From a virus: 50,725 bases of DNA. Location: the IMG/VR virus record IMGVR_UViG_3300022752_000105, positions 1-50,725 of that record. One strand, written 5' to 3'. This document shows, in pieces, positions 1 through 50,725 of this stretch. Below the pieces are notes generated by a model. That model had not been told where the DNA came from. It saw only the letters and a program-made list of their open reading frames with translations, and ran no database searches. The stretch's first letter is position 1. Each line of letters begins with the position of its first letter. The translations under genes and the position numbers were made by a program.

Positions 1-1640
1 GTGAGTTTAGTCATAAATTTTTCTGCTAATTGTCTAGCCTGTTGTCCCATTTCGTCACCAAATTTTTCACTGATGGCTTTTTCCACATCAATGGCAATAC
101 CTTCTTCGCTGCGGAATGGTCCTACATTGGGATTGTCTCTATTATAGAAACTCTTGACAATTTTAGCAACCTCTCCAATGACCGCTTTCATATCACGGTC
201 TTCTGCTACAGGTTGTGGTTGTGCTGCTGGTTGTGCTTCTGGTTGGGCAGCAGGTTGTAATACCTGAGCCAAACCTGGGAACTTTTGTTGATTCTCTGGT
301 TTCGTTGCCCACGGTGCTATGACGTCATTGATAGGATCAGCACTGGGATTGATACGAGCCTGGTCTTTGAGATTGTCTGCCAGTTCTGGACTTTCGACGC
401 CGTATTCGCTGAAGAAACGCACTACCTCATCTGCTGCCATTTCATCACTAAGTGTAAATGGTTGTGGAAGTTCTTGGAGAGCCTGTGCTAGTTGTTCTAC
501 ATTAAATTCCGTGCTGGCGGCGTCTTCTGCCCACTCTGCGAATGCCTGATCTAATTTGCCTGGTGCGAGATTTTCAGTTGCCTGTTCTGCTGTCTCCGAT
601 TCCTCTGTGTCAGTTTCACTTACATATGATTCTAAATCTACCTTGTTTGCCTCACTCATTATACGATGTAGTAAGGGGAAATATTGACTCAGTGCCTCTT
701 GATAGTTTTTCTCTGTGAATTTTGCCTTGTAGTCTTCCATTGTAACAGCGTCTAATTCTGCCTGTAGTCCATCATCTTCTGTTGCTGTAAATTCTGAAAT
801 CCATGATTCATAATAGGGGCGCTTGCTCAAACTTTCTAATTGTGCCTTTAATTCTTGTAGTCGGCCTATGGCCCTTTCTGTTATTCCCAATGCGTCATCG
901 TGTAGAGTAGCGCCACGAACTGTTTTTTGAAATTCACTTAATTGAGCAATTTCTTCGCTCATACGAATGATTGCCTTGCCTGCTGGATCATGTGGAGCAC
1001 CACCATGATCTACGTGTTGTGCCATGGCAAATGCGCCTGCTGGATGAATGAAAGGATACTTGAATCGTTCTCCATCCCGATTCTGTATAAAAATTGCCTT
1101 GATGTTTTTACGCTGACTGCGAGCACCTGGGAATGTTTCTTCCACTGGTTTGTTGTGTCTAATAATGACTTCAGTGCGACCTTTCACCGCACGACTGGTT
1201 TTGGAACTGCTACGGCCGTTCCAGCGTCCTTCTGCTATGCTTGTCATATCTTCTTCCTTGGGGCCCTGAGTGGCTGCTAGATGTTGAAAATCATTCTTGT
1301 CTAAATTGGTTTTGGCAATGTCTCTGGTGTCAAATCTCAATAATCTACGCATGGCAAAATAGCGCATTTCTTTTAGAAAATCATACCATAACTTCTTGCC
1401 CACGGGATCCTGTCCCTCTGTTATACCCTGGCTATAATATACCTTGAGACTGCCTAGATCATTTAGACTGATACTGACACGCCCTAGATCTACACCTTCC
1501 CTGATAAAGTCAAAATCAAAGAATCTTGCTTCAGCAGGGTCAATGGTAACTGCGCCTGTTTCGTCTCCCATTTCTAGATTTGAGAAACGGCTGCGAACTT
1601 TGTCAAATAGATCTTGGCTGATAATCTGTATAGGTTTCAT
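1..1640 (-). CDS. Unknown conserved-looking phage protein next to terminase, C-terminus cut by window edge
   Basis: The open frame runs from an ATG at 1640 to the left edge without a stop (546 codons visible), so the C-terminus is missing. The N-terminus begins MKPIQIISQDLFDKVRSRF. The visible end holds an Ala/Pro/Gln-rich linker (AQPAAQPQPV) followed by a charged helical segment. I recognise no catalytic motif or membrane segment. It follows the large terminase directly: its promoter-like core TAAATA (1647-1652) abuts the terminase stop codon and is six bases from the ATG, with no Shine-Dalgarno sequence. The context (terminase, head-completion genes) suggests a head or packaging-associated virion protein. 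That is inference; the function is unknown. Confidence 0.8.
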   Translation of the reverse strand, partial: MKPIQIISQDLFDKVRSRFSNLEMGDETGAVTIDPAEARFFDFDFIREGVDLGRVSISLNDLGSLKVYYSQGITEGQDPVGKKLWYDFLKEMRYFAMRRLLRFDTRDIAKTNLDKNDFQHLAATQGPKEEDMTSIAEGRWNGRSSSKTSRAVKGRTEVIIRHNKPVEETFPGARSQRKNIKAIFIQNRDGERFKYPFIHPAGAFAMAQHVDHGGAPHDPAGKAIIRMSEEIAQLSEFQKTVRGATLHDDALGITERAIGRLQELKAQLESLSKRPYYESWISEFTATEDDGLQAELDAVTMEDYKAKFTEKNYQEALSQYFPLLHRIMSEANKVDLESYVSETDTEESETAEQATENLAPGKLDQAFAEWAEDAASTEFNVEQLAQALQELPQPFTLSDEMAADEVVRFFSEYGVESPELADNLKDQARINPSADPINDVIAPWATKPENQQKFPGLAQVLQPAAQPEAQPAAQPQPVAEDRDMKAVIGEVAKIVKSFYNRDNPNVGPFRSEEGIAIDVEKAISEKFGDEMGQQARQLAEKFMTKL

Positions 1641-1646
1641 AATAAT

Positions 1647-1652
1647 TATTTA
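1647..1652 (-). promoter_or_regulatory. Late-promoter-like core AATAAATA, 6 nt from start codon
   Basis: On the minus strand the core reads TAAATA within TAATAAATA, just after the terminase stop codon, and six bases before the ATG at 1640. It resembles the T4 late promoter TATAAATA. The short gap leaves no space for a ribosome-binding site. The transcription start is inferred, not seen. Confidence 0.5.
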
Positions 1653-3233
1653 TTAGTGACTTATGTAAATGGGCATGGGCATAATCCACTCATCTTCTCG
1701 TTCTTCACGCATTTTATCGTAGATAGCAGGATCCCACTCTTGTAACATCATGATCATGCGTAGAGCCAATAACATGCTGCTGACCAAGTCATCTGTGGCA
1801 CCGACCTTGCCCTCAAAACTCATGCCCTTGGCCACGTAGGTCTTTAATTCACTGACCAAAGGCTTACTATAGATCTTAAGACGATCACTTTCAATTAAGT
1901 GCTTTAACTTGGCACAGATTGATATTTTTGCTGAATGTGTAGTGTTAAATCCTTTGCGGAAACGGCGAACATGACCTTTCTTAATAGGCTCACTGAGAAA
2001 CAGGCCTGGTATGCTTTCTTCACCTATTTCACTGATGGCTACCAAGGCTGCTTCTCCCACAGAATTGTTTTCCACGCTGAAGTATAGATTGGCCTGACTG
2101 CCCTGTTTAGCACACTCGTCATTGATAAAATTACAGATATCTCTCAGAATACGCACCTGACCTTGTATGGTGGTCAGATTGTGCTGCCACTCTGCCGCCT
2201 GCTCAAAACTAGGTATTTCTAAGACCTGTATGGCAGCAGGATCACTACCTGTGCCCAGACTGGGATCTAGGGCAACAATATAAGTAGAGTTGGCTTTAAT
2301 TTTCTTATACCAACGGCATTGTCCTGCCCGCATCCACGGTTCTTTGCCTTCTAGCGTGGCTAATTTTAGACTACTGATCAGGGTTTCATCAAATACTAAA
2401 AATTCAACTTCGTGCTCACGACGAAACCTTTCTTCACCTATGCTAGCCCGCTCCATCTCTGCCCACTTTTCATCTCTATCCGGATGTTCGCTCCAGTGTG
2501 CCTTAAATGGGAAGAAACCATTACGCCCTACTTCTGTAGTATTGCCATGCTCGTCAAAACGATAACTAGCGTCTTTCCAAATTTGTGCAAAGGTATCTTC
2601 ATCTGAGTTTGGGGTTGAAGTGATAATGGCCTTACCACCTGTGGCCAGTGTAGGTCTTATGGAAGTCCAGAATTCCGTGGCTATGCTAGGTGGGACAAAG
2701 GCAAACTCGTCAGCGTAGAGCAAGGAAAGACTCATACCACGACCAGTTGTTTCTGTTGTAGTCTGTGCGACAATACGTGATCCATTGTCAAATTCTATGC
2801 TTTCTTTGTTATAACTTGTCACACCGCAGCGAATGTGATCTGGACAAAATTCGTAGCCATATCTTACTCTCTGCATAATTTCTTTAGCTCCGGTATATTT
2901 GTGTGCCGCAATTAATATGGTGCTGTCTGGTATAAACATGGCAAACCATAACAAATATCCTGCTGCTGTTGTTGTTTTTCCTGTTTGACGAGGAAGTAAA
3001 TTAACATTAAATCTATGACTGTGATAGCTATCTACTAACCTACGCTGGTAATCAAAAGGTTCAAATAACAATTTTCCTTTGACTGGATGTTGAATGTAAA
3101 AAAATTTCTTGAGAAAATAATGTGGACCCAGTTTTTGATCTGAGCAGGCAATGAGATCATCAATTTCCTGCTGCGTCCATTTTTGCTGAACGTTAGCATT
3201 TTTTACTAGTTTATAATCTTTTGTCAGTGCCAT
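1653..3233 (-). CDS. 17: Terminase large subunit (gp17-like packaging ATPase/nuclease)
   Basis: This motor protein pumps DNA into the prohead and cuts the concatemer. At 526 residues it is somewhat shorter than T4 gp17 (610). The ATPase has a Walker A, PRQTGKT (residues 81-87), a Walker B, LLYADE (171-176), and a coupling motif ITSTPN (about 204-209). The C-terminal RNase H-like nuclease shows VALDPSLGTGSD (Asp323), a second acidic strand SVENN (Glu388) and a late Asp pair in GATDDLVSS. Start ATG 3233 is chosen because the promoter core TAAATA (3239-3244) lies five bases before it. No Shine-Dalgarno sequence is present. A terminator for the upstream gene sits directly before the promoter. All key residues look intact. 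Confidence 0.96.
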   Translation of the reverse strand: MALTKDYKLVKNANVQQKWTQQEIDDLIACSDQKLGPHYFLKKFFYIQHPVKGKLLFEPFDYQRRLVDSYHSHRFNVNLLPRQTGKTTTAAGYLLWFAMFIPDSTILIAAHKYTGAKEIMQRVRYGYEFCPDHIRCGVTSYNKESIEFDNGSRIVAQTTTETTGRGMSLSLLYADEFAFVPPSIATEFWTSIRPTLATGGKAIITSTPNSDEDTFAQIWKDASYRFDEHGNTTEVGRNGFFPFKAHWSEHPDRDEKWAEMERASIGEERFRREHEVEFLVFDETLISSLKLATLEGKEPWMRAGQCRWYKKIKANSTYIVALDPSLGTGSDPAAIQVLEIPSFEQAAEWQHNLTTIQGQVRILRDICNFINDECAKQGSQANLYFSVENNSVGEAALVAISEIGEESIPGLFLSEPIKKGHVRRFRKGFNTTHSAKISICAKLKHLIESDRLKIYSKPLVSELKTYVAKGMSFEGKVGATDDLVSSMLLALRMIMMLQEWDPAIYDKMREEREDEWIMPMPIYISH

Positions 3234-3238
3234 ATGAT

Positions 3239-3244
3239 TATTTA
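3239..3244 (-). promoter_or_regulatory. Late-promoter-like core AGTAAATA before terminase, 5 nt from ATG
   Basis: TAAATA on the minus strand, five bases from the terminase ATG at 3233, and about eight bases after the hairpin terminator at 3252-3275. Same geometry as the sites at 4659, 7375, 21959 and 46367. Confidence 0.55.
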
Positions 3245-3251
3245 CTGAAAA

Positions 3252-3275
3252 AAATAGCCCCCTAAGGGGCTATTT
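3252..3275 (-). terminator. Rho-independent terminator after the 254-residue gene
   Basis: AATAGCCCC and GGGGCTATT form a nine-base-pair stem with a four-base loop. On the minus strand it is followed by a run of T, immediately after the stop of the gene at 3293-4057. It separates that operon from the terminase. Confidence 0.88.
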
Positions 3276-3292
3276 GGTGATATAAAGTAATT

Positions 3293-4057
3293 TTATTCAC
3301 CTACAAATTTGCGATATTCTGCAAATAAGTCACGTTCAATTTGCTCCATTGTTTTGGTATAGGGGTTGCCGCCACCATTTACCGCACCGGCCTCGTTATC
3401 GCCTTTACTGTTTAGATCATTTCCAGTTGGAGTCATACTGGCATAACCTGAAGTTTCAGGCGCCGGTTCATTGTCATACTCACGAACATCATCTTTATCT
3501 AATTCGCTGTCATCCTGGTCGTCATCACCTGGATTTAATTTATCAATCATACTACGCATCATGCCTGGTTCATAGTCCATGCTATCACCGCCGTCAGTAC
3601 TAATTTCTGCGGGTGGGGGCACATCTCCCTGCATGTTCATAGGCTCTGACATATCATGACCGTGATGATCTCGACCTGCCAGGGTCATAATATCACGCAA
3701 CATTGCACTAAGCTCATCACCGCTGTCTGCTGTGATATTGATACTTGCAGGAGTGTGATGATCATTCATACCACCCATTGGCATCATGCCGCACTCATCA
3801 ACTTGTTCCTCATCAAACATATCTTCTTTTTTGATGTCGCCTGTACCCTTGCCATTTATTTTAATTTCTTGGCCTTTTGGTGTGTTTTGAACTGCCTGTC
3901 CATAGGCATTACCTTCATTTGGTTCTTCATCTACGTGATCTTCTTTATCACTTGCGGTTTCTTTTATACTTTTATTCAATACAGGTACATCTGACATTAC
4001 ATTGGGATTGCCTGCATCAAGTTCTGCTAGTCTTTTTAATACATCTAACATTTGCAT
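3293..4057 (-). CDS. Acidic, Met/Asp-rich protein upstream of terminase
   Basis: 254 residues, strongly acidic and low in complexity (DDDQDDSELDKDD; several His/Met clusters such as GGMNDHHTP and GRDHHGHDM). There are two ordered-looking parts: a helical N-terminus MQMLDVLKRLAELDAG and a C-terminal helix ERDLFAEYRKFVGE. The start at 4057 has an AAGGA ribosome-binding site. It lies two bases after the previous gene's stop, so the two are co-transcribed; a terminator follows. LAE near the N-terminus fits the L/I-x-E cut site of T4 prohead protease, but that is weak alone. No enzyme motif seen. The neighbourhood suggests a head-related protein; the function is unknown. Confidence 0.82.
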   Translation of the reverse strand: MQMLDVLKRLAELDAGNPNVMSDVPVLNKSIKETASDKEDHVDEEPNEGNAYGQAVQNTPKGQEIKINGKGTGDIKKEDMFDEEQVDECGMMPMGGMNDHHTPASINITADSGDELSAMLRDIMTLAGRDHHGHDMSEPMNMQGDVPPPAEISTDGGDSMDYEPGMMRSMIDKLNPGDDDQDDSELDKDDVREYDNEPAPETSGYASMTPTGNDLNSKGDNEAGAVNGGGNPYTKTMEQIERDLFAEYRKFVGE

Positions 4058-4059
4058 AG

Positions 4060-4653
4060 TTATTTCCTTAACGGGTTATAGTCCGTTGGTTTAATTGGAC
4101 TTTGCGTACCTGCTGGGCTATCTGTATTAAATTTTGCATCACCCTCGGTAGGTCTTTGCTCACCACGCTCCTTGCGTTGTAATCTTAGGATATCATTTAA
4201 TTCTTTTACAAATCCTGTGTTATATTTGTCACCGTAATAATCTTCAAATTTAGCATTAGGAGATTCACTATAGTTAGGATCATCTAATAGGGCACCTTTA
4301 CGTTCAGGAGCGGGTGTTTGATATTCTTCGCTAGGTTCACCGGGACGTTTTACAACAACATAACTAGCGTGTTTTTTAAGTGCTTGAGATACAACTTCAG
4401 TTAATTCGTGCTGTGTGGTGGGATAATCTAGGCTGACCTCATATATATTTACTTCTACATTTTTAACATTGGGAAAGTCTAATGGTAATTCTTGAATAGG
4501 AGTTTTTCCTGCTTTTTTAAAGCTATTCGTGACAAATCTTTCTAAACTGGTTTTAAGAACATTTTCCTGTTCTGTAGTCATTTCTCCAGCAATTTTGATT
4601 TTAAAATCATAACGCTTTTGACTTTCGATTAGGTATTCAGTAAAGGTTTTCAT
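4060..4653 (-). CDS. Putative internal head protein with capsid-targeting-like N-terminus
   Basis: 197 residues. The N-terminus, MKTFTEYLIES, resembles the T4 capsid-targeting sequence MKTYQEFIAEA carried by internal head proteins and removed by protease gp21. LIE at residues 8-10 fits the known L/I-x-E cut rule. The rest has a folded-looking N-terminal half (DFKIKIAGEM, then alternating strands and helices to about residue 110) and a Pro/Glu-rich, probably flexible C-terminal half. The start has no Shine-Dalgarno sequence; a TAAATA core lies five bases upstream. The next gene follows after two bases. Function inside the head is not known, and the targeting call rests on a short motif only. 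Confidence 0.8.
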   Translation of the reverse strand: MKTFTEYLIESQKRYDFKIKIAGEMTTEQENVLKTSLERFVTNSFKKAGKTPIQELPLDFPNVKNVEVNIYEVSLDYPTTQHELTEVVSQALKKHASYVVVKRPGEPSEEYQTPAPERKGALLDDPNYSESPNAKFEDYYGDKYNTGFVKELNDILRLQRKERGEQRPTEGDAKFNTDSPAGTQSPIKPTDYNPLRK

Positions 4654-4658
4654 AGTAT

Positions 4659-4664
4659 TATTTA
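4659..4664 (-). promoter_or_regulatory. Late-promoter-like core AATAAATA, 5 nt from ATG
   Basis: TAAATA on the minus strand, in the context TTGAATAAATAATACT before the ATG at 4653. Five bases separate the core from the start codon, so the message would be nearly leaderless if the site works as in T4. Confidence 0.55.
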
Positions 4665-4679
4665 TTCAATTTTTAATTT

Positions 4680-4763
4680 TCATGAAGCTCGTATAAGAGA
4701 ATATTTACATCTCCAATTTATTGATTCGATTTTTAAATCAATCACTTCATTAAACATTAACAT
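4680..4763 (-). CDS. Candidate 27-residue small protein
   Basis: A short frame starts at ATG 4763 and ends at a TGA at 4680-4682. The peptide begins MLMFNEVIDLKIESINW and continues RCKYSLIRAS. A good ribosome-binding site (AAAGGA, six bases from the ATG) lies just after the stop of the small-terminase gene, so it would be read from the same message. Without it, the 123 bases between 4654 and 4776 would be the longest unexplained gap here. There is no recognised family. The Trp-Arg-Cys-Lys-Tyr stretch could be tested for conservation. It could also be chance in AT-rich DNA. Confidence 0.4.
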   Translation of the reverse strand: MLMFNEVIDLKIESINWRCKYSLIRAS

Positions 4764-4776
4764 TTTAAATCCTTTA

Positions 4777-5253
4777 TTATTTCATATTCTTAAGTTTTTC
4801 TAGTAGGCTATTCCTATCTGTAATCACATATCCCTGAGCTTCTATGGTTTGTTCTGCATCACTATGTTTTTTATCAATTGCTAGTTTTTTCAGCTGTAGC
4901 TCAACCATTTTAAGTTTTTTATCTATTTTTGCGCTCTTAGCCTGTATGGCAGCGTTCATCATATTAGCTGCAACTTCGAACATACGAGCACCATATCGAA
5001 CTTCTACATTCATTCCTAAGTCCATAAGGTCATCGTAGGCCTGTTCTGCCTTGGCTGCTAGTGCATCTAATTCTCCATCGGCCATGTCACCTAGACCTTT
5101 TACCCTTGGAAGAGCAGCACTAATCTTATCGAATTCTTCAAGTTTTTCTTGTAGATCTATGGGTTGAGGTAACTGAGTGGGTGCATCTTTAGGGCCAATG
5201 TGGTCTTCTTCATTATTAGGAAGATTTAATAATTGTTCTAATTTTTTTGTCAT
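4777..5253 (-). CDS. 16: Terminase small subunit (gp16-like)
   Basis: 158 residues, close to T4 gp16 (164). The small terminase recognises DNA and regulates the gp17 motor. The protein has a disordered, Pro-rich N-terminus and then a mostly helical core: AYDDLMDLGMNVEVR, ARMFEVAANMMNAAIQAK, and KIDKKLKMVELQLKKL. The segment FEVAANM followed by a coiled-coil-like helix matches the central domain seen in T4-like gp16. It sits between the gp4-type nuclease and the gene before gp17. The start is weakly marked: only AT-rich sequence precedes it, with a broken GTAAATTT core. The family call rests on helical pattern, length and position, not on a catalytic signature. Confidence 0.68.
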   Translation of the reverse strand: MTKKLEQLLNLPNNEEDHIGPKDAPTQLPQPIDLQEKLEEFDKISAALPRVKGLGDMADGELDALAAKAEQAYDDLMDLGMNVEVRYGARMFEVAANMMNAAIQAKSAKIDKKLKMVELQLKKLAIDKKHSDAEQTIEAQGYVITDRNSLLEKLKNMK

Positions 5254-5274
5254 AAGTTGTTTTAAAAAATTTAC

Positions 5275-5718
5275 TTATCTTCTTTTAGATCCTTGTTGGA
5301 ATATATCATTTTCATTTATTACTCTAAATTTTAACCCATGGTTTCTCGCCCATTGACCGGCCGCTTCCCACTTGGCCATATTTTTAACGTATTGAGCTTG
5401 ATCATATGGGTTTTTTCCTACTCTTTCACGTATACTTTGTTTTGCTGGTTTAATTTCTATAAGTTCTCCATGCTTTTTCATATTTTTATCAACGTAAGTT
5501 ATTAAAAAATCTGGAACATAGACAGTTTGTTTGCCTGTAAGAGGATCTCTATATGGAATTTTAACACATTCGCTAGACCATTCTTGTATTGCTGGATTGT
5601 TATCACAAAACATCATAAAGGTTAATTCCCAACTACTACGATAAACTGGAAGTTTATTACCTACATATTTTTCTAAATTTTTTACTTGATAAATGTCTTT
5701 AGCAAATTTTAAAGTCAT
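5275..5718 (-). CDS. 4: Head-completion nuclease-like protein (gp4-like)
   Basis: 147 residues, matching T4 gp4 (150), which acts after packaging to finish the head so that the tail can join. Residues RSSWELTFMMFCDN (27-40) are the family's recognisable core. A PD-(D/E)xK nuclease pattern is visible: Glu31, Pro69-Asp70 (VPDFLITY) and Glu88-x-Lys90 (ELIEIKP). The catalytic set looks complete, so nuclease activity is plausible. The start codon overlaps the upstream gene's stop by four bases (ATGA), so translation is probably coupled. It is followed closely by the small terminase. Confidence 0.85.
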   Translation of the reverse strand: MTLKFAKDIYQVKNLEKYVGNKLPVYRSSWELTFMMFCDNNPAIQEWSSECVKIPYRDPLTGKQTVYVPDFLITYVDKNMKKHGELIEIKPAKQSIRERVGKNPYDQAQYVKNMAKWEAAGQWARNHGLKFRVINENDIFQQGSKRR

Positions 5719-6083
5719 GCAATAATATTTCTTTCTATTTCAGAGTTTACCAATGTTTTAGATACATACCCTAGGCTGCTTGTTTTATATCTGTTAAAAT
5801 TTAAAATTTCTGCAACAAGTCCAGAAATGCTTACATCATCTATACCTTTCAAAGTATCTAAAACCTGCATAGGATTGTAACCGTCTGTTTTCGCTTGTAA
5901 AATAATTACTTCAGCTATAAGTTCAGCTGACGATTCTTCAAAACCTTTACTTGTAAAGAATCCTGTTACAGCCGCAAAAACATTTGCATCAATACCCATA
6001 GGCAAATTTTGATAACCGTTAAATCCTTCAACAGTAGAATTTTTTCTATACTTTTTTGGTAAATTTGTGTAGGAATATCTCAT
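5715..6083 (-). CDS. Unknown small tail/head-region protein
   Basis: 122 residues; no family recognised. It begins MRYSYTNLPKKYRKN and has a helical middle part (FAAVTGFFTSKGFEES, ELIAEVIILQAKTDG) and a tail with EILNFNRYKTS. No signal peptide, membrane segment or metal site. Its ATG overlaps the stop of the tube-like protein upstream (TAATG), and its own end overlaps the gp4 start by four bases. It is therefore translationally coupled between a baseplate-type gene and a head-completion gene. A virion or assembly role is likely from context only. Confidence 0.8.
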   Translation of the reverse strand: MRYSYTNLPKKYRKNSTVEGFNGYQNLPMGIDANVFAAVTGFFTSKGFEESSAELIAEVIILQAKTDGYNPMQVLDTLKGIDDVSISGLVAEILNFNRYKTSSLGYVSKTLVNSEIERNIIA

Positions 6084-7369
6084 TATCTTTTTGGTGGGAA
6101 TAAAATTGCTGCTGGATTAACACGTATTTTTCCATCCACGCTTGTATTCAAGGCTTTAAAAACATTGATTCCAATACCCCCCGGTAAGTTAAACACACCA
6201 GGTACATATTGATTAGATGGAGGTTCATAATATTTTCCGGCCGGATCTCTAATAGAGTTATTTAAAACACTTGATGCAATATTGTAGCCCTTTGGACCTA
6301 CTCTACCTAATCCATTTTTGTTAATATAATCTTTTGCTAAAATAGCAGCCACATCAAGCAATGGATTTTTTATTCTTCTAGGGGGATTTACAAGGCCGTA
6401 CTGCCTAGGCATGTTAGGTCTATCAAAAAAACTATGTCTTTGTGCAGGAGCATTGTACATTCTTGCCTTCCCTGCCTTATCAAATAAAGGATTTCCGCTG
6501 ATTGCAGGTGCTTGACTTCGATCAAAGATTACAGCATTACTAGGTCTTAGAGCAGCACCAATATTAACATTGGCATTTGTTTGACGATTACCTCCTAATG
6601 ATAAAGGACTTTGACTAGGATCATAAAATTCATTTTTATAGTTGGGTATTGTATCTATTGAATTGTTATGATTTCCTCTATAGTACAGGACGTTTTCATA
6701 GACAAGGGTCATGCTATTTTGCAAAACTTTAGCACCCTCTGATTGGTTCAAAGTGTCATGTCTCCATTCAGTTATCTTGGGATTGATAATTGAAATCAAA
6801 GTATGATCGTGATGAGTATGATGAAGAACATAGATGTCAATACGTTCGAAAAAGCTGCCTGCAACACCTCTATTATACATTCCATATTCATAATCTACGG
6901 TGCCGTACTTTGTATCAGTGAACTGTTTAGGGATATTTGTAGTTTCTTGATCATAGTTGCCGTCAGCAAATGTATGTTTATAGTAACTTGCCCATAGATC
7001 ATTAGTGAAACCTGCGTTATCATCGTGAAAATCTATTGAAATTGGACTATAATTAATAGATGTATTAACTTGTGTTTTTCTATTATATTGGTTTAACATT
7101 TCTGTTTTTATAGAAAATTTTGGCAAGTCTACCTTTTTAACATACATTCCTATATTTCTGTTTATTTCGCCAACCTGTGCTTGTTGATTTATTAAAAAAC
7201 TTACATAATAAAGAAAACCATACTTGGGAGCTCTGACCTGATAATCGTCAATATAAAACCGTGATGCGTGTCTGTAATCCTGGAGTCGTGCGATTCCGGG
7301 AGTTTTTGTTCCATCAACAAGTCCAGATGCTATATTTCCGATGCCTAAAAAATTGTTAGATTTACTCAT
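6083..7369 (-). CDS. Tail-tube-fold baseplate protein (gp54/gp48-type candidate)
   Basis: 428 residues. The middle part looks like a tail-tube barrel: KKVDLPKFSIKTEMLN, then a long loop, then IINPKITEWRHDTLNQ and NSMTLVYENVLYYRG. Such 'P-x-I-x-W-x-H-D ... M-x-L-x-Y-E' strands are typical of tube proteins and of the T4 baseplate proteins gp48 and gp54, on which the tube starts. T4 gp54 has 320 residues, so the C-terminal 170 or so, rich in Asn/Pro/Gly, are extra. It lies directly after the tube gene. A terminator (7390-7412) and a TAAATA core five bases from the ATG make it a new transcription unit. gp48 versus gp54 cannot be decided here. Confidence 0.55.
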   Translation of the reverse strand: MSKSNNFLGIGNIASGLVDGTKTPGIARLQDYRHASRFYIDDYQVRAPKYGFLYYVSFLINQQAQVGEINRNIGMYVKKVDLPKFSIKTEMLNQYNRKTQVNTSINYSPISIDFHDDNAGFTNDLWASYYKHTFADGNYDQETTNIPKQFTDTKYGTVDYEYGMYNRGVAGSFFERIDIYVLHHTHHDHTLISIINPKITEWRHDTLNQSEGAKVLQNSMTLVYENVLYYRGNHNNSIDTIPNYKNEFYDPSQSPLSLGGNRQTNANVNIGAALRPSNAVIFDRSQAPAISGNPLFDKAGKARMYNAPAQRHSFFDRPNMPRQYGLVNPPRRIKNPLLDVAAILAKDYINKNGLGRVGPKGYNIASSVLNNSIRDPAGKYYEPPSNQYVPGVFNLPGGIGINVFKALNTSVDGKIRVNPAAILFPPKR

Positions 7370-7374
7370 AAATT

Positions 7375-7380
7375 TATTTA
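7375..7380 (-). promoter_or_regulatory. Late-promoter-like core AATAAATA, 5 nt from ATG
   Basis: TAAATA on the minus strand within GAATAAATAAATTT, five bases from the ATG at 7369, and ten bases after the stem of the gp19 terminator. No Shine-Dalgarno sequence is present. Confidence 0.55.
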
Positions 7381-7389
7381 TTCAAAAAA

Positions 7390-7412
7390 AATCCCGGAAA
7401 ATTTCCGGGATT
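7390..7412 (-). terminator. Rho-independent terminator after tail tube gene
   Basis: AATCCCGGAAA pairs with TTTCCGGGATT; the inner pairs must open to give a usable loop. On the minus strand a run of eight T follows. It lies 17 bases after the gp19 stop and directly before the next promoter core. Confidence 0.88.
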
Positions 7413-7429
7413 GATTGGGATCTGTAATA

Positions 7430-8080
7430 CTAACCGCCTGTAGATAATCCCTGTGCATTTGGAGGACGAACCACTCGTCCTACATTTACACCTAATCCGC
7501 TGGCTGCTCCCCCCGGTGCCTCTAGTTGAATAGCATTATCAAAAGTTATGGTCAATGAAATATCCATAACTTCATTACTGTTATAATCACCGCCTTGATA
7601 TGTTGCCTGCTTGATAAAACAACCTAAAAATTCAAAACTTTCTAATGTGACAGGCTCAAATCCTCCGTTACCACCATCTAAAATTTCTACACGCATTCTA
7701 AATTTATAATCAATGGCACTTTGAGCACCTGCTTGCTCAAAAAAGTCAAATTGTTTCTGAAGTTGCTCACCTACCTTACGGCTAACAACACCACTGGCAT
7801 CATCTCGAATGGTTAATTTTGCATCTGCAAAGTTATGCTTGCCTAGAATCTTAACGGTGCTATTATAGACTGGTAATTTTATTTCTTCAAATGTAACATC
7901 CGGTCGTGTTGCATTCATAACTTGCTTGGTTAATTCAGTTGTAGGAGCACCGGCTACTCCAAAACCGTCTAATGTCACCCTAAAGCGATATTTGAGCTTT
8001 GGCATCAGCAAGCCTTGCGTAGAACTTGCTTGTGTACCTGCGATAGGAACGGTAAAATTTCTTAAACTTGCGATTGGCAT
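7430..8080 (-). CDS. 19: Tail tube protein (gp19-like)
   Basis: 216 residues versus 163 in T4 gp19. The protein stacks as hexamers to form the inner tail tube. The pattern fits the tube fold: LKYRFRVTLDGFG early, TFEEIKLPVYNSTVKILGK in the middle, and a late strand pair FEFLGCFIKQATYQGGDY and VMDISLTITFDNAIQL. The Gly/Pro-rich C-terminal tail of about 25 residues is extra. A strong AAAGGAG ribosome-binding site precedes the ATG at 8080. It lies 23 bases after the sheath gene, as expected for the gp18-gp19 pair, and ends at a terminator. Confidence 0.85.
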   Translation of the reverse strand: MPIASLRNFTVPIAGTQASSTQGLLMPKLKYRFRVTLDGFGVAGAPTTELTKQVMNATRPDVTFEEIKLPVYNSTVKILGKHNFADAKLTIRDDASGVVSRKVGEQLQKQFDFFEQAGAQSAIDYKFRMRVEILDGGNGGFEPVTLESFEFLGCFIKQATYQGGDYNSNEVMDISLTITFDNAIQLEAPGGAASGLGVNVGRVVRPPNAQGLSTGG

Positions 8081-8103
8081 TTAAATGCTCCTTTTAAATT
8101 ACT

Positions 8104-11076
8104 TTATAGTCCTGCTGCAATATCGCCTTTATTCTTAATACGCAATGGTATGTAAATAAATTCTACTGCTTTTACTGGTTCTACAGCAATGTCCATGTAC
8201 AATTCGCTTCTATCGATCCTAGCTGGTGTATTGTTTGTTTCATCACACACAACGATAAAATCATATAAAGCTCTTTGACCTACTAATTCAAGCAGTAGAC
8301 TTTCTGCCGCTGCCTTAATTTCTCTTCTAGTTTGTGCGTCATTGGGTTCAAATAAGAACGGTCTTGCTAGAATATCTAATTGACGTCTTAAATATGCTAC
8401 TAGTCTTGCTACATTAATTCTGTCCAATGCGCTAGAATTTTTAGCTCTTGTTCTTTGCCCGTATGCGACTAATCCAATTCCGGTTAGACTAGATATAGGA
8501 TTAATACTTACATCATCTAATGCATCTCTTAAGGCTTGCGGAACTGTGGTTGATTTAAATTCCCCTTCATTCGTAAGATAACCTACAGAGGTTGCGTTGT
8601 CAACTGTTCCACGTCTTGTTCCTGCTGGTGCAAACCATAGATAACTTTTTGCATCACTGTTGATAATTGTTCTCAACATCATATGACTTGGTGGTACAAC
8701 AATGCTATTACCAGAATTGTCATTTGTAAATCCACTTGGATAATAGATTGCGGTGTATTCATCAAATGTAGTTGCCCCATCTTCTCCATGTTCTAATGCA
8801 CCGGCAGAGTTTAGTCCGTATGTTGTTAGAGATGTTGCATTCGGTGTAAGTCTAAATGGTGTATCGCCTAATACCAATGCTGTTAGTCCACGATCGGTAT
8901 TAAATGAAACCATGTTAGGTATGAGTTCAGGGTACGAAGGCGCTGTTATTAGATTAAAGTTAAGTGTATCTGTGTCTCTAATTGCAACATTGGTATCTAT
9001 TAATGCTTTCAAAGATTTTGCAATAACTCTACGTTGTGATTTACGACCGAAACTACCGCTGCCATCTGCATTTGTAGGATATTGACTTACCCAACGATTT
9101 GCTTCGTAATTACTCATAGATTGATTTTGATAACGTAGATTAAGTCCATTATTAGCCAATATATTAATATGGCCTTCTATGTATTTTTTAACATTAAAAC
9201 CGCTTCTTCTTGTATTCCAAAGTTTTAGTCCTCTTGGGTATAATAGCGGATCTGGTGCATCAGGGTCGACATAATTGCTAGATCTCAAATTTGACAAAGA
9301 TCCAGCGATTTCTGTGTCCCCAGATGCGGCATACCTAGCATCAGCAAAGATCCATCCAGTTGGACTAGAATTATCCTTTGTATCCTGTAATGACCATTTA
9401 CTTCCTGATGTAATGGTAGAATCATAAACATAAATGTGTTTACCGTACATTTCTAAATCACTAGTATCAATCCAAATATCTCCATTCACTAAAGGAGTAC
9501 CGTCACTTTGTGTGACAGGCTCTGTTGCCTGAATTAAAGGACCATTTGGATCTGCATTAGGATAAAAATTAGCATATCCTACCCAATTTGTTCCTGAGTT
9601 AACCATGATATCAACTTGATCAACTGCATTACTATACCATAATGTACCGTCTGCTGGGTCTGTATATGGAGCGGTTGGTTTAGATTCAAACACTAAAGGT
9701 TTCCAATTAGATACAATAAATTCTTCAGTAGAACTGCTTGTTCTACTGTAGAAATTGGCGGTGCCTGTTAATGTTGTCATGTCGTAAGGTACAAGCCCAA
9801 GTAGAACCCTTGTTGCTGTGTTCAATGCAGTTATTCTTATTTCTCCACCTAGTTTGTGGTTGAATGATAATACACCGGTATTTGTATTAAATGTAGATAC
9901 AACATTTTGCAAATTTGAACCTGCTGCACTAAACGCTGTGGGAATTAGACTACCTAATAAAGTTGACGCATTAGTTGCAGTAACTACAACAGTAAAATTA
10001 TTTGAATATGAACTTTGACCTACTCTACTTTCTGCTATATTAAAAGTGTATGTTAAACCATTTGTAGCAAATGAAGAAACTGGTTCAGATACAACACTTG
10101 TTACACCAGCATTGTGTCTACGCCATACTTTGAAATTGGCGGTTTCGCTTGTAAGATCATCATAATTATAATCAATAAACAAACTTCCTACTGCTATATT
10201 TTTACCACCACCAGCTGTATCTAAATTGTAAGTAGCGTCTTGGGTATTTTTGTACATTGGAGCTAGCACCGATGTCCAACTTTCTGCTACATTACTGTAG
10301 TATTTTACGTTCCAATTTGCTCCTTTAGATGGAGATGTACTTGTTATCCAAACGCTACCTGAAGCTGTACTAGCATTGTAAACAGGGTAATTATAATGAG
10401 GGCTTATTTGTAATGACTTTCCTCCATCAAACCCTTGTACAACAGGGGTCCATAAATTTGCACTTGTTTTGTAAAATAATCTTGAATCATTTGCCTTTGT
10501 CAAAACTAATGCATAGTCTCCAATTTGTCCTACAGACGTGCTAGGAATTGTGCCAGAAAAGTCACTTGACGCTGTATCATCATGAAGAACTATAGGAGTT
10601 TTAACGGTAAATTTTTGAGTAACAGTATTCCATTCTTTTACACCATAACTGCTATTTGCTGTATCAACCCAATAGGTTCCCGAAACGGCATCTCCTTTTG
10701 GCGCAGTTGCTTTTGGAGCTAACAAGGCTAGATCTAAGTCTGCTCTTACCACATAAGAACGTGAACTTACAGCCAAAGAACTATATGCGGCCTGTAGACC
10801 ATATTCGTTTAGTTCGTTTCCGTGTAAAGGATTTAGACTGCTATCAGTATAAAACAATGGAGTACCAAAGGTATCTGTTAAATCTCGTTGACTTGTAATT
10901 AGCCAAACTTTTCCTGCATTTGCCTTTGTTGTACCAGGAGCCGTTGTTCCACTTGGATTAACCTTATCCTGTGCTGTTACTACAAAAATCATAGGGGCTG
11001 TTCCAGAGGCTGCTGGAGTGTAAAAACTTTCATCAATTACGGTAACTGATACACCTGGTGAATTTAATGTTGCCAT
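8104..11076 (-). CDS. 18: Tail sheath protein (gp18-like) with a large insertion
   Basis: 990 residues versus 659 in T4 gp18. The contractile sheath surrounds the tube and shortens during infection. The N-terminus (MATLNSPGVSVTVIDES) and the C-terminal part (LRRQLDILARPFLFEPNDA to VKAVEFIYIPLRIK) are typical sheath sequence. About residues 130-600 form extra, protruding material containing three similar motifs: GTYWVDTANSSYGVKEWN (near 134), GTLWYSNAVD (near 479) and GDIWIDTSDLEMY (near 534). These resemble a motif in the fibre gene at 36642. The start has a CAGGAG ribosome-binding site and an AATAAATA promoter core 30 bases upstream. The insertion is probably surface-exposed. Confidence 0.92.
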   Translation of the reverse strand: MATLNSPGVSVTVIDESFYTPAASGTAPMIFVVTAQDKVNPSGTTAPGTTKANAGKVWLITSQRDLTDTFGTPLFYTDSSLNPLHGNELNEYGLQAAYSSLAVSSRSYVVRADLDLALLAPKATAPKGDAVSGTYWVDTANSSYGVKEWNTVTQKFTVKTPIVLHDDTASSDFSGTIPSTSVGQIGDYALVLTKANDSRLFYKTSANLWTPVVQGFDGGKSLQISPHYNYPVYNASTASGSVWITSTSPSKGANWNVKYYSNVAESWTSVLAPMYKNTQDATYNLDTAGGGKNIAVGSLFIDYNYDDLTSETANFKVWRRHNAGVTSVVSEPVSSFATNGLTYTFNIAESRVGQSSYSNNFTVVVTATNASTLLGSLIPTAFSAAGSNLQNVVSTFNTNTGVLSFNHKLGGEIRITALNTATRVLLGLVPYDMTTLTGTANFYSRTSSSTEEFIVSNWKPLVFESKPTAPYTDPADGTLWYSNAVDQVDIMVNSGTNWVGYANFYPNADPNGPLIQATEPVTQSDGTPLVNGDIWIDTSDLEMYGKHIYVYDSTITSGSKWSLQDTKDNSSPTGWIFADARYAASGDTEIAGSLSNLRSSNYVDPDAPDPLLYPRGLKLWNTRRSGFNVKKYIEGHINILANNGLNLRYQNQSMSNYEANRWVSQYPTNADGSGSFGRKSQRRVIAKSLKALIDTNVAIRDTDTLNFNLITAPSYPELIPNMVSFNTDRGLTALVLGDTPFRLTPNATSLTTYGLNSAGALEHGEDGATTFDEYTAIYYPSGFTNDNSGNSIVVPPSHMMLRTIINSDAKSYLWFAPAGTRRGTVDNATSVGYLTNEGEFKSTTVPQALRDALDDVSINPISSLTGIGLVAYGQRTRAKNSSALDRINVARLVAYLRRQLDILARPFLFEPNDAQTRREIKAAAESLLLELVGQRALYDFIVVCDETNNTPARIDRSELYMDIAVEPVKAVEFIYIPLRIKNKGDIAAGL

Positions 11077-11106
11077 TATCCGATCTCCTGAATGGATTAT
11101 TCATTA

Positions 11107-11112
11107 TATTTA
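11107..11112 (-). promoter_or_regulatory. Late-promoter-like core AATAAATA upstream of sheath gene
   Basis: TAAATA on the minus strand, 30 bases before the gp18 ATG and upstream of a CAGGAG ribosome-binding site. This is the ordinary arrangement, with room for a leader, unlike the sites that sit five bases from a start codon. Confidence 0.6.
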
Positions 11113-11138
11113 TTTGATCTGGCTAAAAAAACCAAGGC

Positions 11139-11144
11139 TAAATA
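11139..11144 (+). promoter_or_regulatory. Late-promoter-like core GCTAAATA for the zinc-finger gene
   Basis: TAAATA on the plus strand, 29 bases before the ATG at 11174 and upstream of an AGGAAAG ribosome-binding site. It diverges from the gp18 promoter core 26 bases away. It is a weaker match than most others here because the first two bases are GC. Confidence 0.35.
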
Positions 11145-11173
11145 TCTTGGAAAAAGGGCTAGGAAAGGGCGCT

Positions 11174-11509
11174 ATGAGAAAGCTTTGTAGAAAATGTAAT
11201 TTTAGACCAGTGGCAATAAACTATAAAAAAGAAAATAGGATTTATTACAGATCACAATGTGACCATTGTTCTAAAAACAGAAAAGATGGAACTCCTCTAT
11301 GGCAAAGAGCAGGTTACAAGAAAAAAAACCTATGTGAAAAATGTGGTTTTCAAAGCAAATTTGACCAGCAGTTCTTCGTAATATTTTTAGATGGAAACTT
11401 GACTAATTGTAGGTTTCCCAATTTAAAAACTGTATGTTCTAATTGCCTACAAATAATAGATAGAGAAAAACCAAAATGGCGGACTAACAATATTGTTCCT
11501 GATTTCTAA
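11174..11509 (+). CDS. Small zinc-finger, HNH-like protein
   Basis: 111 residues from ATG 11174, chosen over an upstream TTG at 11114 because AGGAAAG precedes it and the homology-like part starts at MRKLCRKCNFRPV. Two pairs of Cys-x-x-Cys are visible in the first half (CRKC, CDHC). Two more follow in the second half (CEKC; CSNC in NLKTVCSNC). The last block looks like the zinc knuckle and N-x-x-x-C end of HNH nucleases, but no catalytic His-His pair is evident. It may be a degenerate endonuclease or a nucleic-acid-binding protein. It is the only gene on the plus strand in this block. Its end overlaps the convergent dNMP kinase by 26 bases. Confidence 0.72.
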   Translation: MRKLCRKCNFRPVAINYKKENRIYYRSQCDHCSKNRKDGTPLWQRAGYKKKNLCEKCGFQSKFDQQFFVIFLDGNLTNCRFPNLKTVCSNCLQIIDREKPKWRTNNIVPDF

Positions 11510-12131
11510 TTACCTCTTCTAACTTTGAAAATAGGCTATCTATTGAAGAATCATTTTCTATTGTAACATCAATTTGATTGCCTATCCAGCTAGTCTCACT
11601 GGTGTGAATTTTTAAATCAGATATTATAGTTTTAGATATCATCCATCCTAAATTTTTAGGACCAGAATTCATGATAATAGCATGTTCATACCAATCAGGG
11701 TCTCGTCCTCTCTTTATTCTTACAACCAAGCCACCTGCTCTATGAATGGCTTTGATCTCGTTTGGAAATCTCACATCTGAAATTACAATATTATCTTTGG
11801 TCTTACGTATTTTGTTTTCTAAACTAGCAATCCAAATGTCGTCGTGAAACTTGTCACGTAAAATTTCTGTTCCCCAATACTGTAGAATCCAACGTGGCGT
11901 TAGATTTGGCATCTGTAGCCGTTCAGACCACCAGGTATCAATTTCTTCACGCCAAATTCTAGCTTCTTTTGTTCTGCCTTCTAGTAATGTTCTGTCCCAG
12001 CCAAACACTGCTGAAACTGCATCTTTTAAAGTATTGGCAAAACTATCACGACGAAATCCATGAAAGTTAACAAGATAATCTGCGGCTGTGTCTTTTCCTG
12101 ACCCTATAAAACCTACGAACCCTATAATCAT
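11484..12131 (-). CDS. 1: Deoxynucleoside monophosphate kinase (gp1-like)
   Basis: 215 residues from ATG 12131 (T4 gp1 has 241). The enzyme phosphorylates dNMPs using ATP and supplies phage DNA precursors in the cytoplasm. The P-loop GFIGSGKDT lies at residues 7-15, followed by AADYLVNFHGFRR. Further family features are WDRTLLEGRTKEAR, the RWILQYWGTEILRDKF segment and the strand VISDVRFPNEIKAI. An in-frame TTG six bases upstream sits closer to the AAAAGGG motif and could be the start, adding two residues. It is isolated among structural genes, and its 3' end overlaps a convergent gene. Confidence 0.88.
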   Translation of the reverse strand: MIIGFVGFIGSGKDTAADYLVNFHGFRRDSFANTLKDAVSAVFGWDRTLLEGRTKEARIWREEIDTWWSERLQMPNLTPRWILQYWGTEILRDKFHDDIWIASLENKIRKTKDNIVISDVRFPNEIKAIHRAGGLVVRIKRGRDPDWYEHAIIMNSGPKNLGWMISKTIISDLKIHTSETSWIGNQIDVTIENDSSIDSLFSKLEEVIRNQEQYC

Positions 12132-12177
12132 AAACAATTCGCCCTTTTTATGATTTTAATTTTGTTTTTTACAGAAG

Positions 12178-12630
12178 TCAAAAATAATCTTGCCAATCAC
12201 CAATACGTTTCCAATAGCCTGTCGAATTGTCCCATTTATAAACACCGTCAGTTGGAGGATCACAAGGTGGGAAAAACATTCCCTCCTCTTCGTTATAAAT
12301 CCATTGTGAGGAATCTCCTTCTTGTATTAATTCAAAGTAGTCAGTTATTTCGTCTTTAATCAAGACTCTCTCTTCATCGGTATAGGGGCGAATAATCATT
12401 TTTTCCCAAACCTCCTTACCGTTATATTCTGGATATATATCTCCATAATATGTAAATCTATCTGTCTTGTCGGGAGGATCAATCTTATAGTATCTAACAT
12501 ATCCTTCAGGAGGATTATTAATATCAAAATTACCAAAACACTGTTGCATATTTTCTAATGTTATAGGATACTCAAATACTTGATTTTCTTTTATTCTAAT
12601 AAAAAATATATTAGGCATATATTCTATCAT
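12178..12630 (-). CDS. Unknown small protein after giant adhesin; possible fibre accessory
   Basis: 150 residues, acidic and rich in aromatic residues, Pro and Asp (EYPITLENMQQCF, IRPYTDEERVLIKDEITDY). It ends with VYKWDNSTGYWKRIGDWQDYF-type aromatic repeats, which resemble short Trp/Tyr motifs at the ends of gp14 and gp15 here. It begins two bases after the stop of the 2852-residue adhesin with an AGGAAA site, so it is co-transcribed. Small genes directly after phage fibre genes are often assembly chaperones or tip proteins, but no chaperone family is recognised. A start at the second Met (12618) is possible. Confidence 0.75.
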   Translation of the reverse strand: MIEYMPNIFFIRIKENQVFEYPITLENMQQCFGNFDINNPPEGYVRYYKIDPPDKTDRFTYYGDIYPEYNGKEVWEKMIIRPYTDEERVLIKDEITDYFELIQEGDSSQWIYNEEEGMFFPPCDPPTDGVYKWDNSTGYWKRIGDWQDYF

Positions 12631-12632
12631 TT

Positions 12633-15600
12633 TTAAAAATTTCCTGTGTTTGTATTAGGGAAATATCTCTGGGTTCCTCCCCAAATAATTCTAACAGCCC
12701 CATTGGCTCCTCTGCCACCAAATCCGTTTGAACTATTGATGTCAGTTCCGTTACCACCACCTCCATAATTACCACCTCTTCCTGATATGGAAGAACCAAC
12801 TCCTTCTTCGCCCCCAGACCCCCCTGCTCCATTTCTGTTAAATGTGGGAGCAGGTGAACCACTTCTCCCACCAGCACCGCTGCCGCCTTGTCCAAAAAGT
12901 CCAACACCACCACCACCACCGCCACTAAAACCTCCACCTCCGCCACCACCCTCTCCAGGCGTACCGCCAAAGCCAGGAGGGCCTGTATAGCTAGCAAAAT
13001 CGCCGTCCTGAAAATACCCCGTACCTCCTCGCCCGTTATATCCTCCACCACCTCCACCTCCACCTCTAACTAATGATGTTGCAGTTGGAGTAGTTCTTAC
13101 ACCCCTTATTCCACCAACGCCACCACCACCATAATTAGCTGATATGCCGGCCGCTGTGAATGTACTACCTGATCCTCCTGCTGCATCGCAATAGGTAACA
13201 ACACCGTATTGTATGTTTGAAGCTGTGCCTGAGCTGCCAGAAAAACCTCGAGATCCGCCACTTCCTCGTGTACCTACTCTCACTGTAACTGTTTGTCCAG
13301 GAGTACAAAGTATATTATTTTGCCAAGCGGTGGCGCCCCCACCACCCCCTTGAGCTCCGAGAAAACCAGGGGGTTGGGGGAAGACACCACTTCCTCCACC
13401 ACCTGCTCCAACAGTTACCACTGAAAATTGATTGACACCTGCTGGGATTGTCCAAGTGTAAGTTCCTGGCGTATCCCATATTGACTGTCCCACAGGTATG
13501 GCACTGGTGTCGTTTATGGTAAAAGTGGGGCTAGTAGCAACTATAGGACCACTGGAACTACCAGTTCTTAGGTATATTACAAATGATTCTCCACCTTCGT
13601 TAAAACTGTTATCACTGCTTAGAGCTAATTGAAAACTTCCAGTAAAGGTTGTGGCATCTGCTATACTTACATCTTGGAAAGATGCTGTGGCACTTATTGT
13701 ATAAATTGTAAATCCTGCAACACCTGTATTCGAGGAATAAGTGATCCCACCACTAAAAATAATAGTTTTAGAATTATTATTAGCCACCTTCCACACAATG
13801 ATTCCACTTCCTCCGGCTGCTCCTCTAAAGGTAGAAAAATATCCGGGATTACCAAAACTTGGACCATAATAAGTTCCACCCCCTCCACCTCCCAATCCAT
13901 CGGTACCCGGTTTTGCAACACCAGGCCTGTCTGTTCCAGCTAAAGGATGTCCCGGTGGGTAACCGCTATGACCGCTGCCGCCACCACCACCACTTCCTCC
14001 AGGGGAACCGCCAGCGGTACCTGCGCTACCTCCACCTCCTCCACCGGCATATGTGACAGGTACCCCCGAAATATCCAAAGTTATACCATCACCACCACGG
14101 CCTTGTAAAGCAACAGGAGATGTAGGAGGAAGTGGGTAACCATATCCAGCCTGACCGGCACCACCTCCACCTCCAGCAATAGTAACACCTCCCAATCCAG
14201 GGCCCCTAGCACCTCCGGGGAATCCAACGCCCCCCGATGGCGATCCTGGTTGAGTTGCTTGACCTTGTCCAGGGCCGTTATAGTACACTCCTCCACCACC
14301 AGATCCTCCCGGAAATCCACCTTGCTCCCAGGTACTTCCTGCTCCGCCTCCCAGTGCGGTAAGTCCTAGAAATACAGTATTTCCTCCAGGAGTAGCATTA
14401 TATCCAGGATTGGTAGGAGGGGAGGAAACAGTTGCTGGTTGCCCACCAAGCCCTACTGTTATTGGATATAGACCTGTTGGAAAAGTTTGGCTTGTTCTAT
14501 GGACAACTCCGCCACCACCACCTCCACCTCCAACACCGGGGTAACTCCAAGATGTTCCTCCAGCACCACCACCAGCCACTAAAAGAATGTCACCTGTTAA
14601 CGGGCCACTACCAGGAAGTTGTGTCAGTATTTGAGCTGTTCCTGTTACAGATCCGCTGTTGAAATCGCTACCAGTTACGTTTGTACCACTGACTTCCCAA
14701 TAGACAGTGGTCCCTGGTGTACCGTTAACAGCAGTTATTGTAACTGTAATAAGACTGCCTTCATTGTAGTTATAGCTACTTGAGGCTAAAGAATAGATAA
14801 CTGTTTTGCTGGTATCATTGATTGTTATATTATTGGTAGTGGCAATAGTTGGGCCAGTGGCGCTGCCTGTTTTTACTGATACAGTAAATGTTTCTGCTCC
14901 CTCTGTTAACTCATCTGCAAGAGGGGTTATGTTAAAACTTCCACTGGCTGTAGGAACACCATTTACAGTTGTTGAAGTAATGTTAAATGATACTGAACTT
15001 GCCGAAAAATCTGCACCGGATGAAGTTACATTGTTAATTACTGCATATAATGTTTGTGATGCGTAATGGTAGGATTGATAATTTATGCTTAAACTTGCTC
15101 CTTCATTAATAGAGGTAGAATATGTCATTGTAAATGTAGGAGTAAAACTTGAATCAGTGACTGTGACAGACTGAGTAGTGTGTACAATAGGTCCTGCTTG
15201 ATTTCTAGTTCTCAACTGTAAAACAAATGTTTCAGTTCCTTCATTTACACTTAAATCATTAGACAGTGTTATAACTATAGCCGCTGAACCGGAGCTATAG
15301 GTTCCTGATACGGTAAATGAGCCATTTAATTGCCCCGATGGGCTGGTAAAATCTGTGCCTGTTAGCCCAGTGCCAGATATTGTGTAATAGTAGGTACCTG
15401 GGGTTACGTTCCCTGTTGTTATATTGAATGTGGTTGAATCTCCTTCATTGATTGCCGCGGATGATCTTCCAGACGACCAGGAGGGAGTAAAGCTTGTATC
15501 GTTTATGGTTACAAGACTTGATGATGCTACCACAGTTGCACCTGTAGGGACCAAACTACTAGGATATAATCTTTGAGAGCCCCATATAATCCTAACAGCA

Positions 15601-18600
15601 CCGCTACCTCCTGCGGCTACTGTGATTGTAGGTGATCCTCCTTGGCCAATTCCTGTTGCGCCTCCAGAGCCGCCACCATAAGCACCTCCTGCCCCCGAAA
15701 CATTGGCTCCGCTGAAAATACTTGTACCACCTCCTCCATTACCTCCCTGAGAACCACCACCCCCTCCAGGAGCATTTGCACCGAAGTCTACGTTAACACC
15801 GGCCAACCCACTAGCGCCTTGCCCTAATAGGCCTACACCTCCACCTCCACCTCCACCTCCACATGCATTCCCATTACCGTTTATAGTTCCAAAATTTGTA
15901 GCTCCCCCTGCTCCCCCTCCACCATTACCATTTGTTGGATTTGTTGAAGTGTCAAAAGTATTAGCACCACTCCCTCCAGTGCCGCCATTACCAGCATAAC
16001 CACCGGCACCACCACCACCACCGCCTTTTGTTTCAACTGTGCCAAACCATTTACCACCATTCCCCCCAAGTCCACCACCATCACCTACATAGGTACCACC
16101 GATTCCTTCTATGTTTGTACTACCAAGTCCACCATAACCTGCCACTGTGCTAATGTTAATAAAATAGCTGTTGCCTCCATTATTACCATTTACACCGGCA
16201 GATCCGCTTGAAAATCCAGCTCCACCGGCGCCTACTACCACAGTGTAGCTTTGACCTGGAGTTACATTGATATTGTTTTTCCAACCTAGGCCACCTCCAC
16301 CTCCACCTCCACCACTGGCATTTCCGGTAAATCCCGGAATTGAACCCGTTCCGCCACCTCCAACACAAACAACACATACTGAATTTACACCAGCCGGACA
16401 AAGCCAAGAATAAGTTCCAGGAGTAGTATATTGCTGTTCACCTTGAGGTCCTGCTGCCGATAAAATGTCTACCCTAAATGTTTCTGCTCCCTCTGTTAAC
16501 TCATCTGCGATTGGAGTAAGAGAAAAAACGGTAGTAGAAGCTAGAGTTGGACCGGAAGCACTAATATCAAATTGACCCCTGTCTCCCCCTCCAGGTAAAG
16601 GTGTAAAATCGTTTTGAGAACTTGATGTATGAACAGCCTGATAATATAATCTTGTACCATTGGCCACATGGTAAGTTGTCACGGTAAAGTTAACTGATCC
16701 TCCTTCTGATACGGAGCTACTAGAAGGAACAACAGCATAAGTTGGAGTAAAGCTAGTATCACTTACTGTTATATTGTTTGATGTTGCAACAATTGGACCA
16801 CTAGTACTCCCTGTTCTCAACTGTATGGCAAAAGTTTCTGTACCTTCACCACCACTTAAATCATTAGTTAAAGTCACACTAAAACTGCCAGTACCATTGG
16901 GTGGAGTAGCCACTGCTATCAGTACCGATCCACTTAAACTAGAACTTGCGAAGTCACTTGTGGTTAGACCAGTCCCTGTTACAGTCCAATATAAAGTTGT
17001 ACCTCCAGGAACTTGGCCTGTTGTTATACTAAAAGTAACGCTTGCCCCTTCATTAACTGATGAAGGGCTTCCTGTTATACCGTAAGTCCTGGTAAGACTG
17101 GTATCATTAATGGTTATAGTTATAGATGTTGCCACAACAGGTCCAGCCGTTGATCCTGTTCTCAATTGAACCTGAAAAGTTTGATCACCTTCTGTTGTTA
17201 AATCGTCTGTTGCACTTACACTGAAGCTACCAGTTCCGCTAAGAATTGGGCCTGCTGCGCTTATGGCAAAATTTCCATTAGTTGAAACAAAATCTGCTGC
17301 CGCTGTTGTACCGTCTGAAATTGTCCAATATAAAAAAGTTCCATTAGGTACGTGGGTAGTGGCTACATTAATTGTTAAATTTGTTCCTTCATTAAAATTA
17401 TTAGCGACAGGATTTATACTGTAGCCTGGTGTAAAACTTGTGTCATTTATTGTTATAGCAGGGCCTGTTGCTACAATAGGTCCAGATGTGTTGAATGTTC
17501 TTAGATTATAGACAAATGTTTCTGCACCTTCTCCTGTACTGAGGTCATTAGCCAGTGTCAAAGTTGTAGATCCTCTACCAGCCGCATATGTTCCACCTAG
17601 GACAACGGATCCAAAAAGAGTTGCTGGACTAAAATCACTGGGAGTTATATTAGATCCGCTAATGGTATAATATAAAGTTACTGGAGGAAAGTTTGTTGTA
17701 GTAACAATGATACCTACACTTGAACCTTCATTTACGTTTGTAGTTGAAGTTGTAACATAAAAACTAGGTGTTAGACTGGTGTCGTTTATGGTAATTGTAG
17801 GACTTGTTGCTTGAACAGGCCCAGAAGTGCTGTTAGATTTAATAACAGTATTAAAAGTTTGATTACCTTCTGTGGTCATATCAGCTGCAATGGCAATATT
17901 ATATGAACCAATATTTGACGAGACATTAAAGCTACCAAATAAAGGTGGATTAAAGTCAGCATCATTGGTAGTGACGTGACTAATAGTCCAATAATAGGTG
18001 CCATTGGGTATGTTACTTCCACTTATATTGATTGTGGTAGTTTGTCCTTCATCAACTGTTATTGGTCCAGGAGTGACTACCCACACAGGCGAATTACTGG
18101 TATCGTTAATTGATAAAGTGGGTGTTGATGTAGTAATTGCACCAGTGGTACTAGCTGTTCTTACTGCAAACTGAAAAGTTTCAGTGGTTTCACCTGTGCT
18201 GGCATCATTCAAAATTGTCATAGAAACACTGCCAGCATTTGCATTTATGAATACTGATCCAAAATGTACTCCGCCAGTGAAGTCATTGCCATTTACCGTT
18301 CCTAATGCTGTCCAATAAAGAGTTGTACCATTAGGTACGTCTGTGGTTGTTATATTAAAAATTATCGTTTCGCCTTCATCATAAGCAGCCTTAACTGGAT
18401 TTCTAGTAACATTGTATGTGGGGTCGATACTTGTATCTAGTATTATTATGGATGTGCTTGTTGTAACAACAGGCCCTGACGCACTACCTGTTCTAATTTC
18501 TACGTAAAAATTTTGATTACCTTCTGTTGTTGAATCTGCAAGTGTATTAACAGTAAATGTTCCTGTGTTTCCATTGATAAAAAAGTCACCGCTTATGGCT

Positions 18601-21191
18601 GAAAAATCAGCATTTTGAGTAGTTTGGTTGTTGATTGTCCAAAATAAATTGGTACTGTCAAACAAATTTTCTGTAATAACCCTGAAACTGCAAGTATCTC
18701 CTTCCCAAACAACTGGTAATCCTGAAAGAATACTTCTAGGTACCACTTCTACAAAATAGGCAGGATTTTGGCTGGCATCCATAATTTCTATTACTTGTGA
18801 AGTTGCCACCACAGGACCTGTTGTACTTATTGTACTTACCTGCATTGCCAAAGTTTCATATTGAGTGGGCACATAGGCAGCTATAGTTACCAAAGATGGT
18901 GAAAATGGTACAAAAGTTGCATCTTTGAAATTTCCAAGATACAATTGACTTGTCACGGGATTACTGACAATAGTATAACCATTAGGAGCATCGAAAGTAT
19001 TGAAAGACTGAACAGACGTTATATTTCCTGTAGAATAATCTATTTGATACTGGTAAATTCTTCTAGTATTCAAAGTTCGAAAATAGATAAATGGCAGCTT
19101 ATTATCAATAGTTGCTTTAGAGGTCTCACCAGATCCTATTACATTATCAACTCCAAATTTAATCAACCACCCAGTTTTAGTTATTCTATATTTTTCAATA
19201 AATCCATCTGTAGTTGAACGATAAAGGTATCTGCCAAATTTATCAATCACAATATTTTGTGTAGTATTGCCAGTAGTTAAATGGTTATAATAACTTGTGG
19301 TACCATTTTGGTTTATATAATATATAGTAAGATAATAAGCATTTGCTATAGAACCAGAGATATAAAGCACACCACGAGCAGATCCCAAGTTTAATAGATC
19401 TGGTCTTGGATGTATTTTCATGTCACTATAAATAGTAAACACATTAAATGTAGGCAAATTGACACCTACTTGACTTGTACCTATTTGTGTTAATGCACCT
19501 GTACTAGTAGTAACCGCCGATGATGAAATAAAGCTTTGATTATTAGCAAGGTGCAACGCAATCAATAAACTGCCGTCATTGGTATAACAAGGAAAGTCAA
19601 CAGAATTAAGCGAATTATTCGTGAGGCCTGTAAATTCTTGATCTGCCACTCTAGTTATCACATTAGTTAAGGTATTTCTTTGCAATATTTGAAATCTGTA
19701 ACTATTAATGGCAGCAGCATTGGTTCCAACATGAATGCACTGATGAGAAGGATGTGGCCTAATGGAAATTGCATTGCTTGTAAAATCAGACCTTATTCTT
19801 GTAATAGCACCTGTTGCAGTGTTTATTGAATACTGTTCCCATCCTTGATCCCATGCTCCATAAACGTATTGTCCATCGTCGCTGACGGTAATTTCTCGTA
19901 GTATACCACTGGCTATAGTGAGACTATTAACAAAATTTAAACTGCCCGGAGCTTCCGTTGTTTGGTCAAGTTTGGCATTTACGGTAAATGCTGCTGCTGC
20001 ACTAAGAACAGTCACGTTTCCAAAATTAGTATTTTGAATAAGATCTTGGGCGCCAGCGGTTCCTGTGTTTACCCAATATAAAATTGTGCCGTTATCTACA
20101 TTTGCCGTGCTGATATTAAAGGTTACATTTTGACCTTCATTTATTCTAAAAGGACTGCCTATGTTTGGAACAATTGCGTAGGTAGGGTCTAAACTTGTAT
20201 CATTGATAAAAATGTTAGGAGTGGTTGCAACAATTGCTCCATTTAGACTTGATCTTATGTTTACAAAAAAACTTTCTGTACCTTCTGTTAATTTATCAGC
20301 AATCACATTTATTGAAAATTGCGCCTGAGGATTTTGTCCCACGTCTATTACAAATGTACCTGTTGTTGGAGTAACATCAGTTACAATGTTTGTATCCCAA
20401 AAATATGTAGTTCCCTGTGGAACTCCGTCAGAAGTTGGTATTTGTATTGTAACTGCGGCTCCTTCATTAACGGGATTAGGAGAGGCTGTTACAGTTAATC
20501 CAGGTGCTCTACTGGTGTCAAAAATTCTCACCTCAGAAAATGCCACTACCGGTCCTGAGTTACTGCCTGTCCTTAATTCAAATAAAATTGTTTCAGTTCC
20601 CTCAGTTGTAGCATCATTTATAACCGTAAATGTTACACTTGCAGCATTACCTGATATTGTAACCTGTCCAAACTCGGGATTGGCAGGAGCACTAAAATCA
20701 GTTCCAAATGTTGTACCGCCCTTGGTCCAATAAAGAATTGTGCCATTTAAAACACTGGTAGTTGCAATATTAAATGTAACAGATGCGCCTTCGTTTATTG
20801 GTGAAGAACTAAAAGTTACCTGATATGTAGGGCTTAAACTTGTATCTTGTATTCTTACAAGACATTCAGCAACAATTTCACCTGCAATATTTCCTCTCCT
20901 TATGTAGATAGGAATATCTTCTGAGCCTTCAGTGGTTCTATCAATGTTAGCTGTTAGTACAAACGATCCTATGCCATTTGTTAGGCTAATGAGGCCGTTG
21001 TCAGTTAAAAAATCATCAGTAGGAATACTGTAAAAAAGAGAAGTTTCTGGTGCTAATTCAGTATAAACATTAATAGTAACTGACTGACCTTCGTTTATAC
21101 TGGCACTACTTGGAGTTGCAGTATAAAGCGCAGTCATTCCTATTTGGATTATTCCACCATCTATTTGACCATCGGTAAAACTAATTGGCAT
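12633..21191 (-). CDS. Giant Calx-beta / glycine-rich surface adhesin, 2852 residues
   Basis: No signal peptide. The backbone is about 14 Calx-beta-type modules of roughly 100 residues. Each shows an N-terminal (I/V)NEG motif, a middle LYW-TI...DF strand and an end ...TEG-ETF...LRT-SGP-VATS...I-NDTS. Such modules are extended beta-sandwiches used in adhesion. Three kinds of insertion interrupt them: a beta-propeller-like block (about 415-775) with repeated D-x-x-G-x-x-(V/L)-Y strands; two internal glycine-rich domains (about 1587-1877 and 2199-2467); and a third at the C-terminus (2579-2852). Two of the glycine-rich domains open with PGTY-W--PAGVN and close with AVRIIWG. Polyglycine domains act as receptor-binding tips in some T4-like adhesins. 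It is therefore a candidate long fibre or receptor-binding protein. The start at 21191 has a GGGTGA site and lies three bases after the gp13-like gene. Confidence 0.85.
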   Translation of the reverse strand: MPISFTDGQIDGGIIQIGMTALYTATPSSASINEGQSVTINVYTELAPETSLFYSIPTDDFLTDNGLISLTNGIGSFVLTANIDRTTEGSEDIPIYIRRGNIAGEIVAECLVRIQDTSLSPTYQVTFSSSPINEGASVTFNIATTSVLNGTILYWTKGGTTFGTDFSAPANPEFGQVTISGNAASVTFTVINDATTEGTETILFELRTGSNSGPVVAFSEVRIFDTSRAPGLTVTASPNPVNEGAAVTIQIPTSDGVPQGTTYFWDTNIVTDVTPTTGTFVIDVGQNPQAQFSINVIADKLTEGTESFFVNIRSSLNGAIVATTPNIFINDTSLDPTYAIVPNIGSPFRINEGQNVTFNISTANVDNGTILYWVNTGTAGAQDLIQNTNFGNVTVLSAAAAFTVNAKLDQTTEAPGSLNFVNSLTIASGILREITVSDDGQYVYGAWDQGWEQYSINTATGAITRIRSDFTSNAISIRPHPSHQCIHVGTNAAAINSYRFQILQRNTLTNVITRVADQEFTGLTNNSLNSVDFPCYTNDGSLLIALHLANNQSFISSSAVTTSTGALTQIGTSQVGVNLPTFNVFTIYSDMKIHPRPDLLNLGSARGVLYISGSIANAYYLTIYYINQNGTTSYYNHLTTGNTTQNIVIDKFGRYLYRSTTDGFIEKYRITKTGWLIKFGVDNVIGSGETSKATIDNKLPFIYFRTLNTRRIYQYQIDYSTGNITSVQSFNTFDAPNGYTIVSNPVTSQLYLGNFKDATFVPFSPSLVTIAAYVPTQYETLAMQVSTISTTGPVVATSQVIEIMDASQNPAYFVEVVPRSILSGLPVVWEGDTCSFRVITENLFDSTNLFWTINNQTTQNADFSAISGDFFINGNTGTFTVNTLADSTTEGNQNFYVEIRTGSASGPVVTTSTSIIILDTSIDPTYNVTRNPVKAAYDEGETIIFNITTTDVPNGTTLYWTALGTVNGNDFTGGVHFGSVFINANAGSVSMTILNDASTGETTETFQFAVRTASTTGAITTSTPTLSINDTSNSPVWVVTPGPITVDEGQTTTINISGSNIPNGTYYWTISHVTTNDADFNPPLFGSFNVSSNIGSYNIAIAADMTTEGNQTFNTVIKSNSTSGPVQATSPTITINDTSLTPSFYVTTSTTNVNEGSSVGIIVTTTNFPPVTLYYTISGSNITPSDFSPATLFGSVVLGGTYAAGRGSTTLTLANDLSTGEGAETFVYNLRTFNTSGPIVATGPAITINDTSFTPGYSINPVANNFNEGTNLTINVATTHVPNGTFLYWTISDGTTAAADFVSTNGNFAISAAGPILSGTGSFSVSATDDLTTEGDQTFQVQLRTGSTAGPVVATSITITINDTSLTRTYGITGSPSSVNEGASVTFSITTGQVPGGTTLYWTVTGTGLTTSDFASSSLSGSVLIAVATPPNGTGSFSVTLTNDLSGGEGTETFAIQLRTGSTSGPIVATSNNITVSDTSFTPTYAVVPSSSSVSEGGSVNFTVTTYHVANGTRLYYQAVHTSSSQNDFTPLPGGGDRGQFDISASGPTLASTTVFSLTPIADELTEGAETFRVDILSAAGPQGEQQYTTPGTYSWLCPAGVNSVCVVCVGGGGTGSIPGFTGNASGGGGGGGGLGWKNNINVTPGQSYTVVVGAGGAGFSSGSAGVNGNNGGNSYFINISTVAGYGGLGSTNIEGIGGTYVGDGGGLGGNGGKWFGTVETKGGGGGGAGGYAGNGGTGGSGANTFDTSTNPTNGNGGGGAGGATNFGTINGNGNACGGGGGGGGVGLLGQGASGLAGVNVDFGANAPGGGGGSQGGNGGGGTSIFSGANVSGAGGAYGGGSGGATGIGQGGSPTITVAAGGSGAVRIIWGSQRLYPSSLVPTGATVVASSSLVTINDTSFTPSWSSGRSSAAINEGDSTTFNITTGNVTPGTYYYTISGTGLTGTDFTSPSGQLNGSFTVSGTYSSGSAAIVITLSNDLSVNEGTETFVLQLRTRNQAGPIVHTTQSVTVTDSSFTPTFTMTYSTSINEGASLSINYQSYHYASQTLYAVINNVTSSGADFSASSVSFNITSTTVNGVPTASGSFNITPLADELTEGAETFTVSVKTGSATGPTIATTNNITINDTSKTVIYSLASSSYNYNEGSLITVTITAVNGTPGTTVYWEVSGTNVTGSDFNSGSVTGTAQILTQLPGSGPLTGDILLVAGGGAGGTSWSYPGVGGGGGGGGVVHRTSQTFPTGLYPITVGLGGQPATVSSPPTNPGYNATPGGNTVFLGLTALGGGAGSTWEQGGFPGGSGGGGVYYNGPGQGQATQPGSPSGGVGFPGGARGPGLGGVTIAGGGGGAGQAGYGYPLPPTSPVALQGRGGDGITLDISGVPVTYAGGGGGGSAGTAGGSPGGSGGGGGSGHSGYPPGHPLAGTDRPGVAKPGTDGLGGGGGGTYYGPSFGNPGYFSTFRGAAGGSGIIVWKVANNNSKTIIFSGGITYSSNTGVAGFTIYTISATASFQDVSIADATTFTGSFQLALSSDNSFNEGGESFVIYLRTGSSSGPIVATSPTFTINDTSAIPVGQSIWDTPGTYTWTIPAGVNQFSVVTVGAGGGGSGVFPQPPGFLGAQGGGGGATAWQNNILCTPGQTVTVRVGTRGSGGSRGFSGSSGTASNIQYGVVTYCDAAGGSGSTFTAAGISANYGGGGVGGIRGVRTTPTATSLVRGGGGGGGGYNGRGGTGYFQDGDFASYTGPPGFGGTPGEGGGGGGGFSGGGGGGVGLFGQGGSGAGGRSGSPAPTFNRNGAGGSGGEEGVGSSISGRGGNYGGGGNGTDINSSNGFGGRGANGAVRIIWGGTQRYFPNTNTGNF
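14885..16508. repeat. 34-base exact direct repeat inside the adhesin gene
   Basis: The same 34 bases occur at 14885-14918 and 16475-16508 (both begin TAAATGTTTCTGCTCCC). The offset is 1590 bases, a multiple of three, so both copies encode the same part of a Calx-beta module (ADELTEGAETF). This is the clearest of several DNA-level similarities between modules and points to recent duplication or gene conversion. Confidence 0.75.
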
Positions 21192-21194
21192 AAC

Positions 21195-21953
21195 TCACCC
21201 TATAACAAATGTCAATGGAGTTCCTCCATCCTTATAGTTAATAAGATCTTGCTCAAGAACTTCTAATTCTGATTTACCTTCCGCCTTCAAGGCTGTTCCA
21301 TTTAAACTGGTTCCTCCTTGCGGACTTGCAATTTGAGCAAATTTTTCTCTTGCTTCACCTAGTATCATTTTGCAAGTTGCCAGAGAATAATCTCTTAACC
21401 ATTGACTAGCAAATGGATCTTGTAGTAAATTGAAGTCAGGGCGCTGATTGTAGATCCATAGAAGAACTTCTTCTTCACTCCTAGGTCTTTGCATTAGGGT
21501 TAGTTTTTTGGTGGTTCTATTAAAGGTAAAATTTATATCGCTTCCAAACATCTTACCAACTTGCTTTTGATAACTGGCAAAGGCATAGTATGTGGCCAAT
21601 CCTCCCATATTTGTAGCAGTAAGCAAATAGGTATTAGAATACGCAAGATTGAATGGTTCGAATAATGTACCTCCTTGTCCTCCACCTGAACGAGATCCTA
21701 TACTTCTTCTAAAAATTTGACGAACATTTGTAACTTCTTGAGGTAAGTTATATTCATTCCTATCTACTTCTATGGTTAAAAAAGCATAGCTTTCTTCTAC
21801 TGCGTTGCTGCTGCGTTGTCTAAATTTTCCCAAGGCACGATCAATTGCAGTATTATAATCTTTTGGGTCTAATTCTACATCAACCATAGAACCACCCAAC
21901 ATAGAATTTATGTATTCTACGATTTTTTCACGTTCTAGCTCGTTTTCAGTCAT
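21195..21953 (-). CDS. Neck protein candidate (gp13-like)
   Basis: 252 residues from ATG 21953. An upstream in-frame ATG at 21968 would add five residues, but the TAAATA core lies exactly five bases before 21953, matching other starts here. The N-terminus (TENELEREKIVEYINSMLG, VDVELDPKDYNTAIDRALG) and FRQRSSNAVEESYAFL fit neck/connector proteins of T4-like phages. T4 gp13 has 309 residues. The second half has LLWIYNQRPDF and WLRDYSLATCKMILGEAR, a helical pattern also seen in such proteins. It sits back to back with gp14, its usual partner in the neck. The assignment depends mainly on that neighbourhood. Confidence 0.6.
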   Translation of the reverse strand: MTENELEREKIVEYINSMLGGSMVDVELDPKDYNTAIDRALGKFRQRSSNAVEESYAFLTIEVDRNEYNLPQEVTNVRQIFRRSIGSRSGGGQGGTLFEPFNLAYSNTYLLTATNMGGLATYYAFASYQKQVGKMFGSDINFTFNRTTKKLTLMQRPRSEEEVLLWIYNQRPDFNLLQDPFASQWLRDYSLATCKMILGEAREKFAQIASPQGGTSLNGTALKAEGKSELEVLEQDLINYKDGGTPLTFVIG

Positions 21954-21958
21954 AATTT

Positions 21959-21964
21959 TATTTA
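21959..21964 (-). promoter_or_regulatory. Late-promoter-like core GGTAAATA (minus), 5 nt from ATG
   Basis: TAAATA on the minus strand, five bases from the ATG at 21953. Only three bases separate it from the opposing plus-strand core at 21968-21973. Confidence 0.55.
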
Positions 21965-21967
21965 CCA

Positions 21968-21973
21968 TAAATA
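21968..21973 (+). promoter_or_regulatory. Late-promoter-like core CATAAATA (plus), 7 nt from ATG
   Basis: TAAATA on the plus strand, seven bases before the gp14 ATG at 21981. No Shine-Dalgarno sequence precedes that start. It forms a back-to-back pair with the minus-strand core at 21959-21964, within 27 bases between the two start codons. Confidence 0.55.
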
Positions 21974-21980
21974 TATTACT

Positions 21981-23168
21981 ATGCCTAGACTTTCTCTTTA
22001 CCGCCCAGAAAAAAGCAACGATTTTAGATTCTTAGACCGTGCCATAAATGAACAATTTCAAATAGGTGGAACTGATATCTATGTTCACAAATATGTAGGC
22101 CCTAATTCTCCTCAGCAAGGTGAAAGTTCTCCTGTTCAACCTAATCAAAGCAATTCTATTCCTGAATTAGGCATACAAGACCTTCTTTTACTGGAAAATA
22201 GAGATAGAAAATATGACCAAGATGTTTATATTATTAGAGGAATTTACACTCTTCAAGATGTTGATTTTAATCTAAGCCAATTTGGGTTGTTTCTACAGAA
22301 TGACAATATTATGATAACTTTCCATTTAAGGAGCAGTTTTGAAGCTCTAGGTAGAAAGCTTATTGCAGGTGATGTATTAGAGCTTCCCCATCAAAAAGAT
22401 GAATATGCATTAGACGATGGTCTAACTGCTTTGAAACGATTTTATGTCATAAGTGAAGTTACTAGACCTGCAAGTGGATATAGTCAAACATGGTATCCTC
22501 ATTTAATAAGAGCCAAATGCCAACCTTTAGTTGACACACAAGAATTTAAAGAGATATTAGATAAAGATAGTGGAGCAGATGATGGAATAACTCTAAGAAA
22601 TTTATTGAGCGATTATCAAAGAAGTATAGAAATCAATAACCAAGTGATATTACAAGCAGAAGAGGATGTGCCTAAAAGCGGCTATGAAACAAGACATTTT
22701 TATATTATTCCAGAAGATGATAAAGGTCTAGCAGATGTTCAAGACACCACCGACCTTGAAATAGATGCCAGTAGCACAATGATAAATGCTGCCGCTGTCT
22801 TAAAAACTCCTAATAAAAATTATTATGTGGGTTGGTTAACCGGCGACGGAGTTCCTCCTAACGGATCACCTTATAACTTCGGTATCGTGTTTCCTTCAAA
22901 TGCCATTGCAGGAGAATTTTTCTTAAGAACTGATTATTTGCCTAATAGAATGTATAGATACGATGGAAGGAATTGGGTTAGATTTGAAGATGATGTAAGA
23001 ATGACAATAAGTACTCAGGGAGACACTCAAGCTACTGATCCAGCACTTGTTCGTAGAAAACTCAAAGCAAGTTTTGTAAACAACTTAAATACTTCAACTA
23101 TAGCAGGACAAATTGTACCTGAACGTCAATCACTGAGCAAGGCGCTCAAACCTAGGGCAGATTTATAA
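21981..23168 (+). CDS. 14: Neck protein (gp14-like) with C-terminal extension
   Basis: 395 residues versus 256 in T4 gp14, which helps close the head and join the tail. The first half fits the family: FQIGGTDIYVHKYVGPN, then LLLLENRDRKYDQDVYI, then NLSQFGLFLQNDNIMITFHL and LIAGDVLELPH, in the same order as in T4 gp14. WYPHLIRAKCQPLVD completes the core. The last 150 or so residues are extra and include NRMYRYDGRNWVRFED, a Trp/Tyr motif shared with other tail proteins here. It is on the plus strand, opposite most of the window. It is followed by gp15 after one base. Confidence 0.8.
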   Translation: MPRLSLYRPEKSNDFRFLDRAINEQFQIGGTDIYVHKYVGPNSPQQGESSPVQPNQSNSIPELGIQDLLLLENRDRKYDQDVYIIRGIYTLQDVDFNLSQFGLFLQNDNIMITFHLRSSFEALGRKLIAGDVLELPHQKDEYALDDGLTALKRFYVISEVTRPASGYSQTWYPHLIRAKCQPLVDTQEFKEILDKDSGADDGITLRNLLSDYQRSIEINNQVILQAEEDVPKSGYETRHFYIIPEDDKGLADVQDTTDLEIDASSTMINAAAVLKTPNKNYYVGWLTGDGVPPNGSPYNFGIVFPSNAIAGEFFLRTDYLPNRMYRYDGRNWVRFEDDVRMTISTQGDTQATDPALVRRKLKASFVNNLNTSTIAGQIVPERQSLSKALKPRADL

Positions 23169-23169
23169 A

Positions 23170-24567
23170 ATGGATTATTTTTATGACGGTCAATTGAGGA
23201 GATATGTTGCTCAATTTATAAACATAATGAGCAATTTTGCCTACAAAGATAATAAAGGTAATCTCGTCCAAGTTCCTGTTAGATACGGAGATCTAACAAA
23301 ACAAGTAGCTCAAGTTTTGAGAAAAAATAGCGAAAACGCCATACCCAGTGCTCCATTCATTGCCTGCTATATAAAAGATTTACAATTTGATCGACCTAGA
23401 CTACAGGATCCTACTTTTGTCAGTAAGATTAATATTAGAGAAAGAGACGTTGATCAAAACAATGATTATTTGAATACACAAGGATCAAATTATACAATAG
23501 AAAGAATAATGCCAAGTCCCTACTTACTAACATTGACAGCAGATATATGGACATCGAATACAGATCAAAAATGGCAAATTTGGGAACAAATAGTGGTATT
23601 TTTTAATCCTAGTTTAGAAATTCAAACGACTGACAATTATATAGATTGGACTAGTCTCAGTGTACTGCATTTAGAAAATCAAACTTATACCAGTAGAACT
23701 ATTCCACAAGGAGTAGCAGAGGATATTGATATTTTAACAATGAATTTTACGGCACCTATTTGGATTACACCTCCTGCAAAGGTAAGGAAATTAGGGGTAA
23801 TTACTAAAATAATTAGTAATGTTTTTTCTTCTAATGCAGAAGGTATTATTCAAACTCAATATCGAATAGACGGAGCAAGTGATATTTTTAATAACATTAC
23901 GTCAGGTGAAGAAATTGTCATAACACAAGGTGATTTTGACTTATTGATATTGAATAATCAAGCGAGACTGGTTCCTCCAAGTGTCCCAGATAGATCAATT
24001 GACATTACAGATCCAAGAAATTCTGTAAGTTGGCAAAAACTTTTGAGTTTTTATCCAGGTAAATTTGTAGCAGGAGTAAGTCAATTAAGATTTTCAAATC
24101 AGGAAGGAAGTGAAATAATAGCCTATGTAAGCTTAGATCCACTTGATGATAAAAATATGGTATTAAATATTAATCAAGATACTATTCCTACTAATACTAT
24201 TATAGCAGGAAGAGGCACAATTGATGCTATAATAAATCCTAGCACTTATAAACCCACAGGGCTAGTAGCAGGTTTAAGATTTTTAATTCTAGAAGGAATA
24301 AATGATAATGATCAATTTGGAACACTGGGTTACCAGGGTCCGATTGCATGGAAAAATGCAGATAATTCAGACTTTCATGCTAATGCTAACGATATTATAG
24401 AATATAACGGTTCAAATTGGCTAGTAGTATTTGATAGTAAAGGCTTCAATGGAACAATTTATACAACAAACAGCTATACAGGCACACAATATCAATATTC
24501 TAACGGAGATTGGAGCAAAACTTACGAAGGTATATATAATAACAAGTTATGGCGTCTAATCCTTTAA
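23170..24567 (+). CDS. 15: Tail completion / sheath stabiliser (gp15-like) with long C-terminal extension
   Basis: 465 residues versus 272 in T4 gp15, the terminator ring at the top of the tail. The start YFYDGQLRRYVAQFINIMSN closely parallels the T4 protein (YFYNSSFRRYATL...). Further shared points are VPVRYGDLTKQ, the NIRERDVDQ region, PSPYLLTLTADIWT, IWEQIVVFFNPSLEIQ, and APIWITPPAKVRK. From about residue 215 the sequence has no T4 counterpart. It contains EYNGSNWLVVFD and YQYSNGDWSKTYEG, the same Trp/Tyr motif seen in gp14 and in the sheath insertion. It lies one base after gp14 and overlaps the Nudix gene by 19 bases. Confidence 0.85.
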   Translation: MDYFYDGQLRRYVAQFINIMSNFAYKDNKGNLVQVPVRYGDLTKQVAQVLRKNSENAIPSAPFIACYIKDLQFDRPRLQDPTFVSKINIRERDVDQNNDYLNTQGSNYTIERIMPSPYLLTLTADIWTSNTDQKWQIWEQIVVFFNPSLEIQTTDNYIDWTSLSVLHLENQTYTSRTIPQGVAEDIDILTMNFTAPIWITPPAKVRKLGVITKIISNVFSSNAEGIIQTQYRIDGASDIFNNITSGEEIVITQGDFDLLILNNQARLVPPSVPDRSIDITDPRNSVSWQKLLSFYPGKFVAGVSQLRFSNQEGSEIIAYVSLDPLDDKNMVLNINQDTIPTNTIIAGRGTIDAIINPSTYKPTGLVAGLRFLILEGINDNDQFGTLGYQGPIAWKNADNSDFHANANDIIEYNGSNWLVVFDSKGFNGTIYTTNSYTGTQYQYSNGDWSKTYEGIYNNKLWRLIL

Positions 24568-24992
24568 ATCAAAAAATTGTATGCAGTGGGGGTCTATTCC
24601 TTGCAGTAAATACAAAACGTTTTTTATTTTTACAACGAACGCAATTAAAGACTGCTGGGCTTTGGGGGTTTGTTGGAGGTAAAAAAGAACCCTTTGATCA
24701 TACCCCATTTAGTATTTTGGAAAGAGAGATAGAAGAAGAAATCGGAAAAATTTCTGAAATTAGGAAAATTATACCATTAGAATTATTTGAAAGTAATGAT
24801 CAAAAATTTCAATATAACACATATGTTTTACTAGTAGGAAGCGAATTTATTCCCAAACTTAATTCTGAGCATTCAGGATTTGCTTGGTGCTCATTTAATC
24901 AATGGCCTAAACCATTACATCAAGCCGTGAAAAACAGCCTAAATAATAAAGTTATAAAAGCCAAACTTGAAATTTTAATTAGTCTGATTTAA
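24549..24992 (+). CDS. Nudix-family hydrolase
   Basis: 147 residues. Nudix enzymes hydrolyse a nucleoside diphosphate linked to another group. The visible Nudix box is GGKKEPFD...REIEEEIG: the REIEEEIG half is canonical (two of the three glutamates bind metal), while the first half has spacing or residues that differ from the classic G-x5-E. Before it is LQRTQLKTAGLWGFVGG, typical strand sequence. The substrate cannot be told. The start overlaps the end of gp15 by 19 bases, and the 3' end overlaps a convergent glycosyltransferase gene by 14 bases. It is an enzyme within a structural block, perhaps carried along with the inverted segment. Confidence 0.85.
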   Translation: MASNPLNQKIVCSGGLFLAVNTKRFLFLQRTQLKTAGLWGFVGGKKEPFDHTPFSILEREIEEEIGKISEIRKIIPLELFESNDQKFQYNTYVLLVGSEFIPKLNSEHSGFAWCSFNQWPKPLHQAVKNSLNNKVIKAKLEILISLI

Positions 24993-25641
24993 TCAAATCT
25001 GGGCCGAATGCCCAAGTGCCTAGATGTCTCAATTCTTGACTAAGCATGGTATCAATCTTTATCTTGTATCCTAAACTGGAAATTTTTTGGCACAGCAGCA
25101 TGTCCTCACCTAGATAATCATTCGATTGTGAGCTCCAACCAAATTCAAACCAAGGCTTAGTTAGCTCTCTAAAAATAGTAGTCTTCATCAACATACATCC
25201 CATGCCTACGCCTTGCACTTCAACTAGATCGTTATAAATTTCAAATGGCAAGGGGTTAGACCAATCTCCTATGATTTCATAGGCGACTCCTTTTGCTGGC
25301 AGTTGTCGCCTAACATAATTACATGCTACTACAGATTCATTGTGAGCCAAAAGTCTCAGAGCTGTCGATGCTGGAAATACTATGTCACTGTCTAACCATA
25401 ACACATATTCGGATCCAAGGGCTACTGCTTCTGTGGCTAACCTTTCTCGTTGTGTTAATAAAATTGTGCTAGCATCCATGAAAACATGAGTATCTAGATT
25501 ATTTTGCGTGTTAAGTTTTACCATTTCTACAAGGCTAAGAGCGTGAGCAGAATGAAGAACATCTCTAGTTGGAATACAAACAGCTAGATTACTTCTTTTT
25601 GAGTCCCAACTAGAGGTAGAAAATACAGATCTCTTTTTCAT
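24979..25641 (-). CDS. Glycosyltransferase-like protein (GT-A fold)
   Basis: 220 residues. It begins with a strand and loop AVCIPTRDVLHSAHA, followed by a DxD metal and nucleotide-sugar site in VLWLDSDIVFP (Asp84, Asp86). A late acidic pair in DYLGEDMLLCQK (Glu179-Asp180) fits the catalytic or positioning base of family-2-like enzymes. No membrane segment, so cytoplasmic. Phage enzymes of this type can modify virion proteins, DNA bases or the host surface; the acceptor is unknown. Its ATG overlaps the upstream gene's stop by four bases. The location between tail and fibre genes would suit virion glycosylation, which is inference. Confidence 0.82.
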   Translation of the reverse strand: MKKRSVFSTSSWDSKRSNLAVCIPTRDVLHSAHALSLVEMVKLNTQNNLDTHVFMDASTILLTQRERLATEAVALGSEYVLWLDSDIVFPASTALRLLAHNESVVACNYVRRQLPAKGVAYEIIGDWSNPLPFEIYNDLVEVQGVGMGCMLMKTTIFRELTKPWFEFGWSSQSNDYLGEDMLLCQKISSLGYKIKIDTMLSQELRHLGTWAFGPDLIKSD

Positions 25642-26108
25642 GCGCCAGCAACATCCTTACTAAGTGTTTCGCCCTTGATTACAAGACTATGGATTGCATT
25701 TATCAAATCTTGAGTCCGTTTAGCACATATTATAAAATCATTAGGACTTAATTTGCAAGCCGTATTCATTGTTTCTATATCAAGGCGTCCATTAGTAAGG
25801 GTTTCTATAGCACAGGTTCTAGCCAAATTTTCAATAAATCGTAGTTTTATTTCTTCTTCATCATCTTCCAATAAGACCTGACATTCATCAAAATCCAGGT
25901 CCTCTAATAACTCCAAAAGATAGGTTTTTTCATTTAATTCAGATTTGTTTAAATCTGATTTCTTAGATAAAGACTGTAGTCTGGTTAAAAAATCATGTAA
26001 AGTTTTAGGATTGGTTGTTCTATCCCAATAAATTATATTATCTAATTCCCACTTGCTAGGCCCTACTACTAAATTGTCTATCAATGTTTCTACTTGTTCA
26101 ATATTCAT
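25638..26108 (-). CDS. Unknown acidic protein upstream of glycosyltransferase
   Basis: 156 residues; no family recognised. It is helical and acidic (LLELLEDLDFDECQVLLEDDEEE), with further helices IENLARTCAIETLTN and TQDLINAIHSLV. There is a short conserved-looking WELDNIIYWDR near the N-terminus. No signal or membrane segment. It has a CAGG ribosome-binding site and begins two bases after the 78-residue gene; its stop overlaps the glycosyltransferase start by four bases. The three genes form one operon. Function unknown. Confidence 0.75.
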   Translation of the reverse strand: MNIEQVETLIDNLVVGPSKWELDNIIYWDRTTNPKTLHDFLTRLQSLSKKSDLNKSELNEKTYLLELLEDLDFDECQVLLEDDEEEIKLRFIENLARTCAIETLTNGRLDIETMNTACKLSPNDFIICAKRTQDLINAIHSLVIKGETLSKDVAGA

Positions 26109-26110
26109 TT

Positions 26111-26347
26111 TTAACCTGGATAATTAAATGGTGTAGGTCTACCGCCAAATGTTTGAGAAAATTTAATTTGTGTGCCGGGAGTTTGTCCAATACCGTAAGC
26201 AGGGTTAGCTCCTAATACAGCGCTCAATTTAATATTCTTCCCACCTGTTGGGGCATTTCCTCCTGTACCTGGTAAGTTGTTGGTAAAAGCCTGATTAACC
26301 TTGCCAAAACTTATTTCTGCCCCCGAAGCTGGTGTAACAAACGCCAT
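26111..26347 (-). CDS. Small Gly/Asn-rich virion-like protein, 78 residues
   Basis: A short protein starting MAFVTPASGAEISFGKVNQAF, followed by Gly/Pro/Asn-rich sequence and ending TFGGRPTPFNYPG. The motif 'ISF-x-x-VN' followed by 'IKLSAVLG' recalls short repeats in phage tail proteins, but I cannot name a family. It heads its operon: a TATAAATA-type promoter (26365-26376) lies 17 bases upstream with an AGGAAA ribosome-binding site between. Its position directly after the big fibre gene set suggests a structural accessory. Confidence 0.7.
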   Translation of the reverse strand: MAFVTPASGAEISFGKVNQAFTNNLPGTGGNAPTGGKNIKLSAVLGANPAYGIGQTPGTQIKFSQTFGGRPTPFNYPG

Positions 26348-26364
26348 ATTAGTTTCCTAGGGCA

Positions 26365-26376
26365 TATTTATTTATA
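26365..26376 (-). promoter_or_regulatory. Late promoter, doubled TATAAATAAATA
   Basis: The minus strand reads TATAAATAAATA, containing a full T4 late consensus TATAAATA. It ends 17 bases before the ATG at 26347 and leaves room for the AGGAAA ribosome-binding site. It is the best consensus match in the window. Confidence 0.72.
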
Positions 26377-26414
26377 TGCATGGTTTTTGTTGATATAGAA
26401 AAATAGATTGTCAT

Positions 26415-26438
26415 AATAACTGAAAATATTCAGTTATT
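26415..26438 (-). terminator. AT-rich hairpin, possible weak terminator
   Basis: AATAACTGAA and TTCAGTTATT form a ten-pair stem with a four-base loop, 28 bases after the stop of the 965-residue gene. The T run on the minus strand is poor, so it may be an attenuator or 3'-end protecting hairpin rather than a full terminator. The rest of the 119-base gap holds the promoter at 26365-26376. Confidence 0.45.
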
Positions 26439-26466
26439 TACCAGATAAAATTGCTTTGTGAATAAC

Positions 26467-29364
26467 TCAGGCTTGTGCTTCAGTCCATCTTAACAGCACA
26501 GCACCTCTTACACTAGCATTACCTGTAAGATTTGAAACACGTACATTTATAGCTAATGTATCAGGCCCATTTGGAAAAACTCCGATTCCTCCGAAAGGGC
26601 TGTTTGTTAATTCTTTAAGTTGAGATAAACTTAATACAGAGTCCCCTGAGGGCTGACAACTAAAGGCAAATACTTGCTCACCAGGCAAGGCATATGTTCC
26701 TGCTGAATAGGTTATTTGACCGGAGTTTGCCACTTGACCTAGACTTGGTTGTCCTCCTTGAGTTTCTAAATTTAAACTTGACCAAGAAGCACCTGAAACA
26801 TTTTTTGGATTTAGAACTCCTTCAACGATAATACTTTGGGGATTGTTGTTTCCCTGTGCCAATGATACAGCGCATTCTGAAAGCAGCATGGTACTACGAT
26901 TAATTAAATCTCTGGTTCCTAGGTCGCCTACTGCACTATTGCTGACACTAGGTGCAAGTCTAATTAAAAATACTGTTGCAGTTGCAATTGTAATGGACAA
27001 ATTGCTTTGTTGATAATTAAAAATATAACCCCTATCTTCGTCAAATAGCCCATCTACAAGCAAAGCACTTCCCCAGTGGCTTAAGGTAGGTGTTGCATAA
27101 TTAGAAATTTGAATAACACCTGTTTGAATAGAATGAATGGCGGCTGCTCCTGCTGTCATTGTATAATTCGCTCCGTTAATCCATTGTGTCAGTGGTACTG
27201 CTCTTGTAAGTCCTGTAAGTATGGAACTTCCAGATTTTCCAGTATAGTTAATCAGTTCGTTGTCTATGTAAACTGTACCGGTTGTTGCAAAATATGTATT
27301 ATCTGCCACCCACATAGATGTATCACTTGCACTCGTGCCAGAAGTTAGCCAAGATATTGCACCCTCGTTTTCTATACTATATCTAACAGGTAAATTTCCT
27401 GTCCTCATATGAGATTCATAGTTTACATTATTGTTCTTTAATCTATGAACATAAACCCAGTTGCCGTCAGATCCTCTAACCATCCAATCAACGAAACCAG
27501 CTCCATACCATGTATATTGTATTCCAAGCATGTGCATTCTGGCTGTGTTTATTGTAAAACCACTAGGGCCTGTTCCATCTACTCTATCTATATTAAATTC
27601 CTGTTGTCTAGATCTTGTTTCCTGTATTAAACTGGCCTTTACTCCCACAGCAGCACTAGTTCCTCTATAATCTGGATTCACATAGGCAACTGAATCACTA
27701 CCAACGCCTGTAACCCAATGTGTCATTCCCCTTATAACAATTTTATCTCCAGCCTTAATTTGCCTGGTGAATCGTGTGTTTGTTCCAGTAATCTGATTTG
27801 AATTTGGATTAACTGTTACAATTCCTATCAACTGTTGAACTGCATTTCTTCTAACAACGCATAGGTTCATACCGTCAAATTCCCAAAACATACCGTTTTG
27901 GTCATCGAAACATCCAGCACGAATGGTCGCTCCATGCCATGTTTCTACAACAACTTTTTGTCTAACTCCAAATACAGCTCCGCCTGGTGGAAGCGCCACC
28001 TGAGCTTGTATTTGAAATTGTGTATCACTGTTGATTCCTGTTACCTGATATAGCCCATCAAATTCCGGACTAGCAGTAAATCCCTCTATTCTTACCTGAG
28101 CTCCTACTTGTAATCCATGTAAGATATCATCTGTTGTTACAAAAATATTAGATCCTACTGAAGTTCCACTTTGGGAAATAGCTCTAATATCATAATTTGG
28201 TTTGAGCAGAGTACCAGTTGACCATAATAGTCCTTTACCAGATTGATATCTAAAATATTTTTTACTCACCCTTATAACACTGGCACCATAACTAGGGATA
28301 CCGCAATTAATTATGACTCCACCATCGAATGGCCTATGGATAATTTGAAACCCTGCTAAAGAATACACAGCGGTTACGCCCAGACCAGCGGCGGTAACTT
28401 GACCTATTCCTAGATAAGTGATTGAAGTGAGACTTGGAATTCCTGTAATTATAAAAGGACCAGTGCCGTTAGAAGCGTTTCCAGGCCCGTTTAGAATTAC
28501 ATATAATGGTGAACCAGGGGTTAATCCGTGATTACTATTAAATGTAATAGTTATAGTAGAAGGACTTGAACCATTTGATGTAACGCTTGCTACGCTCAAG
28601 GATGCTCCTGTATACAGTTTAGCTCTTCTCAATGTGGTAGCATCTGTCAATAAACTCTGTCCATTGGTTCCGACAACTCCCCAAGCAATATATGTAAATT
28701 GGTTTGCGGCAGGAACAGATGCTATTATAAAAAATCCATCTGCTCTACTTGAGCCATTTATAGCATCACTTACAGCCAATATACTTACAGCTTCTCCTGC
28801 TGCCATGCCGTGATTGGCAGTGGTTGTAACCGTAATTGTACTAGGTGTACCTCCGTTTGTTATTATAGACGAAATAAAAAGATCTATTCCTGGAACTTCA
28901 TAGATTCCAGGATATCCTCTGACCAAACCGTAGCCCGCCCACTTTGTTGGTTGTGTACCGTATTCAAAGTCAGCATCTATCATTGACTGACCTTGACTAA
29001 TTCTCATTCTTTCAATGGCGTCTGTGCCAAAGCTCCAAGGTTTAAAATAAGCAACAGAATTTTCAACAAGAATACTTAACCTATCATTTGAACTAAAACT
29101 AGCTGTATTAACTCTCAGTGTAACAGTTGTAAAACCTGATTCTCTTTCTATCAATTTTGGAGATAATCCTGACAAATTACTTTCAGAATGTACCGCAGTT
29201 GTATTAATATGATTAGCATCGGCAAAATTATATAAAATAGTGTTTCTTGTTACATTTGTTATAAGTAAAATTTCTTCTAATCTAATATTTCCAGGAATCT
29301 GAACGGTGCCGACACCTATTGCTCCCGGAGTAAATACATACTGTCTAATTTGTAATTTTGCCAT
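26467..29364 (-). CDS. Virion structural protein, 965 residues, fibre/baseplate-associated
   Basis: No enzyme motif. Beta-rich sequence throughout. It contains two related blocks, PSTITVTTTANHGMAAGEAV (about residue 175) and PSTITITFNSNHGLTPGSPL (about 265), and a third, weaker one near 400 (TTDDILHGLQVGAQVRIEGF). These are short carbohydrate-module-like beta repeats ('T-x-x-N-H-G-L-x-x-G') common in phage surface proteins. A central core, HRPFDGGVIINCG, RYQSGKGLLWSTGTLL and WEFDGMNLCVVRRN, looks globular. AAGGT precedes the start, eight bases after the 1368-residue fibre gene. It probably belongs to the tail-tip or fibre complex; the exact role is unknown. Confidence 0.75.
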   Translation of the reverse strand: MAKLQIRQYVFTPGAIGVGTVQIPGNIRLEEILLITNVTRNTILYNFADANHINTTAVHSESNLSGLSPKLIERESGFTTVTLRVNTASFSSNDRLSILVENSVAYFKPWSFGTDAIERMRISQGQSMIDADFEYGTQPTKWAGYGLVRGYPGIYEVPGIDLFISSIITNGGTPSTITVTTTANHGMAAGEAVSILAVSDAINGSSRADGFFIIASVPAANQFTYIAWGVVGTNGQSLLTDATTLRRAKLYTGASLSVASVTSNGSSPSTITITFNSNHGLTPGSPLYVILNGPGNASNGTGPFIITGIPSLTSITYLGIGQVTAAGLGVTAVYSLAGFQIIHRPFDGGVIINCGIPSYGASVIRVSKKYFRYQSGKGLLWSTGTLLKPNYDIRAISQSGTSVGSNIFVTTDDILHGLQVGAQVRIEGFTASPEFDGLYQVTGINSDTQFQIQAQVALPPGGAVFGVRQKVVVETWHGATIRAGCFDDQNGMFWEFDGMNLCVVRRNAVQQLIGIVTVNPNSNQITGTNTRFTRQIKAGDKIVIRGMTHWVTGVGSDSVAYVNPDYRGTSAAVGVKASLIQETRSRQQEFNIDRVDGTGPSGFTINTARMHMLGIQYTWYGAGFVDWMVRGSDGNWVYVHRLKNNNVNYESHMRTGNLPVRYSIENEGAISWLTSGTSASDTSMWVADNTYFATTGTVYIDNELINYTGKSGSSILTGLTRAVPLTQWINGANYTMTAGAAAIHSIQTGVIQISNYATPTLSHWGSALLVDGLFDEDRGYIFNYQQSNLSITIATATVFLIRLAPSVSNSAVGDLGTRDLINRSTMLLSECAVSLAQGNNNPQSIIVEGVLNPKNVSGASWSSLNLETQGGQPSLGQVANSGQITYSAGTYALPGEQVFAFSCQPSGDSVLSLSQLKELTNSPFGGIGVFPNGPDTLAINVRVSNLTGNASVRGAVLLRWTEAQA

Positions 29365-29372
29365 ATTTTACC

Positions 29373-32300
29373 TTAATAACCAAAAGCCACTGACATCGCC
29401 AGATTAAACGCAAAAAAGTTTGTTGCTGTTGCTTGGCCACCTGCCACTAATAATCTTCCTCCGACGTATAAATCTCTATTTATCGCCGCTCCACCTACCA
29501 CCTGCAAGGCGCCAGTATTTGTAGAAATAGGATTTAGACTGCTTTCTACTTTCAGTGTTCCAACTCCTGTAATAGATCCTGTACCAGAAGTTAATCCCAC
29601 CGTTATTTTACCTGCTACAAACATATCTTTTTGAACGCCAACACCACCTGCAACTTGAAGAGCGCCAGTTGTACTACTGATGGATGTAGTTGTATTGGTC
29701 ATGGTGAATATTCCGCCATATGGACTTATCAATCCACCTGACCCTGTACTTAAAGCATAGCCATTTGAATAAATTGTTCCACCTACCCATAAATCTCGAC
29801 CAAAACCTGCTCCACCTACAACCTGTAAAACTCCTGTATTTGTTGAAGTTGCATTTGCAGAACCAGATACTACGATGTTAGTTGATGTGAGACCAACTAA
29901 TCCTGTTATAGTTCCACCAATGACTCCGCCTACATTTACTGTGCCTCCGACAACTAGGTCTTTCCCAATCCCAACACCACCTCTAATACTTAGAGCTCCT
30001 GTGGTGCTGCTTGCTGCATTGGCAGTCGAAGGTATAATCCATTGGCCAACAGAATCTGCCCACGCTTTAATAGAACCCGATCCATCTGCCAGTATGACAT
30101 TACTGTTACTGCTTACCATAATAAGTTGAGAGTCATTTCCTGTATAGCCACCTATTATTACATTGCTCGATCCAGCATTAACACTAAGACCTGCATTTTT
30201 ACCTATGAATATACTATTTCTATTAGAAGTTATATTAAATCCAGCTAGATGACCAATAACTACATTAGAATCTCCGCCTGCATTTGGAGCTGCCAACGCA
30301 CCTATTATTACACTACTTGTACTAGTTGTAGAAGTTGGATAAGAGCTAGCATTACCGCTATTGAGGAAAATACTACCAAATCCGTCACCTGCATCTCTTA
30401 CAGCTAGGTGTACAGTGCCCCATCTTATTCTTCCTGTAGCCCCAGAGCCACTTCCTAGACTAATGTATCCCCCTACTCCCAGACCTCCTTCAACTCTCAA
30501 GGCGCCCGATGTAGTATTGGTGGATTGCGTTGAAGAATTGATTACTATAGCCTGTTGAAATCTATTGGCGTTTGCTCCTGACCAATAATTTTCATTATTC
30601 AAAGCGGTTTGGAGTGAAGTTGAATTTGGAAAAGTTATAGATCCGTCGTTGTTAAAGGACCAGTTCCAAAAATAAGTTTGATCAGTTGTATATATGTCTA
30701 CACCGCTAGTTGCATCAACAGTTACATTGATATTAGGAAGGCCAAGCTTTAATATTTCTCCAGTTGAACCTGTTCTCAAAATCGTATGATTGTAGGATCC
30801 TCTTGGTAAAACTATATCTCCCCCAATGTATACATCTGCGCCTACACCTACTCCGCCCTTGACCTGAAATGCTCCCGTTGTTGTTGATACAGCATTGGTG
30901 GTATTGTTGATTACGAATGTACCGGTTGTACCTGTTGTTATTCCCTGTGTTACAAAAGAATTAACAGTAGCAGTGGTTAATATTTGAGATCCGGATATAA
31001 AACTAGTTGTGCCTATATAGACAGCTCCACCTATACCAACTCCACCTCTAACCTGTAGGGCACCTGTGCTTGTAGATGTTGCATTAGTTGTTGATGTCAC
31101 TTGGACTAATTCAGAAGAAATATTAATTGCTCCGCTTATATTTCCACCAGATGCACTTCCCACAGTTATTTTTCCGCCTACCCATAAATCTCGGCCAACT
31201 CCTGCACCCCCTACGACCTGTAGGGCCCCTGTATTTGTTGAAGTTGCATTTGTAGAACCAGATACTACTATGTTAGTAGAAGTCAGTCCATCTAATCCTG
31301 TTATAGTTCCACCAGATGCACTTCCTACGGTTATTGTACCACCTACAAATATAGATTGGCCAATTCCAACTCCACCTTTAACCTGTAGGGCACCAGTGGT
31401 CGTATTAGTTGCCGAGGTAGAATTATTGATTACAAATGTACCTGTTGTGCCTGTCGTAATTCCAGGTGTTACGAATGAATTAACACTAGCAGTGGTTAGT
31501 ATTTGAGATCCAAATATAAAACTTGTTGTGCCTATGTAGACAGCCCCACCTATTCCAGCCCCACCTGCAACCTGTAAAGCTCCCGAATTAGTACTTGTTG
31601 CAGCAGTTGCATTGTCTGTTTTTATTATGTCGTCTGTTTGAACAATTGTTGTGGTAATTGTTGTTAATTGTATGGTTAACCTATTGGCAACAATGGCTCC
31701 ACCTACATACAAATCACCGCCTATTCCAGCACCACCTGCTACTTGTAGGGCTCCCGACGTAGTAGAAATAGCCGCAGTGGTATTGGTTATTGTAAAAATT
31801 ACAGGCGAAGGATTTACTACATTTCCTTGTCCTACCAAAGTACCATTTTGATAGATATTCCTAGCATAAAGATCTCCACCTATGCCCACCCCACCTTCAA
31901 CTCTCAACGCCCCTGTTTGAGTGTTTGTAGCAGGGGTATTGGCTGTTACAGTAATTATTGTACTTGTTAAACCTCCTAATCCAGTAATTAAACCACCTGT
32001 TCCAGCTCCCACAGTCAAAAAATTTCCACCTACACGAAGATCCCCACCTAGAGCAACTCCACCGGAAACAACCAATGCCCCAGTTAGAGTATTATTTGTT
32101 GCATTGTTTGCATAAATTCTTACCTGACCTCCTACGTGTAGTGTAGTTCCAATTCCCGCACCACCTACAACTTGCAAGGCACCGGTTGTTGTCGAAGCAG
32201 CAGAAGTACTCGATGTAACTTTTAATGTTTTTACATCTAGGTTTCCAGATCCATCTCTAAAAGCCAAGGTGCTTATAGTGTCTGTCGACGTAGCATTTGA

Positions 32301-33479
32301 GGTAATGGCAAATGTTACAGCTTCTCCAGAACCACCTGTTGCAGATAAACCATATCCAGAAACACTACCGCCTGCAAGATAATTCCCTGTGGTATCAATT
32401 CCTAATTGAACAGCATCAGATGTGATAGTTGTGACTATGTTTACATTTCCGCTACCATCAAAATTTGTACTTCCTGTGACATCGCCGCTCAAACTTATAA
32501 TACGAGCATTGGATAATTTATCTGCACTGGTCGCATTGCCTGTTATAGTGCCTGTTATATTTAATGAACCACCTACATATAAATTTGCTCCGATTCCTAC
32601 ACCGCCTCTTACCTGCAATGCTCCTGTTACGGTTGAGCTAGCATTAGTTGTATCTGTAATTGTAAATATTTGATTGTAAGGACTTACGATACCTGTTCCT
32701 GTGCTTACAGCGTATCCATTGACAAAAATTCCTGTTGCAGTTAGAATCCCCCCTATTCTTACATCTTTACCAATCCCAAGTCCACCACTAACTGCCAATG
32801 CACCGCTATTAGTGCTTGTAGCATTTGTAATATTTGTTATTGAAATTGCTTGGTTAGTTGAACTACCTCTTGAAGTAACAGATTGCAATGTACTAATATT
32901 CCATATAGTAACATTGCCTGTTGATGTACTAACTGCGGTATCTGTGCCCGCAAAAATAGCTGTTTGACTGGCATATTGGTTTACAGTTGCCGTAGTTAAT
33001 ATTTGACTTCCTGAAATAAAACTGGTTGTATTAACGTACAATGCTCCACCAATCCCAACGCCACCAGCAACAATCAATGCTCCAGTTGTTGTAGAAGATG
33101 CAACTGTGGTGCTATCTAGTGTAAGCTGATTTGACCACGTAGCAGTTGAGCCATTTGAAACTAAAATACGGTTATTTGAACCTATGGTTATAAAAGAAGT
33201 CCTACCTGGAGATGTTTGATAAGGAATACTGCCTGTTGCCCCACCAAATAGATGTGAAGCAGTGCTTACTGTCACAGGTCCAAGATTAGCAGTAAGAGTT
33301 CCGTTTACTGTTAATGCTCCAAAGATATTAACAGATCCTTTAATAGCAGCCCCACCGCTTACTATAACAGCACCTGTATTAGTATTAAGACTGTCAACAG
33401 TAGATAAAACGGTAAGTGTATTTGCTACAATAAGTCCATTTTTTACCTTAAAGTCTTGTTCTATTGCTAAAACAGGCAT
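29373..33479 (-). CDS. Repeat-built tail fibre-like protein, 1368 residues
   Basis: The N-terminus (IEQDFKVKNGLIVAN) is like that of the 677-residue neighbour (LNRDFVTKNGIITEG), suggesting a shared attachment end. The body holds about 18 copies of a 30-residue motif of the form NATST-TGALQV-GG-GIG-DLYVGG. Spacer segments such as TITGLDGLTSTNIVV occur more than once. Around residues 1085-1150 there are YadA-head-like repeats (SNVVIGHLAGF, NSIFIGKNAGL, SNVIIGGYTGN) of the left-handed trimeric beta-roll type. These features fit a long trimeric fibre. AAGGAAG precedes the ATG at 33479. DNA-level duplications inside it are listed separately. Receptor specificity cannot be read. Confidence 0.82.
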   Translation of the reverse strand: MPVLAIEQDFKVKNGLIVANTLTVLSTVDSLNTNTGAVIVSGGAAIKGSVNIFGALTVNGTLTANLGPVTVSTASHLFGGATGSIPYQTSPGRTSFITIGSNNRILVSNGSTATWSNQLTLDSTTVASSTTTGALIVAGGVGIGGALYVNTTSFISGSQILTTATVNQYASQTAIFAGTDTAVSTSTGNVTIWNISTLQSVTSRGSSTNQAISITNITNATSTNSGALAVSGGLGIGKDVRIGGILTATGIFVNGYAVSTGTGIVSPYNQIFTITDTTNASSTVTGALQVRGGVGIGANLYVGGSLNITGTITGNATSADKLSNARIISLSGDVTGSTNFDGSGNVNIVTTITSDAVQLGIDTTGNYLAGGSVSGYGLSATGGSGEAVTFAITSNATSTDTISTLAFRDGSGNLDVKTLKVTSSTSAASTTTGALQVVGGAGIGTTLHVGGQVRIYANNATNNTLTGALVVSGGVALGGDLRVGGNFLTVGAGTGGLITGLGGLTSTIITVTANTPATNTQTGALRVEGGVGIGGDLYARNIYQNGTLVGQGNVVNPSPVIFTITNTTAAISTTSGALQVAGGAGIGGDLYVGGAIVANRLTIQLTTITTTIVQTDDIIKTDNATAATSTNSGALQVAGGAGIGGAVYIGTTSFIFGSQILTTASVNSFVTPGITTGTTGTFVINNSTSATNTTTGALQVKGGVGIGQSIFVGGTITVGSASGGTITGLDGLTSTNIVVSGSTNATSTNTGALQVVGGAGVGRDLWVGGKITVGSASGGNISGAINISSELVQVTSTTNATSTSTGALQVRGGVGIGGAVYIGTTSFISGSQILTTATVNSFVTQGITTGTTGTFVINNTTNAVSTTTGAFQVKGGVGVGADVYIGGDIVLPRGSYNHTILRTGSTGEILKLGLPNINVTVDATSGVDIYTTDQTYFWNWSFNNDGSITFPNSTSLQTALNNENYWSGANANRFQQAIVINSSTQSTNTTSGALRVEGGLGVGGYISLGSGSGATGRIRWGTVHLAVRDAGDGFGSIFLNSGNASSYPTSTTSTSSVIIGALAAPNAGGDSNVVIGHLAGFNITSNRNSIFIGKNAGLSVNAGSSNVIIGGYTGNDSQLIMVSSNSNVILADGSGSIKAWADSVGQWIIPSTANAASSTTGALSIRGGVGIGKDLVVGGTVNVGGVIGGTITGLVGLTSTNIVVSGSANATSTNTGVLQVVGGAGFGRDLWVGGTIYSNGYALSTGSGGLISPYGGIFTMTNTTTSISSTTGALQVAGGVGVQKDMFVAGKITVGLTSGTGSITGVGTLKVESSLNPISTNTGALQVVGGAAINRDLYVGGRLLVAGGQATATNFFAFNLAMSVAFGY
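30855..31594. repeat. In-frame 519-base segmental duplication in fibre gene
   Basis: About 220 bases near 30855-31075 recur near 31374-31594 with a constant offset of 519 bases (173 codons). Both copies encode VYIGTTSFI-GSQILTTA and then GITTGTTGTFVINN between two 30-residue motifs. A third, more diverged copy of the GSQILTTA part lies near 32990-33080 (offset 2019 bases, also a multiple of three). Confidence 0.75.
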
Positions 33480-33536
33480 CAGTCTTCCTTTCCACTCATA
33501 GTTAGTCCAGCTATGTTATGTCTATGTTGCATCTCC

Positions 33537-35570
33537 TTAAACTGCAATAGTTATTCTTGCTAGTTTAACAACCATAGATGTGGCTGCGAAAGCTGTGAAT
33601 AGTAATCTGCAATTTCCTCCTGAAATATCTGCGTCAAAAACTCCTAATTCTCCGTTATTTGTTATAACTGCGTAGTCTGTCTTGAATACATTGGTTCCGT
33701 TGTGTATCATTAAAATTTCTTGGGCATGAAAACTAGCACCATCCACTATTTGTATAGTATATTTTGAAGTTCTATATAGTGTTGAGCTAAAAGTATCTAG
33801 CACTTGTTGTATATTGTTTGTAATCGCAAAACTGGTATAACTTGCAAAAGATGCATTATTACTTACAAATGCTGTAATAGATTGACTACTAGTTGTAATA
33901 CCCAATGTTGATGTTCCTGCAACATTTAGGTTTTGTCCTATACCTACTCCACCAGTAACTACAAATGCGCCACTATTACTACTTGTGCTTTGTTGATTGT
34001 TTGTATTAGTGATTGTACCATTAGTGGTTATATTTCCAGTAACACCTATACCCCCTAGTACTTGCAAAGCACCAGAAGTAGTGTTGCCATTGTTGGCTTG
34101 ACCACCTACTAATATTAATTGTCCTGTTCTAAATGTTCCGTAGGAAGTTCCTGTGAAAATCCCACCAGTTTCAAACCCATTATTGAACCACTCTAGATAT
34201 CCAGATCCATTGTCAAATCCTAAAAATCCGTCTCTGTCTTGACCGCTCTTGTAATGATGAAAAATAAATCCTAAACTTTTACCGTCATCAAATGTCCAAG
34301 TATGATCTGCACCAGTTGATCCGGATGGCACATGTAAATTTATTAAATTATCAGTAAAAACTGTATTTGTAGAATAGGCATAAGTAGCGGTACCAGAAAA
34401 TACTACATTGCCTTTAAAAAGAGATGTACCGTCTACTACTAAGTTGTTTCTAAAATATGCTCCTCCGGACACATTTAAAGCATTTGTAGCAGGTGTCGAA
34501 GTACTAGATGCTGTGCTAACAAGGGCTAGTGTTCCGCCAATATATACATCTCTTCCAAACCCAGCCCCACCTTTTACTTGAAAGGCTCCTGTAGATGTAC
34601 TTAAAGAAGTTTGGGTATTTGATAAAGTAAGTGTATTTTGAAAAACCGGTCCATCTATACCTCTACTTACTAAAATTTCACCCGTATTACCCGGACCTGC
34701 AAATGCACTAACTCCGGATGTACTTTGATATACTACCTGTCCTGCAGAACCATTGCCTACGTTAGTTGCTGTAAATGCTGTACCTGCACTTAATCCCCCT
34801 AGACTTTGCCAGAACGGTCTAGTTCCATCACTGCCTAACACAAATGCGTTAGGTCCAATACCTAACCAATATGAGATATTTGTAGCAGTTTGAATTAAAA
34901 TTGACCCGGTGGTTCCGCCTGCTAAATTTCCATTAATTGTTCCACCAACGTGTAGGTTTTTACCTACACCTACACCGCCTGTAACAACAAGGGTTCCAGT
35001 GGATGTAGAAGTAGCTTCTATATTTCCACTCAATGATAAAATGTTTGTAAAAGTAGGACTAGCACTTGTCCTACCTACTAAAACTGAACCTGTAACACCT
35101 GGACCAGTAAAGACAGTAGTTCCTGAACTTAATTGATATGGAACTTGAAAGCTGTCACCGCCTTGTAGATTAGTGGCTGTATTAATAACACCTACATTAT
35201 TACCAGTAATATTTCCTATAGCAAAAATATTATTTACTACAAGATCAGCAAGAGTTGCTGTATTGGTTACTGTAAGTGATGTTACTGTAATTGTACCAGA
35301 TGTAATTATAGCATTTGTAGATCTTAGATTGGGGAATGTAGCTAATGAGGTTGCTGTAATAGAGTTTACAATGACTTGTTGTAAGGTAGTCGTTGAATAA
35401 ACAAACATTTCACCAAAGACGGTGGCAGTTGTTCCAACGAAAATATTCTTTTCAGCAGCTATGCCGCCACCAGATTGTATTATTCCAAAATTATTAGTTG
35501 AACTGGTGGCAATACCAGTTCCTTCTGTTATAATACCATTTTTAGTTACAAAATCTCTATTCAAAGCCAT
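33537..35570 (-). CDS. Tail fibre-like protein, 677 residues, shared C-terminal domain
   Basis: Start ATG 35570 (MALNRDFVTKNGI) is chosen because GGAG lies ten bases upstream; a GTG at 35579 would leave only one base. The body has about six copies of the fibre motif (STSTGTLVVTGGVGVG and similar). The middle contains a globular part (TDNLINLHVPSGSTGADHT, SGYLEWFNNGFETGG). The last 115 or so residues (QVLDTFSSTLYRTSKYTIQI, QEILMIHNGTNVFKTDYAVI) are homologous to the end of the 345-residue protein. That suggests a common tip or trimerisation domain. It is part of the fibre operon, 57 bases before the 1368-residue gene. Confidence 0.8.
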   Translation of the reverse strand: MALNRDFVTKNGIITEGTGIATSSTNNFGIIQSGGGIAAEKNIFVGTTATVFGEMFVYSTTTLQQVIVNSITATSLATFPNLRSTNAIITSGTITVTSLTVTNTATLADLVVNNIFAIGNITGNNVGVINTATNLQGGDSFQVPYQLSSGTTVFTGPGVTGSVLVGRTSASPTFTNILSLSGNIEATSTSTGTLVVTGGVGVGKNLHVGGTINGNLAGGTTGSILIQTATNISYWLGIGPNAFVLGSDGTRPFWQSLGGLSAGTAFTATNVGNGSAGQVVYQSTSGVSAFAGPGNTGEILVSRGIDGPVFQNTLTLSNTQTSLSTSTGAFQVKGGAGFGRDVYIGGTLALVSTASSTSTPATNALNVSGGAYFRNNLVVDGTSLFKGNVVFSGTATYAYSTNTVFTDNLINLHVPSGSTGADHTWTFDDGKSLGFIFHHYKSGQDRDGFLGFDNGSGYLEWFNNGFETGGIFTGTSYGTFRTGQLILVGGQANNGNTTSGALQVLGGIGVTGNITTNGTITNTNNQQSTSSNSGAFVVTGGVGIGQNLNVAGTSTLGITTSSQSITAFVSNNASFASYTSFAITNNIQQVLDTFSSTLYRTSKYTIQIVDGASFHAQEILMIHNGTNVFKTDYAVITNNGELGVFDADISGGNCRLLFTAFAATSMVVKLARITIAV

Positions 35571-35591
35571 ATAAGGCACGCTCCAGTTATA

Positions 35592-36629
35592 TTACTTTGC
35601 CATTGCTGTACGTAAGACCTTTATTGTTTTTGGTATGGCATCACCGGCGATAAAATATAATCTTACAACCGTGTCTGCTCCAGAACTTGTCACCAATGCA
35701 TCAAAGTTACCTAAATCTACGTGTGTGTATACACTGCCATATTCTGTTATAACTACTGTACCTGTATTGGAAACTATAGTTAATAATTCTGTCATTTGAC
35801 ACCTGTGAGTGCTTGAACTTCCTTCATCTATTTGCACAAGATATTTTGCGCTTCTAAATTCATTAAATGAAAATTCATCAATCACTGTGGCAATGACACT
35901 ATTTACCGTTTGAATACTTGAGTCAAAAATGGTGTCTGTTATTCTTAAAGATTCTGCATTTACTCGTTTTCCTACTCCAAGGCCTCCATAGATAACTAGA
36001 GCTCCTGTTGTCGTGCTGGTACTACTTGATGTATTTGCAATGGTTAATTGGAATGTTGTAGTCGAACCTCTGGCCGTTACAGTTTGCAATGTAGAAGAAT
36101 TTGCAAAACTTAAAACACCGCCTCCTATATCAGTAATGTTAATATCTTCACCGTCTGTTAACGTATTATTAAAACTTGCTGTTGTTAGTACAGGAGCACC
36201 ACCTGAATAAAGTATGCCACCTAAAAACAAATCACCCCCAATCGCAGCACCACCTGCAATGACTAGATCTCCAGTGGTAGTACTTGTAGCATTCACTCCA
36301 CCAGTTAAGAATACTGTTTTAAATGTAGCAGTATTGGCATTAATATCACCGATTCCGCCACCGCCACCTGCTATTCCAACTAGATTACCGCCTAGGTATA
36401 AGTCTCCTGCAATAGAAGCACCGCCTCTGACTGTCAAAGCACCGCCTGTATTCACAGATGTTGCATTTGTCGTAGTGGTAACTAGTATTGTTTCGGCTTG
36501 AAGGCTGATAAAAGTAGCAGTTGAAGTAGCACCTAATATCCAAGCTCTACCATTCCAGGTATAGGTTTTATTACCTATAGTAAAAGTTTGTCCTTGTGTA
36601 GGATTTTGTGGAAAATTTAATAATGCCAT
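35592..36629 (-). CDS. Short tail fibre-like protein, 345 residues
   Basis: The N-terminus, FPQNPTQGQTFTIGNKTYTW followed by NGRAWILGA, is a small 'G-x-T-Y-x-W-x-G-x-x-W' domain common at the start of fibre proteins of T4-like water phages. It has three copies of the fibre motif (NTGGALTVRGGASIAGDLYL and others). The last 110 or so residues (VIDEFSFNEFRSAKYLVQI, QMTELLTIVSNTGTVVITEY) match the end of the 677-residue protein. An AGAGA ribosome-binding site precedes the ATG. It may be a shorter paralogue of its neighbour, able to form mixed or alternative fibres; that is inference. Confidence 0.8.
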   Translation of the reverse strand: MALLNFPQNPTQGQTFTIGNKTYTWNGRAWILGATSTATFISLQAETILVTTTTNATSVNTGGALTVRGGASIAGDLYLGGNLVGIAGGGGGIGDINANTATFKTVFLTGGVNATSTTTGDLVIAGGAAIGGDLFLGGILYSGGAPVLTTASFNNTLTDGEDINITDIGGGVLSFANSSTLQTVTARGSTTTFQLTIANTSSSTSTTTGALVIYGGLGVGKRVNAESLRITDTIFDSSIQTVNSVIATVIDEFSFNEFRSAKYLVQIDEGSSSTHRCQMTELLTIVSNTGTVVITEYGSVYTHVDLGNFDALVTSSGADTVVRLYFIAGDAIPKTIKVLRTAMAK

Positions 36630-36641
36630 TTTTTATCTCTG

Positions 36642-38330
36642 CTAAATTGCTCCTATTTGTATCCAGTAAGTGTCAGTGCCGTCCCTAATATACTGTAAAA
36701 AAGCAGGGATACTTGCATCAATCCAAATGTCGCCTACTCTGGCATATACTGGAGGAGTACCAGTTGTAATTGAAGTGGTTTGAGAGTGAACTAAAAAGTT
36801 TTCGTTAGGATTTCCTACAATGTGAGAATATATAGCACCTTGTACAGCCATTCCACCTATAACAACCAAAGCTCCTGTATCTGTACCTGTTGATGCTGTT
36901 CCTAATCCAAGTCTTACATCAGAATTAATATCTGTATTTCCTGCACCATCATAATAAAATACACTTCCAATGTTAACTTGATTATCTTTGTTATCTACAA
37001 GATTATCACCACCTAATGCTATGGTTCCGTTGACATTTGTTAAATTAGCACCTACATTATGTCCTATGAAAGTGTTATTAGAACCAGTTACCATAGAGGT
37101 TACAAGGTTATTACCAAAAAAGAAATTGCTATCTCCGTTTTGAAGTGTAGGTGCTACATTGATACCCAAAGCAATATTGTTATCATTTACAACATAACGA
37201 TAAATTGTACCGCTACTTGCATAGGGAGTATGATTTGTTCCATTTTCTGGAACTATTAAGACACTATTATTAAACAATAAAATTGTGCTAGAATTTATTC
37301 TATCAACAAAAAAACTTCTTTTATTAAGTTGTGTAGTACCCACAATTCCATCTAGATAAACACGAGTTCCTGTTGAAATGAGATGATTTGTTGATGTAAC
37401 AATTACTGGACTTAGAACAGTACCGCTAGAAACATAATTTGTAAGTGTAACAATAACACCGTTATAAGTGGTAGTTGATCCTATAGCAGGTAAAGTGCGT
37501 AATTTATTAGTATACAAACGAAATGTACTTGTAGTTAAAACATCAACCCAAAAACTTGTTTGATTTACAATGCTAGGACCACCTGATGTAGTACTTAATC
37601 CATTTACTCCTGTAATCATAATCTGACTGCCGGTTGTTAAATTATGAAAAGGAGAAGTTACAATAATCGGAGTTGATGTTGTTATATTTGTAATAGATGT
37701 AGAAGGCACTAGGGTAATACCTGTAATAGTTGCAAGGAAAGGATAATTATTAGTACCCATCAAAGCCAATGCGCTATCACCAATCGCAATAGTATTACTG
37801 ATATCTGTACCAGAACTTAGAGCTCGTCTACCAAGTGCGATTACTTTATTTGCTGTTATTAAACCGTTTAAGACATCATATCCTATAGCAATACTATTTT
37901 GTCCATCTTCTAGCCCTGTAATAGATTGACTTTGAGTATTACGAAATACAATATTATTTTTTCCTTCATAGCCAGTTCCGATTGTTAGCCTATTAACAAT
38001 AATGTCTTCTTCAACGTGCATGTTTCCACCGATTCCTACACCGCCTCGCACTACAAGATTACCTGAACTTGTAGAAGTTGACAAAAATGTTGATCCGGTA
38101 GCTAAAATTCTAATAGTGCCTTCCGGAAGCAGACTGTACATAGTGGCTGTGTGAAATTGTACATACCCTAGACTAGATCTATATGAAGTTCTAAGAAAGC
38201 TGTCTGTAGCTACTGTAAAACCTGTTTCAGTTGTTTCTGTAGCAGGTAATTGAGGTTGAGCATTGGCAAGTTTTAGGAAATCTCCACTTCCACCTCCTCG
38301 TAATGTTGATCCGCTTAGTAATCTAGGCAT
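36642..38330 (-). CDS. Trimeric beta-roll fibre-like protein, 562 residues
   Basis: Two fibre motifs flank a region with YadA-head-like repeats: NSIAIGYDVLNG, KVIALGRRALSSG, NTIAIGDSALALMG, then NNIALGINVAP, NTFIGHNVGANL and GTIALGGDNLVDN. These form left-handed trimeric beta-rolls in known adhesins. Between the two groups sit two 'TSTPIIVTSPFHNLTTGSQ' and 'SPVIVTSTNHLISTGTR' units, like the N-H-G-L repeats of the 965-residue protein. The C-terminus, VGDIWIDASIPAFLQYIRDG then YWIQIG, matches the module inserted in the sheath. AGAGA precedes the start; the spacing to the next gene is 12 bases. Confidence 0.8.
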   Translation of the reverse strand: MPRLLSGSTLRGGGSGDFLKLANAQPQLPATETTETGFTVATDSFLRTSYRSSLGYVQFHTATMYSLLPEGTIRILATGSTFLSTSTSSGNLVVRGGVGIGGNMHVEEDIIVNRLTIGTGYEGKNNIVFRNTQSQSITGLEDGQNSIAIGYDVLNGLITANKVIALGRRALSSGTDISNTIAIGDSALALMGTNNYPFLATITGITLVPSTSITNITTSTPIIVTSPFHNLTTGSQIMITGVNGLSTTSGGPSIVNQTSFWVDVLTTSTFRLYTNKLRTLPAIGSTTTYNGVIVTLTNYVSSGTVLSPVIVTSTNHLISTGTRVYLDGIVGTTQLNKRSFFVDRINSSTILLFNNSVLIVPENGTNHTPYASSGTIYRYVVNDNNIALGINVAPTLQNGDSNFFFGNNLVTSMVTGSNNTFIGHNVGANLTNVNGTIALGGDNLVDNKDNQVNIGSVFYYDGAGNTDINSDVRLGLGTASTGTDTGALVVIGGMAVQGAIYSHIVGNPNENFLVHSQTTSITTGTPPVYARVGDIWIDASIPAFLQYIRDGTDTYWIQIGAI

Positions 38331-38341
38331 ATTAATCTCTG

Positions 38342-38752
38342 TTAATTGTTAGCAGTTTCAAGTATGCTAAGTGTTAATTGAACTGTACCGCTGCTGTTAC
38401 TAAATGCCCTTAAACTATCTAAACTTTCAATTACCAATTTTCCTGCTAAAACAGTAGCAGCATCACCTTCTGGAATTGGAAAATTTTTAACTAAGAAACT
38501 GTCTACATTAGCTGCCTGAGCACCATTCCCTTGAGCATCTGCCAATATTGGTCTATTTCTATGATGAATAAAGTTTACATACTGCGTAACATTGGTTAAA
38601 TTTGCACATTGTGCCATTAGAACAATACTTGTAACCCCAATTGGTGCAGTATACACAGTGCTTGTTGTTCCCGGTGTTACAGAATAATACACAGTGCTTG
38701 AATTAAGCACTGCTGTTTTTGTTTTAAACGAATTTAATGGAATTAATGCCAT
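38342..38752 (-). CDS. Small virion protein, 136 residues
   Basis: A compact beta-rich protein: NSSTVYYSVTPGTTSTVYTA, TSIVLMAQCANLT, VNFIHHRNRP, and a C-terminal strand VIESLDSLRAFSNSSG then LTLSILETAN. It looks like a small jelly-roll domain of a type found among fibre and tail genes; I cannot name the family. A good AAGGA ribosome-binding site lies 11 bases after the 2348-residue gene's stop. It probably decorates or caps one of the fibre proteins; that role is from context only. Confidence 0.75.
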   Translation of the reverse strand: MALIPLNSFKTKTAVLNSSTVYYSVTPGTTSTVYTAPIGVTSIVLMAQCANLTNVTQYVNFIHHRNRPILADAQGNGAQAANVDSFLVKNFPIPEGDAATVLAGKLVIESLDSLRAFSNSSGTVQLTLSILETANN

Positions 38753-38763
38753 AATTTTTCCTT

Positions 38764-41700
38764 TTAGCCTCCACCTGACTCAATAGCTAGAATAAACGGT
38801 GTTAGGTTAGCAAATAAAGATCTTGTAAATGTTCTACCACTTAACACACCTGTTGCTTGACTAATCACAAGCCCCGGACCAATTCTAAAATCACCATTTT
38901 GATCTGTTGTAGTAAAGAATACCTTACCACTATTTAATTGAACAACTTCTTGTTCTTGTTTAGGATCAGCAACTCCTCTTTGGGGCAAGGCACCATAATC
39001 TATGCCTGCACCGACATATTCAAACACATAGCCGGATGCACTCATATAGCTTCTTTGATAAAAATTAACTGTTGCTCCATCAGGAAACAAATCTGTTCTG
39101 GTAACATTTTCACCTAATTGAACAATATGATATGTTCCTGCTCTTCTCCAATAACTGAGTCCTGCCATTACCATGTTGTAATTGCTACCTGCTTGAATAT
39201 CATAAATTAATCTTTGCAAAATTATTTTTGTATCTCTTTGACATTTAACCTTAATTAATTTTTTATATTCATCGCTATAAGAAGCTAAAGTTGATCCTCC
39301 AGGTCCCCAATTGTAGTATTCAGTGTAGGCAGATACCTCATCTGCTAAAAATTCAATATTAGATTCTATTAAAGAAACTGCTGATCCTGCACCTTGAACA
39401 GCAGGACCTGTGGTTTTTCTTAACGAAGGTCTTACTACATTTTCAGCAGCAGTTAGATTAGCTGCTCCTATAATACCTAGCATATCAACAAATCTAAGAT
39501 CAATAAATGATTGAGATAAACTACCGTCGCTAACCAATAAATTAATAAATTGAGTAGTTGTATTAGTTCCTGTCTGCATACTTGAAATAACGGTATTACT
39601 TATAACCTTATTTGTCAATGTATTAAGGTGTGTTAGTGCATCTATATGCGGTTGAACTTGACTAACAGCAAGTCCAAGATGATCAGTACTTAAAATATTA
39701 ACACCGTCAGGTATTAGTGCATTCTGTTTGTTATATTGAGGATTTGCTCCTATTTCGCTGCTCAATACTGTATAGTAGCTATTGCCACAAAAAAATAAAT
39801 CAAAATAATTTTCGTTGACACTCTGAGATGTGTTATCAGGATCAGAGCCTCCTGCTGTTAAAGGTTTACTCAATGTCACTGTTTTGTATTCTACATTTGT
39901 TACGACCGTATCAGTATCTACATAAGGTATGAAATTACCACTATTATCTATATTTGTACTTGTAGATCTTGCGAATTGATCTCTAGCATAAACCTTATTT
40001 CCAATATAAATCCCAGTAGTATCAATTGGTCCTATTGTAATACTACCTGTAGACAATGAACTTGTTGTAGGGCTTGCATTTAGGAATCCAGGAAATCCTT
40101 GTTCATTTAGTTGAGGCACTAATTCACCTGTAAAGTCTCTAACTGTTTCAGGTGCTTCAATTTCCATAACTAAGGAAATATGAGGTCTATCATCTAGATC
40201 AGGTAAGAAAATCATTACTCTAGCATTATTTGGCCAATAACCACTAGGATAATATTGATCTAAATAATCTGATCCAGGTATATCAGGACTTTCTGGATAA
40301 GCTTTAAACGCTGGATTAAACACATGACCTGTAAATTTACGTTTTCCATATCCCTTGGCCTGCAAACAAATTGTCCCAAAGTTTGCATTACTGTTAACAA
40401 TGGATGCAATACCGCCTGTATCAACTTCGACACCGATTGAACAAAAAATAGTAAACACGGAAACTAACTGTGCATATCCGTCTCTTATAATATGTATGCC
40501 TCTACCACCTTGATTAACTTGGGTGAATGCATCATATACAAATGATTGTATCGGTGATCTTTCACTAATCACAGCACCGTCTACTAAACTACCTCCCATA
40601 CTACCGATTGGGTCTATTTTTCTCTGCGCCCATGTAGAAGTATTACCAGTTAGTTCATAGCTTAATACATCTACTTGTTTGTCTCTATAGGGGAAAATTA
40701 AAGTTTCACCAAAATACAGTGTGGCATTAGTACCAAAGCCAATTGTCGGTATATCTAAACCTACCCTAAACGTATTTGCTGCAATACTCTGAGCAGAAAC
40801 AACTTTAGGAGCAATCTTAACGTCTGCACCATTTATTCCCACAAGGCTAAACAATCCGCCACCGGCGTACTTAGGTGGGGCATACAATGGACCTTTTTCT
40901 ATTATATCTGTAATAATTTTAAAGTTTCTCTTAATTGCTTCTTGAGGGCCATACTCATAACCGTAGTCAAAAAATGGATTAATTATTTGACTTATTATTG
41001 TGCCAGTGGTTGCGGTAACCACAATATTTGCTGCAACATTGAGTGCCACATCTCTTGCCCTGTTTATTGCCATTGTTGTGGTGTTTTCTTGGCCTCTTAC
41101 AGAGTTATATCCTGCACTCCAATAACTCAGTCCTGCTTCTAAACTCTTACTATTTCCGCCTAGAATAATATCTTGAGTTACAGCGTCTAAAATTAAGCCA
41201 ACATCTCTATAACATTTTGCTTCATTATAATTAAATTTACCAGGATTAAAATTTTGATCTATATAAGCTATGGTTTCTTCAATTAAAAAGTCTTTGTTTG
41301 CACGTATTAGATCATAAGCTGTTACCATAGTTGCTGTTGTACTGGCTGTCATTGCAATAGCTGCTGGAGGAGCAGCAACACCTGGACCATTTAATATAAT
41401 ATTTGTAATAGTGTTTACGTTAGATGTGATAATATTAGCTTCAGCTGTTGTAGCTGTTGTTGTAAAAAATATTTGATCTATTTCAGTTTGTCTAACACTA
41501 ACAATTTGATTTTGTATAACTTGGCCAATTATTGAACCTAAATAATTGAATGCTGCTACAGTTTGAGTGGTCTCATTATAGATATTTGTAGAGATACTAC
41601 TAAAACCATAGTAGTACAGTCCATTTTGAATGCTTTGTCTATTTCCACCATGTAGTAAATCAAACCCAACTGCATTTACCATGTAAGCTACATCTCTTGC

Positions 41701-44700
41701 ACATTTGGCTGTATTATAAGTAAAGCCCCAATTAGTGGCCTGAACAAAAGCATTGACTTCTGCACCCAGATATGCGGCATTTAGACGTAAATTAAGAAAA
41801 GCATTAACAACACTTTGTATAGTGCTAGGTTTACCGTTAGGCACAATTCTATTTGTCCATCCAGTTTTGTTACCACTTATTATTTCTATAATGTTATCAA
41901 AATTTTGTTGTATAGCAGCAACTTCTACACTTGTTGCTGCTTGATATGTTGATGTATTTTGCGATACAGCAGTTTGATATCTAGCAATTAAATCATCAAC
42001 TGGTGTAATATTTAAAATTATCTTTGCACTTAGTTCTTTCAAATATTTGATAGCCTCTATAGTAGGATTTAGTTGATTCTTGATATCACCTACATAGAAA
42101 TCTTGTCCCCAGTACTGTAAACCTGCAAAGGTTGATTGGCTTCTGCTAGGGGTGTAATAAAGTAAATCTTGAGCAAGTGCATCAATAATTAAGCCGGTAT
42201 CTCTCCTGCATTTAATTTCACTGTACGGAAAATAACCAGGATTTGTAGCAGGTATTAAAACATGATTAATATAATTAATAGTTTCTAATTGTATGAATGA
42301 TCTATTTGCTTGGATTAATGTTTCTGCACTGATAAATGCACTATCTGGACCAGGGCTTGTATAAAGCGTTGGTGCAGCTTCAGGACCATTATCTATAATG
42401 GTAGTGATAATATTCTTTAGATCCTCTATGCTTTGAGCACTTATACCACCACCTACTAATGCAGTATTAATAACTTGTTTGTAAGTGGCTGTGGTAACAG
42501 AAGGACTAACAGCTAATAAATCTGTACAGGTAACATTAACAATAACCTTTTGTGCAAGCTCGTTTAGATAATCAATGGCAGCAATTGTTTGAACTTCTTG
42601 CCCAGCAATTTTGCTGATAACACCATCGTAATAAGACAATCCAGCCTCTACAGATTTTTGATTTCCACCAAATGCTGCATCGTAGGCAATGTTTTCTATT
42701 AAAATACCTACATCTCTTCTACATTTTTCTCTATTGTAACTAAAGAAATTACTTGTAGAATTTATATATGCAATAGTTTCTGCCACCATGAATGGTTTGT
42801 TAGCAAGCAGTAACTTGAAAGCATTTTGAACAGCAGTTGACGTATTTTCGGTTAAGTTGATCGGAATTCGTTTTCCAACACTCTGATAATCATCTGGCCC
42901 ATTTCTAATGATATCGGTTATTAAATCAATTTTATTTGAAATTGATTCAGCTTCATAAATTGTAGCACTATTCAATCCCGCAATAACTTGATTAACTGAA
43001 TTTTGGTACTTGGTTATTACAGGTTTGCCCTGCACAACTAGTCCCATTAGATTTTTCAAAAATCTATAAGCAGCGGTAGTCTGAGGTATTTCATTTGTTA
43101 TAAATGATGAACCTGTATTCAACTCACTTACCGTGGTTCCGTATCCGAAATAGTATACACCAGATTTAATACTCTGTCTATTACCGCCATGTAATAGGTC
43201 AAATCCTACACTGTCAATAATATATCCTACATCTCTTCTACAGGTAGCTGTGTTGAAAACAAATGCAGGTGCTGTGCTTTGAATAAAACTAATAACATTG
43301 TTAGTTAAAGTAGTTTTATTTGTAATTAGGGCATTATAACCATTAAGAACAGCTAGTGAATTAGATGCTGTATAGTTTGGAACAATTAAATTTGTTACCC
43401 ATTCACTAAATTCACCGTTGGATAAAGAATTAGTATTGGTATTGAGTATGGCCAATATTTCATCAAATCTTGCAGAAACATAATTAGCCTGTGTTGCGTT
43501 AGAAGCATTTACAACAACGGCTGCAACTTGACTTTTTAAATAATTAATAGCAGCAGTTGTAGTTGTTATTTGACCACCTATGGCATCAACATATCCTGTT
43601 TGTCTCCAATATTGAAGACCTGAAAATATACTTTCACTGGTACTATTTTGTAGTAAATCTATTGCTACACCATCAATTATAAGTCCAGTGTCCCTTGCAC
43701 ATTTTGCCTGATCATAAACAAAGTTACCAGAGTTAAAAGTTTTGTCAACATAAGTAACAACCTGTTCTTGAATAAATGGTTTGTTTGCTAAAAGTAGTGT
43801 TCTTGCATTAAAGAATCCAGGATTTTGTTGTCCTGCATTTACACTCATCCCTAAAGCAATAGTTCCTGAACTTACCTTTACAACTATGCTAGTTGTATTA
43901 AATCCCCAAGTACCAGTTCCGACAGCACTTGGAACTTGAACAGTTTGATTTGGAATAAACATTGTACCATCACGCAACCAAGGACCGCTCTGATTAGTAC
44001 AATTCTGAATATAAGGACTATGGAATAGATCTATTCTTTCGTTACCTTCTAAAGGAGGAAATGCAGTGGCATAGGCTCCTCTATTAAATCCAGTTTCATA
44101 AGGACCTTCTAGTAAACCGCTACGTCCGTTTAAAAAAGTCATGTAGTTTAAATAACATCCACTGTCTACGTGAAACAAATCTTGTGTTTTGTTTATAGGT
44201 TCAATGAAAGTAGTTCTAATATCACTACCTCTAACTGAAGTGTAAGGTTTTAACCTAATTGGATTGTCTTCTAAATAAAATCCTGCACTGACTAAAATTT
44301 GTGTACCTTCTTTGTAAAAAGGACTTTTTACAGCCCCGCCAACTGTTCTACAGGCACGACTGGCATCTAATGCTCTTCCGTCATTGGTATCATTACCATC
44401 CATGGTAACATACAATGTATTTGACACAACAGGATAAGTACCTATTGGGTTTACACCACGTACACGAATGTCACCTAGTATTTCAGTTAATTGCGTCGGT
44501 GGTGCTATAGTTACATCAGTGTTTGTATTGGTAATAAATTTAGTATAAAGATTATTAACATAGGCATCTGCCCATTCTAAAGTTTCTTTACCTAGTGTAC
44601 CTGTATTTGCTTTCCTAGGAAATGCTCCACCGCCTATTACTATGTCTTGCCCTACACCTACACCTCCGGTAATAGTTAAGGCAGCAGTCATAGTGCTTAA

Positions 44701-45810
44701 GGCTGTCTGACTAGATGCCACACGCATTTTATCAGCAGTTAACAAATTGTTAAATGGGTTATAAGTTAAACCGCCGTAAATTCCATTAGGATCAATGAAT
44801 AAAAATTGATTACCTGTGTTAAGAGCAAATGTAGGAAAAAAATCTATATTAACATTCGTGGCTGTGACATTAATGCTAAGACTTGTGGATGCTATTTCTA
44901 TTCTACCATAAATGTATCCGCCTACATTTAGGTCTTTTTGAATGCCCACTCCTCCCTTGAAATAAGTTCCGCTTGCTTCTCGTTGAGCATTCGCTGCTGC
45001 TATTTGAGCAGCATTGCCAGGGGTGGCACCATAAACATCATTAGGATCATATGCCCTAAAATAAGGATTCTCTACATTATCAGTACTAAGTCCTCTTACA
45101 TCTTCAATGAATAAATTTCTCCATGACCCAGCTTCCTCACCAATGTCAAATGTTGCTGCTACATCTGGAATTAAGTCATTGATAAATTTTGCTTTTGGAT
45201 CAATTTTTTGAGAACTTGAAATACCAATATTGATAGTTCCTGCATCAAATTCAATCTCAGTAGGAGTTATTAATTTTATATAATTACCGGCTGATTCTAA
45301 TTTTATATAATCACCTGCTTCTACATTATAATAGTCATTAGCTCTATTATCTATGTAGGATGCTGATTCATTAAGAATATATGAACCAGCTAAATTTTCA
45401 ATATATCCGTCCGCTTCATTTTTAATATATCCGCCTAATGCTAAATTCTCAATATTTGTAGCAGCTTCATTTTTTATAAAATCACCGGCAAGATTTTCAA
45501 TATAGGTTTGAGCGTTATTTTTTATATAACTGTTAAGAGACCTGTTTAAAATATATGTACTGGCTTGATTTTCTATATAGTCTGTATTAGCAATATTTTT
45601 TATAAATTGTCCAGCTTCGTTATTAATGTAGCTGGTGGCTAGATTCTGTATAAATGAACCAGCAGCTTCATTACGAATGTAAGAGCCCGCCTTGTTGTAC
45701 ATAAACTGGCCTGCGATTTGAGTAATATCAGCACCGGCTTCTACATAAATAAAGCCATTTTGTGCTAAAACTCTATAGTTACCTGGTAATTTTAATACAT
45801 TAGTTGACAT
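38764..45810 (-). CDS. Giant virion surface protein, 2348 residues, beta-helix interrupted by helical repeats
   Basis: Domains in order: residues about 30-185, some 17 short repeats of the type YIxNxAxxx; about 190-440, fibre-motif and globular parts (FKGGVGIQKDLNVGG, ITGGVGVGQDIVIGGG); about 470-640, a pectin-lyase-like beta-helix start (TLYVTMDGNDTNDGRALD, LKPYTSVRGSDIRTTFIEP). About 700-1700 holds six helical repeats of 157-173 residues, each with KC-RD-G-I-D and GG(N)--S--AGL-YW. At about 1730-1850 what looks like the rest of the beta-helix follows (GRGIHIIRDGYAQLVSVF, IASIVNSNANFGTICLQA), then more beta sequence and a seventh helical repeat near 2193. The start has TAAGGA and a TAAATA core 17 bases upstream. 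No enzyme residues recognised; a pectin-lyase-like fold could be a depolymerase or only structural. Confidence 0.82.
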   Translation of the reverse strand: MSTNVLKLPGNYRVLAQNGFIYVEAGADITQIAGQFMYNKAGSYIRNEAAGSFIQNLATSYINNEAGQFIKNIANTDYIENQASTYILNRSLNSYIKNNAQTYIENLAGDFIKNEAATNIENLALGGYIKNEADGYIENLAGSYILNESASYIDNRANDYYNVEAGDYIKLESAGNYIKLITPTEIEFDAGTINIGISSSQKIDPKAKFINDLIPDVAATFDIGEEAGSWRNLFIEDVRGLSTDNVENPYFRAYDPNDVYGATPGNAAQIAAANAQREASGTYFKGGVGIQKDLNVGGYIYGRIEIASTSLSINVTATNVNIDFFPTFALNTGNQFLFIDPNGIYGGLTYNPFNNLLTADKMRVASSQTALSTMTAALTITGGVGVGQDIVIGGGAFPRKANTGTLGKETLEWADAYVNNLYTKFITNTNTDVTIAPPTQLTEILGDIRVRGVNPIGTYPVVSNTLYVTMDGNDTNDGRALDASRACRTVGGAVKSPFYKEGTQILVSAGFYLEDNPIRLKPYTSVRGSDIRTTFIEPINKTQDLFHVDSGCYLNYMTFLNGRSGLLEGPYETGFNRGAYATAFPPLEGNERIDLFHSPYIQNCTNQSGPWLRDGTMFIPNQTVQVPSAVGTGTWGFNTTSIVVKVSSGTIALGMSVNAGQQNPGFFNARTLLLANKPFIQEQVVTYVDKTFNSGNFVYDQAKCARDTGLIIDGVAIDLLQNSTSESIFSGLQYWRQTGYVDAIGGQITTTTAAINYLKSQVAAVVVNASNATQANYVSARFDEILAILNTNTNSLSNGEFSEWVTNLIVPNYTASNSLAVLNGYNALITNKTTLTNNVISFIQSTAPAFVFNTATCRRDVGYIIDSVGFDLLHGGNRQSIKSGVYYFGYGTTVSELNTGSSFITNEIPQTTAAYRFLKNLMGLVVQGKPVITKYQNSVNQVIAGLNSATIYEAESISNKIDLITDIIRNGPDDYQSVGKRIPINLTENTSTAVQNAFKLLLANKPFMVAETIAYINSTSNFFSYNREKCRRDVGILIENIAYDAAFGGNQKSVEAGLSYYDGVISKIAGQEVQTIAAIDYLNELAQKVIVNVTCTDLLAVSPSVTTATYKQVINTALVGGGISAQSIEDLKNIITTIIDNGPEAAPTLYTSPGPDSAFISAETLIQANRSFIQLETINYINHVLIPATNPGYFPYSEIKCRRDTGLIIDALAQDLLYYTPSRSQSTFAGLQYWGQDFYVGDIKNQLNPTIEAIKYLKELSAKIILNITPVDDLIARYQTAVSQNTSTYQAATSVEVAAIQQNFDNIIEIISGNKTGWTNRIVPNGKPSTIQSVVNAFLNLRLNAAYLGAEVNAFVQATNWGFTYNTAKCARDVAYMVNAVGFDLLHGGNRQSIQNGLYYYGFSSISTNIYNETTQTVAAFNYLGSIIGQVIQNQIVSVRQTEIDQIFFTTTATTAEANIITSNVNTITNIILNGPGVAAPPAAIAMTASTTATMVTAYDLIRANKDFLIEETIAYIDQNFNPGKFNYNEAKCYRDVGLILDAVTQDIILGGNSKSLEAGLSYWSAGYNSVRGQENTTTMAINRARDVALNVAANIVVTATTGTIISQIINPFFDYGYEYGPQEAIKRNFKIITDIIEKGPLYAPPKYAGGGLFSLVGINGADVKIAPKVVSAQSIAANTFRVGLDIPTIGFGTNATLYFGETLIFPYRDKQVDVLSYELTGNTSTWAQRKIDPIGSMGGSLVDGAVISERSPIQSFVYDAFTQVNQGGRGIHIIRDGYAQLVSVFTIFCSIGVEVDTGGIASIVNSNANFGTICLQAKGYGKRKFTGHVFNPAFKAYPESPDIPGSDYLDQYYPSGYWPNNARVMIFLPDLDDRPHISLVMEIEAPETVRDFTGELVPQLNEQGFPGFLNASPTTSSLSTGSITIGPIDTTGIYIGNKVYARDQFARSTSTNIDNSGNFIPYVDTDTVVTNVEYKTVTLSKPLTAGGSDPDNTSQSVNENYFDLFFCGNSYYTVLSSEIGANPQYNKQNALIPDGVNILSTDHLGLAVSQVQPHIDALTHLNTLTNKVISNTVISSMQTGTNTTTQFINLLVSDGSLSQSFIDLRFVDMLGIIGAANLTAAENVVRPSLRKTTGPAVQGAGSAVSLIESNIEFLADEVSAYTEYYNWGPGGSTLASYSDEYKKLIKVKCQRDTKIILQRLIYDIQAGSNYNMVMAGLSYWRRAGTYHIVQLGENVTRTDLFPDGATVNFYQRSYMSASGYVFEYVGAGIDYGALPQRGVADPKQEQEVVQLNSGKVFFTTTDQNGDFRIGPGLVISQATGVLSGRTFTRSLFANLTPFILAIESGGG
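39180..43760. repeat. Seven Cys-Arg-Asp helical repeats (about 160-170 residues each)
   Basis: Signature KC(A/R/Y/Q)RD-G-I-D followed by D(L/I)L--GN--S--AGL-YW, centred near 43700, 43231, 42712, 42199, 41691, 41203 and 39232 on the minus strand. Spacing is 157 to 173 residues for the first six; the seventh is separated by a long beta-rich stretch. Linkers contain INYLK or FNYLG and 'I-T-I-I-NGP' motifs in most copies. Confidence 0.82.
45250..45720. repeat. Short nine-to-eleven-residue repeats at N-terminus of the giant protein
   Basis: About 17 units of the type SYIRNEAAG, SFIQNLAT, SYINNEAG, QFIKNIAN and so on, alternating Asn-Glu-Ala and Asn-Leu-Ala. The regular period and inward-facing Ile/Leu/Ala suggest a solenoid or a trimeric stalk next to the virion attachment end. 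Confidence 0.8.
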
Positions 45811-45827
45811 TTATAAATTCCTTAATG

Positions 45828-45833
45828 TATTTA
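45828..45833 (-). promoter_or_regulatory. Late-promoter-like core AATAAATA before the 2348-residue gene
   Basis: TAAATA on the minus strand, three bases after the stop of the 174-residue gene and 17 bases before the ATG at 45810. A TAAGGA ribosome-binding site lies between. The spacing equals that of the promoter at 26365. Confidence 0.6.
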
Positions 45834-45836
45834 TTC

Positions 45837-46361
45837 TTAGTGAACTCTTATTTCAGCTGCATCAATTAAGGCGCTGCTTCTGTGGGGCCATTTAGGGTGA
45901 CTTTGAAATCTTAAAACTATTCCAAAACTTGCATTTGAAACGTCTGCCGGAGTCAAAGAAGTATTCCATAGGTCATTAAATGATCCGTAAGTTTTGATAG
46001 GAGATAAATTTAAATCGGCAAAATTATTTCCTATTAAATTATCGTCTAATGTTAATTGAATTGTATCATCAGTAATTCTACCAAATCTATTCATTGTAAG
46101 TTTTACTTCAATTCCGGAAATTGTGCTAGGAATATTTGTAAATTGAAAATTTGTAATTTTTAAAAAATAAGTTTTTTCAATTATATCGTGCTTGGGATCT
46201 CTTGCAATATGCAATAATTCTCTGTTGGTTTTAATATGAGTTTGGTCTTTTATTTTTAATGCGCTGAAATTTCTTTCATCGTTCCAAGATACATGTCTAT
46301 CTTCCGCTCCGGATTCAGAATATTGCGAAACATTGTTAGGAAGGGCCCAATTAGTACTCAT
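45837..46361 (-). CDS. Unknown virion-like protein, 174 residues
   Basis: It begins MSTNWALPNNVSQYSESG and has a beta-sandwich-like pattern: YFLKITNFQFTNIPSTISG, GIEVKLTMNRFGRITDDT, IQLTLDDNLIG, then FGIVLRFQSHP and ALIDAAEIRVH. This looks like a carbohydrate-module-like jelly roll of about 130 residues, but the match is by pattern only. It has its own terminator and TAAATA core five bases before the ATG (no Shine-Dalgarno sequence). It precedes the 2348-residue surface protein and may be its partner. Confidence 0.75.
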   Translation of the reverse strand: MSTNWALPNNVSQYSESGAEDRHVSWNDERNFSALKIKDQTHIKTNRELLHIARDPKHDIIEKTYFLKITNFQFTNIPSTISGIEVKLTMNRFGRITDDTIQLTLDDNLIGNNFADLNLSPIKTYGSFNDLWNTSLTPADVSNASFGIVLRFQSHPKWPHRSSALIDAAEIRVH

Positions 46362-46366
46362 ATCTA

Positions 46367-46372
46367 TATTTA
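46367..46372 (-). promoter_or_regulatory. Late-promoter-like core GGTAAATA, 5 nt from ATG
   Basis: TAAATA on the minus strand, five bases before the ATG at 46361 and 14 bases after the terminator stem at 46387-46405. AGG lies just upstream of the core, so it could not act as a ribosome-binding site if transcription starts at the usual place. Confidence 0.52.
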
Positions 46373-46386
46373 CCTATCAAACAAAA

Positions 46387-46405
46387 AGGGGGGACAAGCC
46401 CCCCT
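46387..46405 (-). terminator. Rho-independent terminator after the 141-residue gene
   Basis: AGGGGGG and CCCCCCT form a seven-pair stem around a five-base loop. On the minus strand a TTTTTG run follows. It lies 20 bases after the stop of the gene at 46426-46851. Confidence 0.88.
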
Positions 46406-46425
46406 GATATATTTTTTTAAATATA

Positions 46426-46851
46426 TTATTGTGCGTCACCTTCAAGATTGGTTGCACCTGTTGCTGTTGTAACAGCAGACGTGCTTGTGCCAGCCTCTTC
46501 AATTTGTACATAACCATCACTTGTTGATGTGCTAAAGTTCCAACGTCTTCTAATGGTATTACCACCTGAATCTAATGTAGTTAATATTCTTCCAGAAATC
46601 TTTAAAACTTGATCTACTGTATTATCATCTTGTTTGACGGTAATAGTCATTTCGCCTGCGGCAATGGCAGCAGATGCCTTATTAACTAATTTACAAACTC
46701 TTTGATTTGTACCATCACTACATCTAAATCTTCTAGCTCCTTTTTGGCTAACTATGTAACCTGCAACACTAGAAGTTCCGTTATGGAATTGTACCTTAAT
46801 ATTATTATTGGCATTAGCACTAAAAAATTTTTGTTTTAATGGACGTCCCAT
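46426..46851 (-). CDS. Small virion-like protein after major capsid gene, 141 residues
   Basis: Start ATG 46851 (MGRPLKQKFFSAN) is chosen because AAGGAG lies just upstream; a longer frame from 46899 has no such site and its first 16 codons look non-coding. The sequence includes IVSQKGARRFRCSDGT with two Cys (RCSDG, VCKLV), strands MTITVKQDDN and VLKISGRILTTL, and a Ser/Thr-rich end. No family recognised. It is transcribed separately from the capsid gene (terminator and new promoter between). A head decoration or neck/fibre role is possible; nothing in the sequence decides. Confidence 0.75.
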   Translation of the reverse strand: MGRPLKQKFFSANANNNIKVQFHNGTSSVAGYIVSQKGARRFRCSDGTNQRVCKLVNKASAAIAAGEMTITVKQDDNTVDQVLKISGRILTTLDSGGNTIRRRWNFSTSTSDGYVQIEEAGTSTSAVTTATGATNLEGDAQ

Positions 46852-46916
46852 TTGTTTCTCCTTATTGAGCGTTCTATGCCCTACGCAGTGGGTCTGCATA
46901 AATCATAAAGACATTG

Positions 46917-46922
46917 TATTTA
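46917..46922 (-). promoter_or_regulatory. Late-promoter-like core GTTAAATA with a long GC-rich leader
   Basis: TAAATA on the minus strand, four bases after the capsid-gene terminator and 65 bases before the ATG at 46851. The leader contains two short possible hairpins (GCAGACCCACTGC; GCGT...ACGC) and is richer in GC than its surroundings, ending in AAGGAG. Confidence 0.5.
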
Positions 46923-46926
46923 ACAA

Positions 46927-46948
46927 AAAGCCCGCCTAAGCGGGCTTT
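46927..46948 (-). terminator. Rho-independent terminator after major capsid gene
   Basis: AAAGCCCGC and GCGGGCTTT form a nine-pair stem with a four-base loop; on the minus strand five T follow. It lies 23 bases after the gp23 stop. Confidence 0.92.
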
Positions 46949-46971
46949 GTACTTGCTGTATATAAATTTTG

Positions 46972-48147
46972 TTATTTGAAACTTACATTTGCAGAAGTAA
47001 TTGCAACTTTTCCTAGATAGTCAGCAGCGTTACCTAGTGAGCTAGCTGTATTTGTTAGCTCAACATAGCCGTAACGTGTTAAGAAGCCAACTACTGGCTC
47101 AAATGTTGCCGGATCTAGTACAACACCAGAACTCATTAGAGGAATATATGGGCAATAGAAAGCAGCAGCATCAGCTTCGCTTGTTCCCTTATAACCAACA
47201 AGAATTTGGTTACTGTCCTGTGTGTCGCTCATGTATGCATCTACATAAACACGCATTGCACCGTTCAATGTACCAACGAACTTGGTGTTTGTTGGAGCCT
47301 CGAATGTACCTTCTGTTGTTCTTGCGAATGCAGAAGTTGTTGCGCTCTGTAGAATTGTTAGAGCCTGGTTACTAACAACTGCCCAGTTAGCAGAACCACG
47401 ACGTGTACGCTGAGCAATTAAGTTGCTTACACGGTTGATCTGAATAGCAAGAGCAGCATGTTCGTCACCGACGAATGTAGCTGTTCCAGAAACTAATGAC
47501 TGGTCATATGTTTCTTCAACAGCAGCTAGTCCACGTAGAGAAGCAAGAATCTCTTGGTCGATTTCAGCAGTGATTTCTTGTGCTAGAGCGGCCATGATTT
47601 CTGCTTCGATATCAATACCTTGTTGTGCCTGTGCATCTTGAGCAGCCTCGAATGTCCAGCGAGCTGAAAGCTTACGGCTCTTAGCTTCCACAGGTGTTTT
47701 CAAGATTTGAATGCTCATACGCTTACCTGGAGTACCTTCTAACTGACTTGTTACAGCAGCCTTAGGTGTTGCATCTACATCATTACCAGAGTAAGCAGCA
47801 GCAATCTTGAATGGACTCAGTGCTTCTTCACCTGCTACAACATTATTACCGCTGTCTGCGTAACGAACACGTAGTGTATGAATTTGTGCTACTGGTCCAG
47901 TCATTGGTTGTACGCCAACAATCTCGTTAGCAATAACGGTTGGCATTACACGACGAATTACTGGTAGGATAACTCTATTTAATGTTGCGATATTACCAGT
48001 GCTTGTTGCGCCTGCTGTCGCAGCCTCTGCCAAGTAACGACGTGTGTTTTCCAAACATACTGCCATAGATTGACGACGGTTACCTTGTAGGCCTTCAAGC
48101 AGAGCTTCTTTGGTCTCTGACCATCTTTCGTTTAAAAGTTTTGACAT
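46972..48147 (-). CDS. 23: Major capsid protein (gp23-like)
   Basis: 391 residues, short beside T4 gp23 (521). It forms the head lattice. The N-terminal 41 residues are probably a propeptide: LAE at 39-41 fits the L/I-x-E cut of the prohead protease, leaving AATAGATSTGN. The mature start NRVILPVIRRVMPTVIANEI and VGVQPMTGPVAQIHTLRVRY are classic for gp23. Later landmarks are EAKSRKLSARWTFEAAQDA, EIMAALAQEITAEIDQEIL, the RTRRGSANWAVVSNQALTIL strand, and FEPVVGFLTRYGYVEL at the end. AAGGAGA precedes the ATG; the scaffold gene is 21 bases upstream. A strong terminator follows. Confidence 0.95.
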   Translation of the reverse strand: MSKLLNERWSETKEALLEGLQGNRRQSMAVCLENTRRYLAEAATAGATSTGNIATLNRVILPVIRRVMPTVIANEIVGVQPMTGPVAQIHTLRVRYADSGNNVVAGEEALSPFKIAAAYSGNDVDATPKAAVTSQLEGTPGKRMSIQILKTPVEAKSRKLSARWTFEAAQDAQAQQGIDIEAEIMAALAQEITAEIDQEILASLRGLAAVEETYDQSLVSGTATFVGDEHAALAIQINRVSNLIAQRTRRGSANWAVVSNQALTILQSATTSAFARTTEGTFEAPTNTKFVGTLNGAMRVYVDAYMSDTQDSNQILVGYKGTSEADAAAFYCPYIPLMSSGVVLDPATFEPVVGFLTRYGYVELTNTASSLGNAADYLGKVAITSANVSFK

Positions 48148-48168
48148 TTTATGTCTTCTCCTTGAATA

Positions 48169-49260
48169 TTATTTTGCTAAACCCGCTAATTTGCGGATAT
48201 CAACAATGTTGTCGAAGCCTACCTCGGGCTTTTGTTCACGATTCCCAGTAACTTCAATTCCTTCGGTTAGAACAGGCTTTTTATCAGATTTTCTAACTTC
48301 ACCTTCCATTACTGTTGGTAGGTATTTTTCATATGCTTTTGCAAGTTCTTTAGTGCTTACAGATTCTAAAAGAGTATGCATCAGCTGCTTTTTATCAACA
48401 CCTAGAGGCGCTAATAACTCGGACATTGCTTGTTTACGCTCCATTAAATCTTTAGTGACTCGAATTTCTCTATCTTTAGATTCTACAATGGTTTGTTTTT
48501 CTGCTAATGCCTGTTTTGTTTCTGCTAGTTCCGTTTCTTTCTTTTGAATAATCTTTAACAATTTATTTGTTTCTGATTTTTCATTCAAATATGAACCGGC
48601 ATATTCTTGTGCAAATGCTTCATAAATCCTACGACCAAAATTGTTATTACGGGCACTTGTGATATCTTCTTTTAATTGTGTAATCTCAGAAGTTAATTTA
48701 TCTTTAATGACGTTTTCTACAACCTTAGCACCTTGACTTATAAATCTTGCTTTGATTTCTTCGAATTTTACTTTTGAATCACGAATTAATCTAACCTTCG
48801 TCTCGGCTAAATCACGTTTGTCAATTGCAAATTCTCTAATTTCTTTAGCGAGTGCATGTACAATGAATTGTTCTAACTTAGAAAAATTCTCGCTGACTTT
48901 TTTACGATCACCTTGGAATTCTACTAGTTCTTTGCCTAGTTGCTTGATTACAAAACTCTCTAGTTTTTTAGCATCTTCTGCAATACGTTGTTTGTATTGT
49001 GCTTTTGCTTCAGCTAGAGCTTTTTTATCTTCATGCAGTTCGGCCATTTCTGCGGCCAATCTTTCGCTTAACATCCTGTCGATTGCTTCAACCATTAAAC
49101 TCTTATCGTGGTTGTACTTCTGTGCAAATTCTTCACGAAGTTCAGCGGTAACTTGGTCGCGATTCTCCTGCAATTTAGCGGCAAGAGCAGTCTCTAATTC
49201 AGATCCAACATCTTCTGAAATCGCTCCACTCTCTACTAATTTTTTGAATGCGTCCAACAT
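48169..49260 (-). CDS. 22: Prohead core scaffold protein (gp22-like)
   Basis: 363 residues versus 269 in T4 gp22. The scaffold fills the prohead and is degraded by the protease before packaging. The protein is almost wholly helical, with long charged stretches and no Trp. Many L/I-x-E sites are visible (for example LQE, LAE, IRE), as expected of a protease substrate. The middle NNNFGRRIYEAFAQEYAGSY and the helix SELLAPLGVDKKQLMHTLLE are family-like. A GAGGAG ribosome-binding site precedes the ATG at 49260. It lies between protease and capsid genes in T4 order. Confidence 0.88.
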   Translation of the reverse strand: MLDAFKKLVESGAISEDVGSELETALAAKLQENRDQVTAELREEFAQKYNHDKSLMVEAIDRMLSERLAAEMAELHEDKKALAEAKAQYKQRIAEDAKKLESFVIKQLGKELVEFQGDRKKVSENFSKLEQFIVHALAKEIREFAIDKRDLAETKVRLIRDSKVKFEEIKARFISQGAKVVENVIKDKLTSEITQLKEDITSARNNNFGRRIYEAFAQEYAGSYLNEKSETNKLLKIIQKKETELAETKQALAEKQTIVESKDREIRVTKDLMERKQAMSELLAPLGVDKKQLMHTLLESVSTKELAKAYEKYLPTVMEGEVRKSDKKPVLTEGIEVTGNREQKPEVGFDNIVDIRKLAGLAK

Positions 49261-49278
49261 TTATTTTTCTCCTCGGGC

Positions 49279-49908
49279 TTATTTTAGACCTTTGATAATA
49301 TTAAGGAGATTTTCCTTAAGATATTTTTGGGCCTTTGGATCTTCTCTTGTTTCTACTGCTACCTTGAATGCTTTATTACCACCTCTTGTGTTCATCAAAT
49401 GCTCATAAACAGGGGTAGGATAAGCACCAGGGGCGCTGGGTTGGGCAACAACATCCACCGTAATAATTTCAAAATCGGATACTTTGCCAGAATAATCATC
49501 AACGTTGCCGCTGCCTCTCGAACTGACACCTAGTTTTACTCCGCTTTCTAACATAGTGCGAATAAGATTGCCCATTGGTGTAGGAAGGATTTTCATCTTT
49601 CCATATCCATTAGGACCTTCCATCCACATTTGTGTAATCATGTGGCTGACACGGTCCAAATTTACTTTCAAATCATCTGGATGATCAACTTCTCCGAGAA
49701 CGCTATAACCACTTTGAATTTGATCATTCAATGTTTTTACTGCTTTCTCTATTTCATCAACAGGATAGACACGCTGGTTAGCGTTTCTAATCCCGCCTTG
49801 AATAGCAATACCTTTTAGATAAAGATTTTTTCCTTCTTTGTCATCAGACTCAAGTATGACTTGAGCCTGATCAAAACTAAGGTGTTCTCTTAAGTAGGAT
49901 AATTTCAT
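49279..49908 (-). CDS. 21: Prohead protease (gp21-like)
   Basis: 209 residues, matching T4 gp21 (212). This serine protease in the prohead core cleaves capsid, scaffold and internal proteins after L/I-x-E. The probable catalytic His is in LGEVDHPDDL (His76); the probable Ser is in LGVSSRGSG (Ser129 or 130), with VDVVAQPSAPGA after it. These are hallmark blocks of herpesvirus-type prohead proteases. The ribosome-binding site is AGAG. It follows the acidic protein by 13 bases and precedes the scaffold by 18. Confidence 0.93.
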   Translation of the reverse strand: MKLSYLREHLSFDQAQVILESDDKEGKNLYLKGIAIQGGIRNANQRVYPVDEIEKAVKTLNDQIQSGYSVLGEVDHPDDLKVNLDRVSHMITQMWMEGPNGYGKMKILPTPMGNLIRTMLESGVKLGVSSRGSGNVDDYSGKVSDFEIITVDVVAQPSAPGAYPTPVYEHLMNTRGGNKAFKVAVETREDPKAQKYLKENLLNIIKGLK

Positions 49909-49921
49909 CCAGTTTCTCTAA

Positions 49922-50725
49922 TTACTTGATGTGCTTGATCAATTGAGCCTGATTGCCCATGCTGGTTTGTCCTGCTTTGTCACCTGAACCCGAACCTACT
50001 GGACCTGGACTAGAGCCTTTCTTCTCAGCACCATGACCACCTGATACTTTCTTAAGATTCTTTACGCCCATTTTACCACCAGGAACGTTTCCGTTTCCGC
50101 CGTTGTCTTCTTTAGCATTACTTAGAAAACCACCTGCTTTTCCTGCTGGACTTGTGCCAGTATTCGTTCCACCTTCGTGGTGACTTTGGTTTAGGTTTTT
50201 AGCATTTGCACCGGTGTTTGGCTTACCAGAACCGCTGCTAATTGGACTACGACCTTCTACGGGAGCACCTTCTGTATCACCAGAACCTGCACCAACGTGC
50301 TTGGCCTGCTGCTTCATATTGCTACCTTTGTCCCAATCGTTTCCAACTTTCTCAACATACTCACGAGTCATACGACGGCCTTCCATAAAGCCCATCATAT
50401 CATCTTCTTTTGACATCTCATCGTCACTGCCCATATCATCGTCACCAGCAGCGAATTCATCACCTCCTTCATCACCTCCGGTTAAATCTTGAGCAGCATC
50501 AAATGCGGCCTGTAATTCTGCCATGGCTTTTTCAATACTCATTTTTAATTCTTCTTCTGGACTATCGGCAGAAATGTCTCCTTCTAGGTCATCTGCTGCG
50601 TCACCTCCAATGGCTCCCATGTTGTCGCCGTCCATATCGTCGCCGCCGTCCATCATATATGAGTCTTCTAGATCCATTGATTCGTCGGCTTCCTCATCTG
50701 CGGCTTCATCCATTTCCTCATCTGC
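49922..50725 (-). CDS. Acidic, Gly/Ser-rich prohead-core-region protein, N-terminus beyond window
   Basis: The frame stays open to the right edge; an ATG at 50713 is in frame but acidic codons continue upstream (ADEE), so the true start probably lies outside. At least 268 residues are visible. The first part is extremely acidic (DGGDDMDGDNM, EEELKMSIEKAMAELQAAFD). A short ordered-looking segment MEGRRMTREYVEKVGNDWD follows, then a long Gly/Ser/Asn/Lys-rich tail ending NQAQLIKHIK. It sits where T4 has the small prohead core genes (67, 68) between portal and gp21. A core-protein role is plausible but unproven. Confidence 0.75.
   Translation of the reverse strand, partial: ADEEMDEAADEEADESMDLEDSYMMDGGDDMDGDNMGAIGGDAADDLEGDISADSPEEELKMSIEKAMAELQAAFDAAQDLTGGDEGGDEFAAGDDDMGSDDEMSKEDDMMGFMEGRRMTREYVEKVGNDWDKGSNMKQQAKHVGAGSGDTEGAPVEGRSPISSGSGKPNTGANAKNLNQSHHEGGTNTGTSPAGKAGGFLSNAKEDNGGNGNVPGGKMGVKNLKKVSGGHGAEKKGSSPGPVGSGSGDKAGQTSMGNQAQLIKHIK

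Follow-up and report, generated by a model that had tools for sequence, protein, structure and literature searches.

Architecture of a repeat-bearing virion protein

The window, by which we mean the whole stretch of 50,725 nucleotides of viral DNA that was analysed, encodes a protein of 2348 residues on its minus strand (38764-45810), and all of the features described below lie on that strand. It is a tail fibre-like virion protein, with matches to the PHROG tail fibre families phrog_5342, 17885 and 4527. Its conserved C-terminal virion segment (residues 2248-2344; 38779-39069) recurs at the ends of PHROG tail fibres and of the protein of a relative, L385, with which it shares 50% identity. 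Seven units with a Cys-Arg-Asp motif are found in the protein, as was seen in a preliminary description, and six of them are in tandem. These are unit 1 (residues 640-799, Cys704; 43414-43893), unit 2 (800-959, Cys857; 42934-43413), unit 3 (960-1131, Cys1030; 42418-42933), unit 4 (1132-1302, Cys1201; 41905-42417), unit 5 (1303-1464, Cys1370; 41419-41904) and unit 6 (1465-1640, Cys1533; 40891-41418). Unit 7 (2120-2260, Cys2190; 39031-39453) is located away from the tandem block and is preceded by an extra, partial unit that was recognized by a profile match (2003-2098; 39517-39804). The codons of the motif cysteines are at about 39241-43701, within the range of 39180-43760 that was first given for the repeat. 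The tandem spacing had been put at 157-173 residues; we measure 153-173 for the six copies.

In IMG/VR relatives, a profile of the units recovers 840 copies, spread over 90 ORFs. Mean pairwise identity between units is 33%, and the most conserved columns are Y, D, D, R, N and C. A chance repeat is ruled out by the number of copies found and by the conserved motif columns. Copy number varies among the relatives, with tandem arrays of six, four and two units; overall, tandem copies range from 2 to about 20 and occur at differing places in different virion proteins.

An interrupted domain around the tandem block

The six tandem units interrupt one domain, as is confirmed by L385, which has that site empty. 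The N-terminal half of the domain (residues 505-606; 43993-44298) aligns by BLASTP with residues 708-798 of the L385 protein (E 2e-14), and the C-terminal half (1754-1828; 40327-40551) aligns with residues 816-890 (E 5e-15). Between them is an insertion of 1147 residues (607-1753; 40552-43992) that holds the units, where L385 has 17 residues. This agrees with the initial proposal that the units are inserted into another domain. That proposal also took the domain to be a pectin-lyase-type beta-helix, an assignment that is likely but weakly supported. Its likeness to the pectin-lyase-type beta-helix of tail fibres and spikes is a signature at the start of the domain, YV-x-x-x-G-x-(D/N)-x-N-D/L-G...T-I/V-x-x-A. 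The match of PF12708 to L385 is weak (20.4 bits, below the cut-off of 27), the PDB sequence search found no match for the domain, and this region has a pLDDT of 47 in the AF2 model of L015, a protein with two units. Unlike those fibres and spikes, the domain is interrupted by helical domains that take up as many as 1147 residues.

Homology to the phycobiliprotein superfamily

The whole protein matches the Phycobilisome family of Pfam, PF00502, with 37.3 bits and an E-value of 3.5e-9, the curated cut-off being 22.2. When the units are scanned singly, unit 6 is above the cut-off (24 bits), units 1 (14.9 bits) and 3 (16.9 bits) are below it, and the others are undetected. Among 101 diverse copies scanned in the same way, ten match PF00502 and every other Pfam family matches at most one copy; matches to DUF5462 and 2-ph_phosp were dropped, since they involved single copies and were below the cut-off. 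A profile of the six units of the window, searched against the whole PDB, gives 34 matches, all of which are phycobiliproteins (best E 1.9e-4), and in this search AKCRRDVG of the units aligns ungapped on AKCVRDVG of phycocyanin alpha. With a deeper unit profile, phycobiliproteins are 18 of 21 matches. In the reverse direction, a profile of cyanobacterial phycobiliproteins and BBAGs (bilin biosynthesis-associated globins) matches 170 of 641 phage copies at 1e-3. The search spaces were 24,736 models for Pfam, 177,635 PDB sequences and, for the fold search, 350,542 chains. The sequence signal is located mostly around the C-x-R-D helix.

Structure prediction of a single unit, a check that the preliminary description had proposed, gives a globin-like helical model for unit 6 (AF2 pLDDT 88.5). 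In a Foldseek search with this model, the top 50 PDB matches are all phycobiliproteins, and the bilin domain of ApcE (4xxi) superposes at 2.7 A over 146 columns. The idea of a helical repeat in a virion protein is borne out. The units are best explained as domains with a globin-like fold that belong to the phycobiliprotein superfamily, which comprises the phycobiliproteins and the BBAGs.

It could be argued that an unrelated helical repeat has acquired a coincidental C-x-R-D motif, since the identities in the Foldseek alignments are low (12-20%) and the profile-profile match is short (80% over 22 columns by hhalign against a narrow phycobiliprotein set). However, Pfam, the two-way PDB sequence search and the fold search independently rank phycobiliproteins first, and we regard such convergence as extremely improbable. 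The units are almost certainly homologous to the phycobiliprotein superfamily. The repeat had been called undescribed, which is wrong because the profile search matches an established family, the very finding that the preliminary description had named as counting against it; the reciprocal sequence and fold searches also give phycobiliproteins. An undescribed fold is ruled out by the PF00502, PDB profile and fold matches.

The C-x-R-D site

The Cys, Arg and Asp of the units align without gaps on Cys84, Arg86 and Asp87 of phycocyanin, which are the bilin attachment and contact residues. Among 486 non-redundant phage copies, Cys is present in 96%, Arg in 98% and Asp in 99%, and 383 of the copies lack any further Cys. 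Arg and Asp are intact in 465 of the 467 copies with the Cys and in 9 of the 19 copies without it (p=3e-14). The three residues are thus lost together across copies. That they might form a bonded or binding site, as first suggested, is plausible; the binding of a bilin itself is a prediction. Lower-scoring copies from isolates are less strict, S-SKS1 having retained the Cys and not the Arg. Two further positions, Asp at C+14 and Tyr at C+30, are invariants specific to the phage units.

These data bear on whether the fold, captured long ago from a phycobiliprotein or BBAG, was multiplied into a stiff helical spacer that makes the fibre or baseplate longer, with no chromophore and with Cys, Arg and Asp kept for packing or salt bridges. 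The varied number and placement of the copies in different virion proteins are as spacers would show, the phage-specific invariants suggest structural constraint, many domain-carrying genomes have no bilin genes and the relatives of the window have no psbA. However, with a mean identity of 33%, packing is a poor reason for keeping a lone helix Cys in 96% of copies, and the three ligand residues are lost together. Nor would a mere spacer be expected to retain exactly the bilin site. We consider a spacer without pigment possible but rather unlikely.

Phylogeny and distribution

In a phylogenetic tree, the units form a separate, phage-only clade with 100/100 support on a long branch (2.53 changes per column), and the BBAGs lie outside it. 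In 146 cyanobacterial genomes the domain was not found beyond two weak matches to a phycobiliprotein-like ORF, and a scan of bacterial genomes with the consensus unit, which is a weak test, found no prophage or host-genome copies. Hundreds of uncultured contigs carry the domain. Among isolated phages, the domain occurs in those of Synechococcus and Prochlorococcus; single-unit matches in INPHARED come from 220 records, 219 of which are named for Synechococcus, Prochlorococcus or cyanophage, and the cyanophage proteins involved are tail fibre, short tail fibre and baseplate wedge proteins.

These locations would also suit adhesin modules that recognize the host or its exudate through another ligand in a globin-type pocket, such as heme, biliverdin without a thioether, flavin or a host surface metabolite. 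BBAG-2 relatives without CXRD do bind biliverdin (PMC10151467). Against this, the units keep C-x-R-D exactly as covalent bilin binders have it, and not the heme histidine of globins, which makes another ligand improbable.

The gp7 of both P-HM2 and P-HM1 contains the domain, which was not found in P-SSP7. Several cyanomyoviruses adsorb in a light-dependent manner; in the dark P-HM2 fails to adsorb, whereas P-SSP7 adsorbs (PMC7112961).

Neither psbA nor CpeT was found in the relatives of the window, and the terminase of the window is nearest to those of PA5oct, Phosso, Atu_ph07 and GAP32-type jumbo phages, which infect heterotrophs. Therefore, the host may not make phycobilins. An explanation limited to cyanophages does not stand in view of these relatives and of the nearest terminases.

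Association with bilin genes

Three jumbo contigs with the domain bear adjacent heme oxygenase and bilin reductase genes. The domain is present in all five contigs of at least 140 kb that were found through their bilin reductase and in 3 of 19 random contigs, all three of one lineage. Bilin reductase was not seen in 43 of the 46 domain-carrying contigs, which are mostly fragments, and where present it is located elsewhere in the genome than the units. P-SSM2 and the Pelagibacter phage Mosig have the reductase with the domain undetectable, which rules out strict coupling. The reverse is seen in S-PM2 and S-SKS1, where the domain is present and the reductase is not. The coupling of the domain to bilin genes is loose.

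Discussion

We suggest that the units are probably bilin-binding virion domains. Since the pigment-holding residues are still in place, virus particles may carry light-absorbing pigments. The phycobiliprotein-type fold forms a branch confined to phages and recurs over the length of a tail-fibre or baseplate protein. A linear tetrapyrrole (phycoerythrobilin, phycocyanobilin or biliverdin) would most likely be supplied by the host or made by phage heme oxygenase and bilin reductase. During infection it would join the Cys of C-x-R-D by a thioether, with Arg and Asp holding the bilin propionate and pyrrole nitrogens, and virions released from the cell would bear pigments lined up along their adsorption apparatus. 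We infer all three elements, the binding of bilin, its route of delivery and its purpose. The pigment could be a structural cofactor, serve in photoprotection or sense light at adsorption. Light sensing would agree with reports that adsorption of some cyanomyoviruses depends on light, though a role there is speculation. That covalent bilin arrays on the tail or baseplate act as an integral photoreceptor or pigment and render adsorption light-dependent seems unlikely to us.

Phage heme oxygenase and PcyX, PcyA or PebS are enzymes, and their benefit or the fate of the bilins has been stated to be unclear (PMC11480375, PMC2984593). This holds for the benefit to Prochlorococcus phages, where Prochlorococcus has no ordinary phycobilisomes (PMC2984593), and the bilins that phages of heterotrophs make were left without a named sink in a 2024 study (PMC11480375). 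In the papers that we found on phage bilin genes, a virion protein is not named as the sink. A virion domain with an intact bilin site is one testable candidate for the benefit or sink and for light-dependent adsorption. If true, the light-receptor reading gives the phage genes for bilin synthesis and for lyases (heme oxygenase, PebS, PcyX, PcyA and CpeT) a sink for their product, and extends that sink to phages of hosts without phycobilisomes. The fold is known at the superfamily level; its occurrence in phage virions is without description in the open literature searched, where we found no paper on phycobilisome or phycobiliprotein domains in virions.

Comparison with known systems

The units share with the phycobiliproteins (phycocyanin, phycoerythrin, allophycocyanin and the bilin domain of ApcE) the globin-like helical fold that is predicted for them, the place of C-x-R-D, the Lys before the Cys, the Asn and Phe-x-Tyr upstream and the GG/GD turn downstream. 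However, phycobiliproteins form alpha/beta hexamers, whereas the phage units are tandem domains within a virion protein. The loop after the Cys helix is shorter in the phage units, C+9 is Asp in place of the inter-subunit Arg, and the invariant Asp and Tyr also set them apart. With their own well-supported clade and a domain nearly missing from cyanobacterial genomes, they are not light-harvesting phycobiliproteins proper.

BBAG-1/3, which have CXRD, bind bilins without lyases (PMC10151467). The CxRD of BBAG-1/3 is shared with the phage units, which show a similar divergence from PF00502 and a Cys-to-aromatic-pair spacing (C+30/31) that resembles that of BBAGs such as L500 more than that of phycobiliproteins. 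BBAGs sit beside bilin genes, and some phages likewise encode heme oxygenase and bilin reductase; phage-borne heme oxygenase with PcyX, PcyA or PebS shares some genomes with the domain. The units are not BBAGs, which are single-domain cell proteins beside heme oxygenase and pre-PcyA genes, whereas the phage units are in tandem in a structural protein. With them, the superfamily known from cyanobacterial and algal antennae and from bacterial BBAGs gains a third lineage, which is confined to phages.

Architecture of the tail fibre-like protein

The 2348-residue ORF translated from the 50,725-base IMG/VR record (38764-45810, minus strand) is a tail fibre by PHROG profiles, and genes for a T4-type terminase, sheath and gp15 lie in the surrounding region. 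Seven C-x-R-D units are present, with cysteines at residues 704, 857, 1030, 1201, 1370, 1533 and 2190. All but the last form a tandem array with a spacing of 153-173 residues, confirming the preliminary description apart from its spacing of 157-173. Copy number, also raised there, differs among IMG/VR relatives, which have 6, 4 or 2 tandem copies plus a separate C-terminal one. A profile search of IMG/VR relatives gave 840 unit matches across 90 ORFs, and other unit-bearing proteins have up to about 20 profile matches each. The N-terminal stem (45300-45740, minus strand; residues about 25-170) consists of a repeat of about 10 residues of the type Y-I-x-N-x-A/E (SYINNEAGQFIKNIA...), and is probably a solenoid or trimeric stalk. 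The neighbourhood encodes another very large virion surface protein of 2852 aa (12633-21191, minus strand; Gly-rich, Calx-beta and Ig-like Pfam matches). Two genes at 21981-24567 (plus strand), one for a gp15-like tail sheath stabiliser, run opposite to the otherwise minus-strand structural cluster.

Relationship to phycobiliproteins

The unit is very probably homologous to the superfamily of phycobiliproteins and bilin biosynthesis-associated globins (BBAGs). PF00502 (Phycobilisome) is the sole Pfam family above cut-off for the window protein (37.3 bits against a curated 22.2, E 3.5e-9), so the repeat, for which the preliminary description could name no known domain, is not undescribed at the superfamily level. 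Unit 6 exceeds the cut-off by itself (24 bits), and a Pfam scan of 101 diverse copies found PF00502 in 10 and any other family in at most one. Against the PDB, phmmer with the whole protein returned three sequences, each a phycobiliprotein beta chain. All 34 matches of the window six-unit profile are phycobiliproteins (best E 1.9e-4), as are 18 of 21 matches of a deeper unit profile, including the top three. In reverse, cyanobacterial phycobiliproteins and BBAGs were built into a profile, which at 1e-3 matches 170 of the 641 phage copies. Structure prediction, an early suggestion, gave an all-helical AlphaFold2 model of unit 6 (101 aligned copies, pLDDT 88.5), whose best 50 Foldseek matches in the PDB are all phycobiliproteins (probability 1.0). 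Its confident matches in a viral structure library were Synechococcus phages, uncultured Caudovirales and entries without a name.

In the profile alignment against the PDB, phage AKCRRDVG lies ungapped on AKCVRDVG of phycocyanin alpha. There, as is established for phycobiliproteins, the Cys bears the bilin thioether, and the propionate and pyrrole nitrogens are contacted by Arg86 and Asp87. In a set of 486 unit copies, made non-redundant at 80% and averaging 33% pairwise identity, C, R and D are kept in 96%, 98% and 99%, respectively; Asp C+14 (99%), Tyr C+30 (100%) and Asn C-28 (96%), numbered from the motif Cys, are also conserved. Loss tends to affect the whole site at once: R and D are both present in 465 of the 467 copies that have the Cys, against 9 of the 19 that lack it (p 3e-14). 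Isolated cyanophages have the same signature (KCRRDIGHFLNAIIMDL in S-PM2, KCARDTRLVIAAWTNDL in P-HM2), and some weaker isolate copies, e.g. in S-SKS1, are without it. The structural part of the first reading holds, and its idea that these residues may form a bonded or binding site is probably correct.

Insertion into another domain

The proposal that the units are inserted into another domain is borne out by a 1072-aa protein from a different virus family, which turned up fortuitously in a randomly drawn control set. Window residues 505-606 align with its residues 708-798 (36.5%, E 2e-14) and residues 1754-1828 with 816-890 (45%, E 5e-15). Because these two segments are 17 residues apart in the homologue, where the site is empty, and 1147 in the window protein, the six tandem units interrupt one domain. 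The homologue has four units of its own near its start (residues 97-613), ahead of its 708-798 and thus at a different site; the window protein is without units before residue 505. The interrupted domain is likely a beta-helix. Its start resembles the pectin-lyase fold with a weak Pfam match, a sequence search against the PDB gave no match, and the AlphaFold prediction for this region of a relative with two units had low confidence (pLDDT 47). The homologue's virus family also encodes another protein, 1831 aa or longer (1-5493 of stretch L385), that is nearly all short repeats of the YTGNF/YTGDF/FLATFQGQY type.

Occurrence and associated bilin genes

A single unit searched against 50,697 phage records (E 0.1) matched 220: the names of 219 refer to Synechococcus, Prochlorococcus or cyanophage, and the remaining record is called 'Marine'. 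The marine single-cell virus AG-345-P14 carries the domain, and relatives are encoded in at least 559 IMG/VR stretches. The matched isolate proteins are tail fibre, short tail fibre, baseplate wedge or structural proteins; virion proteomics of such cyanophages has been published (PMC3037559). The window's own relatives differ from isolated cyanophages: psbA or CpeT occurs in 0 of 46 contigs, and the window terminase has its nearest counterparts in jumbo phages of heterotrophs. No phage-type copy was found in 146 cyanobacterial genomes. A 63-sequence tree groups the phage copies in a single clade (100/100 support), which a long branch separates from phycobiliproteins and BBAGs. The unit is a new branch of this superfamily: phage-only, tandem and embedded in a virion protein.

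Three domain-bearing jumbo contigs (L101, G040 and G045; 229-328 kb), all without psbA, encode a heme oxygenase followed immediately by a ferredoxin-dependent bilin reductase. The reductase is PcyX/PcyA-like in this gene pair, which in L101 occupies 852-2061 and has a ClpS-like ORF ahead of it. In a reverse survey from 80 reductase loci, the domain was present in 5 of 5 reductase contigs of at least 140 kb, two of which (G038, G045) had also been reached via the domain, in 2 of 7 at 50-100 kb and in 0 of 14 shorter ones; random control contigs had it in 3 of 19, all three one lineage. The association, in counts that ignore lineage kinship, is suggestive and not strict. P-HM1, P-HM2, P-SSM4 and AG-345-P14 have both domain and reductase, S-PM2 and S-SKS1 the domain without the reductase, P-SSM2 and Pelagibacter phage Mosig the reductase without the domain, and three podoviruses neither. 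In Prochlorococcus phage P-SSM2 (215716-218734; 1815-4833 of stretch L516) heme oxygenase lies two genes ahead of a fibre-like protein homologous to the 1072-aa protein, with no unit found by profile. Mosig is alone among the non-cyanophages of INPHARED in having this bilin reductase; its heme oxygenase and reductase genes lie beside the neck genes (3418-4654 of stretch L188). Since no unit was found in its genome, Mosig must have another bilin sink, if bilin is used.

Proposed bilin binding

What the analysis shows directly is the homology and the predicted fold, a bilin site that is retained, the virion setting and the amplification; that the units bind bilin is inferred, with moderate confidence. 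Bilins of host or phage origin could be taken up by the phage domain during infection, without a lyase.

Purpose is the weakest step of this proposal, and a role in light sensing seems improbable. Several cyanomyoviruses adsorb light-dependently (PMC2984593), and light dependence of adsorption separates P-HM2 from P-SSP7 (PMC7112961). The domain is present in P-HM2 and absent from P-SSP7; with so few phages compared, this agreement with light-dependent adsorption is a lead and does not count as evidence.

In E. coli, BBAG-1 and BBAG-3 acquire bilins without the help of a lyase (PMC10151467). The phage domain could do so likewise, since these globins have the CXRD motif in common with the phage units.
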